A stretch of DNA of 64,000 nt from a virus. The notes under the pieces were generated by a model. The model was not told the origin of the DNA. It ran no database searches and was given only the letters and a program-made list of their open reading frames with translations. Location: positions 1-64,000 of IMG/VR virus record IMGVR_UViG_3300040801_005040; one strand, written 5' to 3'. This document shows, piece by piece, positions 1-64,000 of this stretch; position 1 is the first letter of the stretch; each line of letters starts with the position of its first letter. The translations under genes and the position numbers were made by a program.

Positions 1-1752
1 AATACCTGTTTGCATAATGGCAAACAAGTTCAAACGCTGATAGAAATCAGCACTTTTTTTAAGTCCCAGAAAAGCATTTAACGCTTCTCTTTCATTGGGA
101 GATTTAAATACACGATATGCTTCATCAATAATTTCTTTATCTTCTGCAGAATCCCTTTTTGAAATAGGTTTAAGCGCATCTAATCCTCCTTCCTGTTCAT
201 TTATTACAGGTAAAAGAGCATTTAATAGAGGCATTCCATCAAATTCTATAGGAGTAAATAATTCAATTATTTGATTTTCAAGATCAAGTGTATTATTTAA
301 TGGCGCAGTTGCCCATTCTTTTATTAAAGAAAGTGCATCAGAGGGTATATACTTACTTATTGTTTTATCAATTGCTTCTCTTGGAACATAATTTTTTGAT
401 ACATATGTACCTTTATCTGGTTGATATGTATCAAACAAATCAATTCTTCCACCTCTATTAAATACTATTAATATTTGCCCTTGTTTTGAATCAATTTCTA
501 TTTCAAATGATTTTCCTTGCTGTTTAAAATTTGCATCAATTACATTAGGGATGCCTTTTTGCTTTTTTTCAAAAAACTGTTTTAATTTTCGTATTAGTTT
601 AGGTACTGAGTTAGGACCTTTGAAAAGACTATTGACGTAAGTTTGATGGTCAATAGGGCCTTCTTCGTTTAACAGGAACATTATAAAGTCTGCTTCTGTT
701 TTACGAATCATCCTTTCTTGATAGTCAGGATTAAAGCTTAGCTCAGAAAGTGTTTCCTTAAGGGCATCAAGCTCTTCTTTGTAACCAGGAAGTTGAGATA
801 AAAGAAATTCAGATATTCCTGTTGTCCCATTAATTGTATTTTCTCCTTTAAAATCATTTTTAGCGTTCCAGAAAGTTCCAACAAAGCCATCAAACATCCT
901 ATCATAGTTGATGAACATTCCGCTTTTTTCCACTTCTTTACGCAACGCAAGTTGGTTTTCCATCATAGAAAAAGTCTTAAATCCTTGAGTATCAGGAGAT
1001 GTAGACTTAATCATTTTACCAAATATCTGAGCTTCACGTTGGAGCTCCAGAAAAATGTCAAGGGCTTTAAATTGAACTTCTTTATTAGCTCCATTTGTCC
1101 TTATTCCTTCTTCAAGCTCATCTATGGTAAAATCATCGTAGATTTTTTGTTTTCTGTCATCTTCAGTTTTTACCTTATCTTCAATGTCTTTTTCAACAAA
1201 GAAAATCATGTCATCAATTTTCTTGCTATTAAGACCTCTTGGACTAAGAACCTTTGCCACTATTTGAGCTTTTGAGCTCCTTATATCATTTGATACTGAA
1301 TTTGACTGGGAGAATTCATTTATATACTCCTTTATGATAGGTTGATTTACAAAATAGAATATGGTCTTAAAGGGTACTCCCTGACGAACTAGCATTAAAA
1401 TTGTATTAGCTACCTCATTAACTCCGTTAATATCAAGGATATAAGGGTCTTTAGCAACATCTACATAAGCTGTCATAAGCTCTCCAAGCAGTTTACTAAT
1501 GAATACATTTTCTTCATTAGTAATCCTTCCTAAATCATATAGAAATTCAGGTTTAGCAGGGCTCTTTTTTTCTTCTTGTTGTTTTTTAGGAATAACTATA
1601 AGGCTTTGGGTTGAAGGAATACCAAGCTCTTGCTGAATGGCCTGATATTCTTCATTGATAGCTTCAGCTACAGCTTCATTTTCAGAGAATCCTTCGTCCA
1701 GATATTTCTGTGCCCTTTTTTTAAGTTCTCCTTTAAGACAATCTACTGACAT
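1..1752 (-). CDS. Virion RNA polymerase, C-terminal part (partial, runs off left edge)
   Basis: An uninterrupted minus-strand frame of 584 codons begins with ATG at 1752 and is still open at base 1. It overlaps the end of the preceding gene by 10 nt. After a charged N-terminal segment (about 1-60), residues about 87-143 contain the stretches LLGELMTAYVDVAKDP and VNQPIIKEYI. From memory of crAss-like phages, such a segment follows the DxDxD catalytic region of the giant virion RNA polymerase in the same chain. Here that catalytic region is in the gene at 8318-12952, so I infer this is the detached C-terminal portion of a split polymerase packaged in the capsid. It could instead be an ordinary separate polymerase subunit. 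That the frame is real is very likely; the assignment is moderately sure. Confidence 0.75.
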   Translation of the reverse strand, partial: MSVDCLKGELKKRAQKYLDEGFSENEAVAEAINEEYQAIQQELGIPSTQSLIVIPKKQQEEKKSPAKPEFLYDLGRITNEENVFISKLLGELMTAYVDVAKDPYILDINGVNEVANTILMLVRQGVPFKTIFYFVNQPIIKEYINEFSQSNSVSNDIRSSKAQIVAKVLSPRGLNSKKIDDMIFFVEKDIEDKVKTEDDRKQKIYDDFTIDELEEGIRTNGANKEVQFKALDIFLELQREAQIFGKMIKSTSPDTQGFKTFSMMENQLALRKEVEKSGMFINYDRMFDGFVGTFWNAKNDFKGENTINGTTGISEFLLSQLPGYKEELDALKETLSELSFNPDYQERMIRKTEADFIMFLLNEEGPIDHQTYVNSLFKGPNSVPKLIRKLKQFFEKKQKGIPNVIDANFKQQGKSFEIEIDSKQGQILIVFNRGGRIDLFDTYQPDKGTYVSKNYVPREAIDKTISKYIPSDALSLIKEWATAPLNNTLDLENQIIELFTPIEFDGMPLLNALLPVINEQEGGLDALKPISKRDSAEDKEIIDEAYRVFKSPNEREALNAFLGLKKSADFYQRLNLFAIMQTGI

Positions 1753-2024
1753 TTCAAGAATGATTTTATAATTATGAGGATTTCTTCATCCTCCATTTTT
1801 ATTTGTTTGTATATGAGCTCTCTTTTATCCTGCTCTTCACGTATTAATTGACCTATGCTCTTTGCTCCTCCCCCAGAGTAATTAACCCCTCTTTTAGGCT
1901 CCTCTGGTATAACAGGAGGTATTATTACAGTACAATTGTTTAAATAACCATTTGTAGCTATGGGAAGTGTTTTTCCACATCCGCTTAAATATCCATCTGA
2001 CGCTATACCTAAAGTATATCCCAT
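1743..2024 (-). CDS. Small virion-associated protein with repeated DGYL-type motif
   Basis: This 93-residue protein has two short N-terminal repeats (ASDGYLSGCG and ATNGYLNNCT), a proline-rich hinge (PPVIPEEP), a Gly-rich GVNYSGGG segment and a charged helical C-terminus. Small proteins of this build sit downstream of fibre genes in marine phage structural cassettes, where they are taken to be minor virion or fibre-associated parts; no function is proven. It directly follows the 462-residue protein and overlaps the start of the polymerase C-terminal gene by 10 nt, so translation of the two is probably coupled. The specific role is unknown. Confidence 0.65.
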   Translation of the reverse strand: MGYTLGIASDGYLSGCGKTLPIATNGYLNNCTVIIPPVIPEEPKRGVNYSGGGAKSIGQLIREEQDKRELIYKQIKMEDEEILIIIKSFLKCQ

Positions 2025-3412
2025 TACTGTCTGGTTACTATAGATGTAGTTTCACCATCTCCTGATATTGCGAGATCAACAGTACCTGCAACTCTTTGAG
2101 TCTCTGTTATTGTCAAAGGATTAGAACTATCAAGACCTTGTATTTGCCATAGTTCCATTAATTTGGCAATTATTTCATTAAGCGCTGTTCCTGTACTACT
2201 AGGAGTAACGTTATTAGCTGTAAGCTGATTCCATACAGCTTCAGCAATAGCAGTGTTATCTACAACTGCTGTAGCATCAACATTACCATTAAAAATAGTT
2301 AGATTCCTTATACTTAACCCACCATTAATTACACTATCCCCATTAGCTATTAAATTTCCATTTTCATCTGTAAGTCTTCCATTGCCTCTTACTACTAATT
2401 CTCCGGCAGTACAGGTATTTGAATCAATAGATACATCAGCTCCCATCAAATCAAGTGTCATTGAACCACTTGCATTATTAAAATTAGTAACTGCCAATCC
2501 TCCTGCATAACGTCTGAAATTAATACCTGCTGCAGTACTATTACAATTAAGTATAGGTCTAGATGTACCTGCTATACCAGATGAACAGTCAGTGAATATA
2601 ATTGGCATTGTTGCTGAAGCATCTAAAGTAATATTTCCTTTTATTATACAACTTTGAAATATTCCTTGTACTCCTGTAAAAGGTGATGCCTCACCTAAAA
2701 AACATTGATAAAATGCACCGTATCCTGAAATACTACCTCCTATGGAAATTCTTTCAAACCCTGAATCATCAACAAGTAAGTTACTTGCAGTAATGACACC
2801 ATCAGCAGGAGTTTGAGCCGTTATATAATATCTATCTATTCCTACGTTACCTGTTGCAACAAAGGATCCTCCAACATGAAATTTATGTAATCCTTCTCTT
2901 ATGGCAATAGTTATTGCATCAGTTACGTTATTTACTGCATTGGGAGGAGTACCTCTCGGAAACTGAGTTCCTGCTTCACCATCTATGGAATCTACCCAAA
3001 CCATAGCTCCAGTAAAAGATTGGGAGTTAATTGAATCAGAGAAAGTAAGACCTGCTGAGTTGTTAGGTCGAATAGATACTTGGTTTACAACTACTTTATC
3101 TTGTACGTTAGTATTAGCTCCATTGAGTTGTACTGCATATTGTCCATCTTCAAATTCTACAATATAAGGTGATAGAATTACTACCACAGGTGCAAGCTGT
3201 ACTCCTCCTACAGATATTGGAGCAGTATATTGAAATGCTGTAGGTGCCCATGCTCCTTCTGGATCATCTTGTAAATCAGCTAAATCTTGAGCGAAAGTAG
3301 TAAGAGATATTTGTCTGATTTCAAGTCCTGTTTGTGGATCAATAGAAACAAATTGAGTATAAGTCTTTGGGACAAATATAATATTTGTATTATAGTCTAT
3401 TGATATTGCCAT
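2024..3412 (-). CDS. Putative virion/fibre protein, beta-rich
   Basis: The 462-residue product has no signal peptide or membrane segment. Its middle (about 150-380) is rich in Ser, Thr, Asn, Gly and Ile in an irregular alternating pattern typical of beta-solenoid or fibre shafts. A predicted helical stretch follows (about 385-425), then a short beta C-terminus with the segment RVAGTVDLAISGDGET. I recognise this only as a type of structural protein found in environmental phages. The upstream neighbour (3412-5289) and this gene share base 3412, so they are translationally coupled. A fibre shaft, baseplate-like part or decoration protein is equally possible. Confidence 0.6.
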   Translation of the reverse strand: MAISIDYNTNIIFVPKTYTQFVSIDPQTGLEIRQISLTTFAQDLADLQDDPEGAWAPTAFQYTAPISVGGVQLAPVVVILSPYIVEFEDGQYAVQLNGANTNVQDKVVVNQVSIRPNNSAGLTFSDSINSQSFTGAMVWVDSIDGEAGTQFPRGTPPNAVNNVTDAITIAIREGLHKFHVGGSFVATGNVGIDRYYITAQTPADGVITASNLLVDDSGFERISIGGSISGYGAFYQCFLGEASPFTGVQGIFQSCIIKGNITLDASATMPIIFTDCSSGIAGTSRPILNCNSTAAGINFRRYAGGLAVTNFNNASGSMTLDLMGADVSIDSNTCTAGELVVRGNGRLTDENGNLIANGDSVINGGLSIRNLTIFNGNVDATAVVDNTAIAEAVWNQLTANNVTPSSTGTALNEIIAKLMELWQIQGLDSSNPLTITETQRVAGTVDLAISGDGETTSIVTRQ

Positions 3413-5289
3413 TATTCATCACTTAACATTACTACTGTAATGGTTGTACCTGTATCCTTATTCAAAGTTCCTACAATACCTCCTGGTTTAAGATAAGGTG
3501 AACCTGATGATTTCCTTACAGTACCTGTTACTGGTTGGTTTGCTGTAAAAGTTGCTGTATAACTTGCCTCTCCATTACCATCTGTAGTAGTACTTATAAA
3601 CACAAAGCTACTTACCGGGTTCCCTGTTGCAGGGGTTACTGGAGTACCAGAAACAGTGTAATCATATGTGTTAGTAGTAACATTCGATATGGTTCTGATA
3701 CCATTATATTCATTTTCATTAGCTCCTCGTATCACTACTTTATCTCCATTGGCAAGACCATGGGCATTATGTGTTACTGTAGCAATAGAACCACTGCGAG
3801 TAATACTTACCGAAGCCTGATAAGGTTTTGTAGCACCTGCTGCTGTCTCACATAGCACTCTGGCTGATGATACGTTAGTACCTGATACATCCACCACTTT
3901 TATAGTCAATGTTACAGCTCCTGCAATTACATCTACGTTACCAGTAAAACCAGTTCCTTTTCTTACAGAAGGTACTGTTGCTCCAGAAACTACATTGATT
4001 GTAAATGTAGCACTACTGGTAAAGTTAAGATAAATTGCTTCATTTCCAGTAGAGGTGGTAGTTACATTGCTTCCTGAAGTTCCTGCTACGTATCCTGAGA
4101 GACTATTATCCCAGCTTATTGTGCCAGTACCTACAGAGTTAATTTCTACGGCATGATTAGAACCATCTGAAGTAAATTCATTACCCGTAATATTAGCTAT
4201 ACCAGCGGCTCCTGTAAGTACTGAAGCACTGGAAGTTGAATTCGCTATTGCACAACCTGTAAGTGTAGCTGATCCTGCAGTTATTAATCCACAACCGTTA
4301 AAATTACAACCTATAAGGGTACCATTTGATTGATAAATAGATGTTCCAAAATTATTGAAAGTACATCCATTTAAATTTACAGTAGCATTATCTATCATTT
4401 CAAAATACCCTACACCGTTAGCTGTAGTAGCTGTTGAATTGAATGTAACGTTATTCCAGGTTACTGAAGAACTGGCATTATTTATTTCAATTTTGTTAAA
4501 CGAAGGATAAGTATGAGGACAATCCTCTATAGTTACTGTTACGTTAGAATCTGTAAATGTAACACTGGTTCCTGTAAGACCAAATGACAATAATCCTTTC
4601 CATGAATATCCACCACCTGCTGCAGCAAATAACCCTAGTACATGTCTTCCACTATCAATGGATGTTGATGATGTTCCGGGAGGGGTTCCACCAGCATTAT
4701 AGTCATTGTATTGGGCCATTTCATCGAAAGAGCCACCAGTACCTGTAATACTTAATTCTCCCCTACCATATCGTATTGCATCTACAGCTGCAGGATCACC
4801 TTTGGTTACTTCGTTAAGTGTATTTGGTACACCACCAAAATATCTATATGAACCTCCATTACCCCCTCCAATGGTTCCACTTTCCGTAGCAGTAGGATCA
4901 ATTGCAAAATTTCTCCACCCTCCTAATTTATGGTTACTGTAGTCAGAACCCCCAACCCTAAACCAATCCCAGGCAGAAGTAGATGAGCCTATGCCAATTC
5001 TCCAACCGCTATTGGCGTATGTATTTAAGTTAGTTCCAGAAAAATAAAACAGCCACATAAAAACAACTTCACCCGCAGCAAAGGTTACGTTTGAACCATT
5101 ATCAAATACACAAGAGATTTCTAAGCCAACAGCTTTACCAGTAGTCTGTGAACGGCAGTCAGTACCTTGAATAAAGTTTTCGCCAGAAGCAGCAGGACTA
5201 CCACCTCCGTTATAAGGCGAGGCAAATTCAGTCCAGGTGCCAGATTCAGCAGTAGTTAAAGTTGTTAAATCTGTACTATACGTGGCCAT
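3412..5289 (-). CDS. Putative virion/tail fibre protein with beta-helix centre
   Basis: The product has 625 residues. The N-terminal half (about 1-240) is Gly/Ser/Thr-rich and looks like a lectin-type beta sandwich. Residues about 245-400 show short repeating rungs with Asn and Cys (LNGCTFNNFGTS, LIGCNFNGCG, LTGCAIANST), as in a right-handed beta-helix. Near residue 500 the segment HGLANGDKVVIRG is a motif common in phage tail and fibre proteins. The start ATG lies 14 nt inside the end of the upstream YkgJ-like gene. I infer a receptor-binding or shaft protein; no enzymatic residues are evident. Confidence 0.65.
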   Translation of the reverse strand: MATYSTDLTTLTTAESGTWTEFASPYNGGGSPAASGENFIQGTDCRSQTTGKAVGLEISCVFDNGSNVTFAAGEVVFMWLFYFSGTNLNTYANSGWRIGIGSSTSAWDWFRVGGSDYSNHKLGGWRNFAIDPTATESGTIGGGNGGSYRYFGGVPNTLNEVTKGDPAAVDAIRYGRGELSITGTGGSFDEMAQYNDYNAGGTPPGTSSTSIDSGRHVLGLFAAAGGGYSWKGLLSFGLTGTSVTFTDSNVTVTIEDCPHTYPSFNKIEINNASSSVTWNNVTFNSTATTANGVGYFEMIDNATVNLNGCTFNNFGTSIYQSNGTLIGCNFNGCGLITAGSATLTGCAIANSTSSASVLTGAAGIANITGNEFTSDGSNHAVEINSVGTGTISWDNSLSGYVAGTSGSNVTTTSTGNEAIYLNFTSSATFTINVVSGATVPSVRKGTGFTGNVDVIAGAVTLTIKVVDVSGTNVSSARVLCETAAGATKPYQASVSITRSGSIATVTHNAHGLANGDKVVIRGANENEYNGIRTISNVTTNTYDYTVSGTPVTPATGNPVSSFVFISTTTDGNGEASYTATFTANQPVTGTVRKSSGSPYLKPGGIVGTLNKDTGTTITVVMLSDE

Positions 5290-5713
5290 ATTCTCTTAAT
5301 GAGTTAATATATTCCATCCATATGTCCCTTTTATTATGACCTTTGGCAACTTCTATGTGAGGTTGTCCAAATAGTTTTATCATTACTACTGAGTAGCCTT
5401 GCTTTTTAAAAGCTTCAATTTGATCTCTTGCTATATTTGAGACAGATTTATTTGGAACAACAGTTCCTACAAATATTCTATCAGTCTTTTTAAAGAACAT
5501 GACATCACACTTATCAGGACGCAGTGAAATATTACTAGTTCCGCTTTCAATGTAAGCACATTCAAAATCTTTACATTCCTGTGGGTGATTACCATAAATA
5601 CTACAGCTATTACTAATGCAATATTTACATGCCTCTCCAGCTTTTTTATTAAGCTCTTTGACGACACTTAAAGTACAGCATACAGTACATTCTCCACATT
5701 CTCCCTTTGCCAT
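5276..5713 (-). CDS. YkgJ-family-like cysteine cluster protein
   Basis: This 145-residue soluble protein opens with a dense cysteine cluster: CGECTVCC at residues 6-13, then CKYC, a Cys near residue 37, and further Cys in PQECKDFEC. The CxxCxxCC arrangement with later Cys pairs is the hallmark of the YkgJ/CxxCxxCC family (PF03692), thought to bind zinc or an iron-sulfur centre. The biochemical role of the family is unknown. The gene sits between a terminator hairpin and a fibre gene inside a structural cassette, which suggests a part in maturing or modifying virion proteins; that is inference. Confidence 0.75.
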   Translation of the reverse strand: MAKGECGECTVCCTLSVVKELNKKAGEACKYCISNSCSIYGNHPQECKDFECAYIESGTSNISLRPDKCDVMFFKKTDRIFVGTVVPNKSVSNIARDQIEAFKKQGYSVVMIKLFGQPHIEVAKGHNKRDIWMEYINSLREYGHV

Positions 5714-5718
5714 AATTT

Positions 5719-5749
5719 AATTAATAAAAAGGGGAGGAATCCTCCCCTT
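5719..5749 (-). terminator. Rho-independent terminator inside the fibre cassette
   Basis: A perfect 9-bp inverted repeat (AAGGGGAGG/CCTCCCCTT, positions 5729-5749, loop AAT) lies just downstream of the stop codon of the 627-residue protein. On the minus strand it is followed by TTTTTATTAATT, the expected U-tract. It stands 16 nt before the start of the YkgJ-like gene, so it could end or attenuate transcription between the two halves of the cassette. Confidence 0.8.
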
Positions 5750-5752
5750 ATA

Positions 5753-7636
5753 TTAAAAGTCATCAATCCTACCTACAGTAGATGAACCTCCACCAGAACC
5801 AACAAGGGCTGTAGTTTCAAAGGTCTTAATTTCTACCCCAGGGTTTGCATTACGTACCCTTAAGAAGAGTGTTCTATCTGTATTGTATACATATGTAACA
5901 GTTTCTGGGTTTCCAGTTGCAACTCTATCTATATAAGTCACAAAAAGGTTATTCCCAGCAGTAGCTGCGTTAACGCCTGAAAAATCAGTAGAAGGAATAG
6001 TAAATGTGCTTCCTGTAAAGGATGTGTAAGGTACTCTTTTATAAGAACCTGAATCCAGCTGTATTCTCAGAGTTCCTGATGGGGAAGGAATATCTGTAGC
6101 AATGGGTGTAGTTACAACAATAGAGGTAATACCTGCACTATTGTAAGTGGCATTGGTTGAATACTGACTAAAGTTAAAATCTCCGCCATTATTGATAGCT
6201 GCAATAACATAATCTCCAGAAACAGTGTTGTTTACTGTGTAAGTTACGTTATTCGGAGGAGTTCTTGTAGTACCAGTAAGGTCAATAGGCCTATCGTTTT
6301 GTCCAAGATCTGCAGACTCAATACCAGAACCAAATGCTCCAAGGATAGCAGCACCAGTAGATGATCCAATAAATGGAAGCTGAATGGTTTGAGAAGTTAC
6401 AGTTATATTAACCAGACAGGTTGCACCAGATGTGATACCTTCAATACTTTGGTTATTAGCTGGAGCTACACCTGCGAGAAGTTGAATCCAACATTCAGTA
6501 CCAGCAGTGGTAGAATCAATAGCTAAGAGCTGACCCCATCCAGTAATGGTTTCTGCAGTACCAGTTCCAGTACCTATACCAGTAGCAGTAAAGATTGTAC
6601 CAGGGCTAGAGTCAGCTGCTCCAATGGTTGTAAAATCTGTGGTTCCTGTTGTTCTGATAACATATGTGTTACCTATTACAAATGAACCCGCAGTAATATC
6701 TACAGCAGTACCCCAAGTAACCCTTTCTGGTTCAATAAATGTTCCTGTAGGGCTATCAATTTCTACAGAGTGGGTAATACCACGGAAGATATCTCCTGGC
6801 AATCCATAAATATTCTGGTCAACATCTCTGGTATCATTACCCCCACCAATATCACCTACACGGGTTTGAATCCATTTGGCTCTTTCATAGAAGTCATTCT
6901 TGCTTTGAGAACCAATGTTCCACTCAGAGTAAAAAGGATAGTTTGTACCGCCAATATTAATCAGGTTGTATCCTTCTGTAACGTTGGTAATGCTATCCCA
7001 ACTAGCAATAGTGGCTCCTGCTGTCTGGTTGTTGTTATCAGGGTTGGCAGTAAGTGCCAATACGTTGTTACCACGGTTAGTACCACCTCCAATGAAGAAT
7101 TCAGTGTAAGTAGTTCCAAGCTCACGCTGTGTACCAAGCAGACGTCTACCATCAATATCTACTCCATTATCCCTTACTTTAATAAGGAAACGGTGAGTTG
7201 TAGAAGAAGCTGCATCAGAAGTAGCTGCTTTGTGATTAGGATAGTTCCAGAAGTCATCATCAATACGTGCTCCATTCTGGATAACTTGAATTATAGATGA
7301 ATTACCAAACACCTGAATACCATCATAAATAGTAGCCCCATTTGCTTGTGTAATAGATCCATCATAGATGTGTTGCGAAGACGCATCATCAATGTTACAT
7401 CCATTCAACAGCGAGATGTTGGTATCCGCACCACCCCTGTCTGAAGGGGTTTTATCAATGATGGACAGTTCATCATCTCCAGTGTCTTGTTCATCATCAG
7501 CAAGGGCCTGGAGTCCCCTGTGAACTTCAATTGTCGTTGCATAGGTAGCTGCCCCAGTGTGGTCTGCACCAATATAACGAAGATCTAAAGCTCCTCCATT
7601 TCTGGTAATGCTCCAATCTGCTAATACAAATGCCAT
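5753..7636 (-). CDS. Large virion/fibre protein of marine-phage type
   Basis: The 627-residue product is rich in Thr, Gly, Ile and Asn with almost no Cys, typical of secreted or virion beta proteins. Around residues 310-360 it carries FVIGNTYVIRTTGTTDFTTI followed by FTATGIGTGTGTAE. This matches a module seen repeatedly in tail and fibre proteins of marine phages (general form VIGTTY..GTTDFT.IGA..FTATG.G.GTGTA). The N-terminus (ADWSITRNGGALDLRYIG) begins without a leader, as expected for a virion protein. The gene starts 3 nt after the 111-residue gene and ends at a strong terminator. I infer an adhesion or tail-appendage protein. Confidence 0.65.
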   Translation of the reverse strand: MAFVLADWSITRNGGALDLRYIGADHTGAATYATTIEVHRGLQALADDEQDTGDDELSIIDKTPSDRGGADTNISLLNGCNIDDASSQHIYDGSITQANGATIYDGIQVFGNSSIIQVIQNGARIDDDFWNYPNHKAATSDAASSTTHRFLIKVRDNGVDIDGRRLLGTQRELGTTYTEFFIGGGTNRGNNVLALTANPDNNNQTAGATIASWDSITNVTEGYNLINIGGTNYPFYSEWNIGSQSKNDFYERAKWIQTRVGDIGGGNDTRDVDQNIYGLPGDIFRGITHSVEIDSPTGTFIEPERVTWGTAVDITAGSFVIGNTYVIRTTGTTDFTTIGAADSSPGTIFTATGIGTGTGTAETITGWGQLLAIDSTTAGTECWIQLLAGVAPANNQSIEGITSGATCLVNITVTSQTIQLPFIGSSTGAAILGAFGSGIESADLGQNDRPIDLTGTTRTPPNNVTYTVNNTVSGDYVIAAINNGGDFNFSQYSTNATYNSAGITSIVVTTPIATDIPSPSGTLRIQLDSGSYKRVPYTSFTGSTFTIPSTDFSGVNAATAGNNLFVTYIDRVATGNPETVTYVYNTDRTLFLRVRNANPGVEIKTFETTALVGSGGGSSTVGRIDDF

Positions 7637-7639
7637 AGT

Positions 7640-7975
7640 TTATAGTATTTTAAATTTTCTTCCCGAATCTTTGACTACATAAATTACCTTCAATTTATCT
7701 TTGTCTTCGTTTTCTGAGAATTGTTTGATTAATAAATTTTCTTCTGATACGTTAACTGTAATATACTCTTTTCTGTTTTCTGCTTTGAATAAAAAGGTTG
7801 AATTGATATGATCATATATACCTTGATATTCAAAATCATTTTGCTCTAACTCTTCTATTACCGCTGAAAATCCACTAAATAATTTAAAGGGCAATTTAAT
7901 TAGAGTGAGATCATCCCCTAAAGAATGAGCTTTAGTTTCAGTGTTAGATTGAGGTTCTTTCTTTTTTCTTGCCAT
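7640..7975 (-). CDS. Hypothetical protein in fibre cassette
   Basis: This 111-residue protein has a basic N-terminus (MARKKKEPQ), then a mixed alpha/beta region with a central acidic segment and a C-terminal strand pair (KVIYVVKDSGRKFKIL). It has no membrane segment and no cysteines. I do not recognise the family. It is packed between the 117-residue gene (1 nt gap) and the 627-residue fibre gene (3 nt gap), so it is co-transcribed with virion genes and may be an assembly factor or minor structural part. Confidence 0.6.
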   Translation of the reverse strand: MARKKKEPQSNTETKAHSLGDDLTLIKLPFKLFSGFSAVIEELEQNDFEYQGIYDHINSTFLFKAENRKEYITVNVSEENLLIKQFSENEDKDKLKVIYVVKDSGRKFKIL

Positions 7976-7976
7976 C

Positions 7977-8330
7977 TTAAATTGCTTTCGCTTTTACCGT
8001 TTTTATTAACTCGTTATTATCCCTTATTATATCAAATGTCCATTCCTTAGGATCTTCTTCTTTCTGGTATTCATTTACTGTTGCTATCAAAGCTTCAATC
8101 TTCCTTACAATAGCATCTCCCATCGCTTCTACTGCTCTTGGAATAGAATCATCCTTTTCCTTTACAGACAAAGTCTGTAGAATAGTTATCATCGTTTCAA
8201 ACTCAGACTTGTTGTCAGGAATCTCACTTGGTATTGATTTAAGAATTTCATCAAGCTTTAATATAACAGCTTTATGATTCTTTTCTTCCATCAAAGCCTG
8301 GAACTCCATAAGACTGGCTAGCTTTTCCAT
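7977..8330 (-). CDS. Hypothetical helical protein, first gene of the inserted cassette
   Basis: The 117-residue protein is largely helical and acidic (MEFQALMEEKNHKAV; SLVKEKDD-type segments; VEAMGDAIVRKIEALIATV). I chose the ATG at 8330; a GTG two codons upstream (8336) would overlap the polymerase gene further. It overlaps the last codons of the 1544-residue protein by 13 nt and continues the same transcript. I do not recognise the family; a small coiled-coil virion accessory protein is plausible. Confidence 0.6.
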   Translation of the reverse strand: MEKLASLMEFQALMEEKNHKAVILKLDEILKSIPSEIPDNKSEFETMITILQTLSVKEKDDSIPRAVEAMGDAIVRKIEALIATVNEYQKEEDPKEWTFDIIRDNNELIKTVKAKAI

Positions 8331-11300
8331 ATACACTTAATTTGCTCTTCAAGTTGCTTAGCTCTTTTTTCAAGCTCTTGTTGCTTTAGGAACCTGGAAG
8401 TACCATCTTCAAAGTTAAGTAACTCTTCCTTAGTGAGAAAATTAAAGTTAATGGTTGGCTTGTTAACCAGTTCACTTAATACTGGTTCAACAGTCTCTTC
8501 TATAATGATAGGTTGGTTAAGTTTAGAAACTCCAAAATAATCATGGAGTGCCCTCATCTTAAGCCCTGCTATTTGAGAAAGAATGTGATTGGTTGAATGT
8601 ACAGCAACCTGACCAACTCCTGCCTTACCAGAAAGGAATTCAATCATTTTGTCAATGTTCTTGCTTGGCAGGAATATGTCAGACCAATTTTCTTCTACCT
8701 CATCTCCCCGAAGTTCCCTGATTTCTTCTACAATAGATTTAATGTTTTCAGTGCCAAGCGGAGTAAGAAGCTGTTTCCAGTTTGAAGGATGCAATGTAAG
8801 GGCAATTTCATTTTCAAGGGCTTTGTTCTGAAGCTGTGCATCAGAAAGTTTTGAAATTTCACCTTTAGGGGTTATATAATCCGTTTCAATTGACTTTTTT
8901 AGTGATCCAAGAATTTCTTTGTACTGTCTATTATATATTTCCCTGTTCCTATCATTTATCAGGCTTTCTGGTTCTACTTGCAGAATTCCTTCTACAAACC
9001 ATTTTTTCAATGTTTCAATATCTTGCTCAGCATAATTCTCGCCAATCCCTTCTGCTTTAAGTGCACGTATGATTGGACCAGGATTATCTTTAAAAATAGC
9101 ATTCGTAAACTTAAAAGCTTCTTTACTTGACGGGAGGATTACAGGGGTGTATGTATTTAATTTATCAATATCAAAGTCAGATCCTGTCTTTACTACAAGA
9201 GCTTTAGGTACTATAACCATACTACCCATATAAGGAGGATAGAAAGCTTTTACCTTACCAACGTCAGAAGAAGAAGATTCAGAGTTAGGAATACGAAAAC
9301 CTACAAAAAGGGTCATTTTTGTAAGATTGGTTTCTACTCCAGTCTGCTCATATCTTTTGTTATCTTCAGCAATACGTTCATTGAAAGCATCAAGTGCAGC
9401 TTTAGTAACCCCTTTTCCATTGTTGTACGTTACACTTACATAATCCATAAGTGATTTAGGCAAAGGAGAATAAACCTCCATTGGAAGCATTCTTGACTTA
9501 TCTATTTTTCCATTTTTATCTCTGGCATAACGATAAAATTTAAGGTCATGGCGAGAGACCCCACCAGGCATTTCAAACCCTGTATTAGACATCTGAGCAA
9601 GAGAAACCCCATGTCTTTTTTGACGAATTACACCATTGCGCATTTTCGCCATTATAAATTGCTCTACCCTTGCTTTGTTGGGAAGTGCATCGAGATAAGG
9701 AATATCTTCTTCTATGAGAAGTTTCAAGGCAAGCAATTCATTTGAAGTGAATCCCTGAAGTTTTGCCATGGAACTAATACTCTCAATGAAAGTTTTTACC
9801 CTTTGATCTCTGTTTTTTTCATTAAATCCAAGTTTGTTTTTAAGTTTAGCATAAGCCCTGCGAATTTTTTCTTTCTGAATCTCTTGATATTCATCAATAA
9901 TAGTTTTTGCAGAAGGATCTTTCAGCACTCCATTCTCATAGTAATTGGAGAGATTTAACTTTCTTTTCTGTGTAGATTCAGTTTCTTCATTCTTAAGCTC
10001 TTTACGAATCTTTAGTTGATTTCCAATATCCTTATAGTGTATTTCGTCAACACTTTCAGAGGTTATTTTAAGTTCATTTAAAGAGTGAAGGGGTTTTCCT
10101 TTTGCATCTGCTTTATGTCCAAACTTAGCAGCTGATTCAAAAAATGCCATTCCAACTCCATTAGATAGCATTTCTCGGTTCAAATTATCCAGAACAGAAC
10201 CTTCTTTAAACAACCCAGGAATAAGAGGCATGAATGCAAACTTTCTACCACCTATGACATTAACCAAAGGAAGTTCAAGCTTACCTACATACTGCGATTT
10301 ATCAGGGATGATTCTATTCAGATATTTTTCTTCAATTATAAAGTCTTTCCCAGATGTTACTTTTTGGTAAATCTCTTCATCTATAGGCTCCCATTCTGAG
10401 TATCGAATTTTCATAATTCGATATTCATCGTATGTAATTAATGCAAAACCATCAGCTTCATTTATTTCTGAGTAAAGTTTTGTATCACCTAATTGATCTT
10501 TTATAAGCGACACTTCTTCTTCACTGAAATCATTGATGTCACTGATAATGTCCTGTAACGTAATTGTTTTAATTACAGGGCTTGACATGTCTCTGGAATA
10601 CCCATATTTCTTTTCAAGATTGCTTTCCAAAGTTCCAAGAAACTCATTTATTTCATTATCTGTACGAGTTGCTTCCTTAGTGGAATTCAACATACTCATA
10701 CGCTTAAAGAAATTAGCAGGCTTGCCGTACAAAAGAGGGTCTCCAGTAAAGAGTTTGGTTATTTCAATATTTCCTATGTAAGCATTGATAGCATAGTTGG
10801 CAACTACATTTTCAAAGCTTCCATACAATTTAGTAAGACTTTCAACATCTGACTTTTGAATTTTTTGTTTGGAAATATATTCTTTTTCCGTTTCGATTAT
10901 TTCGTTTATCTTTTTGTCAAGAAACTTATCTACAGTTGGATTATCTTTTAATTGCTCAATTGTCATTTGAGAAAGATCCTTTGTAGAAAGTAGATTAGTG
11001 CCATCTTTAAGTGTAAATACCCTTGTTGCATTTGGAGATAGATATAGATTCTTTATTCCTGATAATGGATAAAGTTCATTAGCATCTAACTCAGCCCTTA
11101 AATGACTAAGTAAATAAAGTTTGGCGTTTGCGAAGTTTTTTTCATCGAAATCTATATTGGCAAACAATCCCCTTTTGTTGGTTCTTCCTTCTATTGAAAA
11201 AACATTTTCAATTTTTCTATCTGCTGCCCTTAAGAAATGATATTTTCCTTCCTGTAACGTATGATATATACGTTGAATAGTAAGGTCTTTTCTGTTTAAG

Positions 11301-12952
11301 TCTGATGTTTCACTTGAATTTCCACTATCGGAATTTTTCATTCCAGATGCTATTTCAATTACAAGTTTTTCTCCTTCAATAATATAACTTACAAGTGTGG
11401 AGCTTGCTGTATAAGGATCACTTTCAAATTCCGGGAATTCTTCAAGTAGCGCTTTTTTATTATCTGAAAGACTATTAATCCTTTTTACTTTATTTGAAAG
11501 ATATGTGTTTAAGCTTATTCCATATACCAGCTTGTTATTTATATTGTAATGCTGAAGTTCTATTGTATTTGGATCATTTAAAACATAATGAGATGCAAGT
11601 TTAAGTAGACGTGCCCTTACATCAAACTTACCTGTTTTTCTGGAATAAATGGATTTTAATTCTTCTAAATTCGGAATTCCCCTTTTTTGTATTTCTTCTA
11701 CAATTTCATCTGGGAAAACAGCATAATTTTTTACATCAATGCCTATTGCTTTTAGGAAAGCTGCTTTAGATAATTTTCTTATCTGTTCTGCAGTATAAGG
11801 CAATCCTTTTAATTTTAACAATCCAAAATTAGCCTCCCATTCTGCCAGCTTTACGTTAGATGCTTTATCAAGATTTTCATTGATTATCTTCCAAACCCCA
11901 TCTTCTTTTACATCAAGGGTATATTCATATTCTGTTTTGTCAAACTGATTTACAAAAAGACTGCGAAGCCTTTGTTCCTTTACTGCAATTTCAGGGTTTG
12001 TATCATAAGCAAATACTTTTTTTCCAAAATTTAACTGGTCAATCAGTTGAGCCATGTGAGGAAATGCCGCTTCTTTTTGTTGAAGCAATAGTGTATACAA
12101 ATCAATATCCCCGGGATATTTTGCCAGTGTTTGATGTATCATATTAAATGTTTTATGATAATCAACAAGCTTTGGAAACCCTAATTGATTTACTTCACCC
12201 GGCACTTTTAATGATGCTATCATCATCTTAATTGCCTTAGGTGCATTGTCAATACTGCTAAATTCATTTGCTGATTTATTAAATGCAGTATCTTTTGTAG
12301 CTTTTTCCTCTACTTCTTCAAGACTTTCATTAAGCATGCTTTCACCATCTTCAATAGAATCAAAAGTGAGATTCATTGTTGATTTCAAGTGAATGTTATA
12401 TGCTTCTATAAAAAACTCTTCGTTGTTTCGTATCTCAGACAGAATATCCATTGCACGACCTGAAAAGCTAGTTTCTCCATATTTATCAATATCTTCCAGA
12501 ATAGTTTTTTCCAGGAAGTTTGTCATCTTTTTAAAGATGTTATTGGTAATATTAGAGAGCTGTGCAGTTCCATCCTGAATATCAACAAAGGACATTCCTT
12601 TTTTCTCAGCAAGTACCTCAGGAAAAAATCCCGTCATACCCTGAGCAATTGAGGTAAACTCATTTGCAGTTAGCTCAATCTTATTTGTTATAAAGGTTTT
12701 TTGAGTTTCAACACGATTTAAAATGTGTTTTCTCCATGCCAGATACTCATCAATTACAGGCTCTCCCTGATGAGTTTTTTCAAAATCCCTACCAGAAAGC
12801 CAATTAGGAAATGAATCTTTACTAAAACCTTCTCCTTTTATAACAGTATCGTATATATAATCAGCCTTTTGCTTATACTTTTTTTGAAGGTCTTTATAAA
12901 GAACACTGTCTTCTTTACTTACACTTGTATCAAATAAATTTGCACAATTCAT
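8318..12952 (-). CDS. Virion RNA polymerase, catalytic N-terminal part (DFDID motif)
   Basis: The product has 1544 residues. Near residues 1218-1263 the order is RIPNSES, KVKAFYPPYMG, IVPKALV, then GSDFDIDKL with aspartates D1259, D1261 and D1263. This parallels the catalytic double-psi beta-barrel of the RNA polymerase beta-prime subunit (RxPTLH..., AFxP, G, NADFDGD) and of the crAss-like virion polymerases typified by Cellulophaga phage phi14:2 gp66. GVGMAFFESAAKFG near residue 930 is a candidate for the partner barrel, and SNTGFE near 1120 is another family-typical motif. Such enzymes are packaged and ejected to transcribe early genes. The chain ends soon after the barrel (VAVHSTNHIL, then a charged helix); the usual continuation is found at 1-1752. 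Confidence in the polymerase assignment is good. Confidence 0.82.
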   Translation of the reverse strand: MNCANLFDTSVSKEDSVLYKDLQKKYKQKADYIYDTVIKGEGFSKDSFPNWLSGRDFEKTHQGEPVIDEYLAWRKHILNRVETQKTFITNKIELTANEFTSIAQGMTGFFPEVLAEKKGMSFVDIQDGTAQLSNITNNIFKKMTNFLEKTILEDIDKYGETSFSGRAMDILSEIRNNEEFFIEAYNIHLKSTMNLTFDSIEDGESMLNESLEEVEEKATKDTAFNKSANEFSSIDNAPKAIKMMIASLKVPGEVNQLGFPKLVDYHKTFNMIHQTLAKYPGDIDLYTLLLQQKEAAFPHMAQLIDQLNFGKKVFAYDTNPEIAVKEQRLRSLFVNQFDKTEYEYTLDVKEDGVWKIINENLDKASNVKLAEWEANFGLLKLKGLPYTAEQIRKLSKAAFLKAIGIDVKNYAVFPDEIVEEIQKRGIPNLEELKSIYSRKTGKFDVRARLLKLASHYVLNDPNTIELQHYNINNKLVYGISLNTYLSNKVKRINSLSDNKKALLEEFPEFESDPYTASSTLVSYIIEGEKLVIEIASGMKNSDSGNSSETSDLNRKDLTIQRIYHTLQEGKYHFLRAADRKIENVFSIEGRTNKRGLFANIDFDEKNFANAKLYLLSHLRAELDANELYPLSGIKNLYLSPNATRVFTLKDGTNLLSTKDLSQMTIEQLKDNPTVDKFLDKKINEIIETEKEYISKQKIQKSDVESLTKLYGSFENVVANYAINAYIGNIEITKLFTGDPLLYGKPANFFKRMSMLNSTKEATRTDNEINEFLGTLESNLEKKYGYSRDMSSPVIKTITLQDIISDINDFSEEEVSLIKDQLGDTKLYSEINEADGFALITYDEYRIMKIRYSEWEPIDEEIYQKVTSGKDFIIEEKYLNRIIPDKSQYVGKLELPLVNVIGGRKFAFMPLIPGLFKEGSVLDNLNREMLSNGVGMAFFESAAKFGHKADAKGKPLHSLNELKITSESVDEIHYKDIGNQLKIRKELKNEETESTQKRKLNLSNYYENGVLKDPSAKTIIDEYQEIQKEKIRRAYAKLKNKLGFNEKNRDQRVKTFIESISSMAKLQGFTSNELLALKLLIEEDIPYLDALPNKARVEQFIMAKMRNGVIRQKRHGVSLAQMSNTGFEMPGGVSRHDLKFYRYARDKNGKIDKSRMLPMEVYSPLPKSLMDYVSVTYNNGKGVTKAALDAFNERIAEDNKRYEQTGVETNLTKMTLFVGFRIPNSESSSSDVGKVKAFYPPYMGSMVIVPKALVVKTGSDFDIDKLNTYTPVILPSSKEAFKFTNAIFKDNPGPIIRALKAEGIGENYAEQDIETLKKWFVEGILQVEPESLINDRNREIYNRQYKEILGSLKKSIETDYITPKGEISKLSDAQLQNKALENEIALTLHPSNWKQLLTPLGTENIKSIVEEIRELRGDEVEENWSDIFLPSKNIDKMIEFLSGKAGVGQVAVHSTNHILSQIAGLKMRALHDYFGVSKLNQPIIIEETVEPVLSELVNKPTINFNFLTKEELLNFEDGTSRFLKQQELEKRAKQLEEQIKCIWKS

Positions 12953-15900
12953 TATCTTCCTAATTTTCGTTTAGTACTGAACATAGGGCCAGCACACTGT
13001 TGTTGTTCTTCAGTAGGTTGTTGAGCAGGTTGTTCACTAGTGGTTACAGCGCTTTCTGCTAAAGCTGCTTTCATTTCATCAGATATTGCATCAAGATCAT
13101 CTGACTTTTTAGCATAAGCTGCAAGTGAAGGAGCTGCATCCTCTACACTTTTTGGTTTCTCAGCTTGTGTTTTCTTTGCAAAAGTAGCAAGGCTTAATCC
13201 TGCATTTGGCGCAGGACGAGAAGCTGTAGGTTCTTTTTCTGTTTGTACTGGCTTAGGAGGAGTTGGACCATCTAACCTTTTTCCAAATTCTGCATATTGG
13301 TTTACAAACTGAGGGAGCCTTTGGTTTTCTGAGGGAGGTTTAACCTCAGTGTAAAGATATTTATCAATTACATATTCTTGATAATTAGGCACCATTTTAT
13401 ATTCCACTACAGGAGAATTAAGGGTTTTATCAAAATACCATCCCGTAGGAACAGGCATTTTATCTGTCATTCTGCTACCCCTGTCTATAACGTTAAGATA
13501 CTTATAATTTAGGAAATTTACGAGGCTTGCCAAAGTAGGATCATTGGAAGTTTTGACTCCTCCTTTTTCATTAAATAATGCATTTACGGGAAAGTCAGTT
13601 ACAATTGGATCACCTTTAGCATTTAAGCCTTGCGTAAAGCGTATGAACTTTTCTTTTGTCTTACGGCTTGTCCACAGGGATATATTCCATGCTTTGTTTG
13701 CCTCTTTTGTATTCCAGCTAATAAAATGATCTAAGATACCCGGATCTCCTTTATGTCCAAATAGAGGTATAGTATATTTAACTTTACCATCTTTCCCGGG
13801 TTTCATTGGAAAATCAATATTGTAATTGGGCCCAATGTACTTTGCCATCGCCAGGAAGGAAATGATAGTGTTGAGCATCTTAGTCCTTTCCCCTTGAGTT
13901 AAAGAGCCGATTGTTCTATTGAGTACCCTTTGAAGCTGTCCATTTTCAAGTTCAGCATATACCTTACCATCTTCAAGACCAATTATTTTTTTTCCAATCC
14001 TTTTACTGGTATCAGCAATTACAAGATTTTTAACGTTAAACACTGAAGTTATCTTATTTTTACTATCTCCTATGTTTTCAGCAGGAACAAATCCCCTTGA
14101 CACATGGTCTACACCAAAATATATTTGCTCTCCCCTGTTTGCTGCACTTAACAAAGAATCTCTCCAGTCAGTATAATCCCTTTCAATTTTATTTATGACT
14201 GCTTCTCTGGCATCTTCATATGATGTATAAGAAGCATTATCAAGAACATAAGGTTTTTCAGCAGAAATGCTTTTCCTTCTTTTTTCCAGAAGGATCATGT
14301 TCTCATTATCACTTAATCTTAATGTTTGCGTACCATCTGCTCTAAAATAGGTTTCTGGTTTTGCAACACCTGCAAATACAGGTTCCCCATTTTCACCAGT
14401 TACAACCTCTCCATTTTTATATAAGATTGTATAGAGTGCATCTGTGTCTTCTACTGGAGGCACTACATTGAATGCACTTAATTGCTGGTTATTAACTACA
14501 CGAAGGGAATAATTAGACAGCTCGCTAAGATTGATATTCATCATTGCTTTGCTCCACTGTACTGCTTGCGCTAATTTTTTTGGATTAGGTTGGACATCCT
14601 TCATTGTAGCATCAGTATACACATTTGTAATGGTAGACTGAGGGTTTGCTTTAAGTGGCCCAGAACCTATTGGGGAAATGGAACTAGTTCCATCTTGTTC
14701 TATCCTTCTTTTTTCTGCCCTGTTTTGTTTTTTGGGAAAAGACACTAATTCTCCTAAACGCTCTTTTCTTTCAATAAGACGTTGCTTTCCAATTATATAT
14801 TGAAGAGTTTCCTTTTCTATTATATAATCGTTGATTTTCTGACGCTTTTTATTAAGCTCTTTAAGCCTCTTGGAAACAGCTAAGAATTCTTGTCTGTACT
14901 CAATCAAATCAGCTGCAATTGGATTCATTGCATCTGTAAGAGTACGCAGAAAATCTCCACGTATTTCAGGATCAAACATTAAAATACTTAAGTCTGCAAG
15001 ATCCAACAGGTTTTTTACATAACCTCTTGGAAAGCTATCTCTTGTAAAATCTGCAAGTTCAGGATAGTTTTCAAGGATAAATGGCCTGTTGGCTTGTATA
15101 AACTTGAGGATTCTCTCAATATCCCCGTTTCTAATAGCATCCTTAAATTCAAATCTTTGCTCAAGCATTTCGCTTAGCTGATTGATAATATCTTGAAGGT
15201 CTTCCTGCTGTTGCTCAAGCTCGGCTATTTGAAGCACTGTACTTTTTTGTAAAGCATCAAGGTTTTCAAACTTTATGGGGAACTCCCCATCCTTCATTTC
15301 TTGCTCAAGTGCTTTTAAACGAAGGGTAAAGATTTGTTGGTAGCCTTCTTCAATTCCCTGTAAAAGTTCAGCTTGTATGTCAATAAGCAATTGAATGCTC
15401 TGCTCAATCCTTTCAAGCTCAAGATATCTGCTTTCAAGATCATTTGCTATTTTGGCTCTTTCTTCCTCAAGGACTGCAAGATCACGCACTATGCTTGATA
15501 CAGGAATTTCATCCTGTGTTAGCCAATACTGAATCTCTGCCTCAACCTGACGCATTTTTTCAGCCCTTTCAGACATTTCCTCTTCAAGCCTTTCTCTTTT
15601 ACCTTGATAGAGGAGCTGCATTTCCAGGATTCTCTCTTCGTATTGCCTTGCTCTTTCTTCTGCGCGATTTATTTTACGCCAATTCTTATATTCTTTGGCA
15701 GACAGTATTGAGTTTTCATCTAGCCCTCTGGATTTAAGTTCTTCCAGAGTAAGATCTACGGCATTTTCAAAATCATATTGTCCTTGCTCAGTCATTGGGA
15801 TAATCATATACTTTTGATTATCCTCCTGGTCAGCTACTTTTTTGATAGCATACTTGTTACCATCTTTATCTTGCAAGGCAACTCCAACATCCTCCATCCC

Positions 15901-18246
15901 ATTAAGAACTGCACCTTTGGTTTCTCCATAACCATTTTGCATGAGATTTTGAATAAGCCTTTCTTTGAATTCTTTGGTGTTCTTTACTTCCTCTTCAAAT
16001 TTTTGCTGGGTTTCTTTTTTATCCTCAGCTTTTTTGATAAAGAATTCAAGTGCTTTTTGCTGTTCTTTCTTATTGAAAAGAGCTTTGTAATTTTCATCAA
16101 GGGTTTTAAGGTTCTTTTCAATAGTTGCAATCTGCTGCTGGTAGTTTTTCCAGAGTTGTGTTTGACGGGTAGCATCAGGAAGGGCACTAAGCTTCTCTTC
16201 CATTGTAGCATCTTCCTTAGGTTCTTTTACCTTTTCCCTGTATGCATTTTCTGCTGCAGCTTCAATTGCCTGTACCTTTTCTCTGGTGCTGGAAAACTCA
16301 GCTTTGTTTAAGTCAATAAGGGAGGCCCACAAAGCTCCCTGAGCTTCCATTTGGTTATAGAAGTTTTCAAGCCCTTGCTGTTGCTCCTGGCGAGTTAGGT
16401 TCTCACTTACTTTGGCAATATCAAGCCCAAAGTAACGAGGGCCTGTTTCCTTTATGACATCATAGTTCTTTTTGGCAGCTTCAGCTACTTTTTTAATATG
16501 ATCCACATACTCTTCCTTGCTTTTGAAACCCATTAACTTACTGTCAGACTCAAGGACTTCTGAAAGCTGTGCTATATGTTGAGTAAGTATTTGCTCTCCC
16601 CCTTCAATTTGAAAGAAAGGGAGGGATTTCTCAATAAGAAGATGGTTGAGAATAGACTTTGCAGCAAGAGTATCCCCATGTTGTTTTGCATGAGCCAAAA
16701 GATATTCCGTACTGGCATCTTTCATTTGACTGAGAAGCTCATTTTGAATTTTCTCAGTATCTAATACAAAATCTTCCCCTATTTTTTTAAGAGTACCATC
16801 TTCATTTTTAGCATAATAGGATTCTACCTTATTCTTTAAGTCAATAAGGTTTGTCTCCATTAACTCCGTAAGCTTGGAAGCTTGTGCTATTTGAGCACGT
16901 CTGGAGTCAAATCCATTTTTAAGACCTGGACCAAGGCCAAGTAAAGCACCAAGAAATATAGATTTTTGCCCTTCTACTGTTGTAAAAGCATCTATATAAC
17001 CATCAATCATGCCATCAAAAAGATTCTTGTCAGTTTGCATACGGCTTTGGGCTTTACCGTATTCTTGGATGGCAAACTGGGATGCTTCTTGCCAACCTTC
17101 TGCTGCAGAACCTTTGGCTCCTTCTTTTAATACTTGTCCCAAAAGTGCTTTTCTCGTACTGGCTTTTTGTATGCCATCACGCATTGATTGAAAAGCTTCC
17201 TGGTATCCTTTGCCTTTAACAGCAGTATTTACGCCAAGTTCATCAAATATGTTTTTGCTTTTTCCTGATAAACCAAGAATTGCTTTTCCAGTAATAAGGT
17301 TAGGACCAAAAGTAAACAGCATGTTCATGGTCATGGATTGAATACCTAAATTCCTACGCTGTTCTGCTACTTCTTCTGGGGTATAAGGAGTTGTGGTTCC
17401 ATCTTCATTCTGAACAAGATATGTTCCGTCAGGCTGTTGATACTGTTCCCAATACTGGTCAAATTCTCTTATAGCACCATCTGTTTCAGCTGCAGATTCT
17501 ACAAAAGATTGTGCAAAAGCTACAGTACCAAGTCTGTTTGCCCCTTCTAATTTAGCAAGTTTTGCAAATCCTGCTGCTTTAGCAAGCCCTCCCAAACTTT
17601 TTGTTGCTGCTCCTGCAACTCCTCCAGTAAGCATTGAACTTGCTAAAAAGCCAATTCCATCTGCAAGTTCTCCTCCAACAAATTCAGGACTCCAGATTTG
17701 CCTCCAAAAACCTCCGTTTTCTATTTCTCGTCTTACATATACAGGAATTGCCTCTTTAATTCCTTCATCAATGTTATTAAGCTCATTGACAAACATATTG
17801 TCAACCACTGCATTAAGATCTCCTTCTGCAATTGCAAGAGGAACTGCAGATACATATCCAATACCTTTTATGAATTCAAGCCCTGTTTTTGCAATTACTC
17901 TAGGGATAAAAGCTCCTGCTTTTAAATATCCTGGTTGATTTTGAGCTCTTTGTTCACGGAGCTCTGAATCTCTAATTTGTTGCTGAGACTCAAAAGGAAG
18001 ATCATAATAATCTGCTGGTAATTCTAAGACACTTTCATCAAAAATACTTTCTCCTAATCCAGGAGAGCCTCCTTGAGGAACAGTATATTTTTCAGGTACG
18101 ACAGGTCTATTATCCTTTCTTTCAAAAAGAATTTTACTTTTTTTGGGAGGATCAGGAAGTAAACTTTGTTTTTCAATGCTTCCAGACTCTTTGATATCAT
18201 CTAATTTTCCCTGATAATTATCTCTTTCTGTTAATATTTTAGCCAT
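12952..18246 (-). CDS. Giant virion cargo protein
   Basis: The 1764-residue product has a Gly/Ala-rich hydrophobic stretch near residues 195-235 (LASSMLTGGVAGAATKSLGG) that could insert in membranes. Long coiled coils span about 640-770 and 860-1060 (many EE, KK and Q residues). A mixed C-terminal half follows, ending in a Gln-rich tail (QPAQQPTEEQQQ) and a basic end. It lies between the 589-residue cargo protein and the polymerase gene, ending at the base where the polymerase gene starts (12952). In crAss-like phages the genes in this position encode proteins stored in the capsid or tail barrel and ejected with DNA. Position and build support that; the exact role is unknown. Confidence 0.75.
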   Translation of the reverse strand: MAKILTERDNYQGKLDDIKESGSIEKQSLLPDPPKKSKILFERKDNRPVVPEKYTVPQGGSPGLGESIFDESVLELPADYYDLPFESQQQIRDSELREQRAQNQPGYLKAGAFIPRVIAKTGLEFIKGIGYVSAVPLAIAEGDLNAVVDNMFVNELNNIDEGIKEAIPVYVRREIENGGFWRQIWSPEFVGGELADGIGFLASSMLTGGVAGAATKSLGGLAKAAGFAKLAKLEGANRLGTVAFAQSFVESAAETDGAIREFDQYWEQYQQPDGTYLVQNEDGTTTPYTPEEVAEQRRNLGIQSMTMNMLFTFGPNLITGKAILGLSGKSKNIFDELGVNTAVKGKGYQEAFQSMRDGIQKASTRKALLGQVLKEGAKGSAAEGWQEASQFAIQEYGKAQSRMQTDKNLFDGMIDGYIDAFTTVEGQKSIFLGALLGLGPGLKNGFDSRRAQIAQASKLTELMETNLIDLKNKVESYYAKNEDGTLKKIGEDFVLDTEKIQNELLSQMKDASTEYLLAHAKQHGDTLAAKSILNHLLIEKSLPFFQIEGGEQILTQHIAQLSEVLESDSKLMGFKSKEEYVDHIKKVAEAAKKNYDVIKETGPRYFGLDIAKVSENLTRQEQQQGLENFYNQMEAQGALWASLIDLNKAEFSSTREKVQAIEAAAENAYREKVKEPKEDATMEEKLSALPDATRQTQLWKNYQQQIATIEKNLKTLDENYKALFNKKEQQKALEFFIKKAEDKKETQQKFEEEVKNTKEFKERLIQNLMQNGYGETKGAVLNGMEDVGVALQDKDGNKYAIKKVADQEDNQKYMIIPMTEQGQYDFENAVDLTLEELKSRGLDENSILSAKEYKNWRKINRAEERARQYEERILEMQLLYQGKRERLEEEMSERAEKMRQVEAEIQYWLTQDEIPVSSIVRDLAVLEEERAKIANDLESRYLELERIEQSIQLLIDIQAELLQGIEEGYQQIFTLRLKALEQEMKDGEFPIKFENLDALQKSTVLQIAELEQQQEDLQDIINQLSEMLEQRFEFKDAIRNGDIERILKFIQANRPFILENYPELADFTRDSFPRGYVKNLLDLADLSILMFDPEIRGDFLRTLTDAMNPIAADLIEYRQEFLAVSKRLKELNKKRQKINDYIIEKETLQYIIGKQRLIERKERLGELVSFPKKQNRAEKRRIEQDGTSSISPIGSGPLKANPQSTITNVYTDATMKDVQPNPKKLAQAVQWSKAMMNINLSELSNYSLRVVNNQQLSAFNVVPPVEDTDALYTILYKNGEVVTGENGEPVFAGVAKPETYFRADGTQTLRLSDNENMILLEKRRKSISAEKPYVLDNASYTSYEDAREAVINKIERDYTDWRDSLLSAANRGEQIYFGVDHVSRGFVPAENIGDSKNKITSVFNVKNLVIADTSKRIGKKIIGLEDGKVYAELENGQLQRVLNRTIGSLTQGERTKMLNTIISFLAMAKYIGPNYNIDFPMKPGKDGKVKYTIPLFGHKGDPGILDHFISWNTKEANKAWNISLWTSRKTKEKFIRFTQGLNAKGDPIVTDFPVNALFNEKGGVKTSNDPTLASLVNFLNYKYLNVIDRGSRMTDKMPVPTGWYFDKTLNSPVVEYKMVPNYQEYVIDKYLYTEVKPPSENQRLPQFVNQYAEFGKRLDGPTPPKPVQTEKEPTASRPAPNAGLSLATFAKKTQAEKPKSVEDAAPSLAAYAKKSDDLDAISDEMKAALAESAVTTSEQPAQQPTEEQQQCAGPMFSTKRKLGR

Positions 18247-18252
18247 CAGGTA

Positions 18253-20022
18253 TTATTTTCTAGGATCAAATCTATTTAATACAGCATTTTCAAGTTGTTC
18301 TTTGCTTATAGATTGCCATTCTTGCCCATCTTCACTTATAGCAAATCCTTCTGGAGTAAGCATAATACCTACTTCTTGCTGACCATCTTCTGTTGCCACT
18401 ATAATTTTTTCAGGTATTAATGGAGTTGTTCTAATAGAAGACACTACTTCATTTAAATATCTATATGCTTTTCTAACATTTGGATTACCTCCCATGTCAG
18501 AGTCTTTTCTTGACATATAAATTTGCACTGGGTTTCCGCTTCCATCAAGTAATGTAGAGGCAATAGGTTGATCAAAATCACCCTTCCATTGTCTTTCACT
18601 CTTATTCAAATTTGTATATAACATATTATCCCAATCTACTATACCGTCTGCATTTTGTACTTCTTTTACTTTTGTGGGATCAAGATTTAATGATTTAAGA
18701 AGTTCTCTTTTGCTATTGTAAAATTTACCGTTAGCCATAAACTTAGTTCCCGGAGCATTAAATCTTTTATTGACAGCATCTTTCCATTTGCCCTCGTCTT
18801 TGCTTACGCCTTCTGCTATACTACCTAAAGGCATTGATGATACATCTATAATATTAACACTTCTCGTACCTGCAAAAGGAGCTACTGCTGAGAGATATTC
18901 ATGTAATTTTTTTCTATCTTCAATATTATTAATATCAAAATCTGAACCTATTACTTTTTTACCTTGCTCTTGCCATATTTCTTTTTGCGCTTCAGTAACT
19001 CCAAATTCTTGCCAATGTTCAAAAGATACTGTATTTCCTCCGGGCTGTCCAGGATGTCCTGCTTTACCCAAAGCTTGTATAAGACTTGGTTTTCTTGCAG
19101 GATGTACTAGTACATCTATATTGGAATAAATATCATTAACACCGCTAATTTTACCTTCTAAGGAATTAAAGGACAAGGCTTCATTTCCTTGACCTCCTCT
19201 AGCCCATTCTGGTTGGTATTTAAAATCCTGAATTCTCTTATATTCGTTTTGCCTGAACAATGGGGTAACACCCTGAATGCTATTCATAAGTTCTTTTGCA
19301 GGATCAAATCCAGGATCAACTTGACTTCTTGAAATAAGATAATCTCGTATCTCAGAATCAGTAGCTGCAGCTTGAGCAAGGGCAGACATAATTACATCAT
19401 CGGGAAGTTGTTTGGTACTTTGACCATTTTTCCACCACATTCCTGAATCTTCGTCAAGTGTCCATCCGAAAGTTTCCTGAACTATGGGTTTTATTTTAGA
19501 CCCATACTCTACAAGCTTTTTGTTTATGTCAACGGTATTATATCCTGTATATGGATTATAGTTATACCCTTCTGCTACACCTCCAGTTTGGTCATACCTT
19601 GCTTTTGCATAAGCTATCTGACGCATTTGATCTTGAGGGTCAGCTTTAGAATTACTCATTATATCCTTGACATTCTGTTGGTAGGCTGCATAATTAGACG
19701 CAGCTTTTCCTCCAATACCAGAAGGGGATAGAAATTCCTGTTTCTTTCTCTTCAATTCAAGCATTTTGCGCACAGCACCTCTTGAGATACCTTTTGAGGC
19801 TAACTCATCTTCTATACCAGTAAGTCCTTCTTTTATCTCAGTTACTCCTTGTTCTACAATTGCACTATCCGTATCAAGATAAGGAGTGTCAAACATCCCT
19901 TCTTGCATGGCTGTCATTTGCAATTGATCATGGCGCTGTTGCTTTGCAAGTGGCACCATCATTATTTCCTCTAATGAAAGAGGGTTGAAACTGGCAGGAG
20001 TGAGATTGGTATACCTGTTCAT
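18253..20022 (-). CDS. Virion cargo protein
   Basis: This 589-residue soluble protein has an N-terminal helical region (MVPLAKQQRHDQLQMTAMQE; then EIKEGLTGIEDELASKGISR), a Tyr/Gly/Asn-rich patch near 150 (YNYNPYTGYN) and an alpha/beta C-terminal half. No catalytic motif is visible. It overlaps the end of the transglycosylase-bearing gene by 4 nt and is followed 6 nt later by the giant cargo gene. The order muzzle, transglycosylase cargo, this protein, giant cargo, polymerase is typical of crAss-like genomes, so I call it a cargo/ejection protein by synteny. Confidence 0.72.
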   Translation of the reverse strand: MNRYTNLTPASFNPLSLEEIMMVPLAKQQRHDQLQMTAMQEGMFDTPYLDTDSAIVEQGVTEIKEGLTGIEDELASKGISRGAVRKMLELKRKKQEFLSPSGIGGKAASNYAAYQQNVKDIMSNSKADPQDQMRQIAYAKARYDQTGGVAEGYNYNPYTGYNTVDINKKLVEYGSKIKPIVQETFGWTLDEDSGMWWKNGQSTKQLPDDVIMSALAQAAATDSEIRDYLISRSQVDPGFDPAKELMNSIQGVTPLFRQNEYKRIQDFKYQPEWARGGQGNEALSFNSLEGKISGVNDIYSNIDVLVHPARKPSLIQALGKAGHPGQPGGNTVSFEHWQEFGVTEAQKEIWQEQGKKVIGSDFDINNIEDRKKLHEYLSAVAPFAGTRSVNIIDVSSMPLGSIAEGVSKDEGKWKDAVNKRFNAPGTKFMANGKFYNSKRELLKSLNLDPTKVKEVQNADGIVDWDNMLYTNLNKSERQWKGDFDQPIASTLLDGSGNPVQIYMSRKDSDMGGNPNVRKAYRYLNEVVSSIRTTPLIPEKIIVATEDGQQEVGIMLTPEGFAISEDGQEWQSISKEQLENAVLNRFDPRK

Positions 20023-22736
20023 TTTGCTTTACTTTTTTCTTTGCCTTGATTTTCTTCCATGAATTTCCCTAACCAATCATAATACAGACCCATCATTTCA
20101 GGATATTTTTTCCTCTGGTTTTCCAGTCCAATATTACCAATATCCTGACCTATCTGAGAAAGGAACCTTGATCTGTTCATATCATATGCAGCTTTATTGC
20201 GTTGGTTGATATCCATTTCAAGATTTCCTTGTTGCGCATTAAATTGCTGGTTACGCTGGTCAAACTGTTGTGCCATATTATCCTGACCAATATTAAATTG
20301 TTTGGCACCAAGCAAGCCAGCAGTCCTGCCCTTCATTGAATTGAGGTGTGCAGCAAGCAAGTTACTCCTGAGTGCTCCTACATCCCCTCCCGAAGCCTCT
20401 GTTAAAGCCCTTCTGGTTGCACTTTCCTGTTCTTTGATGGGATTTAATACAGATTCCTGATCAATATAGTTAGGTTTAAACTTGCTGTTAATACGGGAAA
20501 GCCTTTCATAGCTTGGCTTATTCATATTCAAATACTGCAAGAGGTTAGTAGCTGCAGGAGCAAAACGCATTGCTGTATTTGCAGTATTTCCAATTGCACT
20601 TTTGTTTTCATTCCACCAATCTTTCCTTTCAGCTTGTTTAATTTCTTTATCACTAAATTGCCTCATGTTTGAGTTTCCAGTAAACTCTGCAGCTTTTATA
20701 TCTTCAGGTAAATTATACCCTCCAAGTACAGGATCATTAAGCAAGTTCCATTTGGGATCAACTTTTGACAAAGGTTCTCTTTTAGTGCCTGAAGTACCTG
20801 CAGTAGTCCTGGATTGAGCTAAATTGCTTGGTTCAGCAAATGGTGTAGAGCTAGATTGATTATAGCTTAGGGGTGGCCCGATAAAATTTCCAGTCAAATA
20901 AGGAGAAAGTTCTTGGTTTGTCCTTAAATGTTCAGGTACAGTTGGATATTGAGGTCCTTGCATTGGTCCAGTAGGAATAACAGGAGAAGGGGGAGTTCTC
21001 CTTATAGGCTCTTCTTGTTCTCTAGCAAAACCTCCCCATTGCATTTTTTTAGGGCCTTGCATTGGAACTGTATCACCTGTTTTTAAGTGCTCTGGTATAA
21101 GTTCTCTATACCTATTATTTCTTGCAAATTCTAAAGATTCTAACATTTCTCTAAGAGTAGCATCCATTTCACCTACTCTATTCCATGCAGAATTTGCATC
21201 TTTTAATCCAGTAGTTTTAAATAAATCTAATCCTTCCTTTGCAAGCATATCTCTTTTATACTTGAGATGAAAAGCCTGTTCTTTTAAACTTGAAGTGTCT
21301 TTAGGAAATACTATTTTATCAGGTATTCTGTTTCCCCCTTCCTGATATTTTTTCTTGCCTCCGTAAGCCATATTCATTGTATTTTCGTCAAGATATGCAT
21401 TATTCATCTTAAACATATTGACTCTATTAGCTTCTTCTATTTCTTTCTTTTGTTTGTTTGCACCTATCAATCCTGTTACTCCACCTATAACTGCTCCTCC
21501 CAGTGCTCCAATAGGGCCAAGTGCAGTTCCTGCAAGTGCTCCTTTAAGCGCTGAGCTTCCAGCAGCCATTCCTTTATCAACTTGCATTCCCACTGCTTGG
21601 GGTCCCTGAACTTTAGGTTTACCAAATGCCTGCATACCAAGCTCAAGAGCTGTTGTTCCAACACCTAATCCTCTAGCAAGATTCATTCCTCCTAATCCAG
21701 CTCCAGAACGTTTTAAACTATTGCTTAAGTTCAAAATATTAGAAGGATCTCCACTAAGCCATCCTCCTAGTTGCATTTGAGCATTAAGCAAAGTAGAAGG
21801 ATCAGGATTTTGATTATATTCCTGTGTAGAGGGCCCTCCCCTTTCTATACGTTTTTGTTCTGCAGCAGCTTTAGCTCTTTCCTTTTCTTCATTCCATTGC
21901 TGTTGTACAGACATATCAGTTTTAGCACCCTGATCAGTTCTGACTTTTGCAAGCCTGTCCATATAATCAGCCCAAGAGAGATTCTTTTTCCAAACTCCCT
22001 TTATGGGAAGTCCTGCTTTTTTAAGTTCTGTTTCACTGGGACCAAACCTTGCAGACCAGACATAGTTTTTATCCATTGCCTCATTGCCTTCAAGAAGGTC
22101 TTTGCCTACAGGAATACCACCTTGGGGATGTTGTTCATGTGTAGGCCCTTTTAAATATGTAAGTAAGTCATTATCCATGTCTGTATTGTTTTTTGATCCT
22201 CCTTCTTGTTTATAGTGTTCAACTATGGGTTTATATTTAGGTAGCTGGCGTACAGAGTCAAATTCTTTGTTAAATGCTTTATCTAATCCAAGTATCTTTT
22301 TTACATAATCACTGGTTTCTTTGGGTGCAGATTCCAGCCAATCCATAGACTTGTAAATATCCTGCCCCGAATGTTTTGCTTTCATTAGGTGTTTTACAAG
22401 ATTTCCCCTGCCCCAATTATAAGCAGCAAATGCTTTTGCCTGTCTTACTTGTTCTGATTGATTGGGTTTATTGACAAAACTGGCATTATAAAGATTGTTC
22501 ATGTACCATTCTTGAATCTTTCTTGCAGATTCTGGTTCATGAGGATCAAACTCTTTTAGATTATGGGCTTTTTTATAGTCATTTATGACAGCGTCACCTA
22601 CTTGCGCTAAGCCTTTGTAGCCTAAACGATTGGTAACCTTTGGCCTAAAAGAAGATTCTTTCCAGGCTTGCCTAAGAAGCATTTGAGGAGTAATTCCTCT
22701 GGAACCTCCTTCCTGATATTTCTTTTTAATTGCCAT
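20019..22736 (-). CDS. Cargo/ejection protein with lytic transglycosylase domain
   Basis: The product has 905 residues. The N-terminal region carries the lytic transglycosylase (SLT) signature: catalytic Glu27 in KESSF, the GLAQV motif at 42-46 and AYNWGRGN near 105-112. A glycine-zipper hydrophobic segment near 390-430 (ALAGTALGPIGALGGAVIGG) could insert into membrane. The motif KKKYQEGG occurs at residues 4-11 and again near 459, with a variant YKQEGG near 175. The C-terminal 250 residues are helical and Gln/Asn-rich. Such proteins cut peptidoglycan locally and help carry DNA and polymerase across the envelope. A promoter-like sequence lies immediately upstream; the gene begins the cargo operon. 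Confidence 0.82.
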   Translation of the reverse strand: MAIKKKYQEGGSRGITPQMLLRQAWKESSFRPKVTNRLGYKGLAQVGDAVINDYKKAHNLKEFDPHEPESARKIQEWYMNNLYNASFVNKPNQSEQVRQAKAFAAYNWGRGNLVKHLMKAKHSGQDIYKSMDWLESAPKETSDYVKKILGLDKAFNKEFDSVRQLPKYKPIVEHYKQEGGSKNNTDMDNDLLTYLKGPTHEQHPQGGIPVGKDLLEGNEAMDKNYVWSARFGPSETELKKAGLPIKGVWKKNLSWADYMDRLAKVRTDQGAKTDMSVQQQWNEEKERAKAAAEQKRIERGGPSTQEYNQNPDPSTLLNAQMQLGGWLSGDPSNILNLSNSLKRSGAGLGGMNLARGLGVGTTALELGMQAFGKPKVQGPQAVGMQVDKGMAAGSSALKGALAGTALGPIGALGGAVIGGVTGLIGANKQKKEIEEANRVNMFKMNNAYLDENTMNMAYGGKKKYQEGGNRIPDKIVFPKDTSSLKEQAFHLKYKRDMLAKEGLDLFKTTGLKDANSAWNRVGEMDATLREMLESLEFARNNRYRELIPEHLKTGDTVPMQGPKKMQWGGFAREQEEPIRRTPPSPVIPTGPMQGPQYPTVPEHLRTNQELSPYLTGNFIGPPLSYNQSSSTPFAEPSNLAQSRTTAGTSGTKREPLSKVDPKWNLLNDPVLGGYNLPEDIKAAEFTGNSNMRQFSDKEIKQAERKDWWNENKSAIGNTANTAMRFAPAATNLLQYLNMNKPSYERLSRINSKFKPNYIDQESVLNPIKEQESATRRALTEASGGDVGALRSNLLAAHLNSMKGRTAGLLGAKQFNIGQDNMAQQFDQRNQQFNAQQGNLEMDINQRNKAAYDMNRSRFLSQIGQDIGNIGLENQRKKYPEMMGLYYDWLGKFMEENQGKEKSKAK

Positions 22737-22743
22737 ATACTCA

Positions 22744-22774
22744 CAAATGTAACTATTGTTAAGCTGTATTACAA
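22744..22774 (-). promoter_or_regulatory. Bacteroidota-type promoter before the cargo operon
   Basis: On the minus strand TTG (22774-22772) is followed after exactly 20 nt by TACATTTG (22751-22744), matching the Bacteroidota -33/-7 form TTTG and TAnnTTTG. The -7 box ends 7 nt before the ATG of the 905-residue cargo gene, so the transcript would be leaderless or nearly so. It lies in a 54-nt intergenic gap, one of the few gaps in the window. Confidence 0.55.
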
Positions 22775-22790
22775 GGTGATTATAAGCTCA

Positions 22791-25700
22791 TTATGGGTAG
22801 ACAGTATAGTAGAATACGATGTTATGTATAACATGTTCTAAGTTATCTGGCTGCTCTCCTGATAGCTTAACTTTAATCCATTGACCACGCATCCTATCCA
22901 TTATTTGCTGCTGATCCCTTGGTATTTGAATTCTCCACATCCTGAATTTACGTCTTGCGCTGTCATTAGTGAGAATTACTTTACCAGTATCCTGATACTC
23001 ATTATATGCATGTATGTGAGAGAATGTAGTATTGGGCTGGTCTGTTCCATTTAAATAACATTCTCCTTTGTATTCTATATTATTAAATACACAGTCCCTT
23101 TCCTGAGGATTAACCTCAAAGACTACGTACCAGGGATATTTAACATCATAAAAAGTATTCCATGTAGCAAGGGAACTATCAGAGTTTTGAAGCCATATTT
23201 CTTTTGAATTTGTCTGTGCTGTGAATAGATGCTTTCCTTTATTGATATAAAATGCAGGAGTATAAGAATGGAAGGAAACAAAACTGTTTGTCTTTTCATT
23301 AAAGCTTATAGTCCAATCTTTACCTGTTTGCAAAAGGGTTAAATATACTGTATTAGTTGAGATATCATATCCACCTGTTGCCCCTTTGCCTATAATTGGA
23401 TTATCCATTGCAATGAAGTTAAACAGTATGTTTTGGTTAGATCTGATAAAGCTATTCATACCATAGGTATCAAATAAGTCTATCAGGGAATTACCACTGA
23501 ATCTCATCCATGTCCTGTTGTAGAGATCAAAGTAATAGAATCCTGTTTGAGAGTCAATGAGAGACCACTTATTAATAGTACCACTTTTGGTAGTCAGATA
23601 ATTGTAATCACTTAATACAGCTCCAGTGCCAAGCTCTGTTGGGATACCATCCTCTGCAGATACAGTAACCCTCGGATTGATGCTGATAAGGGCTACAGCT
23701 TCTTCCTGGAGGGTGTAAATGTTATCCCGATGGTTTATGGTTGCCCTGATGGGCCCATATTTTCCATCAAGATCCATTGTTTCATTTACCTGAGTATCTG
23801 TCCAACTGTCAATTGTTTCATTTGGTATTTTGACTTTACTGGACTGTATCCTTGTGTCAAACTCTTCCACAGGCCTTAAGTTATAGTCAAGGTCTGTAGT
23901 TGTAATTAAGTCTCCTTTTTGAGAATAGACAGTGTTATATTTATGATATTCATTGTATGTAGGCTGAAACTTAGAGTCCCAGGCAGACGTAGAAATGTCA
24001 TTCCTGTTCTTAAGGTCAACTGTAGTTTCTACTGGAAATTCTACAATCTCAGTGTATTGTACATTTCCAACAGCAAGGGCATCATCATTGCCAGGAGAAA
24101 GACGGGCAAACCTGAAATTACCAACATAAGTATCTCCAGCATTATCTATTTGCACTTCGTCAGGACCAGTTGGAGAAAAGGGAGTATAGGGCCCAATAGT
24201 CCTGTAGGAAGTCCTCTTTTTTGCTTCATAACTAAAGCCTCCATAGATACCCCCAACATATTTAAAGCTTGAACCCCTTCTGAATTCTGCCAATAAAGTA
24301 CTTTCACCATCTGATGTTGCAGCGCTAATACCTGTTTCAGTCCATAATGTAAGCCAATTTGGAAATCTACTTGCATCAGTAGAAGTGCTATCAAGAGCAA
24401 ATACAATACTTTTAGCCCCTTCGCAATTTACATTTATAACAGCTCTATTTGCTATTCCATCATTACCAAATTCATTTTCTGAATCACTTAATAATCCGTA
24501 AAGATTATTTTTATACTGGAATCTTGAATCATTATTGTATATAGTGGTTCCTTGTCCTTTTTCAACTATTTCTGGTGCTCCTAAAATAGATTTTATTGAA
24601 TTTGATACTCTTGGAATATAAGTTCCAAATTTTCTGTAAAACTGATTAAATGAAACTCTTTTATCAGGATCAGTGCCATTTGGATCATTTATGAGTCCTC
24701 TATCACAAAGATTTGTTATACTACCTTTTATTGGCCTTCTTGTAACTCCAGTAGCTTCTGGATGTACCCCATTTTCAATTTTACCTTCTGCTTTAACTTG
24801 TTTTGTTTCAATTTCAATTTCTTTGAGCCAAGAATAATTTTCAGTGTTTTTTACTGCTCCTAATACATGTAGTTTAACACCTTCAGATATATTTACATCA
24901 TCAAATATTATGTCAGGCCCCCACATTTGCATAAATGTAGTGACCTGCCAAGTATCAGCTTGTTTGCCAGATCCTTTGTCTCCTTCATCATCAAATTGAA
25001 TTTCTGTAAGAGGGTTATTTGTTTCACCTGCATCTCTAAACTGTAAGGATTGAAAGGAACTTACTGGTTTAATTGGAGCAAGCGAAGGAACCTCTTTTCT
25101 AAGCCTAACAAAAGCATCTGGTAGTTTTGTTTCTGAATTTGTCTTTTCTCTTTTTTCTGTTTCTGATAATTGTACTGTACTGGGTGTATTAATAATAGTT
25201 CCTGTAATTATCCCTTGAGCAACAGCTAACTTATCAGCTGCAGTTCTTTCTGCAAGGAGAATTTCAAATCCTACAGGCCTGTCATCTTCAGATTCCCAGT
25301 TAGCATCATCATTAATGTAGTCTTTAAAATCTTGATTAAGGGTTACTTTGAGAGTGTTATAATTCCCTTCAAGATTTCCCTCTGGTGTTACGAAATCAGC
25401 AATCCACTTAGGAAGGGATCTTTGACCACGATGATTGTAAAACCTGATAGCTATCCTATAAAGCTCATTGTCTTTCAAGAATCTATATTCTGAAGGACTT
25501 TCGCTGAGCTGAGCTGCAGTTCTTTGAAGTATTTGATACTTTATATATTTCCCTTCTCCTCCAAGAGTTAAACCATCTTGCTGGAATTTATAAATATCAT
25601 AATCAAAGTTAATTGCATCTGCCCTTGTACCAACAGCCCATTTTATAGAGTCAGGATTTGTATAACTAATAGTCCTTATAGCATTATTTGAAGAAGAAGG

Positions 25701-26897
25701 TTTACTATCTGAACTATCAGGATTTTCAAGGGTTACAGGTGTATTTACTATTCTATAGCTTCGTATGGAACTCCAGGAATAAGCCCTCATATCCAGTTCA
25801 TCTGGAAGAAGAAAGTTCTTTTGTTTTATATTAAAAAAGAACATTCTTGAATCTTTGATTTCTATGTGTTGTGGTACAATGGGGTCTGAACCAAGAAATG
25901 CAAATTCATCAATACCGATAGTAGAAATAATGGAACCATCATCATATATTGTAAGAGAAGGATCATTACCTATTTCTCTATCAGCAATAAGACTTACTGA
26001 GGGCTGTTCATTAAGGGAAGTATATTTGATAGCATATACTTTAATACTGTCATATCTTGTATCAATGTCATTTATTTGAACTACGGGAGTTGCTCCCACT
26101 ACTTCATTGACATCACCTCCCCCATTAGTTTTTGCAAGGGGTTTTATTTCTGATAAAGGTCCAAATTTAGTTTGAGCACTGTTAAGACGATACAGGTTGT
26201 AAGCATACTGTATCATTCCCGCAGTATGTTTTCCTCCTGTTAGTATCTGGGTTATGACTGGTTGAGAAAAAGATACAGTTCCAACCATGTCCAATGCTTC
26301 AATGGCAATATTAATTGGACTATCCTTTTCTCGTAAATTAAGAGACCTTACTTGTTCTTGTCCATCTACCCAATATACTTTTTCAATGTTTTCATTTTCA
26401 TAATTATAGAGTACCTGGAGAGGCTTTTCAGCAGAGAACCCCAAATTTCTTACGTAAAGAAGGTTTGCAGTGTAGGTTTCATTAAGAATTCCAGTAACTT
26501 CCCAAATACAATCCATTCCTGATGTTGTAGTGGAAAGGTCTTTAGAGGTGGTAAATACAATGAGGGACCTTCTGGCAGCTACCATTGCAACTATTTTATG
26601 GGAGCTTGCAAAAGAAGAAAGGGCTCCAGAGGATAGTTGCTCTGCAATACCAGAAGAGGGTTGATAAGAAATGCGGGTTTTTCCACCGTTATATGTTATC
26701 AAGCTTGAAGTGATAGTAACAGCAGGAAAATTGATAACCTGTTGATTACCTTTTTCATTTGTAAGTACTGCAGAGGATTGTTTTTCATCAGCAGTAACCC
26801 TAACATTTAATGCATCCCAATAAAATTCCTGAGGATGTTTGCTTTTAGCAACATCCCTCATCATCCCATTGTATGCAAACTGCATTGATTTAACCAT
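22791..26897 (-). CDS. Muzzle-type tail protein
   Basis: The 1368-residue product is beta-rich throughout with no membrane segment. It begins MVKSMQFAYNGMMRDVAKSK and has N-terminal features (YWDALNVRVTADEKQ; ITYNGGKTRISY) that I associate with the large tail protein of crAss-like phages. This is the muzzle protein (gp44 of phiCrAss001), which relates to podovirus tail-needle/tubular B proteins such as P22 gp10. The length fits that family. It overlaps the 241-residue connector gene by 8 nt and precedes the cargo operon, as expected. It would form the lower tail through which cargo and DNA pass. Confidence 0.78.
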   Translation of the reverse strand: MVKSMQFAYNGMMRDVAKSKHPQEFYWDALNVRVTADEKQSSAVLTNEKGNQQVINFPAVTITSSLITYNGGKTRISYQPSSGIAEQLSSGALSSFASSHKIVAMVAARRSLIVFTTSKDLSTTTSGMDCIWEVTGILNETYTANLLYVRNLGFSAEKPLQVLYNYENENIEKVYWVDGQEQVRSLNLREKDSPINIAIEALDMVGTVSFSQPVITQILTGGKHTAGMIQYAYNLYRLNSAQTKFGPLSEIKPLAKTNGGGDVNEVVGATPVVQINDIDTRYDSIKVYAIKYTSLNEQPSVSLIADREIGNDPSLTIYDDGSIISTIGIDEFAFLGSDPIVPQHIEIKDSRMFFFNIKQKNFLLPDELDMRAYSWSSIRSYRIVNTPVTLENPDSSDSKPSSSNNAIRTISYTNPDSIKWAVGTRADAINFDYDIYKFQQDGLTLGGEGKYIKYQILQRTAAQLSESPSEYRFLKDNELYRIAIRFYNHRGQRSLPKWIADFVTPEGNLEGNYNTLKVTLNQDFKDYINDDANWESEDDRPVGFEILLAERTAADKLAVAQGIITGTIINTPSTVQLSETEKREKTNSETKLPDAFVRLRKEVPSLAPIKPVSSFQSLQFRDAGETNNPLTEIQFDDEGDKGSGKQADTWQVTTFMQMWGPDIIFDDVNISEGVKLHVLGAVKNTENYSWLKEIEIETKQVKAEGKIENGVHPEATGVTRRPIKGSITNLCDRGLINDPNGTDPDKRVSFNQFYRKFGTYIPRVSNSIKSILGAPEIVEKGQGTTIYNNDSRFQYKNNLYGLLSDSENEFGNDGIANRAVINVNCEGAKSIVFALDSTSTDASRFPNWLTLWTETGISAATSDGESTLLAEFRRGSSFKYVGGIYGGFSYEAKKRTSYRTIGPYTPFSPTGPDEVQIDNAGDTYVGNFRFARLSPGNDDALAVGNVQYTEIVEFPVETTVDLKNRNDISTSAWDSKFQPTYNEYHKYNTVYSQKGDLITTTDLDYNLRPVEEFDTRIQSSKVKIPNETIDSWTDTQVNETMDLDGKYGPIRATINHRDNIYTLQEEAVALISINPRVTVSAEDGIPTELGTGAVLSDYNYLTTKSGTINKWSLIDSQTGFYYFDLYNRTWMRFSGNSLIDLFDTYGMNSFIRSNQNILFNFIAMDNPIIGKGATGGYDISTNTVYLTLLQTGKDWTISFNEKTNSFVSFHSYTPAFYINKGKHLFTAQTNSKEIWLQNSDSSLATWNTFYDVKYPWYVVFEVNPQERDCVFNNIEYKGECYLNGTDQPNTTFSHIHAYNEYQDTGKVILTNDSARRKFRMWRIQIPRDQQQIMDRMRGQWIKVKLSGEQPDNLEHVIHNIVFYYTVYP

Positions 26898-27615
26898 AAC
26901 GCTGATTTACTAAAAATTGTTTAACTCCAAGATCAGCAAATAAATTATCATAATGATCCTCATTGTCAAAAAACTTGTTCATTGAGTTAGCAAGTGCTCT
27001 ATACTGATCATAATTTAAGTCATTCATTGCTGACTGTGCTTTGCCTATATACCAGCAATATTCCTGATCTTCCAGATCCATATGTTTATTTACTACAGGA
27101 TCATCAGAAGCAAGATCTTTAAGATACTGATGCTTAACATAAGCTGTTACAGCTTTAATTGTATTTACTTCATCTGGTATCATAATAACCCCATCTTCAT
27201 TTACCATGAGACCAGTATAAACCATAAAAAGATGTCCCTCTTCAAAACTGGTATTGATATAGTTATTGCTTAAGCTATAGGTATAATCGGAGTTAACGTG
27301 TAAATCAGGACTGCCTGTGCAATGTCTTACTGAGGTAAGGGATGAGGTTGCATACCTCATATTTATAATATAAGAAAGAGTACTGTCTGTTTTTCCCGTT
27401 GCTATCACTCTTTCAAAATTATCAGGGAGCTTTGCTCTGTAATTTTCAATTTTAGTAAAGAAAGGACAAGGGACTTCAGCTTTTTCATTATTGAGAAGCC
27501 TGTATACATCTACTGCATAATCAATTGCAGTTTCATAAGACATTTCTTTATAAAGGTTCCCTCTTTTGATCCTGTCAATTATTTGATTCAGATCAATGAA
27601 TTTTGTATTGAACAT
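26890..27615 (-). CDS. Ring/tail-hub structural protein candidate
   Basis: This 241-residue protein starts with a helical segment (FIDLNQIIDRIKRGNLYKEM), has a beta-rich core and ends in helices with an acidic patch (FFDNEDHYDNLFADLG). It has no membrane segment. It sits directly upstream of the muzzle gene, where crAss-like genomes encode the ring or tail-hub proteins joining portal and muzzle. I assign it by position and size; which ring it forms cannot be said from sequence alone. Confidence 0.65.
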   Translation of the reverse strand: MFNTKFIDLNQIIDRIKRGNLYKEMSYETAIDYAVDVYRLLNNEKAEVPCPFFTKIENYRAKLPDNFERVIATGKTDSTLSYIINMRYATSSLTSVRHCTGSPDLHVNSDYTYSLSNNYINTSFEEGHLFMVYTGLMVNEDGVIMIPDEVNTIKAVTAYVKHQYLKDLASDDPVVNKHMDLEDQEYCWYIGKAQSAMNDLNYDQYRALANSMNKFFDNEDHYDNLFADLGVKQFLVNQRYG

Positions 27616-27618
27616 CTT

Positions 27619-28143
27619 TTATTTATTATCAAACAGGAGAAACGCATCCAGTTTTCCTGACATTATACTGTTATACATGTTTCTGGCCATTTCCCTATTA
27701 ACCTGCATCTTGTAATATTGCTTGTTTTTATAGTTTGCGTGGCGCTTGATGTAGTATGGATGAAATACGTATCCATCTGTGTGCTCATTCGTATACCTTA
27801 TCTTGATCTTTTTATCCTTTGCTTTGGGGTTTTCAGCCCAAAGTTTTTTAGTTGCCTGCCAGTTAATGGGAAGTTTATTAATAATCTTTCCATTTTCATC
27901 AACTTCAAGCTCTCTTTTTATTTTACGTATTTCAATTTTTCCGCATTGTTCTGGTAATTTAAAAGAATGTCCTGTAGCTGACGTTATCTCTTGGTTCATC
28001 TTAAGGAAATCCTTTAATACCTGTCTGAATATCTTATCACTTACAGGCGCTTCTGTGTTTTTGGAATACCATCTTGCATAGTCTCCCATTCCATACTGGC
28101 ATTTAATCTTGTGATCCCTCTTATCTATTTGACTCGTCTGCAT
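27619..28143 (-). CDS. Conserved crAss-type tail/neck protein candidate
   Basis: The 174-residue product is strongly basic (many Lys and Arg, for example KIEIRKIKREL and KAKDKKIKIRY) and rich in aromatic residues near the C-terminus (GYVFHPYYIKRHANYKNKQY). It lacks membrane segments. It overlaps the 225-residue gene by 23 nt and lies 3 nt from the 241-residue gene, within the conserved connector cluster. A DNA-contacting or tail-assembly role fits the basic character, but is inference. Confidence 0.62.
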   Translation of the reverse strand: MQTSQIDKRDHKIKCQYGMGDYARWYSKNTEAPVSDKIFRQVLKDFLKMNQEITSATGHSFKLPEQCGKIEIRKIKRELEVDENGKIINKLPINWQATKKLWAENPKAKDKKIKIRYTNEHTDGYVFHPYYIKRHANYKNKQYYKMQVNREMARNMYNSIMSGKLDAFLLFDNK

Positions 28144-28798
28144 TGTTTATCTTGTCTTCAGGTATTTTAAGAGTGGCTCCCAGCTCTTGTACTATTAGAT
28201 TGACAGTATCACTCACAATATAAGGTTCTATAGGATACTCTGCATCCATGTAATCACATAAGGCTTCATCTTCTTTTATGCAAGATTGCATGTGGGCTTT
28301 CTCTGGATTAGAAAACACTCCTATTAGTTTAACTGACTCTAAAAGAGTAGGAGAATCTGCAGTTTTAAGATAAAGATAATTATCAGCATCCAATGCTGCG
28401 TATATAATGCCTTTCAGATACTTATTATATCCTATGTTTGGCATCCTTTCCATTGAGATAATGGAAACATGTTGTTCTAAAATGCTGGGTACACGTATTG
28501 AAATTATGGAACTTCTACCCCCTATTTCCATCATTCCTGGAATAGGTAATGTTGATTTTACTACTTTATGATACTCATCACAAAGTCCTTCTACATCACT
28601 TATTTTTTCAAGAGAAACACATATGATTTGTTTTACTTCTTCAGGTATGTTCCTTGAAGTTTTAGCAAACCTTTGTTTAAGAAGAAGTGCTCTTTTTACA
28701 TTTATCAAATGATAAAGATATTCATCTGTAATGTCAATGTCATCAGTGCTAAACTTTAGCTTTTCTCTGACATCATATATTATTTCTCTTGCTGTCAT
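28121..28798 (-). CDS. Ring/connector structural protein candidate
   Basis: This 225-residue protein opens with a helical region (MTAREIIYDVREKLKF, then ITDEYLYHLINVKRALLL) that I recognise from crAss-like genomes as a small conserved virion protein near the muzzle. A beta-rich middle (SIISIRVPSILEQHVSIISM) and an acidic C-terminus follow. The N-terminal helical pattern resembles head-tail connector proteins of podoviruses. It is likely one of the stacked ring proteins below the portal. Confidence 0.68.
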   Translation of the reverse strand: MTAREIIYDVREKLKFSTDDIDITDEYLYHLINVKRALLLKQRFAKTSRNIPEEVKQIICVSLEKISDVEGLCDEYHKVVKSTLPIPGMMEIGGRSSIISIRVPSILEQHVSIISMERMPNIGYNKYLKGIIYAALDADNYLYLKTADSPTLLESVKLIGVFSNPEKAHMQSCIKEDEALCDYMDAEYPIEPYIVSDTVNLIVQELGATLKIPEDKINNADESNR

Positions 28799-28804
28799 AA
28801 CCTC

Positions 28805-29824
28805 TTAATATATTTTCCCTCTGTAATAAAACTTTTTGTTTTCAAATGGTAAAGGAACAGGGAATATCCCTTCATCTGTTACATTAACTATACAAAACCC
28901 ATTTTTCCATTTTACTTTTTGAGATTCAGACATATAATTAAAAACCTTTTTTGTCTGGTCTCCTCCCCATCCACAATTAAGCCCATAAAGCTTTGACTCG
29001 TGAAAAGTATTAAACCTATGTGTATGAAAGAAAATAACTCTTTCATGTAGCATTTGCATATGCTTATATGCAGAGTGAATATTAACCCATTCGCCATGAA
29101 TGACTTTAATATCCCCTATCATTACTTTAGCAGTTTTCCAGTTAAACTGACAGTTATAACCTCTTTTTTTAAAGCAATAGTTATATGGGCTTATTGCTCC
29201 AGCTTCTCCAAGCTTCCAATTGTCAGTATCAACTCCCCATTGATTAAACCAGTCTTCATGATTACCGTAAAAATACTCTTTTACAATTTCTTTATTTCCA
29301 ATTGCCTGATCTAATTTATCTAACTCTATATTGGTTTCTTCATATTCTTGCGTCAAATCATAATCAGGAAGTGTTATCTTTCCTTTAGAGTGACGACTTA
29401 TGGAATGCATGTCCAATATGTCACCTGCTAATACAATACCTTTAAGATCTTTTAAATCACTTATTATTTTTAAGACAGCTTCCCACATCCATTTATTATG
29501 GAAAGGGAAGTGCATACATCCCAAAATTACATAAGAGCCTTTTTCTATTTCAGGTGGCACATAAGATTCTTTATATCCCTGTTCCAACTGTACTATAAGC
29601 TTTCTTGCTTTTTTAAATTCTCCCTCAGCCAAGTAATATTTTATTGCAGCTGCGGTTGTATCATCATTAAACTTTGATAGTTTTGTTTCTATTCTTAAAT
29701 TCTTTAAGGCCTCAACACATTCATTGACAGTTAAACCAGTGAACTCTGCAAGCCAGGCAGCGCCTTTTTTCTGATAAGAAGGTTTCTCTTTTAAGAAATC
29801 CTCCAGTTCTCTCTTGTTTTTCAT
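28805..29824 (-). CDS. Calcineurin-like metallophosphoesterase
   Basis: The 339-residue product has a helical, possibly winged-helix N-terminus (1-90) and a metallophosphoesterase domain. Metal-site motifs appear in order: GCMHFPFHN (102-110), GDILDMH (134-140), GNHEDW (187-192), HGEW (243-246) and HTHR (267-270). The first motif is normally DxH; here the Asp position is Cys103, while His105 is kept, so the first metal site may be altered. The family hydrolyses phosphoesters, including DNA ends (SbcD/Mre11), cyclic nucleotides and protein phosphates; the substrate here is unknown. It lies between lysis genes and tail genes. Confidence 0.85.
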   Translation of the reverse strand: MKNKRELEDFLKEKPSYQKKGAAWLAEFTGLTVNECVEALKNLRIETKLSKFNDDTTAAAIKYYLAEGEFKKARKLIVQLEQGYKESYVPPEIEKGSYVILGCMHFPFHNKWMWEAVLKIISDLKDLKGIVLAGDILDMHSISRHSKGKITLPDYDLTQEYEETNIELDKLDQAIGNKEIVKEYFYGNHEDWFNQWGVDTDNWKLGEAGAISPYNYCFKKRGYNCQFNWKTAKVMIGDIKVIHGEWVNIHSAYKHMQMLHERVIFFHTHRFNTFHESKLYGLNCGWGGDQTKKVFNYMSESQKVKWKNGFCIVNVTDEGIFPVPLPFENKKFYYRGKIY

Positions 29825-29835
29825 GCATTAAATAT

Positions 29836-29861
29836 AAGATAAAAACAAGGAGCTATTCCTT
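29836..29861 (-). terminator. Weak terminator candidate after the lysis cassette
   Basis: A 5-bp hairpin (AAGGA/TCCTT, 29847-29861, loop of 5) is followed on the minus strand by GTTTTTATCTTATATT. It lies in the 53-nt gap between the DUF5675 gene and the metallophosphoesterase gene. The stem is short, so the call is tentative. Confidence 0.35.
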
Positions 29862-29877
29862 TATAATCGTTTGATCA

Positions 29878-30306
29878 TTAGAAGGTTACATTATTTATCT
29901 TTACCTCTGATACAGTTTGTCCAGCAAGCTTATCGTGAAATACTCTCATTATAAGAGCAGAAGAGGTAATATCAGGATCACCATCTCCATTAACGTCTAT
30001 ATGTTTGTTTCCCAGTGCAATACAGCCATTTAACTGATGCCAGTAATTCGCTGTATGAAACTTACACTCGCTTCTATTTGGTACATTGTAAAGCTCCCAT
30101 AAATCTTTTTTAAATCTAGGTGAGTATTCAAGCTTAAGAGGATATATTCCTTCAGGTACACAGCTAACTCTTGATTGGTTATCTCTCCAACCTCTTTCAA
30201 GACTACAACCAACATATTCTGTAAAACCAGAAGGGTGTGTGATGTAGCAATGTCCTAAGGAATAATTTGTTGTTATCTTAAACCTGTTTATTATGACCTT
30301 TTTCAT
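29878..30306 (-). CDS. DUF5675-family protein, lysis-associated
   Basis: This 142-residue protein has the DUF5675 pattern (PF18925): SLERGWRDNQSRVSCVPEGI, then LKLEYSPRFK, VPNRSECKFHTANYW and LNGCIALG, with conserved Cys, His and Asn that resemble an L,D-transpeptidase-like active-site layout. Family members are frequent in Bacteroidota phages next to holins and are suspected to act on the cell wall, but activity is not established. It overlaps the holin-like gene by 4 nt. No other cell-wall hydrolase is seen nearby, so it may be the endolysin or an accessory. Confidence 0.75.
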   Translation of the reverse strand: MKKVIINRFKITTNYSLGHCYITHPSGFTEYVGCSLERGWRDNQSRVSCVPEGIYPLKLEYSPRFKKDLWELYNVPNRSECKFHTANYWHQLNGCIALGNKHIDVNGDGDPDITSSALIMRVFHDKLAGQTVSEVKINNVTF

Positions 30307-30515
30307 TGGTTCCCATTTTTTTTCAATTGTTGCATGTTTTGAAAAAATATGGCTGCTACATTACCTACAAAAGGTGTTCCTGTAAAAACAGATAACATTT
30401 CACTCTTAGTTACAAGAAAAGTAGCTATTACTGCTACTAGAGCTGAAACTGCTGACCAGTATTTCCTACTACCAAATACTGGAGAATTTATTTGTTGTAA
30501 ATCAAGGCTCTTCAT
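30303..30515 (-). CDS. Holin-like small membrane protein
   Basis: The 70-residue product has one clear membrane segment (about 20-38, YWSAVSALVAVIATFLV), a second weaker hydrophobic stretch (about 42-60, FTGTPFVGNVAAIFF) and a basic C-terminus (QLKKNGNQ). Size, topology and position between a coiled-coil membrane protein and a DUF5675 protein fit a holin that permeabilises the inner membrane. It overlaps both neighbours by 4 and 14 nt. Sequence alone cannot prove holin activity. Confidence 0.6.
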   Translation of the reverse strand: MKSLDLQQINSPVFGSRKYWSAVSALVAVIATFLVTKSEMLSVFTGTPFVGNVAAIFFQNMQQLKKNGNQ

Positions 30516-30894
30516 CAGGTCTAAATTTTTTGTTAACGGCTTTAAGTTTAATTATTTCTACCTTCAAGTCATTTATCTCACGATGAAGTGATACAATTTC
30601 CTTGTCCCTCTCTTTTATTTCACCTCTATATTTTTCAAGTTCTCCCTTATAATATTTTAATTCTTCCTTATATTCTTTTAATTCCGCTTCATATCGTGGT
30701 ATAATATCATCAATCAACCTTCTATACAAATCCATTGTTTTGGAGAGATTGTCCAAATTACCTGACTCAACAGTAACATTGGATTGTCTTTCCTGTTGTT
30801 TAAATGTAAGAACCGCTTGAAGCTCTTTTCTAAAAGTTCCAATAGCACCTGCAGTTATTGCAGCAACCAATTCCCAGTTCTCAGTTATCCACAT
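30502..30894 (-). CDS. Membrane-anchored coiled-coil protein of the lysis cassette
   Basis: I place the start at the ATG at 30894 (MWITENWELVAAI); the longer frame begins with GTG inside the previous gene. The 130-residue product has one N-terminal membrane helix (about 8-22), then a long coiled coil from about 55 to 120 with regular Glu/Lys heptads (EELKYYKGELEKYRGE) and a charged end. This build is shared by i-spanins and some phage holins. It sits at the head of the lysis cassette. I infer a spanin- or holin-type role. Confidence 0.55.
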   Translation of the reverse strand: MWITENWELVAAITAGAIGTFRKELQAVLTFKQQERQSNVTVESGNLDNLSKTMDLYRRLIDDIIPRYEAELKEYKEELKYYKGELEKYRGEIKERDKEIVSLHREINDLKVEIIKLKAVNKKFRPDEEP

Positions 30895-30913
30895 TTTAAT
30901 AGATAGTATATAA

Positions 30914-31258
30914 TTAACAATAATTGCCACTATGATCTCTTGATAATGAAAGTTGGTACAATACAGCTCCAGATGAATTTGTTTGTCTTACTACAACTAT
31001 GATGCTTCCGGTCACGCTTGTGTTAAAGTTATTTCCGTCTATTCGTAACACATAAGTAGTATCTGCAGTTACTGTAGTATTTACATCTGCAGTTGTAACT
31101 CCAACTCCTGATCCTTTTATGTATACGTGATATGTGGTTCCATTTGTAGCTGCATTAACAGTAATGGATTGTTCAGTATAACAATTCGTAATGATTCGTT
31201 TACCTTGACTAATCTCATCACCTGTTTTGGCAAGTATGCCTAATGTTATTGTTCCCAT
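30914..31258 (-). CDS. Small beta-sandwich virion protein
   Basis: The ATG at 31258 follows the preceding stop by 1 nt and is preferred over an upstream ATG at 31306, which would overlap by 47 nt. The 114-residue product (MGTITLGILAKTGDEI...) is Thr/Val-rich and predicted as all beta, with a central Gly-Thr-Thr-Tyr segment and a C-terminal segment VLYQLSLSRDHSGN. It is probably a small fibre-cap, decoration or Ig-like part of the adhesion module. No family is recognised. Confidence 0.55.
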   Translation of the reverse strand: MGTITLGILAKTGDEISQGKRIITNCYTEQSITVNAATNGTTYHVYIKGSGVGVTTADVNTTVTADTTYVLRIDGNNFNTSVTGSIIVVVRQTNSSGAVLYQLSLSRDHSGNYC

Positions 31259-31259
31259 A

Positions 31260-32000
31260 TTATGAACTCCATTGTCCAGAACCTGTATCCTGGATGTCAA
31301 AATCAAAAGTTACGTTTCTTGCATTGTAAACATTCAGTGCTGCCTTATAAGTAAATAATCCTGCAGTAATATCTGTAAATGATATTATTTGTCCTGCTAC
31401 AACAGGAGCTCCATTTAAAAGAAGGTTTCCATTTGCAGGAAGTGTATTTACCCTTAAGAGTAAAGGAGAATCACCTTCTGGATCATTATAAGCAGGTGTA
31501 GTTCCAGTAGTTAAATTAGCAGTAGTGATAGTTGTTTCTGAAGCATGCGCTAATCCAGAAAGAGTATTATTGCCAGTAGTTGGAGGTTGGTTTTGATAGG
31601 ACTGTACATCCATTGTAATTATTCCTGTAGCCAATCCTGAATAAGTATCAGAGCCTGTATCCTTAAGATCAAAGCTCCAGGGATCTGTATGGGCAGGATC
31701 AGTAAGAGTATCTGCTACATAAGTAAAAAGTCCTTGATTAATTCCTATCCAGGATATTTCCTGTTCATCAGTTACAGGTACACCATTATATTGAAGCTCT
31801 CCAGTAGCAGGTAAAGACTTTACTTGCAGTCCTCCTACAGGATCACCATCTGGGTCTGAGTATGGAGGAGAAGTTTGAGTTGTAAAATTTGCTTGTGTAA
31901 ATACATATGTAGCTCCATGTGCTACTGTAATAGTAGTAGCACCTATTGCATTAGGCGGAGAGTTTACAAAAGCATCTATATTGAATGTTATAATTCCCAT
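31260..32000 (-). CDS. Cadherin/tandem Ig-like repeat protein
   Basis: The 246-residue protein consists of two about 110-residue repeats. Each has the pattern T.PPYSDPDGDP, LKSLPATGELQYNG-like turn, GLFTYVA and FDLKDTGS (second copy: PAYNDPEGDSPL, LPANGNLLLNG, GLFTYKA, FDIQDTGSG). The DPxGD calcium-binding-type acidic loop and following strands resemble cadherin-like/tandem-95 modules used by surface adhesins. It overlaps the fibre gene upstream by 1 nt (TAATG). I infer an adhesion or spacer component of the virion. Confidence 0.65.
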   Translation of the reverse strand: MGIITFNIDAFVNSPPNAIGATTITVAHGATYVFTQANFTTQTSPPYSDPDGDPVGGLQVKSLPATGELQYNGVPVTDEQEISWIGINQGLFTYVADTLTDPAHTDPWSFDLKDTGSDTYSGLATGIITMDVQSYQNQPPTTGNNTLSGLAHASETTITTANLTTGTTPAYNDPEGDSPLLLRVNTLPANGNLLLNGAPVVAGQIISFTDITAGLFTYKAALNVYNARNVTFDFDIQDTGSGQWSS

Positions 32001-34210
32001 TATGAATTTGAAATATATGTTATTGTAAGTTGAATTTTACCTAATCCATCAAAATCAACACTTGTTAGACTTGAAGTATAATTAAACGTCCCATCTTCTA
32101 TAAGTTTAGTTTCAAATCTAATGGTATCAGTACCTCCTGGAACAAAACCAATTACCATTTTTTTATTGTCATCAGCGGCAATTGGATTTTCATATTCTAA
32201 TGTAGATGACCAGTATCCAGGATTTCCAGATAAACTTGCTGCTTGAAATGGTAATTGTAATAGAAGGCTTCCTGTTCTACCAAGTCCATTTATACCATTT
32301 AAAAAGTATGTTGCAAATACTAATCTTCCTGTTTTTACATAATAACAATATCTTGTTCCTATACTATAAGGAACTCCAGTTCCGCTAGCTGATCCATATA
32401 ACAAAGGAAAAAATTGAGTTGGTGCTGTTTGAGTTACTCCAGAAGAACCAAGAGATTCTATTTTATCATAAATTGCATTTTGAGTAGGTACTCTAAGAGA
32501 ACCATTCCAAGTTGAATCATAAGGATCAACTGTTGTAACAATATATCCTCCGTTACCACCTATATAAGTATCTATATTTTTTACTTGAAGTGTTCCTCCA
32601 GAATTTAATCCAACAAAAGGAGTTGTAACACTATTAAATGCTAATGCTTGAGCTGTATTGTTATGGTAAAGATTAAAACTTTGGTTTCCATAAAGTGTGA
32701 TAAAAGTATTTGAAGAACTATTGCTTATTTTAGTCCATACAGTATCTGTAGTTTTTCCAAGATTTAATTCTACATACCCTGCTGCTACATCTCCTTTTTC
32801 AAGAGTAAGAGTTCCTTGAACATTTACATCATTTGTAAATATTTCAGCAATGTCTGTTCTAGCAAAATTTGTTGATTGGATTCCATCAAGAAGATCTGCA
32901 TCAAGACCTGAGCCAGCTCCATCATTATTTCCTGTCCATACTTTACTCCAAGAAAGACTGCCAGTATTATTTGCTGTTCCAAAATATACATTTGGACTAT
33001 CATTTTCTTTAAGGATAGCAAAGTTTCTACCATCAGGATCTCCATAAAAAGTCCATATTGCAGAGTAATTTACTGGCAATGCTCCTCCTGCATTTGAATT
33101 AGAAAAAATAGTAAGTCCTATATCTCCTATATCATCACCATTAATAAATGCACCTGTGCTTATATTTATCCCTCCTGTGTTTTTTACAAGGGCAGGAGAA
33201 TCATAATTATCAATTCTATCAGCATCAAGACCAGAGCCTTCACCATCTATAATTTTATTTGCTTCAATGTTATTAAGAGCAACATAGTTGTTAATGTTAA
33301 CAAGAGCATCATAAATAGCATTATTAGTTACTGGATTTGATGAGCCATCTGTTATAGAAGTATCTATGGTTATTCCACCAGAAAGGAAATCAAAAGCATC
33401 TACTTTTTTTAAAGCCCCTCCGTCTGAAGTATCTGAAATAAGCACAAAGTCTCCTGAAACTGGCGTTACAGTTGCTTTTCCAGTAATTGCAATAGATTCA
33501 AGGGTAAGTATAGTGGCCCCTGTTACATCTCCTGTGTGAGTTGCATTGGTTACTTTTGCATTATTTGCCAATACATCCGTATTTGCAGATACTGCAGTAT
33601 TAAAATCACTGATTGTAGAGGCAAGCTGAGTGCCTGTATGATTGGTTCTTGAAAGATGATAAGCTGAATTTTGTCCTTGAAGTAATTCTGAATTATCTAC
33701 AATGCCATTGTTTGTGCTATCATAAGTAGATTTAAGCATATCTCCAGAACCAGCTGAAGCTACTACTGCATCTACTTCATCTTTAAGTTCTTCTAATGCT
33801 GCTTGTATATTTGCAGATGTAATTGTAAGATAAGATGAAAATGCTATATTAGTTGCTGCATCTCCAGTTACAAGTAATCTTTGCGCATTTATTTCCCATT
33901 CTCCTGTTATATAGTTAAATACCAAATCATCAACACTCCCCCCTCCAAAAGGTGATATTTCAAATTCATCGACGCCATCATATCTGAAAGTAGTACTTTT
34001 AGAAACATTGTCTGTTACTTCAATATTTCTAGCATCTGATATATTATTATAATTCAAATTAATATTACCTGACATTGTACCACCCGACTTTGGAAGATAG
34101 TTGGTATACAAGTCATTAAAATTATTTTGAGCTTTTTGGAATGCTTCATATAGATAATCACCAGTATTAGGATCACCTACAGTTCCTATGTTAAAGTCTT
34201 GCTGTGCCAT
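32000..34210 (-). CDS. Tail fibre protein
   Basis: The 736-residue product starts MAQQDFNIGTVGDPNTGDYL, followed by AFQKAQNNFNDLYTNYLP, a common virion-attachment start in phage fibres. SGGTMSGNINLN (about 41-52) and two GLDADLLDG-type repeats (GSGLDADRIDN and GSGLDADLLDG) are classical phage fibre motifs. NNAIYDALVNIN and QNAIYDKIESLG form repeated helical hinges. The last 120 residues form a Gly/aromatic-rich tip that may bind receptor. It overlaps the 46-residue gene by 1 nt. Confidence 0.75.
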   Translation of the reverse strand: MAQQDFNIGTVGDPNTGDYLYEAFQKAQNNFNDLYTNYLPKSGGTMSGNINLNYNNISDARNIEVTDNVSKSTTFRYDGVDEFEISPFGGGSVDDLVFNYITGEWEINAQRLLVTGDAATNIAFSSYLTITSANIQAALEELKDEVDAVVASAGSGDMLKSTYDSTNNGIVDNSELLQGQNSAYHLSRTNHTGTQLASTISDFNTAVSANTDVLANNAKVTNATHTGDVTGATILTLESIAITGKATVTPVSGDFVLISDTSDGGALKKVDAFDFLSGGITIDTSITDGSSNPVTNNAIYDALVNINNYVALNNIEANKIIDGEGSGLDADRIDNYDSPALVKNTGGINISTGAFINGDDIGDIGLTIFSNSNAGGALPVNYSAIWTFYGDPDGRNFAILKENDSPNVYFGTANNTGSLSWSKVWTGNNDGAGSGLDADLLDGIQSTNFARTDIAEIFTNDVNVQGTLTLEKGDVAAGYVELNLGKTTDTVWTKISNSSSNTFITLYGNQSFNLYHNNTAQALAFNSVTTPFVGLNSGGTLQVKNIDTYIGGNGGYIVTTVDPYDSTWNGSLRVPTQNAIYDKIESLGSSGVTQTAPTQFFPLLYGSASGTGVPYSIGTRYCYYVKTGRLVFATYFLNGINGLGRTGSLLLQLPFQAASLSGNPGYWSSTLEYENPIAADDNKKMVIGFVPGGTDTIRFETKLIEDGTFNYTSSLTSVDFDGLGKIQLTITYISNS

Positions 34211-34350
34211 TATAAGTCAGTATCTGGATTGTACTTCAATGCTGAAATACGTATTTTGTTGTTGCTGATTGTCACTACATTACTTGATATACGCAATTCT
34301 ACTGGATCAGCAGCTATTTTTTTTCGACTCTGTATTGTTAATAGTCCCAT
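34210..34350 (-). CDS. 46-residue hypothetical protein
   Basis: A short frame starts with ATG at 34350 and stops with TAA sharing its last A with the start codon of the fibre gene (TAATG). The product begins MGLLTIQSRKKIAADPVELR and continues with short strands (VVTISNNKIRIS). The exact fit into a 140-nt gap and the coupled stop/start argue that it is real. It may be a small accessory of the fibre; no family is recognised. Confidence 0.55.
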   Translation of the reverse strand: MGLLTIQSRKKIAADPVELRISSNVVTISNNKIRISALKYNPDTDL

Positions 34351-34356
34351 GGTATA

Positions 34357-35376
34357 TTAATCTACCCAAATTCCACTACCTTCGTCTCTTGCTTGAAACC
34401 TAAAAGAATCTGCCCAGATATCATCATAGTTTGGAGCACTGTATACTAAAGCATTGCTTTCTATTTGCTCTCTTGTAAATACATCACCTTCATTAATGAT
34501 AACTCCAGAGAGTGTTATTATTCCTTTATTGGCAGTAGATATCTCTACTATTCTAATTGCATCAATTAAATCTCCTTCTGGGTCATTATAAGGAGGTGCA
34601 AGACTGGAAGTTACCATTGCAAGAGTAATTGGAACTACAGCCCTATTATTAATAGTTTCAGTAATGTCTCCTATTGTAGCAGGTTGATTTCCTCCAGCTA
34701 TTCTATTTACAGTCATTGTATATTGATTTGACGCATAATCTTTTCCTTGCACCCTATCTATTATCCTAAATAAAATAGCGTGAGAATATATGGAAGTAGA
34801 GTCTGTGTAAAAACTCCATTTTTCAATGTCATTATATTGTATTTCAATAGGCACTGCAGACTCCCCATAAGTTTCCCCTGATATTGCACTGCGATTATAT
34901 TTTAACCCTCCTCCATTAAGACTATCCCTGTATATTATAATAGAATAAAATTTATCATCATTATTATCAGAATAGACTGCTTGAAAATCAGATTTTTTAA
35001 ATCTATAAGTATAATATTCAGTTCCTGACCCAAATAATGGTTCTAATATAATTTCGCTTACTGTAAAATTATCAGCGTTTACTTTAACTATAGAAACGTT
35101 AGCTTGAGAAGCTTCTCCTGTTTGGCTAACGCTTGCTTTTGGCAACACTGTTTTATAATTACAAATTATATCAGGATACATGTTCTTAAGAGTATATGCT
35201 TTACTAATAAGATCTTTTCTTTGAGATACAAATGCACCTTCATTTTCAGCAAAATCTATATATTTTTTAAAGATAGTGAACAATAACACTTTTTTCAAGT
35301 TAAGCTTCCCTGTTATGTTAGCTTTCTTAACTGCTTTATTCGTGCTTTGTACGATTATTTGGGCATTTGTAGCCAT
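34357..35376 (-). CDS. Virion protein with C-terminal cadherin-like module
   Basis: The 339-residue protein has a basic N-terminal region (TNKAVKKANITGKLNLKKVL), a beta-rich middle and a C-terminal module (about 245-339) with APPYNDPEGDLIDAIRI, GIITLSGVIINEGD and FRFQARDEGSGIW. This is the same repeat unit found twice in the gene at 31260-32000. The N-terminal part probably anchors it to the virion and the module serves as an extended adhesion or spacer domain. It is followed 6 nt later by the 46-residue gene. Confidence 0.6.
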   Translation of the reverse strand: MATNAQIIVQSTNKAVKKANITGKLNLKKVLLFTIFKKYIDFAENEGAFVSQRKDLISKAYTLKNMYPDIICNYKTVLPKASVSQTGEASQANVSIVKVNADNFTVSEIILEPLFGSGTEYYTYRFKKSDFQAVYSDNNDDKFYSIIIYRDSLNGGGLKYNRSAISGETYGESAVPIEIQYNDIEKWSFYTDSTSIYSHAILFRIIDRVQGKDYASNQYTMTVNRIAGGNQPATIGDITETINNRAVVPITLAMVTSSLAPPYNDPEGDLIDAIRIVEISTANKGIITLSGVIINEGDVFTREQIESNALVYSAPNYDDIWADSFRFQARDEGSGIWVD

Positions 35377-35399
35377 TTCATCCTATTTTAGTTATCTTC

Positions 35400-38357
35400 T
35401 TAACCTTTTAATTTATTTGATCCTAAATATGCTATTGGAGTATTTACTTCATTAAATTGTCCTCCTTTAAGCCATATTCCTTTTTTAGGTGTTATTACAT
35501 TTATAACTCTAGTTTTTTGTATTGCTGCTGCACCATTAGAATCTGTTACATTATAATTTAAAGTATAAGTTCCTTCAACATTTGTATTTATTGAACCTGT
35601 GACTATTACATTATTTGTGATATTTCCTTCTTCATTATCTTCAGCAATAAACCCAGGTTCTATATAAGATTGTCCTACATTTAATGTAATTGTGGTGTTA
35701 CCTAATAATGTAATAATAGGGACAGTATTATTAGGAAAGTCTTCTAATAAAACTAAATCTTTTGTTAAAGTAAACAAGTATATTTCTATTGCCGTATACC
35801 CAGCATTATTTATAATTTCAGTATTGTTAATTGTCCAATTAGTAATTACTTGATTGGATGACAATATATTATGTTCTGTTACAAATGTATTTGGTATCCC
35901 TGTTATATTACTATCATTGGGATAAATTCCAGATCCCATAATAGGAAAAAAACCACTTGTAGTTCTATTATTACCAGTTCTATTTCTTACATGTGTTATT
36001 ATTTCTTCATCTAAAGAACTTCTAGATTGAGTGGTAGTATTTGTTCCTGCTCCTACATTATCTAATATATAATCTTCTAATCCTATTGTAGATAAAGGTA
36101 TATATTCACTTCTATATAAGGGTTGTGAAATCTTATATTGTTCGTACCCAGGCTTTACAATATAGGTATATGCACTATTAATATTTCCTGATACATAATA
36201 TCTTGTATTTTCTACTGTATTAGGCTCATTATTATTTGGATCAGGGGGAGTTACACCATATAAGTAATTAAAACCAGCTGTATTTGATGGATTTTTAAAC
36301 ATAATATTATTTTCACCTGTCCATCTTAATCCTTCAGAAGGACCTCCAGGATAACTAACATCATATATTATATTATTAATTTGCTCTAATGTTAAATCTA
36401 AATGGTATATTGTATTAGCCCTTACTGCTCTTTGATAACACAACGCATGAAGATTTTTAATATATGATATGTTTTTAGAATTACTATTTATAAGGTTTGA
36501 TTTATCCGAATAATAAAACATGCAATATTGTATAGTAACATTTAACATGCTTCTAATATCTAAATTTCCATCTAATCCATAGGAAAAAGAACAATGGTCT
36601 AATATAGCTGGCCCAAGCCAAATATTAGGTACATTAGAAGTAGGTTCTCCTAATGTAAATGAATCATCATTGGCTTCTGTAGAAGTAGAAGGATCTTGAT
36701 GAAATCTTATATGTCTTATAATAACATTACTAGCATATGATCTTAATCTACCACCTCTAATTACAATACCTCCTGGAGAAGTTTCACCTGCAATAGTAAC
36801 ATTACCAGCATTGGAGGGTATTATGGGATAATCACTTCCTGTATATCTTATTGTGCCAGATACAGCAAATACTATTATTCTTGGAAAAGCAAGTCTTAAT
36901 GCATCATCTAAACTTCCTGGACCACTTGTATTTAAATTTGTTACTTTTATTACTTGACCTCCTCTACCACCAGTAGTATATTTACCAAACCCATCTGCTG
37001 TTGGAAATGCTTTAAGAGTATTTAATATTATAGAATTATTAATATTTTCAGGTAAAGTTAAATCTCCCGTTAAAGAAAATAGATATATTTCTATTGCTGT
37101 ATAACCAGCATTATTAATAATAATATTATTATCAATAGTCCAATTTGTTTTAATTTGAGATGCTGATGTAATCCCATGTGTATTTACAAAATCATTTGGA
37201 ATACCTGGAATTATTGTAGAAACAGGAGGGGTGATATCATTAATTACAGGATAAGCAGGATTATCAGAAATAACAGTAATAGTATTTTCAAAATAATCAT
37301 TTATTTGTTCTTGGTCAAAAGTATCCCTCCATATAGAAGCCCCTACACCTCTTGGACCAGCTGCAAATAAATCTGCTTCAAGGGCAGCACCATTATCTTG
37401 CCCAATAATCATAGGCACAATACCACTGCCTGTTACTTGTCTTACATTTCTTTCTGCAATTTGATAATTACTACTTTTAAAAGGACCCCCTCCTCTAATA
37501 ATAGTATCTTCTTCATATACATTAGCATCATTTGGGCCAAGCTGTCCATCTAAATGCATGCAATTTCCATTTGGTCTTGCTACATTTGGATCTTGTATAG
37601 TTAATGCAGAATTAGGCCCTGTATTTTGAAATATTTGACCTATTGCATCCCAATTAGAACCAAAACCAGTATTTTGTCCTTCATTAACACCATGAATAAT
37701 ATTGTTTATTGTTTCATGGCTACACTCACAATCTGCGGTAATAGGACTTCTAAAAGCTTCGTTTGAAAAGTAATTTTTATATACACTACCATTTTTTTGA
37801 TTTCCAATTAAAGCATTACCAGAACCATAAGAATGATAAAGCATACAATATTGTAAAGTCCAATTGGTAACAAAATCATTGACTACATCACCTGTTACCG
37901 AAGTATTAAAATTTTCATCTTTTGCATGACTTAAAGAACAATGGTCTATTATAAAATTATTAACTGAAAAACTAGTTCTAATTTTTAAACCATCAGTTCC
38001 TGCAGGTGAATTAGGACCAGGTCTAAATTTTATATATCTTACAATAACGTTACTTTCTCTAATCCAAACATCACTTAATCTAATACATATGCCCCCGGGA
38101 GAGGTTTCGCCTGCAATAGTAGTGTTACCATATACATTAAGTGGAGTTTGAAGATTAATGTATCCAGATGTAGCAAAAACAATTATTCCACCACCTGAAA
38201 GCTGTGAACTTTCTAACTTTTCTCTTAAACTACCAGGACCTGAATCATTAGTATTGGTAACTACATAAATATTTTTCCCTCTACCTCCTGATGTAGATTT
38301 TCCAAAACCTTTAGCAGAAGGAAAAGCTAATTTTATGTCTAAGTTATATACTGCCAT
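35400..38357 (-). CDS. Tailspike-type protein with two tandem PL1-like pectate lyase domains
   Basis: The 985-residue product contains two homologous halves. Each begins with a PL1-type signature: AFPSAKGFGKSTSGGRGKNI then SGPGSLREKL and TIAGETSPGGI (domain 1, about 11-120), and AFPTADGFGKYTTGGRGGQV then SGPGSLDDAL and TIAGETSPGG (domain 2, about 450-550). Both continue as a beta-helix with Arg-containing segments (NEAFRSPIT in domain 1; YQRAVRANT in domain 2) where the catalytic Arg of pectate lyases lies. A cry22Aa/DUF5011-like Ig domain follows near 880-960 (GFIAEDNEEGNITNNV). The end, YLGSNKLKG, resembles phage fibre C-termini. It likely degrades pectin-like or algal polysaccharide during adsorption. 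The very AT-rich gene may be acquired. Confidence 0.82.
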   Translation of the reverse strand: MAVYNLDIKLAFPSAKGFGKSTSGGRGKNIYVVTNTNDSGPGSLREKLESSQLSGGGIIVFATSGYINLQTPLNVYGNTTIAGETSPGGICIRLSDVWIRESNVIVRYIKFRPGPNSPAGTDGLKIRTSFSVNNFIIDHCSLSHAKDENFNTSVTGDVVNDFVTNWTLQYCMLYHSYGSGNALIGNQKNGSVYKNYFSNEAFRSPITADCECSHETINNIIHGVNEGQNTGFGSNWDAIGQIFQNTGPNSALTIQDPNVARPNGNCMHLDGQLGPNDANVYEEDTIIRGGGPFKSSNYQIAERNVRQVTGSGIVPMIIGQDNGAALEADLFAAGPRGVGASIWRDTFDQEQINDYFENTITVISDNPAYPVINDITPPVSTIIPGIPNDFVNTHGITSASQIKTNWTIDNNIIINNAGYTAIEIYLFSLTGDLTLPENINNSIILNTLKAFPTADGFGKYTTGGRGGQVIKVTNLNTSGPGSLDDALRLAFPRIIVFAVSGTIRYTGSDYPIIPSNAGNVTIAGETSPGGIVIRGGRLRSYASNVIIRHIRFHQDPSTSTEANDDSFTLGEPTSNVPNIWLGPAILDHCSFSYGLDGNLDIRSMLNVTIQYCMFYYSDKSNLINSNSKNISYIKNLHALCYQRAVRANTIYHLDLTLEQINNIIYDVSYPGGPSEGLRWTGENNIMFKNPSNTAGFNYLYGVTPPDPNNNEPNTVENTRYYVSGNINSAYTYIVKPGYEQYKISQPLYRSEYIPLSTIGLEDYILDNVGAGTNTTTQSRSSLDEEIITHVRNRTGNNRTTSGFFPIMGSGIYPNDSNITGIPNTFVTEHNILSSNQVITNWTINNTEIINNAGYTAIEIYLFTLTKDLVLLEDFPNNTVPIITLLGNTTITLNVGQSYIEPGFIAEDNEEGNITNNVIVTGSINTNVEGTYTLNYNVTDSNGAAAIQKTRVINVITPKKGIWLKGGQFNEVNTPIAYLGSNKLKG

Positions 38358-39322
38358 TAGTTAGTTTTTATTATAGAAAGTTTACCTATAACTATTTGAT
38401 CTCCTACAGCAGGCGTTGATCCAGCATAAAATCTAAGTATTGCTGTTCCAGTAAGATTAGCAGTTACATTATATTCAAGATAAGTATAAGAAGAAGAAGA
38501 TAAAAATGGAGCTGCACCAGGACTGCCTGTTAATCCAGTCCAAGATCCTGTATAAGGACCACTACCTGTAGAAACATCCCCCTTTCTTCCCCATATTCTA
38601 ATATTAAAAGTATCTCCTGTTGTTACTGAAAAAGAATATTCTGCTCTTTCAGCATTAGTATCTCCTGCAGTCATAACAAGGGCAAAACTACCAGAATATG
38701 TATTGTTTGTAGTAGTGCTTAATGACCCTGCTGATCCACCTACTCCCCATCCTGTTGTACTATCTGTACTATTATTTATTGCTGCAGCTGCTGCATTTAA
38801 TTGAGTATGTATTTCATTAGGATCTACATAACTGGGATCAATAGCAGTAATTATTATATTATCTATTGTTGTTGTATTTCCAGTATCAGCATTATTTGAT
38901 CCTCCAACCCTAATATAATTGACATTGCTATTAGTTTTATTGTATGTAATGAATTCTGTAAAAGATGATGTTGCTAAAAAATATGATAGTGTTGCTAAAA
39001 AGCCTTCTCCTTCAAATATTATTATATCCCCATTAGTACCAATAGTTTCAGCAACATGAAATTTTATTTCTACTTCAGTATTTGTTGGCAACCCCAATTC
39101 TATTCTACCATAAAAAGGAGTATTTGTACCAGCAGAACTTGTGATTGATAAAGCATATAAACCATCTATAGGTGTAGGAGAAGAAGTTATTGATGCCCAC
39201 GTACCACTATTTACAATTATATCTGTTCCTGTAACACTATTAGTTTCTTTATATGGAGAAGCTGCGTTAGAGGTATTATATAAGTTATTTGTTTTTAATA
39301 CTGAACTACTAACTAGAAACAT
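38357..39322 (-). CDS. Two-domain jelly-roll (carbohydrate-binding-like) protein
   Basis: The 321-residue protein has two beta-sandwich domains of about 150 residues. The second (about 170-321) closely parallels the protein at 39324-39827: NEIHTQLNAAAAAINNSTDS, GWGVGGSAGSL, AERAEYSFSV, IRIWGRK and an end LSIIKTN. The pattern of a GW start, a central paired-strand region and a terminal D.vsi strand is typical of CBM4/9-like jelly rolls. It immediately precedes the pectate lyase protein (TAATG overlap). It probably binds glycan and assists the lyase. Confidence 0.6.
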   Translation of the reverse strand: MFLVSSSVLKTNNLYNTSNAASPYKETNSVTGTDIIVNSGTWASITSSPTPIDGLYALSITSSAGTNTPFYGRIELGLPTNTEVEIKFHVAETIGTNGDIIIFEGEGFLATLSYFLATSSFTEFITYNKTNSNVNYIRVGGSNNADTGNTTTIDNIIITAIDPSYVDPNEIHTQLNAAAAAINNSTDSTTGWGVGGSAGSLSTTTNNTYSGSFALVMTAGDTNAERAEYSFSVTTGDTFNIRIWGRKGDVSTGSGPYTGSWTGLTGSPGAAPFLSSSSYTYLEYNVTANLTGTAILRFYAGSTPAVGDQIVIGKLSIIKTN

Positions 39323-39323
39323 T

Positions 39324-39827
39324 TTAATTTATTTTTATGATTGATACAGAATCAACATGAACTTCATCAGCAACACCTCCAGCAAGGGAGGGATGAGCAT
39401 ATATTCTAATTACACATATTCCAGTACTTGTTGCTATTATATTAGAAAAAGTATACTCTTGCCAATTATTGTTAGTTATTGGTATGCTTGCAGGAGAATT
39501 TGTTAAATTAGACCAATTGCCAAAATATTGTGCTGTATAAACAGGAACTTTTGCCCAAATACTTATCTCGTATGTATCTCCTACATTTGCTGTCCAAGAA
39601 TATTCCATTCTTTCAGATGTATTGGGCGCACCTATCATAGCAAAGTAAAAATCTCCATTTTGAGCTCCTCCTGTTATAACATTTAAAGTTCCAGAAGAAC
39701 CGCCTATCCCCCATCCATCAGTTGAATTAATTTCATTACAATATAAAGAAACAGCATTAGCATTTGTATGAATTTCATTAGCTGCTGGAATACATGCTGG
39801 TTTTGTATATTGATTTATAATAAGCAT
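39324..39827 (-). CDS. Jelly-roll (carbohydrate-binding-like) protein
   Basis: This 167-residue protein has the same features as the C-terminal half of the next gene: NEIHTNANAVSLYCNEINST, GWGIGGSSGTLN, SERMEYSWTA, ISIWAK and an end VHVDSVSIIKIN. The fold suggested is a CBM4/9-like beta sandwich. It has no signal peptide, fitting a virion protein assembled in the cytoplasm. One or two such domains next to a pectate lyase suggest glycan docking. The family call rests on pattern rather than a profile match. Confidence 0.58.
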   Translation of the reverse strand: MLIINQYTKPACIPAANEIHTNANAVSLYCNEINSTDGWGIGGSSGTLNVITGGAQNGDFYFAMIGAPNTSERMEYSWTANVGDTYEISIWAKVPVYTAQYFGNWSNLTNSPASIPITNNNWQEYTFSNIIATSTGICVIRIYAHPSLAGGVADEVHVDSVSIIKIN

Positions 39828-39829
39828 AA

Positions 39830-40723
39830 TTAGTTCTTTATAAATTCAAGATATACAATCAAACCTTTTCCTGGTTCAGTAGAACCTACTTGATCTATAT
39901 CAATATTTACTTTATCATCAAAAATAAAATTAGCATCAGATATAACAGGAGTTGTATTTGAGCCTACAGATGTTTCAGAGCCTGCATCTATTACTAATTT
40001 AGTAGATAAAACATCCCCTGTATTTTTTCTTATTTGTATATCTATATTAGACCCTGTAGGTGCTTGCCATACAGAAGCTCTTACAGAATTTAAAGTAGCA
40101 GAATAAGGCATCCTAAAATAACCAGCACTATTTCCTACAATAATATTATCCTGTACTCCAGAACAAGCTACTCCAATATAATCAAAGTTTGTAGCAGAAT
40201 CTGTAATAAGATAATAGGTGCTAGGATCTTTTACAGCTATAGCATCATAATCTGATTGATTGAGAGCTACTATATTATTAATTTGTACTGCACTAGCTCC
40301 AAGTCCTGTAATATCAGACTCAATCATATTACCTATACGTCCATCAAGATATCCTTTATTAATTATATCATCGTCAGTAACTGTACCTCCTTTACGGATT
40401 ACATATTCAATAGCTCCACCATCAAAAGAAAAAGAAATAGTATTTGAACCAAAAACTACACTTGACTTTGCTATAGGGGATGTTCCTGCCTCAATAGTAA
40501 TGTTTGCAGTACCAGTAGGAATAAGTATTTTATTTTCATTAGCTGTAAGCCCTATATTAAAACTAGCTGGAAGTGTAAGACTACCAGTAGATTGAAGATA
40601 GTTAGCTAAAAGAGCTACTATTTCATCTATTGCTGCTTGCCCATCAGTTGCTGAGAGTCCTGACGTAGTGTTGTCATACTCAAAGTTCTCTACCTGATTA
40701 GCATCAAATTTTGGTTTTGCCAT
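39830..40723 (-). CDS. Fibre protein with shared C-terminal beta domain
   Basis: The 297-residue product has a fibre-type N-terminus (ATDGQAAIDEIVALLANYLQ), a central hinge LNQSDYDAIAVKDPSTYYLI of the kind found in many phage appendage proteins, and a C-terminal domain (about 190-297). This last domain (FRMPYSATLNSVRASVWQAP ... DIDQVGSTEPGKGL) matches the end of the 818-residue fibre ([20 protein letters not shown] ... [14 protein letters not shown]). The shared tip suggests duplication or domain swapping within the module. It probably links or caps a fibre. Confidence 0.65.
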   Translation of the reverse strand: MAKPKFDANQVENFEYDNTTSGLSATDGQAAIDEIVALLANYLQSTGSLTLPASFNIGLTANENKILIPTGTANITIEAGTSPIAKSSVVFGSNTISFSFDGGAIEYVIRKGGTVTDDDIINKGYLDGRIGNMIESDITGLGASAVQINNIVALNQSDYDAIAVKDPSTYYLITDSATNFDYIGVACSGVQDNIIVGNSAGYFRMPYSATLNSVRASVWQAPTGSNIDIQIRKNTGDVLSTKLVIDAGSETSVGSNTTPVISDANFIFDDKVNIDIDQVGSTEPGKGLIVYLEFIKN

Positions 40724-40724
40724 T

Positions 40725-42374
40725 TTATTTTATTGCTTTAATTGGTCCTATATACCCTCTGTTAAGTTTATTAGCTCCAAAACTTAAAGGTTTTTGTGTG
40801 TTTAATGAAGGAGGTATTATTACAGTTATTTCTTCACTGTATGATATTTTATTATCTACAGTATTTGCCCAAATTCTAAAATAATATGTTGTTCCTGATC
40901 TAAGAGAACTAGGATTACTATTTCCCACTACTTGGGAATGAAATGTAAGATAGTTAAACTCTGTTGCAGATTGTTCTGTATAAACTCCCGTATTTCTGGA
41001 AAACTCTACTCTACCTTGAGCAGGTATATCAAGATTCCAAGAAACTCTAAAAGAGTTGACATCAATTTCATTTACCATTATATTACTTATAACTGCAGAA
41101 GGTCCTTCTACTATAGTATTACAAGTTAAATTTGGGTCAATAACTATATTTGCACTCTCAAGGGCCCCCCATACTGAAGCAAATCCACTTTGATATATAT
41201 TATTTTCAGATAGTAAAACATTTCCCGTGTATATACCTCCATAGTCATAAACAGTACTTCCACTATTAAAAGTAGTACCACATACTGTTACATCAGGCAT
41301 ATATGCACCCCCTGAAAAAAAGGCCATGTCACTACTATCTTTGAAAAGACAATTATTAAATGTTATATGTCCACCCCCAATACTTGTAGAACCTATAACT
41401 CTTCCGTCGTAAGTTCCATCTTTAGCAAAAGTGCAATTATTGTAAGTAACAATTCCTTGATGTGTTACTGTTCCTGAATCGCAAAATTCTCCTTCTCCAT
41501 AACATTGACCCGTACCCGTATAGTATTTTACAAAATCCAAATTAGAATTATTTCCATCGGGAGAAGTGAATATAGAATTATTAAAAGTAACTACTCCACT
41601 TGCTCCTTTTATTATTCTTCTTTCAGAGTTATAGAAATTACCATTGTTTATTGTAACCATAGATCCTGAATCAAATAATTGTATAGCTTTAGTAGCATCT
41701 GTTCCAAAATTTATTTGATAGTAATAATCTGAAGAATCACATCCCCATATATCATGTATTTCAATTCCATCTATATTAACCCTTAAAGGCTGACTTGGTA
41801 GCTCGTACCAATATGTAATTAGTCCTGTAGCAGAACCTGTACCAGAAGTTAAGCTACAAGCGTTTAAAGCTCTTACATCGTGTATGTAGATATTTTTTAA
41901 TTCCCATTCTTCTGTATAAACATTAGGATCATCATAGAGATTTATTCTTAAAGCTATTACTCCTAAAGATACAGTTGGAAACATATCTTTAATTTCCAGA
42001 CCGTCTATGTTTACATGGGAATTAACTGTAAAAGCTTTTCTTATTGAAAGATTCTGAGAAACATCTACAATTAAATTTTTTATATATGTTTTACTTGGAC
42101 CTGGTGTTGGGCTAGTACTTGCATCAGTTGTTCTTTTTGATACTATAATTCCTTCAGAATCACCCCAGCTTCCTGATGAAGCAAATTGAATTGTTGAATT
42201 ATTAAAGTCAGCATTAGTATTTATATTCCCTCTAAAAAACAATGTTGACGATATTTTATAAGTTAGATTAGGCCCAGAAGTAAGAACCTCTTCGTTATCT
42301 AAAGCATTTTGTAATGCTATAGTATCGTCAGTTATACCATTTCCTACTGCACCATAATCTTGAAAACTTGCCAT
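40725..42374 (-). CDS. Pectate-lyase-superfamily tailspike with Fn3-like C-terminus
   Basis: The 549-residue protein begins FQDYGAVGNGITDDTIALQN, the classical start of the pectate_lyase_3/GH28-like beta-helix found in phage tailspikes. Rungs with Asn/Cys follow to about 430 (ITFNNCLFKDSS, VTYNNCTFAKDG). Residues about 435-525 look like a fibronectin type III domain (FRVSWNLD ... GTTYYFRIWANT). The last 25 residues include SFGANKLNRGYIG, resembling the end of the 985-residue lyase. I infer a polysaccharide-binding or -degrading spike; the catalytic residues cannot be fixed from sequence alone. Confidence 0.75.
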   Translation of the reverse strand: MASFQDYGAVGNGITDDTIALQNALDNEEVLTSGPNLTYKISSTLFFRGNINTNADFNNSTIQFASSGSWGDSEGIIVSKRTTDASTSPTPGPSKTYIKNLIVDVSQNLSIRKAFTVNSHVNIDGLEIKDMFPTVSLGVIALRINLYDDPNVYTEEWELKNIYIHDVRALNACSLTSGTGSATGLITYWYELPSQPLRVNIDGIEIHDIWGCDSSDYYYQINFGTDATKAIQLFDSGSMVTINNGNFYNSERRIIKGASGVVTFNNSIFTSPDGNNSNLDFVKYYTGTGQCYGEGEFCDSGTVTHQGIVTYNNCTFAKDGTYDGRVIGSTSIGGGHITFNNCLFKDSSDMAFFSGGAYMPDVTVCGTTFNSGSTVYDYGGIYTGNVLLSENNIYQSGFASVWGALESANIVIDPNLTCNTIVEGPSAVISNIMVNEIDVNSFRVSWNLDIPAQGRVEFSRNTGVYTEQSATEFNYLTFHSQVVGNSNPSSLRSGTTYYFRIWANTVDNKISYSEEITVIIPPSLNTQKPLSFGANKLNRGYIGPIKAIK

Positions 42375-42832
42375 TATAATCTAATTATATATTTTATACT
42401 TACATTATCTACTTCAAATTGATCACCTGAAGTAACTCCTCCAAAAACATATCTCCAGAGTGTACTTGATTCGGTTCCATGAGGAATATCAAATTGATAT
42501 TTCTTAAAAGTAGAACTTATAACTTCTTGATGTACTATATTAAAGGACATTCCAGATTGAAAAGTGTTTGTACCTACAGTTTGTCTTGCTTCATAGACTA
42601 TTCTTAAATAATATCGCTGCCCATCAAGAGGTACTATAGCATTTTGATACAATACATGATTATTTCCTGTATTTTGTAATGGACCTAAAGCTATTACATT
42701 ACCAACCCCTCCCGCAATAGTAGATCCATTATTTTTTACCCAAGAAGCATCAACATCAAATGTTCCATTTTCTACTTGCTCTTCTCCTAAAACAGGAGTT
42801 CTTATTCCTTTTCTATGTGTTTGCAATCTCAT
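42374..42832 (-). CDS. Jelly-roll (CBM4/9-like) protein, paralogue
   Basis: This 152-residue protein has the arrangement QVENGTFDVDASWVKNNG (typical start of CBM4/9-like domains), a central pair of strands (RYYLRIVYEARQT) and an end FGGVTSGDQFEVDNVSIKYI. It is clearly related to the next upstream gene, which ends FGGPISSSIFEVDNVSIRLI. Gene starts and stops overlap by 4 nt. I infer a glycan-binding accessory of the tailspike that follows. Confidence 0.62.
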   Translation of the reverse strand: MRLQTHRKGIRTPVLGEEQVENGTFDVDASWVKNNGSTIAGGVGNVIALGPLQNTGNNHVLYQNAIVPLDGQRYYLRIVYEARQTVGTNTFQSGMSFNIVHQEVISSTFKKYQFDIPHGTESSTLWRYVFGGVTSGDQFEVDNVSIKYIIRL

Positions 42833-43302
42833 AATATTAGTCTTATGCTTACATTATCTACTTCAAAAATTGAGGAGCTAATTGGACCACCAAAAGCTAA
42901 CCTTGTAAAATTACTAGATGTTCCAGGTACAGTTAAAGTTTTGTTATAAGTATATGTTGTGAATGAATTTGTCAATGGAATATTAAAATCTATTGAATAA
43001 TTTGTAAGACCTACTTGAAAAGCTCCACCTCCAAGTACAGTATCTCTGGCATCAAATTGAACTTTTATAGTTATTGTTTGTCCTAAATAAGAACTTAAAA
43101 AATCCCCATATACTGCCCAATTATTTGCTGTAACATTTAATGCTCCCATAGGATATACAGTAGCTATTCCTTCAGATATAAAACTTGATCCTTGAGTAGT
43201 CCAAATACCAGCAGGATTATTAAACCCAGGATCACTAACTAGTTCTGGTCCAAGACCTGATCCAGCTGCATTTAAAGCATGTAAGTTTTTTAATAAACTC
43301 AT
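42829..43302 (-). CDS. Jelly-roll (CBM4/9-like) protein, paralogue
   Basis: The 157-residue protein has an N-terminal ELVSDPGFNNPAGIWTTQGS, the usual entry of CBM4/9-like beta sandwiches, a strand TITIKVQFDARDT and the terminal FEVDNVSIRLIL. It is the tandem paralogue of the 152-residue protein downstream. The short N-terminal leader (MSLLKNLHALNAAG) may attach it to the virion. It follows the 669-residue fibre by 1 nt. Confidence 0.62.
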   Translation of the reverse strand: MSLLKNLHALNAAGSGLGPELVSDPGFNNPAGIWTTQGSSFISEGIATVYPMGALNVTANNWAVYGDFLSSYLGQTITIKVQFDARDTVLGGGAFQVGLTNYSIDFNIPLTNSFTTYTYNKTLTVPGTSSNFTRLAFGGPISSSIFEVDNVSIRLIL

Positions 43303-43303
43303 A

Positions 43304-45313
43304 TTATATATCTAAGAAATAATATTGTACTGCATTTCCATTATAGAACACTATCATATATTGATCAGTAGAAGGTTGAAAAGAAGCTCCTGCTATTTTT
43401 GTAGCTGATACTATTGAAGGTTCTGTAGCAGCATTTATAAGTACTTGAGCCCATCCCCCTAAAGTTTCATTAGCGTAAGTATAAGCACCGGGTCCTGCAA
43501 GACCAGAAGCAGCATTCATATACATATAATTACCTCCCGTTCTCGATAAGTCAATTATTGACCCTGAATTAGTAGCTATAGGTTCAGATGGGTCTATTGC
43601 ATCTGTTATAATATAAAAGGTATTTACATCTGGAGTCCCTATTGCATCATATTCGGCTTGAGTAAGAGACATTATATTAGTTACTTGATCTGCTCCTGTA
43701 ACCCCTGTAACATCTGATTCTACTACAATACCTGGCAAAGGAGTACCTATAAAATAAGTACAATATACTGCTTGACCTACATTAGGTGCTTCAGAAAAAT
43801 CAAATATTCCTGATCCAGGAGTAGTTTCTGTTATACCTTGAGTAGCCACCATTGCCTGTCCATCAAGGAATGCTATAAGACTACCTCCTGCATATTCTCC
43901 TTGTGATACTGTAAATGTAGTATTTACACCATCTATTGTTCCTGAAGGTATTTCTGTAAATATATTATTATAAGCAGTTCCTCCACCACCTCCTCCAGAG
44001 GGAATAGCCCATGTACCATCTCCTCTCCAGAAAGTTGAAGCTGTAGCACCTGTACCACTATTTAAATTAGATACTGGTATATTTCCAGTGATATCATTGG
44101 CAGGTACATTAGTTGCATTAGTGAGGTCTATTGCTGAAGGTGTTCCAAGATTTGGAGTTACAAGTTCTGGAGAATTAGAAAAAACTACATTGCCAGAACC
44201 TGTTTTATCAGGTATGAGAACAGCTAATTCAGCTGAAGTAGTAGTGGCAAACTGTGCCAGGGAATTAGATGTAAAAGCATCTCCTCCTGAGCTAATTGCT
44301 ATGTTAGCTTGTCCTCCAGTTCCATTTGTAACAACTACTCCAGAACCAGTAAAATTGAGTATGGAAGCAGAAGAAACTATTGAAACATCGTCATCTTCTA
44401 TTGCAAGAGAACTATAATTTGCATCAGCATATTCTTTTGTAATAAGAGCTTGATTTCCTTTTGAATCAATATCTGCAATACTTACGTTTGTAACATAAGG
44501 TGCAATATTATCTATAGTAAATTGTACAGTCCCACCAGTAAGAGATGTTGTATTATTAATGGGATCAATAATAAGTCCATCTCCAGATAAAGATGCAAGA
44601 GTTGTCACGAGAGCAACAGTATTAGATGTATCTAATTCTACTACAGATGGAAAATCTGATATATCTGCTGTTGTTAAAGGTCTGCCAGCATACCCTGTAG
44701 TACCATTTGCCACAAGCACATTGCCTGCAGTAACTCCGGCAGAAATTACATCTGTAAGACCTATAAGAGAAGTAGCTGCTGTATCTGCAGTAGGTTCTAG
44801 TCTACCAACAGAAGCATTCCATTTAAGTACATTTCCATCTGATATTCCTGTAAGGTCTACATCTGAATGTGTTCCTATACTACCACTTGCAGAAACTTTA
44901 GCAGTATTAATTGCAATATTTGCAGAGTTGGTAGATATATTAGATGTGTTGGTAGCTATTTGAATATCTTGAGCATTTTGAGAAGATAATGTTGCATACG
45001 TAGTAGAGATATTAGATATATCTGCTACTGTAATAGCTCTTGATTCCCAACTATTACCATCTCCAAGAAGGGCATATCTATTGGTTGGTGTACCATCTCC
45101 TACATCTGAAAGTCCACTAATAGTACCTCCTCCACCTGCTCCTGACACATAAGGAAGAGAATCCCACGCAGTAGTTCCATTACCTATTTTAAGCTTAAAA
45201 GTGTCTATTTCAAAAGCAGGTTCTCCTGCTAAAAGAATTGGATTTACAGATGTAAAATCAGCTGCTGTTGCTCTTTTAAATTGAATAGTTTCAATTATAA
45301 AATCTACTGCCAT
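43304..45313 (-). CDS. Fibre protein with MTD-type N-terminal domain (copy 2)
   Basis: The 669-residue product begins [20 protein letters not shown] and continues LLAGEPAFEIDTFKLKIGNG, the N-terminal domain of major tropism determinant/head-fibre proteins (PF18454-like) that anchors fibres to virions. A helical coiled region (SSQNAQDIQIATNTSNISTN) and a Gly-rich shaft (SGGGGGGTAYNN near 440) follow. LTQAEYDAIGTPDVNTFYII and a C-terminal aromatic tip complete it. It is a paralogue of the 818-residue gene just upstream, but lacks the shared FRMPY C-terminal domain. The two may form hetero-fibres or alternatives. Confidence 0.78.
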   Translation of the reverse strand: MAVDFIIETIQFKRATAADFTSVNPILLAGEPAFEIDTFKLKIGNGTTAWDSLPYVSGAGGGGTISGLSDVGDGTPTNRYALLGDGNSWESRAITVADISNISTTYATLSSQNAQDIQIATNTSNISTNSANIAINTAKVSASGSIGTHSDVDLTGISDGNVLKWNASVGRLEPTADTAATSLIGLTDVISAGVTAGNVLVANGTTGYAGRPLTTADISDFPSVVELDTSNTVALVTTLASLSGDGLIIDPINNTTSLTGGTVQFTIDNIAPYVTNVSIADIDSKGNQALITKEYADANYSSLAIEDDDVSIVSSASILNFTGSGVVVTNGTGGQANIAISSGGDAFTSNSLAQFATTTSAELAVLIPDKTGSGNVVFSNSPELVTPNLGTPSAIDLTNATNVPANDITGNIPVSNLNSGTGATASTFWRGDGTWAIPSGGGGGGTAYNNIFTEIPSGTIDGVNTTFTVSQGEYAGGSLIAFLDGQAMVATQGITETTPGSGIFDFSEAPNVGQAVYCTYFIGTPLPGIVVESDVTGVTGADQVTNIMSLTQAEYDAIGTPDVNTFYIITDAIDPSEPIATNSGSIIDLSRTGGNYMYMNAASGLAGPGAYTYANETLGGWAQVLINAATEPSIVSATKIAGASFQPSTDQYMIVFYNGNAVQYYFLDI

Positions 45314-45323
45314 ATTGTTTGTT

Positions 45324-47780
45324 TTATACTCTATATCCTATGAATGTTACTTTAAGTCCTCTACCTGCTATTGTTGATCCTACAGCATCTATATCAATTG
45401 TTATTTCTGCATCATCTGCGAGATCACCATCTGATATCACAGCTGCAGTTGCTGCTGTAGTAGATGTTTTTTCTGTAGCATCAATGGTAAGTTTAGTTGA
45501 AAGAATACTAACTCCTGATTCATTTATATCTACTGTAATAGCAGATCCAGTAGGAGCTGTATTTACACTTGCTCTTACGTCTAAAAGAGTCATTGCATAA
45601 GGCATTCTGAATGTTACTTTAGCTGTACCAGTAGTAATAAGAGTAGTTTCATCAGATACAGCTACCATGAATTCTGCTGGAAGTGAACTTGTAGTTGCTA
45701 ATGATACAAAGTAATATTCTGTGGCAGTACCATTATTATAAACTACCAAATACATATCTGTATTTGCTTCAAATGTAGCACCTCCTACTTTAGTTGCTGA
45801 GGTTACAGTAGGTTCAGAAGCAGCATTAACTAACCCTTGTGCCCAACCTCCTGCAACAGCTCCAGTAAAAGTATAGGTAGTAGCACTAGAAGCAGAAGCC
45901 ATATTATAATATGTTCCTGTTACTTTACTTAAATCAAAAGCTGTACCAGTAGATGTAGCAGAATCTACATAATCTCTTACTGCAGCTGAAGTTGGGATAG
46001 TTGTATCATTATCGTTTGATCCAATCCCTTCTCCTTCTGTTACTACTGCAGAAGCTGCAAAATCAGCTACTTCTATGTTAGATAAACTGTTCCCAGTTCC
46101 ATTTGCATCAAATGTCTTATTTGTTAAAGTGTCTGAAGAAGAAGCTGTGATAAAATTTGTAAGAGATGATGTAAAAGCTAAAGATTCTGATACACCGTTT
46201 GCTCTTATATAAAGATTATCTAAATCTGATCTATACCACATATCACCATCAGCTGGTACTGAAGGATCTGCTGTTACACCTGAATGTTGAAATCCTGCAG
46301 TAGTAGCATTTGGAACAAAAATTTGTTTTGATCCTGCAGCAAAACTGTTTCCTCCTGTGATAGCCGCTACAGTATTGTCTGAAACAGCTGCATTAAGTTC
46401 AGCAAGAGTCATTGACACTGTATTGTCAGTAAAGTCAATGGTTTTATTAGTAAGGGTTTGAGTTGCAGCTGTACCAGCTATTGTAAGATCTGTATCAGGT
46501 ACTGTAAGAACTCTTGTTGTACCTGTGGTAAGACCATCTACTTCAAATCTTATTTGCTTAGTATTATCTACAGAACCTTGTACAATACTGGTAGTATCTG
46601 CTACTGGTAAAGAAGCTCCTCCTCCTCCTACGACAGACCATCCAGCAGATGTACGTTGTTTAAGGGTATCTTCTGAGATATCAAAGTATACCATTCCAGT
46701 AGTAGTGCCTGGTTCAGTATCTGTGGGCACAAGAAGAAGATGATTTGCTTCTATTTCAGAAGATACATCTATACTTCCTGTAATATTGAGAAGGGTGCCA
46801 GACCAAGTAAAGTTTGCATCTCCTTCAATAGTTCCATCCCCTGTCCATACACCTACTTGATTATTTACAGGTGTTCCAACTTTAGAAACATCACCTGAGC
46901 CTGCAGGTGTTGCCCAAGTTCCATCACCACGCCAGAATGTAGCTGCAGAAGCTCCTGTTCCTGAATTAAGATTTGTAGTCGGTAAATTACCTGTTACATC
47001 AGCTGCAAGATCTACTTGATTAACTGTGATCTGTTGTCCTGTAAGAGTAATATAGTCTGGAGTTCCAGTAAATGTTACTGCAGCATGAGAAGCCCCTTGA
47101 AGGGATACTATGTCAGAGCCTACTTCCTGGAGAGCTGCTTCTACGTCTGTACCTGTATAATAAGTTCCAATATCTGTAATTGGTATTTCAGAAGCTGTTT
47201 GATCATCTGTATCAGATATTGCAGCTAATGCTGTACCTACTTCTTGAAGAGCTCCTTCTACCTCGCTGGATGTAAAAAATGCTCCAGTATCAGCAATAGT
47301 GATATTATCTGCTGAGGTTGTAGTAGTTTCATTAGACCATACTACATCGTAATTAGTACCCGAGTTTTTCTTTAGTACTTGTCCTGTGGTTCCTCCAGAA
47401 GGTACTTCTATTGATTGCCAGCGTGAATGCCCAATGCTTGTATTAAAAGCAGATATTACACCAGTGGTAGAATAATCTGATATGTCTGCAAGTACAATCG
47501 CACGAGAGTTGAAAACTGTACCAGTACCCATAAGGGCATGGCGATTGGCTGGAGTAGCTGTTCCTACATCTGTTAAGTCTGAAAGTTTCCCAATTGTTTC
47601 AATAGGAATTTGAATATATCCAAGACTATTCCAGGCAGTAGAGCCGTTTCCTATTTTTAACTGATTGGTATCAGTTTCAAACCCAGCTTCACCAGCCAGA
47701 AGGACTGGATTTTGAGCAGCCCATGTAGCTGCATCAGCTCTTTTGAGCTGAATGGTTTCTATAATAAAATCTACAGCCAT
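45324..47780 (-). CDS. Fibre protein with MTD-type N-terminal domain (copy 1)
   Basis: The 818-residue product opens [20 protein letters not shown], then [20 protein letters not shown], a head/tail fibre anchoring domain. Repeated helical hinges ([14 protein letters not shown] and [14 protein letters not shown]), DLTNKT-type shaft motifs ([25 protein letters not shown]) and a C-terminal domain (about 700-818, [16 protein letters not shown]) follow. The C-terminal domain is shared with the 297-residue fibre. The gene is followed after 10 nt by its paralogue. It likely forms a trimeric fibre for host recognition. Confidence 0.8.
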
Positions 47781-47785
47781 TTTAT

Positions 47786-48355
47786 TTAATTTGTCAGTTC
47801 TCCACCGTCAATCTTAACGGTAATTGGATCATAGTTTGCATTATCAGTAACAATGTCTTGAATATTACCGTATTGACCACAAGTTTTACAGTCATCAGAA
47901 CAAAGCTTATCAAGCATTTTAGTGAAATTAAGCATTTCATCTATAAATCTTTCTTCCATTGCATGTTCCAATGCACGTAAAAGAGCATCTGTATTAATAA
48001 CAGTATTTTCTATGGTATCATTACAACTATCGCAAATGTTAAGATGACTTAGTTTGTTCATCATGCATTCTCTATAGCGTCTAAACTCTCCTACAAAACT
48101 TACTGCTGTTTCATCAGAGTCTTCTGCTTCTATAAAGTAAATGCCATCAAAATAAGGCTCTTCTATGTCTGTAAGAGTGATTTCAATATTTTGAGTTGAT
48201 GCTCCAGTGAGTTTAGAAGAAAGATCAATTAGCTCTCCAAAATTTTTATAAGTGTTTTGAGTCCAAAACCTTAAAATTGAAACATCAGTAGCGTCAAGTA
48301 TCTTGAGTTCCAGCTTAGTCTTATCAGCTGAAATAGTAAAAGAGGAGATTTCCAT
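47786..48355 (-). CDS. Conserved virion-module protein with cysteine motifs
   Basis: I start the gene at the ATG at 48355 ([17 protein letters not shown]). A TTG 12 codons upstream would begin inside a terminator hairpin and coincides with the -33 element of a promoter. The 189-residue product has a beta-rich first half and a helical second half with [17 protein letters not shown] and CSDDCKTCG, likely a metal-binding set. Similar proteins stand before fibre genes in crAss-like phages. A fibre-attachment or chaperone role is possible; the family is not firmly recognised. Confidence 0.65.
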
Positions 48356-48360
48356 AGAAT

Positions 48361-48391
48361 CAAATTTAATTAAAAAAGGGAGTAGAGCCAA
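48361..48391 (-). promoter_or_regulatory. Bacteroidota-type promoter for the fibre module
   Basis: On the minus strand TTG (48391-48389) is separated by exactly 20 nt from TAAATTTG (48368-48361), the same spacing as the sites at 54115 and 22744. The -7 box ends 5 nt before the ATG at 48355, so the transcript would be leaderless. The spacer contains the right arm of the terminator for the upstream genes. Confidence 0.6.
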
Positions 48392-48411
48392 GCATGACCC
48401 AACTCCCTTTT
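48366..48411 (-). terminator. Terminator closing the head-gene block
   Basis: A 10-bp stem (AAAAGGGAGT/ACTCCCTTTT, 48374-48383 with 48402-48411, 18-nt loop) follows the stop codon of the 439-residue gene. On the minus strand it ends in TTTTTTAATTAAATTT. It overlaps the promoter of the next gene, giving a compact stop-then-restart junction. Confidence 0.72.
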
Positions 48412-48437
48412 GTATTAATTAGCTAACTCTAAATCAA

Positions 48438-49757
48438 TTAGGAAAGTGTCGGAATAACTACACCATTGGCGCCATTGATAGCTGTGTTGAGATCAGCAAT
48501 CAAAGCGTTTGTTTTAGTGAATGTACCGATATCTTCCTTAACAAAGATAGTAATCTGCTTTTTGGATGCAACTTGCTCATCATCCCTTCCATAATCCCTG
48601 TACTCAAGGCTAACTGCATGGTAGGTAGCATCAAGCTCAGAGTCATAGTGCTCTGGAAAGTTATGAGGATAACCAGCACCACGGAAAGTGTCTTGCCTGT
48701 TACCAAGCAGGTATTCTTCCATGTTGCGTACACTGTATCCATCTCCTTTTGCAGGAGTTCCTCCTGATACGCTGATAACAGGGGAATCCGCAGGAGTTTC
48801 AGCAGTTACAGTAAACAAAAGATTAGTACGGGTTTTCTTGCCAGTTACATAGTAATCAGCCAGCCATCCAGTTTTTTCAGTAATGACTACTTGCCATACT
48901 GAACCATCAACGCCAGGAGTGGTTTGAGCAACAGTTGCAGTTACACCAGATACTCCGTTTGCACTGAAGGCAAGAGCAGCTTCAACCCTTTCAAAGGCAG
49001 AAGTAATTGCTATAGCGTTAGTGGTAGGAACAGCAGTGTAATCAGTGTTTGCGTTAATCCAATCTGAAATTTCAGCTGCGAGGGTAGTAGTAGTACCACC
49101 AGCAGTAACAGGAACAAAATAATCAGTTCCGTTAAGAGTAACTTTTACATTGCCATCTTCAGTTGCAACAGCAGTCATTGTAAGGGTTACAACAGCAGCA
49201 GTACCATCGGTGGTGTTTTTATCAAACTTAAACCAACGATTCTGAGGAAGCCTTACAGTAGTTGCATCTTGTTGAGTAAGCAAGAAGGTACCAGTATCTT
49301 GAGGTTGTTCACGAGACCAGTTACGAGCAAGAGACTTGATAAGACCATCAACTATCTTTTCACTATCGGTGTCAAGAGCCTTGTAAAATGCTTCTTTAAT
49401 GTAAAAGTCTTCCGCTGAAAGACTGCCAACTCCCTGTACTTCAATTGCAATGCGATAAAGTTCACCTGCAACAGGGGTTCCAATAGGAACAGTTACTACT
49501 TTAGGAACTGCAGCTACTGCCTTCTGTGAGCTACCATAGGTAACTTTGGAAGGATCCAATTTATACTGTGTAATTCCACCTTTGAAGTTTTTTACCCCAA
49601 CCATGAATTCCACTCCGTTTGCAGGAGCAGTACCATCTGCACTAAGCACAAAAGCATCACCATTGGTGGCATTTCGCGCTTCACCCATAGTACCATGGTT
49701 TGGATAATCCTTTCCAATTAGGACGTTTCTTACGTAATTTTCACCTATTAAGGCCAT
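48438..49757 (-). CDS. Virion protein (auxiliary head/tail) with inserted beta domain
   Basis: The 439-residue protein starts MALIGENYVRNVLIGKDYPN and has a two-part core (about 1-185 and 290-439; the second half includes GYSVRNMEEYLLGNRQDTFR). Between them (about 188-285) lies a Thr/Ala-rich domain with GNVKVTLNGTDYFVPVTAGG, LAAEISDWINANTDY and AIAITSAFE, a module found in many phage tail and decoration proteins. It lies after the capsid and connector genes, so an auxiliary capsid or tail protein is likely. The exact role is unresolved. Confidence 0.6.
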   Translation of the reverse strand: MALIGENYVRNVLIGKDYPNHGTMGEARNATNGDAFVLSADGTAPANGVEFMVGVKNFKGGITQYKLDPSKVTYGSSQKAVAAVPKVVTVPIGTPVAGELYRIAIEVQGVGSLSAEDFYIKEAFYKALDTDSEKIVDGLIKSLARNWSREQPQDTGTFLLTQQDATTVRLPQNRWFKFDKNTTDGTAAVVTLTMTAVATEDGNVKVTLNGTDYFVPVTAGGTTTTLAAEISDWINANTDYTAVPTTNAIAITSAFERVEAALAFSANGVSGVTATVAQTTPGVDGSVWQVVITEKTGWLADYYVTGKKTRTNLLFTVTAETPADSPVISVSGGTPAKGDGYSVRNMEEYLLGNRQDTFRGAGYPHNFPEHYDSELDATYHAVSLEYRDYGRDDEQVASKKQITIFVKEDIGTFTKTNALIADLNTAINGANGVVIPTLS

Positions 49758-49773
49758 AATAATAAATATTTAA

Positions 49774-50484
49774 TTAAACGCTTCTTTTATTTAATTCTAC
49801 TTTAGCTTGAAGGGAATTTTCCCTGTAACTTCCAATTGCATGTTCAACTGCCCTATTAAGAATATTCCTGTGCAACTCTGTTGTAAGCTGACATTCTGTT
49901 TGAGAAGTTAAACCCTCTATTGTATAACCAGGATAGTCTACAGATAGGTCAGTTAATATGATAGGCAAAGGTTTTTTAATGTATCTCATTTGATACGAAG
50001 TAGGAGTATATTTAGAAATAATCTCCACTGTTTTAGAACCTCCACCAAGACTTACATCCAACCTCCATGCTTTATTCCTATCAGGTTTTCTAAAAGGGTT
50101 AAGTATGCTCACATTATACTCATCGTGCGTTATGGGCTTAACTGTAATTGTTTCACCATCAAAACATTCACCAGGAGCTGATATGGTAACCCTTTCGTTT
50201 ATAATGTACCAGGTATCTGTTGGTATTACAAAGAACTTTGAATAAGGACTGATTCCAGCAGCATTGGTAGTTGAAACGCTTGTACTATGTGACAAAACTA
50301 TCTGAGCAAGATCCTTTCTTTGGTTCTCACCAAATTCAAACTGTTGATACAACTCCTTTACAATCTCTTCCTGTGCTTTGGTAAGAAAGACTGATTTCTC
50401 AAACTTATTTACTCCTGGCGCACTTTTACTGGCGAGATTATCGTAAAGAATATCGAATTCACTATTGAATTCAGGGTTTGTCAT
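49774..50484 (-). CDS. Conserved head-completion/connector protein candidate
   Basis: The 236-residue product begins MTNPEFNSEFDILYDNLASK, then FEKSVFLTKAQEEIVKELY, an N-terminal pattern I recognise as highly conserved among Bacteroidota podoviruses including crAss-like phages. A beta-rich middle and a helical C-terminus (RNILNRAVEHAIGSYRENSL) follow. Size and position near the portal and capsid genes fit a P22 gp4-like connector or ring protein. It overlaps the upstream gene by 4 nt (ATGA). Confidence 0.65.
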   Translation of the reverse strand: MTNPEFNSEFDILYDNLASKSAPGVNKFEKSVFLTKAQEEIVKELYQQFEFGENQRKDLAQIVLSHSTSVSTTNAAGISPYSKFFVIPTDTWYIINERVTISAPGECFDGETITVKPITHDEYNVSILNPFRKPDRNKAWRLDVSLGGGSKTVEIISKYTPTSYQMRYIKKPLPIILTDLSVDYPGYTIEGLTSQTECQLTTELHRNILNRAVEHAIGSYRENSLQAKVELNKRSV

Positions 50485-51386
50485 TTTTCAGTAGCGTTTT
50501 CAACTCTTTTTTCAATTGCAAGTCTCATTTCCTGTCCAAAAGGAGAAGAAAGGAACCTACCTGCAGCATGAATATCAGGCTTGTCTGCTTCTTCTTCGCT
50601 TGCTATAGGCTCACCTTCTTTGGTAAAGTAATTACCATTAATCTTATCAACTACTCCAAGACCCCACGCTTCTTCAAGAAGCGCCATAATCTCAAAGTTT
50701 TTGTTTTTAGAAAGATTAAGAACTATTTCCCTTTCTTTTGGTACATTGATTGATTTACCAACTTCAGTCTGTAAGAATGATAGCTTAGCATTCAGGTTAC
50801 TCCTTTTTCCAAGCTGAGACAAAATGAAACGCAAAGCCCTCCTGTCATTGGAGTATTTACTGTAAAAAGTAAATGCTTCTGCCTGTTCAGAGATTTTCTC
50901 TGCATCAGCTTTTTCATCTTCACCTTCTTCTATCAGAACATACCTGTAGCTTTCCCTGGGTTTTACCCGCATATCTTCTAAAGACTTGGCTACAATTTCA
51001 CTATTTAAAAGAACTTTGTAAATGATGTAATCTTCGGGAACATCAAGTTTAAGTATCTTATCTTCTTTTCCGAGGGCTATAGGAAACATTCCTCCCATTT
51101 TATAACCCCTCCAGAAATCTCCATAAATGGAAAGATCCCTTCGTAGTAAGAACTCAAGTCCTTGTTTTTCCTCATCCGTAAGGATGTTTTTCATTTTGTC
51201 ACTTCTGAGCCTTGGAGGACTTATGTAATCATAAGTACCATCCAATTTTCTTCCGTAAGCCACGTGATTAGGGTTAGTAATTTCCTTTGTTGGTTTAGGA
51301 ATGAATTTAACCTTTACCACGCGAGCTTTTAAAAAAGCAGTACTGGGTATCTTCCCGCTTTTTGTAATTGTTTTTGTTTCTTCCAT
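50481..51386 (-). CDS. Conserved protein following the major capsid gene
   Basis: The 301-residue product has a basic N-terminus (LKARVVKVKFIPKPTKEITN), a segment PNHVAYGRKLDGTYDYISPP and a long helical, charged middle (GEDEKADAEKISEQAEAFTF). An in-frame Shine-Dalgarno sequence AGGAG lies 4 nt before the ATG. In crAss-like genomes a protein of this size regularly follows the capsid gene, and I recognise its general pattern, but its role (head assembly or neck) is not established. Confidence 0.62.
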   Translation of the reverse strand: MEETKTITKSGKIPSTAFLKARVVKVKFIPKPTKEITNPNHVAYGRKLDGTYDYISPPRLRSDKMKNILTDEEKQGLEFLLRRDLSIYGDFWRGYKMGGMFPIALGKEDKILKLDVPEDYIIYKVLLNSEIVAKSLEDMRVKPRESYRYVLIEEGEDEKADAEKISEQAEAFTFYSKYSNDRRALRFILSQLGKRSNLNAKLSFLQTEVGKSINVPKEREIVLNLSKNKNFEIMALLEEAWGLGVVDKINGNYFTKEGEPIASEEEADKPDIHAAGRFLSSPFGQEMRLAIEKRVENATEK

Positions 51387-51407
51387 TTTCTCCTGTTATT
51401 TAGATGA

Positions 51408-51431
51408 TATAGGGCAACTTAATGCCCTATA
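51408..51431 (-). other. Hairpin between capsid gene and next gene
   Basis: A perfect 9-bp inverted repeat (TATAGGGCA/TGCCCTATA, loop of 6) lies 8 nt downstream of the capsid stop codon. It lacks a T-tract on either strand, so it is more likely an mRNA 3'-end or stability hairpin than a full terminator. It could help raise capsid mRNA relative to the next gene. Confidence 0.55.
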
Positions 51432-51438
51432 CCAGATA

Positions 51439-52947
51439 TTATGCTGCCAACATCTCAGGGATGATTTGAGCAGTACGAGAAGGATCAAATACAACTGTAG
51501 CAAGTTGACAGAACTTGGTTACAATTGCACTATCCTCGTCGTGGGAAGCATTCATGTTGTTTGCCTGTCCAGTAAATGGATTCCTGAAGCCCCAACGATA
51601 GCTGCGGTATTCTGGGCTTCCATTAACTGTTACCTTTTGGATGTTAGGAGTTTCAGGAGTTCCGATATAGAAAATATCATAACGGTAAGACTCAGCTACT
51701 CCACGTCCACCAGGGAAGCGCACTTTATTCCTTTCCCTATCATCGTAGAAATCATCTACTTCAACTTTAACGGTTACACCGTTAGGAGCAAGATATTCTA
51801 CGAATTGGAATCCAGCCTTAAGTGCATTGCTATGCAGTTCAGAGCTAGATTTAGAAATAGTATCGATTTTGTTTGATCCAGGGTTATTAAGGAAAGACTG
51901 CCATCCACTTATAGAAGTAATAACTGCTTTGTGGAATGCATAAGCTCCCCTTTCACCAGTACGGAGCATGAAGGTCCTTTCAGAGAATCCAAGCTTTCCT
52001 TCAGAAAGGCTAAGTAGGATTTCTTCCAGCATTTCAAGGTCAAATTCACCGTCATAGTAGTAGGTGTTTGCCATTTCCATTTGCTCACGAATACCAGATC
52101 CCATACGAATGGCCCATCCAGATTTGTCAATGTTTTGGTATTCACCTTTGTAATCACGGTTAGTCCTACCAAACATGAGCGCACGGTTCTTGTAAGTAGC
52201 AAATTCTTGCTCAACAAGCCAGTCCTCATAAAGTCCAAGAACAGCAAAAGACTTTTTGTTACCTGCTTTATCAAGTACCGGAAGCCCATAAGCAAATTTC
52301 TTATTTTGTGCGTTACCAGCAATTTTGTGAGAGATACGAAGTGTAGAAACATCACCTCGCATGGAGATGGGAGTTACACGCCTTACCCCACCAACGTCAC
52401 GGGAAAGACCCCTTCCAACTGCAGCATATTCAACAGAGAACCTTTTTCCTGCCACAAGCTCTTCTCCAGGAATGGATTCAGCACCCATCATCTCAACAGT
52501 GTATTTCCACTGTCCTGAGCCTACAGGTTTTGGTTCTTTTACAATACGCATTGGATAGAGCTCATTCTTCTCACCAACGATGGTTTCTCCATCAAAGAAC
52601 CACATTTCATTGAAATACAGGTCAAAGGTGGTTCCACCTTCACCAATTCCAAAGTCATTAGCAGTTACTGTAGAACCCTGGTACACAGCCTCCTGCAACT
52701 CAATGTTGCGACGAGAGCTACCAATAAGTTCCCAGTAAAAATCCCTATCATCATCAATGTTGTAAGAGGGAAACTTACTCAACATCGCTTCAAGACTCCT
52801 ACCACGGTGAATTGCCAAAAGCTTAACCATTACGTTATTAATCTTTTGGGGCATCCTTTGGTACATCGCATCCAAAGTATTCTCTGGATTTATCATACCA
52901 GCGATAGCTTCGGAGTCTGTAACTTGGTATCTACCTAATTGTAACAT
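51439..52947 (-). CDS. Major capsid protein (crAss-type HK97 fold)
   Basis: The 502-residue protein (MLQLGRYQVTDSEAIAGMIN...) matches my recollection of the crAss-like major capsid protein (gp32 of phiCrAss001) in length, start and features such as MPQKINNVMVKLLAIHRGRS, DDDRDFYWELIGSSRRNIEL and ISMRGDVSTLRISHKIAG. HK97-fold subunits form the icosahedral shell. The gene lies just after a scaffold-like gene and is preceded by the promoter at 54115, as expected for high expression. No cleavable pro-region is obvious. Confidence 0.87.
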   Translation of the reverse strand: MLQLGRYQVTDSEAIAGMINPENTLDAMYQRMPQKINNVMVKLLAIHRGRSLEAMLSKFPSYNIDDDRDFYWELIGSSRRNIELQEAVYQGSTVTANDFGIGEGGTTFDLYFNEMWFFDGETIVGEKNELYPMRIVKEPKPVGSGQWKYTVEMMGAESIPGEELVAGKRFSVEYAAVGRGLSRDVGGVRRVTPISMRGDVSTLRISHKIAGNAQNKKFAYGLPVLDKAGNKKSFAVLGLYEDWLVEQEFATYKNRALMFGRTNRDYKGEYQNIDKSGWAIRMGSGIREQMEMANTYYYDGEFDLEMLEEILLSLSEGKLGFSERTFMLRTGERGAYAFHKAVITSISGWQSFLNNPGSNKIDTISKSSSELHSNALKAGFQFVEYLAPNGVTVKVEVDDFYDDRERNKVRFPGGRGVAESYRYDIFYIGTPETPNIQKVTVNGSPEYRSYRWGFRNPFTGQANNMNASHDEDSAIVTKFCQLATVVFDPSRTAQIIPEMLAA

Positions 52948-52969
52948 TATCTATTTAAATTTAAACGGT

Positions 52970-54082
52970 TTACACATCTATTTCAAAATCCCCTGTAAGG
53001 AACTTTGATTCATTATCTATTTGCGAGGTGTATGATCCATCCTGGGAGAAAGTAGAAACACTGCTTTTAAGTATTTCGTCAAGTTCTTTCGTTTTTCCAG
53101 TTTCAATGGTGGTATTCAATTTTGAAAAATCAGAAAAACCATCTGTAATCATAAAGAGGTATTCAGTAATCACTTTCATTTTTACAGGATCATCTGTCAA
53201 AGCCTTACCATATTTAGATAACACTTTTCCATCTTTATCCCTTGCAATGGGAGTGGTAATCTGTTTAAACAACTTCTCTTTTTGATTATCGTCAAGTTTA
53301 ATACCGTCAATAACCTCTGTTGTTTTGTCAATGAACTGTTTTAAATCAGTGTTGACTTTTTCCTCCCTTTCCTTGATTTCCTTTTCTTTTTGCTCAAATT
53401 GAACTTTAGTAAAGGATTTGATGTTTTCAATTGCTTTTTTTGCATCTTCAACATCTTCACCAAGATCTACGCTTCTTTTTGCATATCTCTCAGCTTCTTC
53501 TCTTGTGAAATTCCTGTTCAGAAAATCCTGTGCAAGAACTTTAAACCTTAATTCTGAATTATTATCATCAGCCAGAACTTCAGGTGTAATGGAATTGAGT
53601 TGCTGCATAGTCCTTTCGTACTGTACAAACTCATCCTGGGGCACCCCCCTTTCCATTGCTTCTTTATAAGATTTTGTAATCTCATCAAGCCCGTTTGTGA
53701 TTTCAGACTTAATGGCTTCTTGTAAATCAGCAAAGCTTTTAACAGGTTTCTCTGTATTAAGAGAAGACAAAACCCCGGATTTATGCAAATGCGTAGCCAA
53801 GGAAGAATATACTTCTGACAACTTATCATTATCAGAATCAGGAGAAGAAATGCTAGTATCTGCTTTCTTTTCCGGGGACTTTGCCTTTTCTTCTTCTCCA
53901 GCTACGCTCTCTGAAACGTTAGGTTTCTCACTAGAGGTTTTAGGTTGAGGCTGTGAAACCTCAGTTTTTTTAATTTCAGGTTGACTGTTATCATCTGGGA
54001 TAACTATGTCTTCAAATAACGTTTGGTCAGTTCCCTCATCCAGTAGGTTAAGGTCAAGTGACAAATCATCTCCTAATGTCAT
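52970..54082 (-). CDS. Scaffolding-like protein
   Basis: This 370-residue highly charged protein has an acidic, Ser/Pro/Lys-rich disordered N-terminus (1-95), a helical middle with a strong coiled coil (about 205-260, FEQKEKEIKEREEKVNTDL) and a helical C-terminus ending DFEIDV. Placement directly before the major capsid gene, with such composition, is typical of phage scaffolds that template capsid assembly and are then removed. A promoter lies 33 nt upstream. The function is inferred from position and build. Confidence 0.72.
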   Translation of the reverse strand: MTLGDDLSLDLNLLDEGTDQTLFEDIVIPDDNSQPEIKKTEVSQPQPKTSSEKPNVSESVAGEEEKAKSPEKKADTSISSPDSDNDKLSEVYSSLATHLHKSGVLSSLNTEKPVKSFADLQEAIKSEITNGLDEITKSYKEAMERGVPQDEFVQYERTMQQLNSITPEVLADDNNSELRFKVLAQDFLNRNFTREEAERYAKRSVDLGEDVEDAKKAIENIKSFTKVQFEQKEKEIKEREEKVNTDLKQFIDKTTEVIDGIKLDDNQKEKLFKQITTPIARDKDGKVLSKYGKALTDDPVKMKVITEYLFMITDGFSDFSKLNTTIETGKTKELDEILKSSVSTFSQDGSYTSQIDNESKFLTGDFEIDV

Positions 54083-54114
54083 AATTCAATTTCTTTATAT
54101 TACTTCCTTACTAA

Positions 54115-54145
54115 CAAATCTAACTGGTTTTTAGTTATACGTCAA
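54115..54145 (-). promoter_or_regulatory. Bacteroidota-type promoter before scaffold and capsid genes
   Basis: On the minus strand TTGACG starts at 54145 and TAGATTTG occupies 54122-54115, with 20 nt between TTG and the TAnnTTTG box. This is the best match in the window to the Bacteroidota consensus. It sits in a 78-nt gap and would give a leader of roughly 25 nt for the scaffold gene, and drive the capsid genes downstream. Confidence 0.65.
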
Positions 54146-54160
54146 TGCTCCACAATATAG

Positions 54161-54769
54161 CTAAAACAGTATAATGTTTCCTCCAAGCCATAATGTACTA
54201 TTGGTGTCATATCCTACTGTACCCCTAAATTTATTTATCCGTATTCCAAGTTCAGGCATAACTATTGGTGTATTATCAAGACCATTATCAGGAATCCCCA
54301 CTTTCATTCCAAAATCAATTGAGAATATGTCTTTAGGTACTTCCATCTCTACTTTCACCTTATCTTTTATCAGAAAGGGCTTAAGCTTATAGCTTGATCT
54401 TAATTCAAGAAGATCACCTCTGGTTTTTGCGTAAACATCAATTGTCTGTACCGTATCTTCAAATGTTTCTTTATACTCTTTAATGGTAGCTAATTCCTTT
54501 ACCATACTATCTTTAGCTATTGAGTCTTTTAAAGAGAGGTATTCCTTGTACCATTTATCTGTAAAATTCTTTTTTGGTTTTGGCAAAGGAGCTGGATTAA
54601 AAACAGGTGTAAAATCATTTTGTAACTGAGGCGCTGTTATTAATACAGGTACTCTTTTTGTAATTACCTCTGGTTTTTCATTACACGCATCAATATATAG
54701 CAGAATGAATATTAATGCTATTAAGTGAGGTAGATAAGTATGGAAAAGATGTTTTGCTATATCCTTCAT
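54161..54769 (-). CDS. Membrane/lipoprotein of spanin type (DUF6808-like)
   Basis: The 202-residue product has an N-terminal hydrophobic segment (about 13-27, LPHLIALIFILLYI) ending DAC, which resembles a lipobox with Cys29, then a Pro-rich linker (FNPAPLPKPKK), a helical coiled segment and a C-terminal beta barrel-like part ending GYDTNSTLWLGGNIILF. The arrangement recalls DUF6808-type proteins and outer-membrane-facing spanins of Bacteroidota phages. It overlaps the portal gene by 4 nt. Exported or lysis-related function is inferred. Confidence 0.55.
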   Translation of the reverse strand: MKDIAKHLFHTYLPHLIALIFILLYIDACNEKPEVITKRVPVLITAPQLQNDFTPVFNPAPLPKPKKNFTDKWYKEYLSLKDSIAKDSMVKELATIKEYKETFEDTVQTIDVYAKTRGDLLELRSSYKLKPFLIKDKVKVEMEVPKDIFSIDFGMKVGIPDNGLDNTPIVMPELGIRINKFRGTVGYDTNSTLWLGGNIILF

Positions 54770-57189
54770 TTGGAACTACTGGTTGCTGGTTTTCTCGTTT
54801 GAAGAGTTAGTTTTTTATCTTCTCTTTCCATCTTATCATCGTGCATTGCTTTCTGCAGCTTCCTGTCATCATCCTTATCTTTAAGTTGTTCCTTTTTAAA
54901 TTCTAATTCAGCAAGATGTTTTTGATAATCAAGATTGGCTTTTTGAAGCTCTCCCTCTCCAACTGACATATCACTATTCATTAACAGTTCAAGTTCAGCT
55001 ATCCTGCTTCTTTCATCAATGTCATATATATCAACATTGAGTTTCTCTTGTTCGAGGGCAGTTTTCTGTGCGGCAATTTCTTGTTGCACCTTAAGTTGCT
55101 GTTGTTCTGCTTCAGCATTACGTTGCTGAGTTTGCTTTTCGTCTTTTTCAATTAACCTTTGTATTTCAGTTAAACTTGGACTAGTGTAAATTTTCATGAT
55201 TGTGGAAAATGACAGAAGCTGGTTTTGCAATGCTGCCTGAGCAAGCATATCAAGATTTTGCTCAAGGGCTTCTGATTCTACATCATTTGTAATTTCTAAT
55301 CCATATTCATTTTCCTGAAACTCATCGCCATCTATCTCCATGATCTGAGCCGAGTAGTCAGATGCGATGTAAGACAATTTAAGTTTATTGCCCCTCATTG
55401 CAATTTTAGCAGTTTCAAGGAGTAATTCAAGAGCCCTTTTCTTGACATCCTGGTGGGTCTTGAATATCATTTCAGTAACATAGTTGCTTTGACGTATTGC
55501 AGTATCTACGCCACCTACAGTTTCCCTTTTCTCTACGTTTCCAAGACGCTGTTTTGGTACACCCGTAATCTCATCCATCATCTGTTTGGCATACTCCATT
55601 ACCTCTATGTTACGGGCAATATAGTTTCCAATATCAGCGTTGTATATTTTACCAGAGGTATTCCCAACTGCTCCAGCAAGTTTTCCTGTTGATTGTCCTT
55701 TTGTTCCTTCGCGGAATGAATCAATTACAAGAATACCAGCTTTTTTTGCAAAATAGAGTGTCTTGGTAATATCCCATCCTTCCGGGAATTTAGCTTTGTC
55801 AATTTCAAGTACAGGACCAAAGAATTTACTGTATGCTTCCATTAAACGATAGAAAGCACCGTTAAATATGTAATTGAAAGGTTTGGCCCTGTCTAAAAGA
55901 GAAACTGCTTTTTGATCATTTGTATTATAAATTTGTCCTACTACTCCAGGAGTATTATATCCAGGATCCCCTATTTTATTGTATTGAATAGGTCTTGGGC
56001 GCATATCTACGTAAATCTTATCAGCAATTTTAGTTCCTTGCCACCATTGACTTACCCACCTGTGGCCTTCGAGACTTTCACCAAGATTTTCATCAAGTAT
56101 ATAATCTTCATTGCGATATTTAATTTGAGTGTCTCCATCCCTGTCAATCCATTGAATTTTCAGAAGTTTTTTATAACTCCTCCAGAATACCCTTAATACC
56201 CTTACGTTTCCAGAAGTATCAAAATAGTTTGCCTTTGAGCTAAAGTCAGCATAACTATTTTCCATGACAGTAAGATTATCATCAAGGATATTAGTAAGTG
56301 CATTTCTGTATCTCCATCCTTCCCTGTCATCAATGTCTTCCCTGAACATATCACCATCCAGTTCCCTGCCCCCATGTTGCGTAGAAGTCTTTTCAAGAAT
56401 GTAATCTATGTCCTTATCTTCAAGATCTTCATTAAATGTATCAATTATCTTTCCGGGAGACCAATAATCATCTATTACAATAATAGAAGCATCTTCATAC
56501 CTATTGGAAAATCCATGTTGTATAACATAAGTCTTTAATTCATTCAATCTTTCAAATACAGGGTTTCCATGAATTATATCGCAATAATATCCTTCTTCCC
56601 CATTTATTAAAGCGCTTTTAAGACCTTCAGAGAATTTATGTTTTACATTAAGCTCTTTAACAAAATGCTTGAGTAATTCATTTGCCCTTTTTTCCCTGAA
56701 ATCCTGCCATTCAAAAGACACATAATCAGCAAGAGCTTCCATTTCAGCTTTGACTTCATCTTCACTCATGGTATCATCCATAAAGATTTCATCAAGCTTT
56801 TGGCGTATCATATCTCTTTTTTCCCTTTCCATTTTACTAATGGAAGTAGGATTGATAACCCTTACAGTCCAGTCAAATTTCCTGGCTGCTTCTTCTCCTA
56901 CCAGTACGTCAATCCTTGGGGCAATAATAGGGTAATGTTGAATTGCATCAGGGACAAAGAAATTTTCCATGTCATTTGGATTTAACGTAAGCTTCATGTC
57001 ATCCTTATGCAGAATGCCATTGTAAAAATCTACGTTTATTTTCTTTTCCCTTACTCTTTTGCGTATGGTTTCATTGAACATTCTACTGTTGTCATCTGCC
57101 CAGTCAAGATGTTCTTTTCTCCATTTCTTATTTTTAGACCTAAATGATTTTTTCTGATTAGGCCACCTGCGCATTGTTTCTCTGCTCAT
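54766..57189 (-). CDS. Portal protein
   Basis: The 807-residue protein has a basic N-terminus (KKSFRSKNKKWRKEHLDW), a core with segments NPNDMENFFVPDAIQHYPII and APRIDVLVGEEAARKFDWTV that I recognise from crAss-like portals, and a C-terminal helical region. The end (about 680-800) is Gln/Glu/Lys-rich coiled coil, reminiscent of the portal barrel. It forms the dodecameric DNA channel at the capsid vertex and binds the terminase. It lies 1 nt after the terminase gene and overlaps the next gene by 4 nt. Confidence 0.82.
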   Translation of the reverse strand: MSRETMRRWPNQKKSFRSKNKKWRKEHLDWADDNSRMFNETIRKRVREKKINVDFYNGILHKDDMKLTLNPNDMENFFVPDAIQHYPIIAPRIDVLVGEEAARKFDWTVRVINPTSISKMEREKRDMIRQKLDEIFMDDTMSEDEVKAEMEALADYVSFEWQDFREKRANELLKHFVKELNVKHKFSEGLKSALINGEEGYYCDIIHGNPVFERLNELKTYVIQHGFSNRYEDASIIVIDDYWSPGKIIDTFNEDLEDKDIDYILEKTSTQHGGRELDGDMFREDIDDREGWRYRNALTNILDDNLTVMENSYADFSSKANYFDTSGNVRVLRVFWRSYKKLLKIQWIDRDGDTQIKYRNEDYILDENLGESLEGHRWVSQWWQGTKIADKIYVDMRPRPIQYNKIGDPGYNTPGVVGQIYNTNDQKAVSLLDRAKPFNYIFNGAFYRLMEAYSKFFGPVLEIDKAKFPEGWDITKTLYFAKKAGILVIDSFREGTKGQSTGKLAGAVGNTSGKIYNADIGNYIARNIEVMEYAKQMMDEITGVPKQRLGNVEKRETVGGVDTAIRQSNYVTEMIFKTHQDVKKRALELLLETAKIAMRGNKLKLSYIASDYSAQIMEIDGDEFQENEYGLEITNDVESEALEQNLDMLAQAALQNQLLSFSTIMKIYTSPSLTEIQRLIEKDEKQTQQRNAEAEQQQLKVQQEIAAQKTALEQEKLNVDIYDIDERSRIAELELLMNSDMSVGEGELQKANLDYQKHLAELEFKKEQLKDKDDDRKLQKAMHDDKMEREDKKLTLQTRKPATSSSK

Positions 57190-57190
57190 C

Positions 57191-59551
57191 TTAATTCATT
57201 ATTCTCATGTCATCCAGCTTAAATTTAGGAGCTATCTGACCTGCGATTCTATTCCAGTTTTTATCTACAAACTCATCATTTTCAAAATGAGCTCTTTCTT
57301 TTTCTTGTTCGTAACTAAATTTTATTTTATCCATATCCTCCCTCATAATCATTACCATGTCCATTGCTGATACCCTGTCAAAGTTACCATCTGGATTCCA
57401 GGTAATACATTCTTGGAGATATGGTATAGATCTTATTTTTTCATAATTCTGATATGTTTGTTCTTCACCCTTTTCGTCTACATATTTGCTAGTACCCAAC
57501 ATCCAGCTTCTTTGAAGGGTTTTACCAAGAGCAATGGTCTGTTTGTTTGTCCTGGTTCCTTTTGCCCTGTTTCCATGAAGCGTATCTTTTACAATCTCCA
57601 TATCCCTGAGAAGCTGGGGAGTATCATATAAGAGATGTGTTTTGTTAAGATTGCTAAAATGAATATATAATCCCTTTAAGTTATTTTCATAGTTAAGCTG
57701 TGCATTATAAAACTCACAAAGCATTATACAAACATCATAAAATTCACTTGCCAGTACGGGACGCCCACTATATTCTGCTACAATCCTATCTGTAAGCAAG
57801 TCAAAAACAAATACTGATGCAAGTGACCCTTGTAATGTATAATCATTGTCAATGGGGTCAGCTCCAATAATATATCTATTTCTGTATACTTTTCCACTCC
57901 TGTCTTTCTTGGGCATTTCAAAGATTTCAAGAGCTCCCTGGTTGTTTTTATTGTCTTTAAGTGGAAATTTGTGTATTGGACTGATAGTAGTATCTGGTTT
58001 CCATTCTACATTTCCATTATTATCGTATACCAGTTTTCCTATGTAATGTTCATTACAATGCTGTTGATAATTTACCATTATCTTCTCAAGGGTTTCTTTG
58101 AGAGCTCCAATTGGAAATGCAGTACCTTCAGTACGCATAACCGCTTCCTGAGGAGTAATTGGCCTTTCAGCTTTTTCCTGTACAATTGCATTAGGGTCAG
58201 ACGTATTATACTTTACGTTGATACGTCTTACAAAAGTTTTAATTAGCGCTTTGACTACATCTGAGTTTCCATTCTTATCATAGCATCCTGCAGCATTGAG
58301 ATATTGACCAAAAAAGAATGCAGATTCAGTGCTGCCATTTGTATTTTTATCAAACACATTTGGCATGTGCTGTATGTTATAACCACGAGGATTATAAAAT
58401 ATTTGTTGTAATCCTTCAAAATCCACTCCTTCTTCACCACCTGTACCATAGGCATTCATAAGACCAAAGACCTGATCATCTTCCTCAACTGAAGGCCTTG
58501 CAACTGCCCATGCAGTAAGGAAATCCTGAAAAGAACCTACTTCTTCCCATTCAATAAGAATTCCCCTTTTACCCCTGGCCCGGTGAGGGTCATTCTTAAG
58601 CGTAACTCCATTGACTGTATTTCTTACTCCGGCAACCCTTCCTGTATTGGAATCCTTGTATCCCATCATCCAGCCCATTTCATTCATAGAATCTTTGGCT
58701 TCCCTTATTCTTGGCCATGGGGTATTATCAGCGCAAAAGTCAGTAATGTCAAGGAACTTGTTAAGAACACCATCTTTAACGAGATATTCTTTCTCATTTG
58801 CAATAGCAAAGGATTTTGTTTTTTCCTTGCTTATTTCAGTTTCCCCAAGTATAAAATTCCTTGAGAGTTTTGATCCTCCTTTAAAAGAGAATCCAGATCC
58901 CCTTTTCTTTAGGGTTGCTGTATGTTTTCCATTTCGTCTCGCTTTTTCGAGATAGTGGAAAAAAAGATAATCTCCATCATATATATCAGGAAACCCTTCA
59001 GTCCTTACTGTCTTACCCCCTTTACGTATGTTACGTTTTATGTAGCTGTAATTCAAGTAAAAGTAAAAGTATCCAGGAATCCACTCTCCATCATATTCCC
59101 TTACCATTCCCTCTCTGCACCTTCTGGCTTCTTCCTGCCAAAATTGCGCATACTCAGAATTGGGATTACTGTTTGGGTATAAATGAGTATACCTTCCAGT
59201 AGCTTGAAATCTGATAGCAGCCTGTCTGAAATAATCCATGTCCTCAAGAATATGAGGATTATGGATATTTACTGCTATCCTTCCATCAGGAATTTCTCTT
59301 CTTGTTTTATTATAAGGATCATCCCAGCGTTTAAGATCACAAGCTCTTTTCCTTTCATTGCTAACTAAATTTTGTATGAAAAGAATAGAATCATATGCTT
59401 CTAAAAAATCAAAATACACCTCTTTGGTGTATTGCTCTGAAAGATCTTTTTCTCTTAAAGACTCGCCTATGATAATCTTTAACTCTTCGGGAGTCCTAAA
59501 GGTTGTCTGTGCACTATTAAATAAAAACCTTCTGTCCTGATCAAATTCCAT
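57191..59551 (-). CDS. terL: Terminase large subunit
   Basis: I start at the ATG at 59551; a TTG two codons upstream is less likely. The 786-residue product has an ATPase half with an unusual Walker A-like loop KKRGSGFSFKGG (about 215-226), Walker B ILIEWEEVG (about 331-339) and an HK97-type coupling Gly/Asn region (FGLMNAYGTGGEEG). The nuclease half has acidic residues in GADPIDND (about 563-570), YENN (about 621) and DRVSAMD (about 725-731). It cuts and pumps DNA into the procapsid. The Walker A lacking a classic GKT/S is typical of crAss-like terminases. It overlaps the upstream gene by 11 nt. Confidence 0.9.
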   Translation of the reverse strand: MEFDQDRRFLFNSAQTTFRTPEELKIIIGESLREKDLSEQYTKEVYFDFLEAYDSILFIQNLVSNERKRACDLKRWDDPYNKTRREIPDGRIAVNIHNPHILEDMDYFRQAAIRFQATGRYTHLYPNSNPNSEYAQFWQEEARRCREGMVREYDGEWIPGYFYFYLNYSYIKRNIRKGGKTVRTEGFPDIYDGDYLFFHYLEKARRNGKHTATLKKRGSGFSFKGGSKLSRNFILGETEISKEKTKSFAIANEKEYLVKDGVLNKFLDITDFCADNTPWPRIREAKDSMNEMGWMMGYKDSNTGRVAGVRNTVNGVTLKNDPHRARGKRGILIEWEEVGSFQDFLTAWAVARPSVEEDDQVFGLMNAYGTGGEEGVDFEGLQQIFYNPRGYNIQHMPNVFDKNTNGSTESAFFFGQYLNAAGCYDKNGNSDVVKALIKTFVRRINVKYNTSDPNAIVQEKAERPITPQEAVMRTEGTAFPIGALKETLEKIMVNYQQHCNEHYIGKLVYDNNGNVEWKPDTTISPIHKFPLKDNKNNQGALEIFEMPKKDRSGKVYRNRYIIGADPIDNDYTLQGSLASVFVFDLLTDRIVAEYSGRPVLASEFYDVCIMLCEFYNAQLNYENNLKGLYIHFSNLNKTHLLYDTPQLLRDMEIVKDTLHGNRAKGTRTNKQTIALGKTLQRSWMLGTSKYVDEKGEEQTYQNYEKIRSIPYLQECITWNPDGNFDRVSAMDMVMIMREDMDKIKFSYEQEKERAHFENDEFVDKNWNRIAGQIAPKFKLDDMRIMN

Positions 59552-60089
59552 CTTCAAACATGGACTTTACTTTTTGTCCTTTTAACTGAGATTGTTCTTC
59601 CATTTCACGTATCACCTGATCCTTTGCTTTTTTTAGCTTTTCCATTGCATCTGGAATTTTATTAAGCATTGTAAGCAAAGAATCAAGTTTATAAATTGGA
59701 TTACCCCTACTGTCTGTTTTTTCTAATAACGCTTCTGGATTCTTTAACTCCTTTTCAATAAATTCTACAGTTTTTACTGAAGCATCATATAAACTTGAAG
59801 AAGGGGTTTTTGAATATTCTTTATAAAATTTAATTCCTTTAATTACAGTTTCATCTGGCTCCCATTCTTTAGGAAGACTGATTGCTTTTATTATTTCTTC
59901 TTTTCTAATATCTTCATCAATGATACTTTGAAAATCAGATCTAACATCTGTAAAAAACCATATGAAGGATAACTCTTTTAATGTTAAGTCTTCATCTTCA
60001 TTTTTATCCCTTATATCGGCAAATGGCTTAAGCATCATTGTTTGAGGCTCAAATATTACCTGATATTTCCTTAGCTGAAATAGTTGCAT
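59541..60089 (-). CDS. Hypothetical protein directly before terminase
   Basis: The start at 60089 (MQLFQLRKYQVIFEPQ) is chosen because AAAGGAG (60095-60101) stands at correct spacing before it; an ATG six codons upstream lies before that site. The 182-residue product is helical, acidic and Lys-rich in its second half (EKLKKAKDQVIREMEEQSQL). The position immediately before TerL is where small terminase subunits lie in many phages, but no DNA-binding motif is evident, so the role stays open. Confidence 0.62.
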   Translation of the reverse strand: MQLFQLRKYQVIFEPQTMMLKPFADIRDKNEDEDLTLKELSFIWFFTDVRSDFQSIIDEDIRKEEIIKAISLPKEWEPDETVIKGIKFYKEYSKTPSSSLYDASVKTVEFIEKELKNPEALLEKTDSRGNPIYKLDSLLTMLNKIPDAMEKLKKAKDQVIREMEEQSQLKGQKVKSMFEDGI

Positions 60090-60094
60090 ATCTT

Positions 60095-60101
60095 CTCCTT
60101 T
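60095..60101 (-). promoter_or_regulatory. Shine-Dalgarno site deciding a start
   Basis: AAAGGAG on the minus strand lies 5 nt before the ATG at 60089. It is one of few recognisable ribosome-binding sites in the window and favours this start over the upstream ATG at 60107. Confidence 0.65.
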
Positions 60102-60109
60102 ACACAAAT

Positions 60110-60143
60110 ATAAAATAAAAAAGCTCAGCGTAACACTGAGCTT
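60110..60143 (-). terminator. Rho-independent terminator before the packaging genes
   Basis: An 8-bp inverted repeat (AAGCTCAG/CTGAGCTT, 60121-60143, loop of 7) follows the stop of the GroES-like gene. On the minus strand it runs straight into TTTTTTATTTTATATTT, a classic U-tract. It separates the small-gene block from the packaging genes. Confidence 0.85.
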
Positions 60144-60170
60144 CTTATTAGACTCCTAATAGATATTTGA

Positions 60171-60719
60171 TTAACGCTTCACATACAAGAGTGATCTTTC
60201 ATGTACAAGAAGATAATTTCTACCATTCAATATCTGTATATATTTTACAATATCATTGACTTCTTCTGCTTTAACGCTATTTGGATTTTTAACCCTTACG
60301 AAGCTGTCAATGTCTACACATACAGTATCCCCTTTCTTTACTTGATTGCATTGAGGCCCTACAGCTATTACCTGTTGAATATGATTTAAAGACTCTGTAA
60401 TTTCCTTAAAAGCATTTAAACTAAAATCCTTTTGTACTAAAAATCTACCTGCATCTTCAAGACTATAAAGACTACAGGTCAAAAGTACATTCTGACCAAT
60501 AGGTTCTATTCCAGGGTCTACTATTTTTATAGAATCTTCATATTTTTCCTTGTAAACCCTAAATGCTTCGTCAGCAGTTTCAATTAGCGATGCTTTAGTA
60601 GTATCAGACAGCTTATGCTTTTCCTGAATTTTCTTTAATTCTTCAGAAAGTATTTCACCTGTCTTCTTTTCTTCCTTGTACTTCTTCGCTGCTTTCGCTA
60701 CGTCTCCTCTTCTTTGCAT
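60171..60719 (-). CDS. GroES-like co-chaperonin-fold protein
   Basis: The 182-residue protein has a Lys/Glu-rich helical N-terminus (1-65), then a domain that follows the GroES/Cpn10 pattern: PIGQNVLLTCSLY near 77, QQVIAVGPQCNQVKKGDTVC near 117-136, VDIDSF and the end NYLLVHERSLLYVKR (compare GroES VIAVGPG..VKVGDxV and EYLIMxExDILAxI). GroES-type phage proteins such as T4 gp31 cap host GroEL to fold the capsid protein. The N-terminal extension is unusual and the mobile loop is not clear. It overlaps the upstream gene by 65 nt and is followed by a terminator. Confidence 0.7.
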   Translation of the reverse strand: MQRRGDVAKAAKKYKEEKKTGEILSEELKKIQEKHKLSDTTKASLIETADEAFRVYKEKYEDSIKIVDPGIEPIGQNVLLTCSLYSLEDAGRFLVQKDFSLNAFKEITESLNHIQQVIAVGPQCNQVKKGDTVCVDIDSFVRVKNPNSVKAEEVNDIVKYIQILNGRNYLLVHERSLLYVKR

Positions 60720-60972
60720 TTTGTTTTGCTTTTTTTATTCTTTTAAAATTACCATATGATGAATATAACTTTCCAGTTGAAGGTAAATTAAAATTGGGCA
60801 TATTCTTTTCAAATTCTTCTTCTGTCCAATTTAAATCTATTTCAAGATTTGCTGTTTTCTCCCGAATAAATTTAAAAGGCGCTTTTACAATTTCAAATAC
60901 CTGATCCTGAGTTAAGTTATACTTATCGCATAGCTTTCGTATTATTTTATATTCTTCCTTGTCAAGCCTCAT
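60655..60972 (-). CDS. Small basic protein, possible DNA-binding
   Basis: The 105-residue product has a helical N-terminal half (EEYKIIRKLCDKYNLTQDQV, then FEIVKAPFKFIREK), a central segment NFNLPSTGKLYSSYGNFKRI and a strongly basic, then acidic tail (KKAKQNAKKRRRSE). Proteins with this order are common upstream of terminase genes in Bacteroidota phages; no function is known to me. The basic tail suggests nucleic acid contact. It overlaps neighbours by 11 and 65 nt. Confidence 0.6.
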   Translation of the reverse strand: MRLDKEEYKIIRKLCDKYNLTQDQVFEIVKAPFKFIREKTANLEIDLNWTEEEFEKNMPNFNLPSTGKLYSSYGNFKRIKKAKQNAKKRRRSESSEEVQGRKEDR

Positions 60973-61354
60973 TTTTAATGTTCAGGTTGAATACCAGTTG
61001 AAATACATCTGCCCCATCCTCAACATTTGGAATAAGCACTCTGGTCACAGAATCGCCAATTAAGATTTTTCTATTTCTGAGTTCACTTAACATATTACTT
61101 AAAACCTGATTATTACTGTAGCCCATTTTTTTCTTTATTTCTTCCCTGACTTCAGTATCAATTAATAATTGATTAACCAGTTTCTCATCCTTAACTTTTA
61201 ACATAAGGTTATGGCGTCTATATAACAAGTATGCTACAATGTCCATCTCTTTGTTTGTCATTTTATGGAAAGGCTTTAAAAGCAATAACCATACCCTGAA
61301 AAATTGTTCAAGAGTGACATCAAACGTTTTTACGTTAGTGTTTTTCTTTTGCAT
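60962..61354 (-). CDS. Winged-helix-type protein
   Basis: The 130-residue product shows a helix-turn-helix/winged-helix layout: KMTNKEMDIVAYLLYRRHNL, then REEIKKKMGYSNNQVLSNML, SELRNRKILIG and VTRVLIPNV, the last two forming the wing. Such small winged-helix proteins near terminase genes in Bacteroidota phages may be transcription regulators or packaging factors. It lies between two basic proteins. DNA binding is likely, the target unknown. Confidence 0.65.
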   Translation of the reverse strand: MQKKNTNVKTFDVTLEQFFRVWLLLLKPFHKMTNKEMDIVAYLLYRRHNLMLKVKDEKLVNQLLIDTEVREEIKKKMGYSNNQVLSNMLSELRNRKILIGDSVTRVLIPNVEDGADVFQLVFNLNIKNEA

Positions 61355-61628
61355 TTTCCGTATCTATTTCCTGTGCTCTTTTCAAGTAGGACTTAAGACG
61401 GAGGGATGCTTTTTCAAAATCTTTTTGCAACTTTCTTCCTTTTGTCCTTTTGCTATTGTTAAAAGGTCTTAGTGGCAATACTTCCCCGTTTCTTCCAACT
61501 AAACCTTTACGCATAGCCCTCCATACACTTTTATACTTTGTAGCTCCTGTAAAAGTGCGAAGCTCAAAAGTATGTGCTGGTACTGAAAGCCTTTCGTCTA
61601 TTTGACGCATCTTAACTGTTTTTTGCAT
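61335..61628 (-). CDS. Small basic hypothetical protein
   Basis: The 97-residue product is rich in Arg and Lys (WRAMRKGLVGRNGEVLPLRP, NNSKRTKGRKLQKDFEKASL) with a helical C-terminus. An alternative ATG six codons in (61610) would shorten its 31-nt overlap with the preceding gene. No family is recognised. It forms part of the small-gene cluster upstream of the packaging genes. Confidence 0.55.
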   Translation of the reverse strand: MQKTVKMRQIDERLSVPAHTFELRTFTGATKYKSVWRAMRKGLVGRNGEVLPLRPFNNSKRTKGRKLQKDFEKASLRLKSYLKRAQEIDTENAKEKH

Positions 61629-61792
61629 AATCTAATTGTTTTTTTATTAGTGTCATCATCACAAATATAGTAATTAGGATGACTTGAAACAAATAGATTT
61701 ACAATACGTCTAATAGAATCTGTAACATTTTCAATAAACAGGCTTCTTCCCAGATCCCTGGTCTCCTCCCAACCGTTTATTTCTTTTAACAT
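61598..61792 (-). CDS. Small hypothetical protein with C-terminal cysteines
   Basis: The 64-residue frame overlaps the preceding zinc-ribbon gene by 62 nt in another register. Both sequences look protein-like, so a true overlap or one wrong call is possible. It has a helix (VTDSIRRIVNLFVSSHP), then YYICDDDTNKKTIRLCKKQL. Function is unknown. Support is moderate because of the long overlap. Confidence 0.45.
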   Translation of the reverse strand: MLKEINGWEETRDLGRSLFIENVTDSIRRIVNLFVSSHPNYYICDDDTNKKTIRLCKKQLRCVK

Positions 61793-61970
61793 AATAGTTT
61801 CCGTATAAATTTACATGTAGTGCTTCCCAAGTATCTATATCAGTTTGCTCTATATCTGTTCCTCCGCATATTCCACAAAAATCTATAATCCTCCCTTGTA
61901 ATGTTGTAGGTCTTATATTAAGCGAAAGACAATTTGTGCAATAATGTACAGGCTCTTCGTTATAGTCCAT
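61731..61970 (-). CDS. Zinc-ribbon small protein
   Basis: The start is the ATG at 61970, which shares an A with the previous stop (TGATG). A TTG two codons upstream is less likely. The 79-residue product has two Cys pairs, YCTNC near residue 10 and FCGICGG near 32, forming a probable zinc ribbon. A basic tail (KRNKRLGGDQGSGKKPVY) follows. Small zinc ribbons of this kind in phages may contact nucleic acid or host transcription machinery; the role is not known. Confidence 0.62.
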   Translation of the reverse strand: MDYNEEPVHYCTNCLSLNIRPTTLQGRIIDFCGICGGTDIEQTDIDTWEALHVNLYGNYYVKRNKRLGGDQGSGKKPVY

Positions 61971-62188
61971 CACCAAAAGTCTTTAGGGCAAGTACATCGC
62001 ATGCATTTTGTTTTACTTGGTAAGTAACAACCACATTTACTACAAGTATTGGTTGCTTTCATCCTATACTGACAGTTCATACAGATCTCCATTCTTGCTT
62101 CTGCAAGTTTTTGTTCTCTGTCGGGCATATCCTGTATCTTCCAAAGTTTGGAATACCCTTCTACAAGTTGTTTTAATTTATTACCCAT
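61970..62188 (-). CDS. Zinc-ribbon small protein with three CxxC pairs
   Basis: The 72-residue product has an N-terminal helix (KQLVEGYSKLWKIQDMPDRE) and a C-terminal half with CMNC, CSKCGCYLPSK and CMRCTCPKDFW, giving enough Cys for two zinc sites. Similar proteins are common in Bacteroidota phages next to terminase genes. It starts 7 nt after a strong hairpin and is coupled to the next zinc-ribbon gene (TGATG). Function unknown. Confidence 0.7.
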   Translation of the reverse strand: MGNKLKQLVEGYSKLWKIQDMPDREQKLAEARMEICMNCQYRMKATNTCSKCGCYLPSKTKCMRCTCPKDFW

Positions 62189-62194
62189 AATAAG

Positions 62195-62222
62195 AAAGCC
62201 CCACCTAGGGGCGTGGGGCTTA
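62195..62222 (-). terminator. Strong GC-rich hairpin before the zinc-ribbon genes
   Basis: A 9-bp stem (AAGCCCCAC/GTGGGGCTT, 62196-62221, loop of 8) is the most GC-rich element in the region. On the minus strand it is followed by TCTTATTAT, a weak T-tract, and the next ATG comes 7 nt later. It may be a terminator or a 5'-end stabiliser of the downstream mRNA. Confidence 0.6.
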
Positions 62223-62237
62223 GATAAACACTTAATT

Positions 62238-62263
62238 ATGAAAAACAGCTCCTATCTCAGGAG
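62238..62263 (-). terminator. Terminator after the 29-residue peptide gene
   Basis: A 5-bp stem (CTCCT/AGGAG, 62249-62263, loop of 5) overlaps the stop codon of the small peptide gene. On the minus strand CTG and TTTTTCATAATT follow. With the second hairpin 27 nt further it closes the tRNA transcript. Confidence 0.5.
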
Positions 62264-62346
62264 TATACATATGTGCAATTCTGACATTCTCCTTCACAAT
62301 TTGTACAGTTTGTTTGCCAGAATCCATTTAGATTTAACTCTTGCAT
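62257..62346 (-). CDS. 29-residue four-cysteine peptide
   Basis: A frame of 30 codons including TGA stop encodes MQELNLNGFWQTNCTNCEGE and ends CQNCTYVYS. The four Cys (14, 17, 21, 24) make two CxxC pairs, enough for one zinc site. It lies between the tRNA and a terminator, and neighbours are zinc-ribbon genes. The dense pattern argues for a real peptide, but the short length limits certainty. No clear ribosome-binding site is seen. Confidence 0.45.
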   Translation of the reverse strand: MQELNLNGFWQTNCTNCEGECQNCTYVYS

Positions 62347-62389
62347 TTTCAAATATATAAAATATTTTATTATGAAAGTAAAAAATAAG

Positions 62390-62463
62390 TGGTCTCACCA
62401 GGATTTGAACCTGGGACCCTCTGATTATGAGTCAGACGCTCTAACCAGCTGAGCTATGAGACC
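62390..62463 (-). tRNA. tRNA with anticodon CAT (Met elongator, or Ile2 if lysidine-modified)
   Basis: A full cloverleaf of 74 nt fits: acceptor GGTCTCA/TGAGACC with discriminator A, D-stem GCTC/GAGC, anticodon stem TCTGA/TCAGA with loop CTCATAA, and T-stem CCAGG/CCTGG with loop TTCAAAT. CCA is not encoded. It begins 1 nt after the stop codon of the 48-residue gene. Elongator Met is most likely; Ile2 with modified C34 cannot be excluded from sequence alone. Confidence 0.95.
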
Positions 62464-62464
62464 T

Positions 62465-62611
62465 TTAAATTGCATTATCCAATTCACCAATAAGTTGCCT
62501 TATTTCATACCTCTCTAAAACTTGCTCAAAGGTTTTACCATCTTTGGTCTTAAGGCTTAATTTAAAATGGTTTTTTACTTCTACGGGAGTACATTGAATA
62601 TCACTTAACAT
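62465..62611 (-). CDS. 48-residue hypothetical protein
   Basis: An ATG at 62611 opens a 49-codon frame ending in TAA 1 nt before the tRNA. The product (MLSDIQCTPVEVKNHFKLSL, then KTKDGKTFEQVLERYEIRQL) is charged and predicted as helix and strand, without membrane segments. The smooth amino-acid composition and exact fit into the gap favour a real gene. No family is recognised. Confidence 0.5.
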   Translation of the reverse strand: MLSDIQCTPVEVKNHFKLSLKTKDGKTFEQVLERYEIRQLIGELDNAI

Positions 62612-62683
62612 GGTATTAAAATTAAAAGTTAGACTATAAAGATACCAAAGAAAAGCGACTTTAAACTACCTAAAAAAATGTGT

Positions 62684-63040
62684 TTAATTAATCAAAACTT
62701 CATGAACACCTGACATGTGTGTTACATTAAAATGACACGTATTTGTCTCATTATCAATATATAAAGAATCATTAGGTGTGCTTGGGGAAGAACTATAAAT
62801 CTCGTCTTTACCTACAGAATAATTAATTGAAGGAGTAATTCCAGTATAATATCTAAAATCAGTATACCATGGATTAATATACCATACTGGCCAATTATGA
62901 TTGTGCATTACAACTTTTGTAGTAAGTTTCCAATCTTTCCAATTTGGAATAAGTTTTTTAATTGCATTTACAAACTTTCCCATATCTACCTCAGCTTCAA
63001 TAGTAACAGTCTGACTATCAAAATCTAGTTGAAATCTCAT
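62684..63040 (-). CDS. Hypothetical protein
   Basis: The 118-residue product begins with two strands (RFQLDFDSQTVTIEAEVD), a short helix (GKFVNAIKKLIPNWKDW) and continues as a Trp/Tyr-rich, beta-type sequence (NWPVWYINPWYTDFRYYTG) ending HMSGVHEVLIN. It has no membrane segment. The start codon shares base 63040 with the stop of the preceding membrane protein gene. I do not recognise it; surface or fibre-accessory function is possible. Confidence 0.55.
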   Translation of the reverse strand: MRFQLDFDSQTVTIEAEVDMGKFVNAIKKLIPNWKDWKLTTKVVMHNHNWPVWYINPWYTDFRYYTGITPSINYSVGKDEIYSSSPSTPNDSLYIDNETNTCHFNVTHMSGVHEVLIN

Positions 63041-63582
63041 TATTTTTTTACATTATTAGTTATCGTAACATGAATTGCTATTGGAATAGCAGCCATAAAC
63101 TCTCCAGCTCCTAACGTCCACAAACCTAAAAACTTACCACCTACCATACCCAATACGGCTATCCCAAATCCGATCCAACCAAGAATCTTAGGCGTTGAAG
63201 TTCTGTAAAAGTTCAAGATATCCAAATATGCAAACACTATCCCTGCAACAGTAAATACATAATGGGCTATTTCAACCCAGGAGACGCCAATAGTAACTGG
63301 AGTGCAAATTACACCCATAAACATAAAAGCAGTCCACTTATTTACCTGCCTGACATTTGCCCTAACTGGCCATCGAAAAAGAACTTTAAGCTTTTTTGAA
63401 AAATTATCAGCTCGTATAAAAAATATACTCATTATCGAAGTAAGCGTAATAAAAAGCAATTGCTCCTGATAACTCCTTGCATACTCACTCCAGGAAGGAT
63501 ATAAATTCCAGCCCACCATGATGGTGATAGCTATCAATGCTATAGCAAGAAGAATATTAATTGTAAGTCTCGCTCCTTTCAT
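63040..63582 (-). CDS. Multi-pass membrane protein
   Basis: The 180-residue product has about five hydrophobic segments: 7-25 (INILLAIALIAITIMVGW), 42-57, 84-103, 107-124 and 134-155 (GWIGFGIAVLGMVGGKFLGL), with a sixth weaker one near 160-172. Basic loops (SKKLKVLFRWPVRANVRQ) suggest cytoplasmic sides. The family is not recognised. Membrane proteins at this position of phage genomes may alter the host envelope, exclude superinfection or aid lysis; that is inference. Confidence 0.6.
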   Translation of the reverse strand: MKGARLTINILLAIALIAITIMVGWNLYPSWSEYARSYQEQLLFITLTSIMSIFFIRADNFSKKLKVLFRWPVRANVRQVNKWTAFMFMGVICTPVTIGVSWVEIAHYVFTVAGIVFAYLDILNFYRTSTPKILGWIGFGIAVLGMVGGKFLGLWTLGAGEFMAAIPIAIHVTITNNVKK

Positions 63583-63754
63583 CAGGATACCTTTTAGTGT
63601 AAACCTTAATCCATAAAAAATAATACTCTGCTTTTAATACTTTACACCAATAGCCGAGATTAGACTCATCTAAGTTAGGTTCATACAGAAGGTCTACTGT
63701 CAAAGTAGTGTAGCAACCAAAAAATTTCCTTATACTACCAAATCCCCTAACCAT
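63557..63754 (-). CDS. Small hypothetical protein
   Basis: The 65-residue product (MVRGFGSIRKFFGCYTTLTV ...) has one moderately hydrophobic stretch and many aromatic residues (YWCKVLKAEYYFLWIKVYTK), and ends charged. It overlaps both neighbours by about 25 nt, which is typical for this cluster. Function unknown; support is limited to frame continuity and position. Confidence 0.45.
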   Translation of the reverse strand: MVRGFGSIRKFFGCYTTLTVDLLYEPNLDESNLGYWCKVLKAEYYFLWIKVYTKRYPDERSETYN

Positions 63755-63945
63755 GCCCTATAAAATAAGTAAATGCAGATCCATAAAACACAGAAGAGAG
63801 AAAAAAGGTAGAGATAATCTATGGGCTCAAAATCATTATCCATAGCATTAGGTATAAGTATCCCACTCCTACTGAGTGACAAACTAAATGTAAGAAGAAG
63901 AATTGTATTTTCAAAGAAAAGTGGATAAAAATCCACTTCTCTCAT
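63730..63945 (-). CDS. Small membrane protein
   Basis: The 71-residue product has two hydrophobic segments, about 8-24 (FFENTILLLTFSLSLS) and 45-62 (LYLFSLFCVLWICIYLFY). A strong Shine-Dalgarno sequence lies upstream, unusual for this window, and a hairpin lies in codons 4 to 8. Function is unknown; a small holin- or exclusion-type membrane protein is possible. Confidence 0.55.
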   Translation of the reverse strand: MREVDFYPLFFENTILLLTFSLSLSRSGILIPNAMDNDFEPIDYLYLFSLFCVLWICIYLFYRAWLGDLVV

Positions 63946-63949
63946 TAAA

Positions 63950-63959
63950 CACCTCCTTT
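63950..63959 (-). promoter_or_regulatory. Strong Shine-Dalgarno site
   Basis: AAAGGAGGTG on the minus strand, 4 nt before the ATG at 63945, is a near-perfect match to the 16S rRNA 3' end. Most genes here lack such a site, which is usual for Bacteroidota, so this gene may be translated especially well. Confidence 0.7.
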
Positions 63960-63961
63960 CT

Positions 63962-64000
63962 TTAGATTCTTACTTCATAATTAGATACACTTATCCCCTC
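63962..64000 (-). CDS. C-terminal end of an upstream gene (partial)
   Basis: The only minus-strand frame open across the right edge encodes EGISVSNYEVRI followed by TAA at 63962. The 12 residues are too few to assign a family. It would be the end of the gene before the small membrane protein, separated by the Shine-Dalgarno site. Confidence 0.35.
   Translation of the reverse strand, partial: EGISVSNYEVRI

Follow-up and report, generated by a model that had tools for sequence, protein, structure and literature searches.

In archaea, the largest RNA polymerase subunit is split into Rpo1N and Rpo1C, which places the bridge helix and the trigger loop on different chains (PMC2675907). The catalytic β' subunits of PhiKZ/AR9-type jumbo phages are split as well, in this case after DPBB-A, as in cyanobacteria (PMC7598289). 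The virion RNA polymerase (vRNAP) of phi14:2, gp66 (PDB 6VR4), is a single chain of 2180 aa, for which a trigger-loop role of residue K1615 has been described (PMC8713982). Here, we report a phage that, as is well supported by its sequence, encodes its vRNAP as two chains: a phage RNA polymerase of the single-chain type has been divided naturally at the archaeal split place.

The analysed stretch of DNA (the window; 64,000 nt) starts at base 1 of the 101,884-bp IMG/VR record IMGVR_UViG_3300040801_005040. The phage is an uncultured crAss-like member of the order Crassvirales, whose nearest relatives among GenBank records are Steigviridae. It possesses a crAss-like structural block including the MCP (51439–52947; phrog_11589), which is 49% identical to that of cr108_1 and 61–80% identical to those of IMG/VR relatives.

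The initial annotation had described a vRNAP gene divided in two, with a 1544-residue protein and the conserved continuation of the polymerase starting a separate gene at 1752. Our analysis bears this out (Table 1), the second ORF being 584 aa long and open at the contig end. Profile alignment with hhalign placed both proteins on gp66, end to end and in order: the 1544-aa protein (N-half) corresponds to residues 771–1576 (E = 4e-108) and falls short of full polymerase length, and the 584-aa protein (C-half) corresponds to residues 1565–2084 of the same polymerase (E = 6e-39). By blastp, too, the two halves hit one common protein, both in phi14:2 (g066) and in nine crAss-like phages whose RNAP is a single CDS. 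Searches of IMG/VR for close relatives with each half alone returned nothing, which is why a C-half profile was subsequently used. The N-half also matched 6vr4 in phmmer (E = 1.9e-17), and a model of its residues 651–1544 (pLDDT 78) retrieved 6vr4_A as top Foldseek match (E = 1.3e-25). The C-half model is of moderate quality (pLDDT 65), and its best Foldseek match, which is weak, is again 6vr4_A (E = 0.013); for this half, winR also matches cr108_1 gp52 (E = 5e-89).

Table 1. Features of the split vRNAP locus (window coordinates; all features are on the minus strand).
Feature	Coordinates	Strand	Evidence or remark
gp67-like cargo protein, 1764 aa, single Cys at 1751	12952..18246	-	homologous to phi14:2 g067 (L005)
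vRNAP N-half, 1544 aa	8318..12952	-	DFDID, bridge helix; both double-psi barrels expected from 6VR4 match
Codon of N-half Cys3, partner side of gp67 joint	12944..12946		Cys positions
DFDID metal-binding motif, residues 1259-1263	9164..9178	-	D609, D611, D613 of A3 invariant in 43 sequences
Bridge helix, residues 1429-1462 (GKAGVGQ at 1442)	8567..8668	-	34-residue helix in model
New C-terminal tail of N-half, residues 1471-1544, lone Cys1540	8318..8542		low-confidence model region ending in helix
Codon of junction Cys1540	8333..8335		Cys positions, sequence
Cassette gene 1, 119 aa from GTG, in-frame ATG at 8330	7977..8336	-	13-nt overlap with N-half
Cassette gene 2, 111 aa	7640..7975	-	ORF; no match in homology searches
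Cassette gene 3, 627-aa fibre-type protein	5753..7636	-	57-83% identical homologues on six IMG/VR contigs, other positions
Cassette gene 4, 145 aa, Cys-rich (10 Cys)	5276..5713	-	phrog_9155; 51-60% identical, same position, in L145-L147
Cassette gene 5, 625-aa fibre/spike-type protein	3412..5289	-	phrog_9998; tail-spike matches
Cassette gene 6, 462-aa fibre-type protein	2024..3412	-	weak Pectate_lyase_5 adhesive domain
Cassette gene 7, 93 aa	1743..2024	-	10-nt overlap with C-half
vRNAP C-half, 584 aa in window	1..1752	-	hhalign to gp66
New N-terminal head of C-half, residues 1-72, lone Cys5	1537..1752		predicted helical hairpin
Codon of junction Cys5	1738..1740		Cys positions, sequence
VDVAKDP motif with trigger-loop lysine (residue 101 = gp66 K1615)	1444..1464	-	invariant in 43 sequences, position check

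The N-half was said to end soon after the DxDxD barrel. The motif is indeed present as DFDID, but this wording proved slightly loose, since 281 more residues follow and span the bridge helix, whose GKAGVGQ aligns with GKSGVG 1543 of gp66. The span aligned to gp66 should contain both DPBB-A and DPBB-B. The break falls between the bridge helix and the trigger-loop lysine at residue 101 of the second protein, and both elements are present, but on two chains. In 84 crAss-like loci the catalytic motifs reside in one ORF, providing the uninterrupted relatives for comparison, whereas here they are found in two ORFs, 7 kb apart. Apart from this break, we found the polymerase gene interrupted only by group I introns, located at DFDID, or by recoded stops. 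The gp67- and gp65-like cargo neighbours are present as well, the latter as a part fused to the C-half. The best reading of this arrangement would be a two-chain complex whose halves are made apart. Alternatively, the polymerase might have been broken by the insertion and be decaying, with the phage relying on host transcription, as the insertion lies within an otherwise single gene and is seen in one genome only. However, both ORFs are intact over ~3,780 codons with all invariant catalytic residues retained, the joints between coding regions are clean and both halves still show the low-Cys constraint, which makes decay hardly credible.

As the initial annotation had stated, seven ORFs with fibre-type genes among them lie between the halves and are joined to these by overlaps of 13 nt (ATG 8330 to stop 8318) and 10 nt (ATG 1752 to stop 1743). 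Four of the seven are conserved elsewhere as a cassette, in which the proteins of gene 5 are 43–75% identical and that of gene 6 is 62% identical in L147 and 37% in L149/L150. In relatives, this fibre core is located after the portal gene, before the MCP gene or after a gp65-like gene, and the RNAP is uncut wherever it was found in those records. We take the fibre core of the cassette to be mobile. Cassette gene 1 had no relatives in IMG/VR, the three large cassette genes had no crAss-like match among GenBank phages, and no paralogy was detected among the cassette genes within the window. One Cys was disregarded, namely that in the final codons of cassette gene 7 (FLKCQ), which results from the overlap with the C-half ATG.

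The C-half ORF continues at the other end of the contig (G000 101883–96913), where it is fused to a gp65-like RNAP-associated protein. As ~16 nt are apparently absent at the contig ends, the fusion is deduced from the alignment; no direct terminal repeat of at least 12 nt was found there. The entire case is represented by one metagenomic assembly, and searches for a second record with the junction or an independent copy of the N-side joint found none. It could be argued that a contig carrying the fibre cassette was falsely joined into a polymerase gene, given this single record with its flawed ends, the lack of an independent copy and a cassette GC content (0.36–0.41) slightly above that of the polymerase halves (0.32–0.36). 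Yet, two separate false joins would be needed, each generating a clean start or stop, a short overlap, a tail that relatives lack and a single Cys at the terminus, and all nine genes are co-directional. We consequently regard an assembly artefact as quite unlikely.

A further possibility is that the halves are rejoined at the RNA or protein level by a giant intron, trans-splicing or a split intein. In favour of rejoining, other crAss-like phages have group I introns in the polymerase gene, and both introns and inteins are frequent in the delta and zeta groups (PMC7886860). However, the region 1200–8900 gave no Rfam match at E ≤ 1, whereas the positive controls, i.e. the split genes of cr108_1, cr116_1 and L086, yielded RF00028 matches at DFDID, well upstream of the present break; a LAGLIDADG ORF was found with these intron-type splits. 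A gene interrupted by a group I intron was accordingly rejected for the window. Moreover, the insert contains seven genes, four of which are kept elsewhere as a cassette, the extra residues of the new ends would persist in a rejoined protein, no intein motifs were seen by eye, and the head of the C-half is a predicted helical hairpin. Rejoining of the halves therefore appears very improbable.

Both new termini carry extra sequence. The tail of the N-half had no tblastn match in relatives, and homologue searches with the head of the C-half found none. Homology of the new tails to gp65 or RNAP N-termini or to RNAP C-termini was also rejected, as profile scores lay inside the range of shuffled sequences or barely exceeded it; a history in which the junction slid across the gene is therefore unproven. 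In the absence of detectable homology to known cargo termini, only the cysteine is common to them.

The distribution of cysteines had not been foreseen by the initial annotation. In crAss-like RNAP cargo, a junction-facing terminal Cys is present at 66 of 66 RNAP C-termini and 65 of 66 downstream N-termini, with few Cys residues elsewhere; in control proteins, a terminal Cys occurs in 13 out of 90 at each end. The phage described here has 4 Cys in 5548 chain residues (35 expected), one per junction-facing terminus, both new ones included. The intron-split cr108_1 exons have no Cys at the break. Among gp67+gp66 fusions, 25 of 42 possess a single Cys, the C-terminal one, and the RNAP+gp65 fusions in L079/L080 and in this phage have no Cys pair at the fused joint. 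No mention of this pattern was found in the literature searched, which did not include the gp66 structure paper. Disulfides are present in the mature PhicrAss001 virion, with none reported for cargo (PMC10172136). The pattern is evidence of constraint and does not by itself identify the chemistry. That both new split termini carry one Cys suggests that the halves are used as separate chains coupled head to tail, perhaps by disulfide. The split and the two-chain enzyme could also be real with the terminal Cys residues serving a role other than linking neighbours, e.g. metal binding, a packaging signal or attachment to a virion-wall protein. One Cys per end is compatible with any such function, and a conserved terminal signal would likewise be kept at new ends; but the residues sit at the ends facing the partner in chain order, and the pair is absent where two proteins are fused. 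We rate such a different role as a sizeable possibility that nonetheless falls short of an even chance.

Taken together, we consider it probable that this phage has a two-chain vRNAP whose gene was opened by the cassette and whose chains are co-packaged and coupled through terminal cysteines. What the sequence itself shows is that the gene is split, where the break lies, that the second half is fused, that relatives carry the fibre core elsewhere and how the cysteines are placed. A block containing the mobile fibre cassette would have opened the gene between bridge helix and trigger loop, and each new end would have acquired a start or stop codon together with an additional tail and one cysteine. 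Chain 1 would provide DFDID, the bridge helix and, by the 6VR4 match, both double-psi barrels, and chain 2 the trigger-loop lysine and the C-terminal part, fused to the gp65-like protein. The chains, presumably made separately and co-packaged as cargo, may be ordered head to tail as gp67 -> RNAP-N -> RNAP-C/gp65 via their terminal cysteines, in the simplest form by disulfides that arise in the mature virion and are reduced once in the new host; there, both halves would complete one active site. In more general terms, crAss-like cargo might, as we propose tentatively and with somewhat more doubt than belief, constitute a redox-reversible train of giant near-Cys-free proteins with one terminal disulfide per joint, whose members are threaded out one after another and set free in the host by reduction. 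In the present phage, the new joint would lie inside the active-site core of the polymerase, and the enzyme would therefore be complete only after delivery of the train. The cysteine coupling that we infer is testable: the strong crAss-like pattern of near-Cys-free giant cargo proteins with one Cys per joint makes ordering, storage and tail ejection of this megadalton cargo accessible to existing virion proteomics.

Among known systems, gp66 of phi14:2 shares collinearity over residues 771–2084, the same DFDID, bridge helix and trigger-loop lysine, and flanking gp67- and gp65-like cargo genes; however, it is one chain, whereas here two chains are encoded by genes 6.6 kb apart, the second fused to a gp65-like protein. 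PhicrAss001 also has several giant RNAP-associated transcription cargo proteins (gp47/gp49/gp50). Its 'tikkala' relative has the same terminal cysteines, but carries the RNAP motifs on one gp50-like chain and the gp47-like gene on the opposite strand. In cr108_1, cr116_1 and L086 and in fragmented zeta-group ORFs, a crAss-like vRNAP ORF is interrupted too, in the three former by group I introns at DFDID, in contrast to the intron-less gene cassette at a different site reported here. The jumbo phages likewise make a polymerase catalytic subunit as separate chains, but differ in split site and enzyme lineage. Archaeal Rpo1N/Rpo1C is split at the same place, between bridge helix and trigger loop, a likeness of position only: it is an unrelated event in a cellular multisubunit enzyme that is not virion-packaged, and no descent is implied. 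From this shared place it follows that bridge helix and trigger loop can apparently come from separate chains.

The virus record spans 101,884 bp, of which the window takes bases 1-64000, and the genome is crAss-like as judged by its major capsid protein, which is 49% identical to the counterpart in cr108_1 (Steigviridae) and 61-80% identical to those of many uncultured IMG/VR relatives. The gene layout proposed in the initial annotation was recovered as described: two minus-strand ORFs, one of 1544 codons (chain 1; 8318-12952) and one of 584 codons open at base 1 (chain 2; 1-1752), flank seven co-directional ORFs, with short overlaps of 13 and 10 nt at the joints. In a phmmer search, chain 1 matched the virion RNA polymerase (RNAP) of phage phi14:2 (gp66; PDB 6vr4; E=1.9e-17), and chain 2 by itself gave no sequence match in PDB. 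Tblastn matches of both proteins land in one phi14:2 gene, g066, and blastp placed both parts side by side on gp66 and on single-CDS RNAPs from nine other crAss-like phages; on cr118_1 gp14, residue 3353 both ends the chain 1 match and starts that of chain 2. Likewise, profile alignment (hhalign, 43-sequence profiles) located chain 1 on gp66 771-1576 (E=4e-108) and chain 2 on gp66 1565-2084 (E=6e-39), as anticipated for a divided enzyme. For chain 1 residues 651-1544, the predicted model (pLDDT 78) matched 6vr4_A best in PDB (E=1.3e-25), whereas the weaker chain 2 model (pLDDT 65) had the same best match below significance (E=0.013). Judged by these alignments, both halves belong to one polymerase.

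Relatives indeed carry the uninterrupted gene that had been sought for comparison: in a survey of 95 crAss-like loci, some of them redundant, 84 keep three polymerase motifs in one ORF. The other loci come from genomes with recoded or probably recoded stops, apart from one that is truncated at the end and three (cr108_1, cr116_1, L086) whose gene is broken at the metal-binding motif DFDID. All three of the latter have group I intron matches, one above the gathering score and two below, and the cr116_1 interruption includes a LAGLIDADG endonuclease. In these three genomes the introns lie at the DFDID codons (L006 20603-20921, L008 10406-11248 and L086 8479-9389). In the window, the interval between the polymerase parts matched nothing in Rfam at a cut-off as loose as E<=1. 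No second copy of the split-polymerase genome was found in a search that near-identical records could escape, and the case is one metagenomic genome.

An ORF left open at the other contig end and running in the same direction as chain 2 (L004 12913-17883) continues the RNAP C-terminal region in its first part and matches cr108_1 gp52 and phi14:2 g065 in the rest. Set against cr108_1 and the A2 consensus, the contig junction seems to lack five or six residues, a gap consistent with the frame offset between the contig ends. Whole chain 2 would be ~2,245 aa, the RNAP C-half being joined to a gp65-like protein without a stop; L079/L080 also have RNAP ORFs long enough to take in the gp65 part. The contig itself (ends at window 1 and 101884) probably represents a genome that is near-complete and circularly permuted, ~16 nt short at the junction inside the C-half gene.

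Four of the intervening genes (5753-7636, 5276-5713, 3412-5289 and 2024-3412) form a block that is colinear, whole or in part, in relatives, with up to 83% identity. This block follows the portal gene in L145/L146, precedes the capsid gene in L149/L150 and comes after a gp65-like gene in L147, and records with the fibre gene (L147, L149, L033) have the RNAP motifs in one ORF; therefore, the cassette core moves between sites. In L147, L149 and L145, where the fibre cassette occupies three different genome positions, a Cys-rich ~145-aa protein lies between the fibre genes in some. Neither the two small genes that lead the seven nor the final one (93 aa) had a detected relative.

Among 66 non-redundant loci whose RNAP and downstream genes are separate, a cysteine lies within 12 residues of the C-terminus in 66/66 RNAP proteins and within 12 residues of the N-terminus in 65/66 downstream proteins, the sole exception (L020) being probably a wrongly called start. 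Cysteines are otherwise scarce: RNAP proteins contain 138 in 214,736 residues, 66 of them within the last 12, and downstream proteins 77 in 101,405, 66 within the first 12. Separate joints between RNAP and its upstream cargo neighbour gp67 (n=11) show Cys at 11/11 N-termini and 10/11 upstream C-termini, as compared to 13/90 control ORFs at each end. In phi14:2, the residues are g067 Cys1797 of 1797, g066 Cys3 and Cys2179 of 2180, and g065 Cys3 of 1421. The pair is absent where cargo neighbours are fused. Across the Crassvirales loci covered (L005-L099), the giant RNAP cargo proteins have few cysteines other than those at termini facing a neighbour in the gp67-gp66-gp65 order, which are possibly an order-wide coupling signal. 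Disulfides link virion proteins in PhicrAss001 but are not reported for cargo (PMC10172136), and a literature search of partial coverage found no report of the pattern. Some crAss-like phages (L022; L017 22477-29409) have one cargo gene on the opposite strand, and the gp47-like protein of 'tikkala' (L017) has a lone Cys at its end despite the inversion.

Cysteines of the cargo chains in the window
Protein	Residue	Codon
gp67-like protein (1764 aa)	Cys1751	12994-12996
Chain 1 (1544 aa)	Cys3	12944-12946
Chain 1 (1544 aa)	Cys1540	8333-8335
Chain 2	Cys5 (only Cys)	1738-1740

The cargo chains of this phage have 4 Cys in 5548 residues versus ~35 expected from other window proteins. Low content is general, since other cargo-type proteins in the vicinity lack Cys as well, and terminal placement is the specific part. 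Two neighbouring virion proteins (18253-20022, 589 aa; 20019-22736, 905 aa) have zero Cys, as ejected cargo might, and the larger has an endolysin-like match at its N-terminus (phrog_669). Both ends made by the split carry a junction Cys, whereas in cr108_1, split by an intron, the break lacks one. On the simplest reading of these sequences, the phage treats the two halves as distinct neighbours within the same cargo chain.

Chain 1 carries DFDID at residues 1259-1263, and its model contains a 34-residue helix (1429-1462), aligned to the gp66 GKSGVG region, which we take as the bridge helix. VDVAKDP sits on chain 2, where K101 aligns to gp66 K1615, the equivalent of the trigger-loop histidine in cellular RNAPs (PMC8713982), so the break separates bridge helix from trigger loop. 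From its GKxG motif, the N-half extends another 103 residues to the C-terminal end, and the C-half has 96 residues ahead of its VDxAKD motif, as compared to a spacing of 58-95 residues in uncut relatives (one odd match left out); thus, the two ends jointly carry ~100 or more extra residues. Archaeal Rpo1N/Rpo1C are split at the same place, between bridge helix and trigger loop (PMC2675907), whereas the jumbo-phage and cyanobacterial enzymes are split after DPBB-A (PMC7598289), unlike the polymerase described here.
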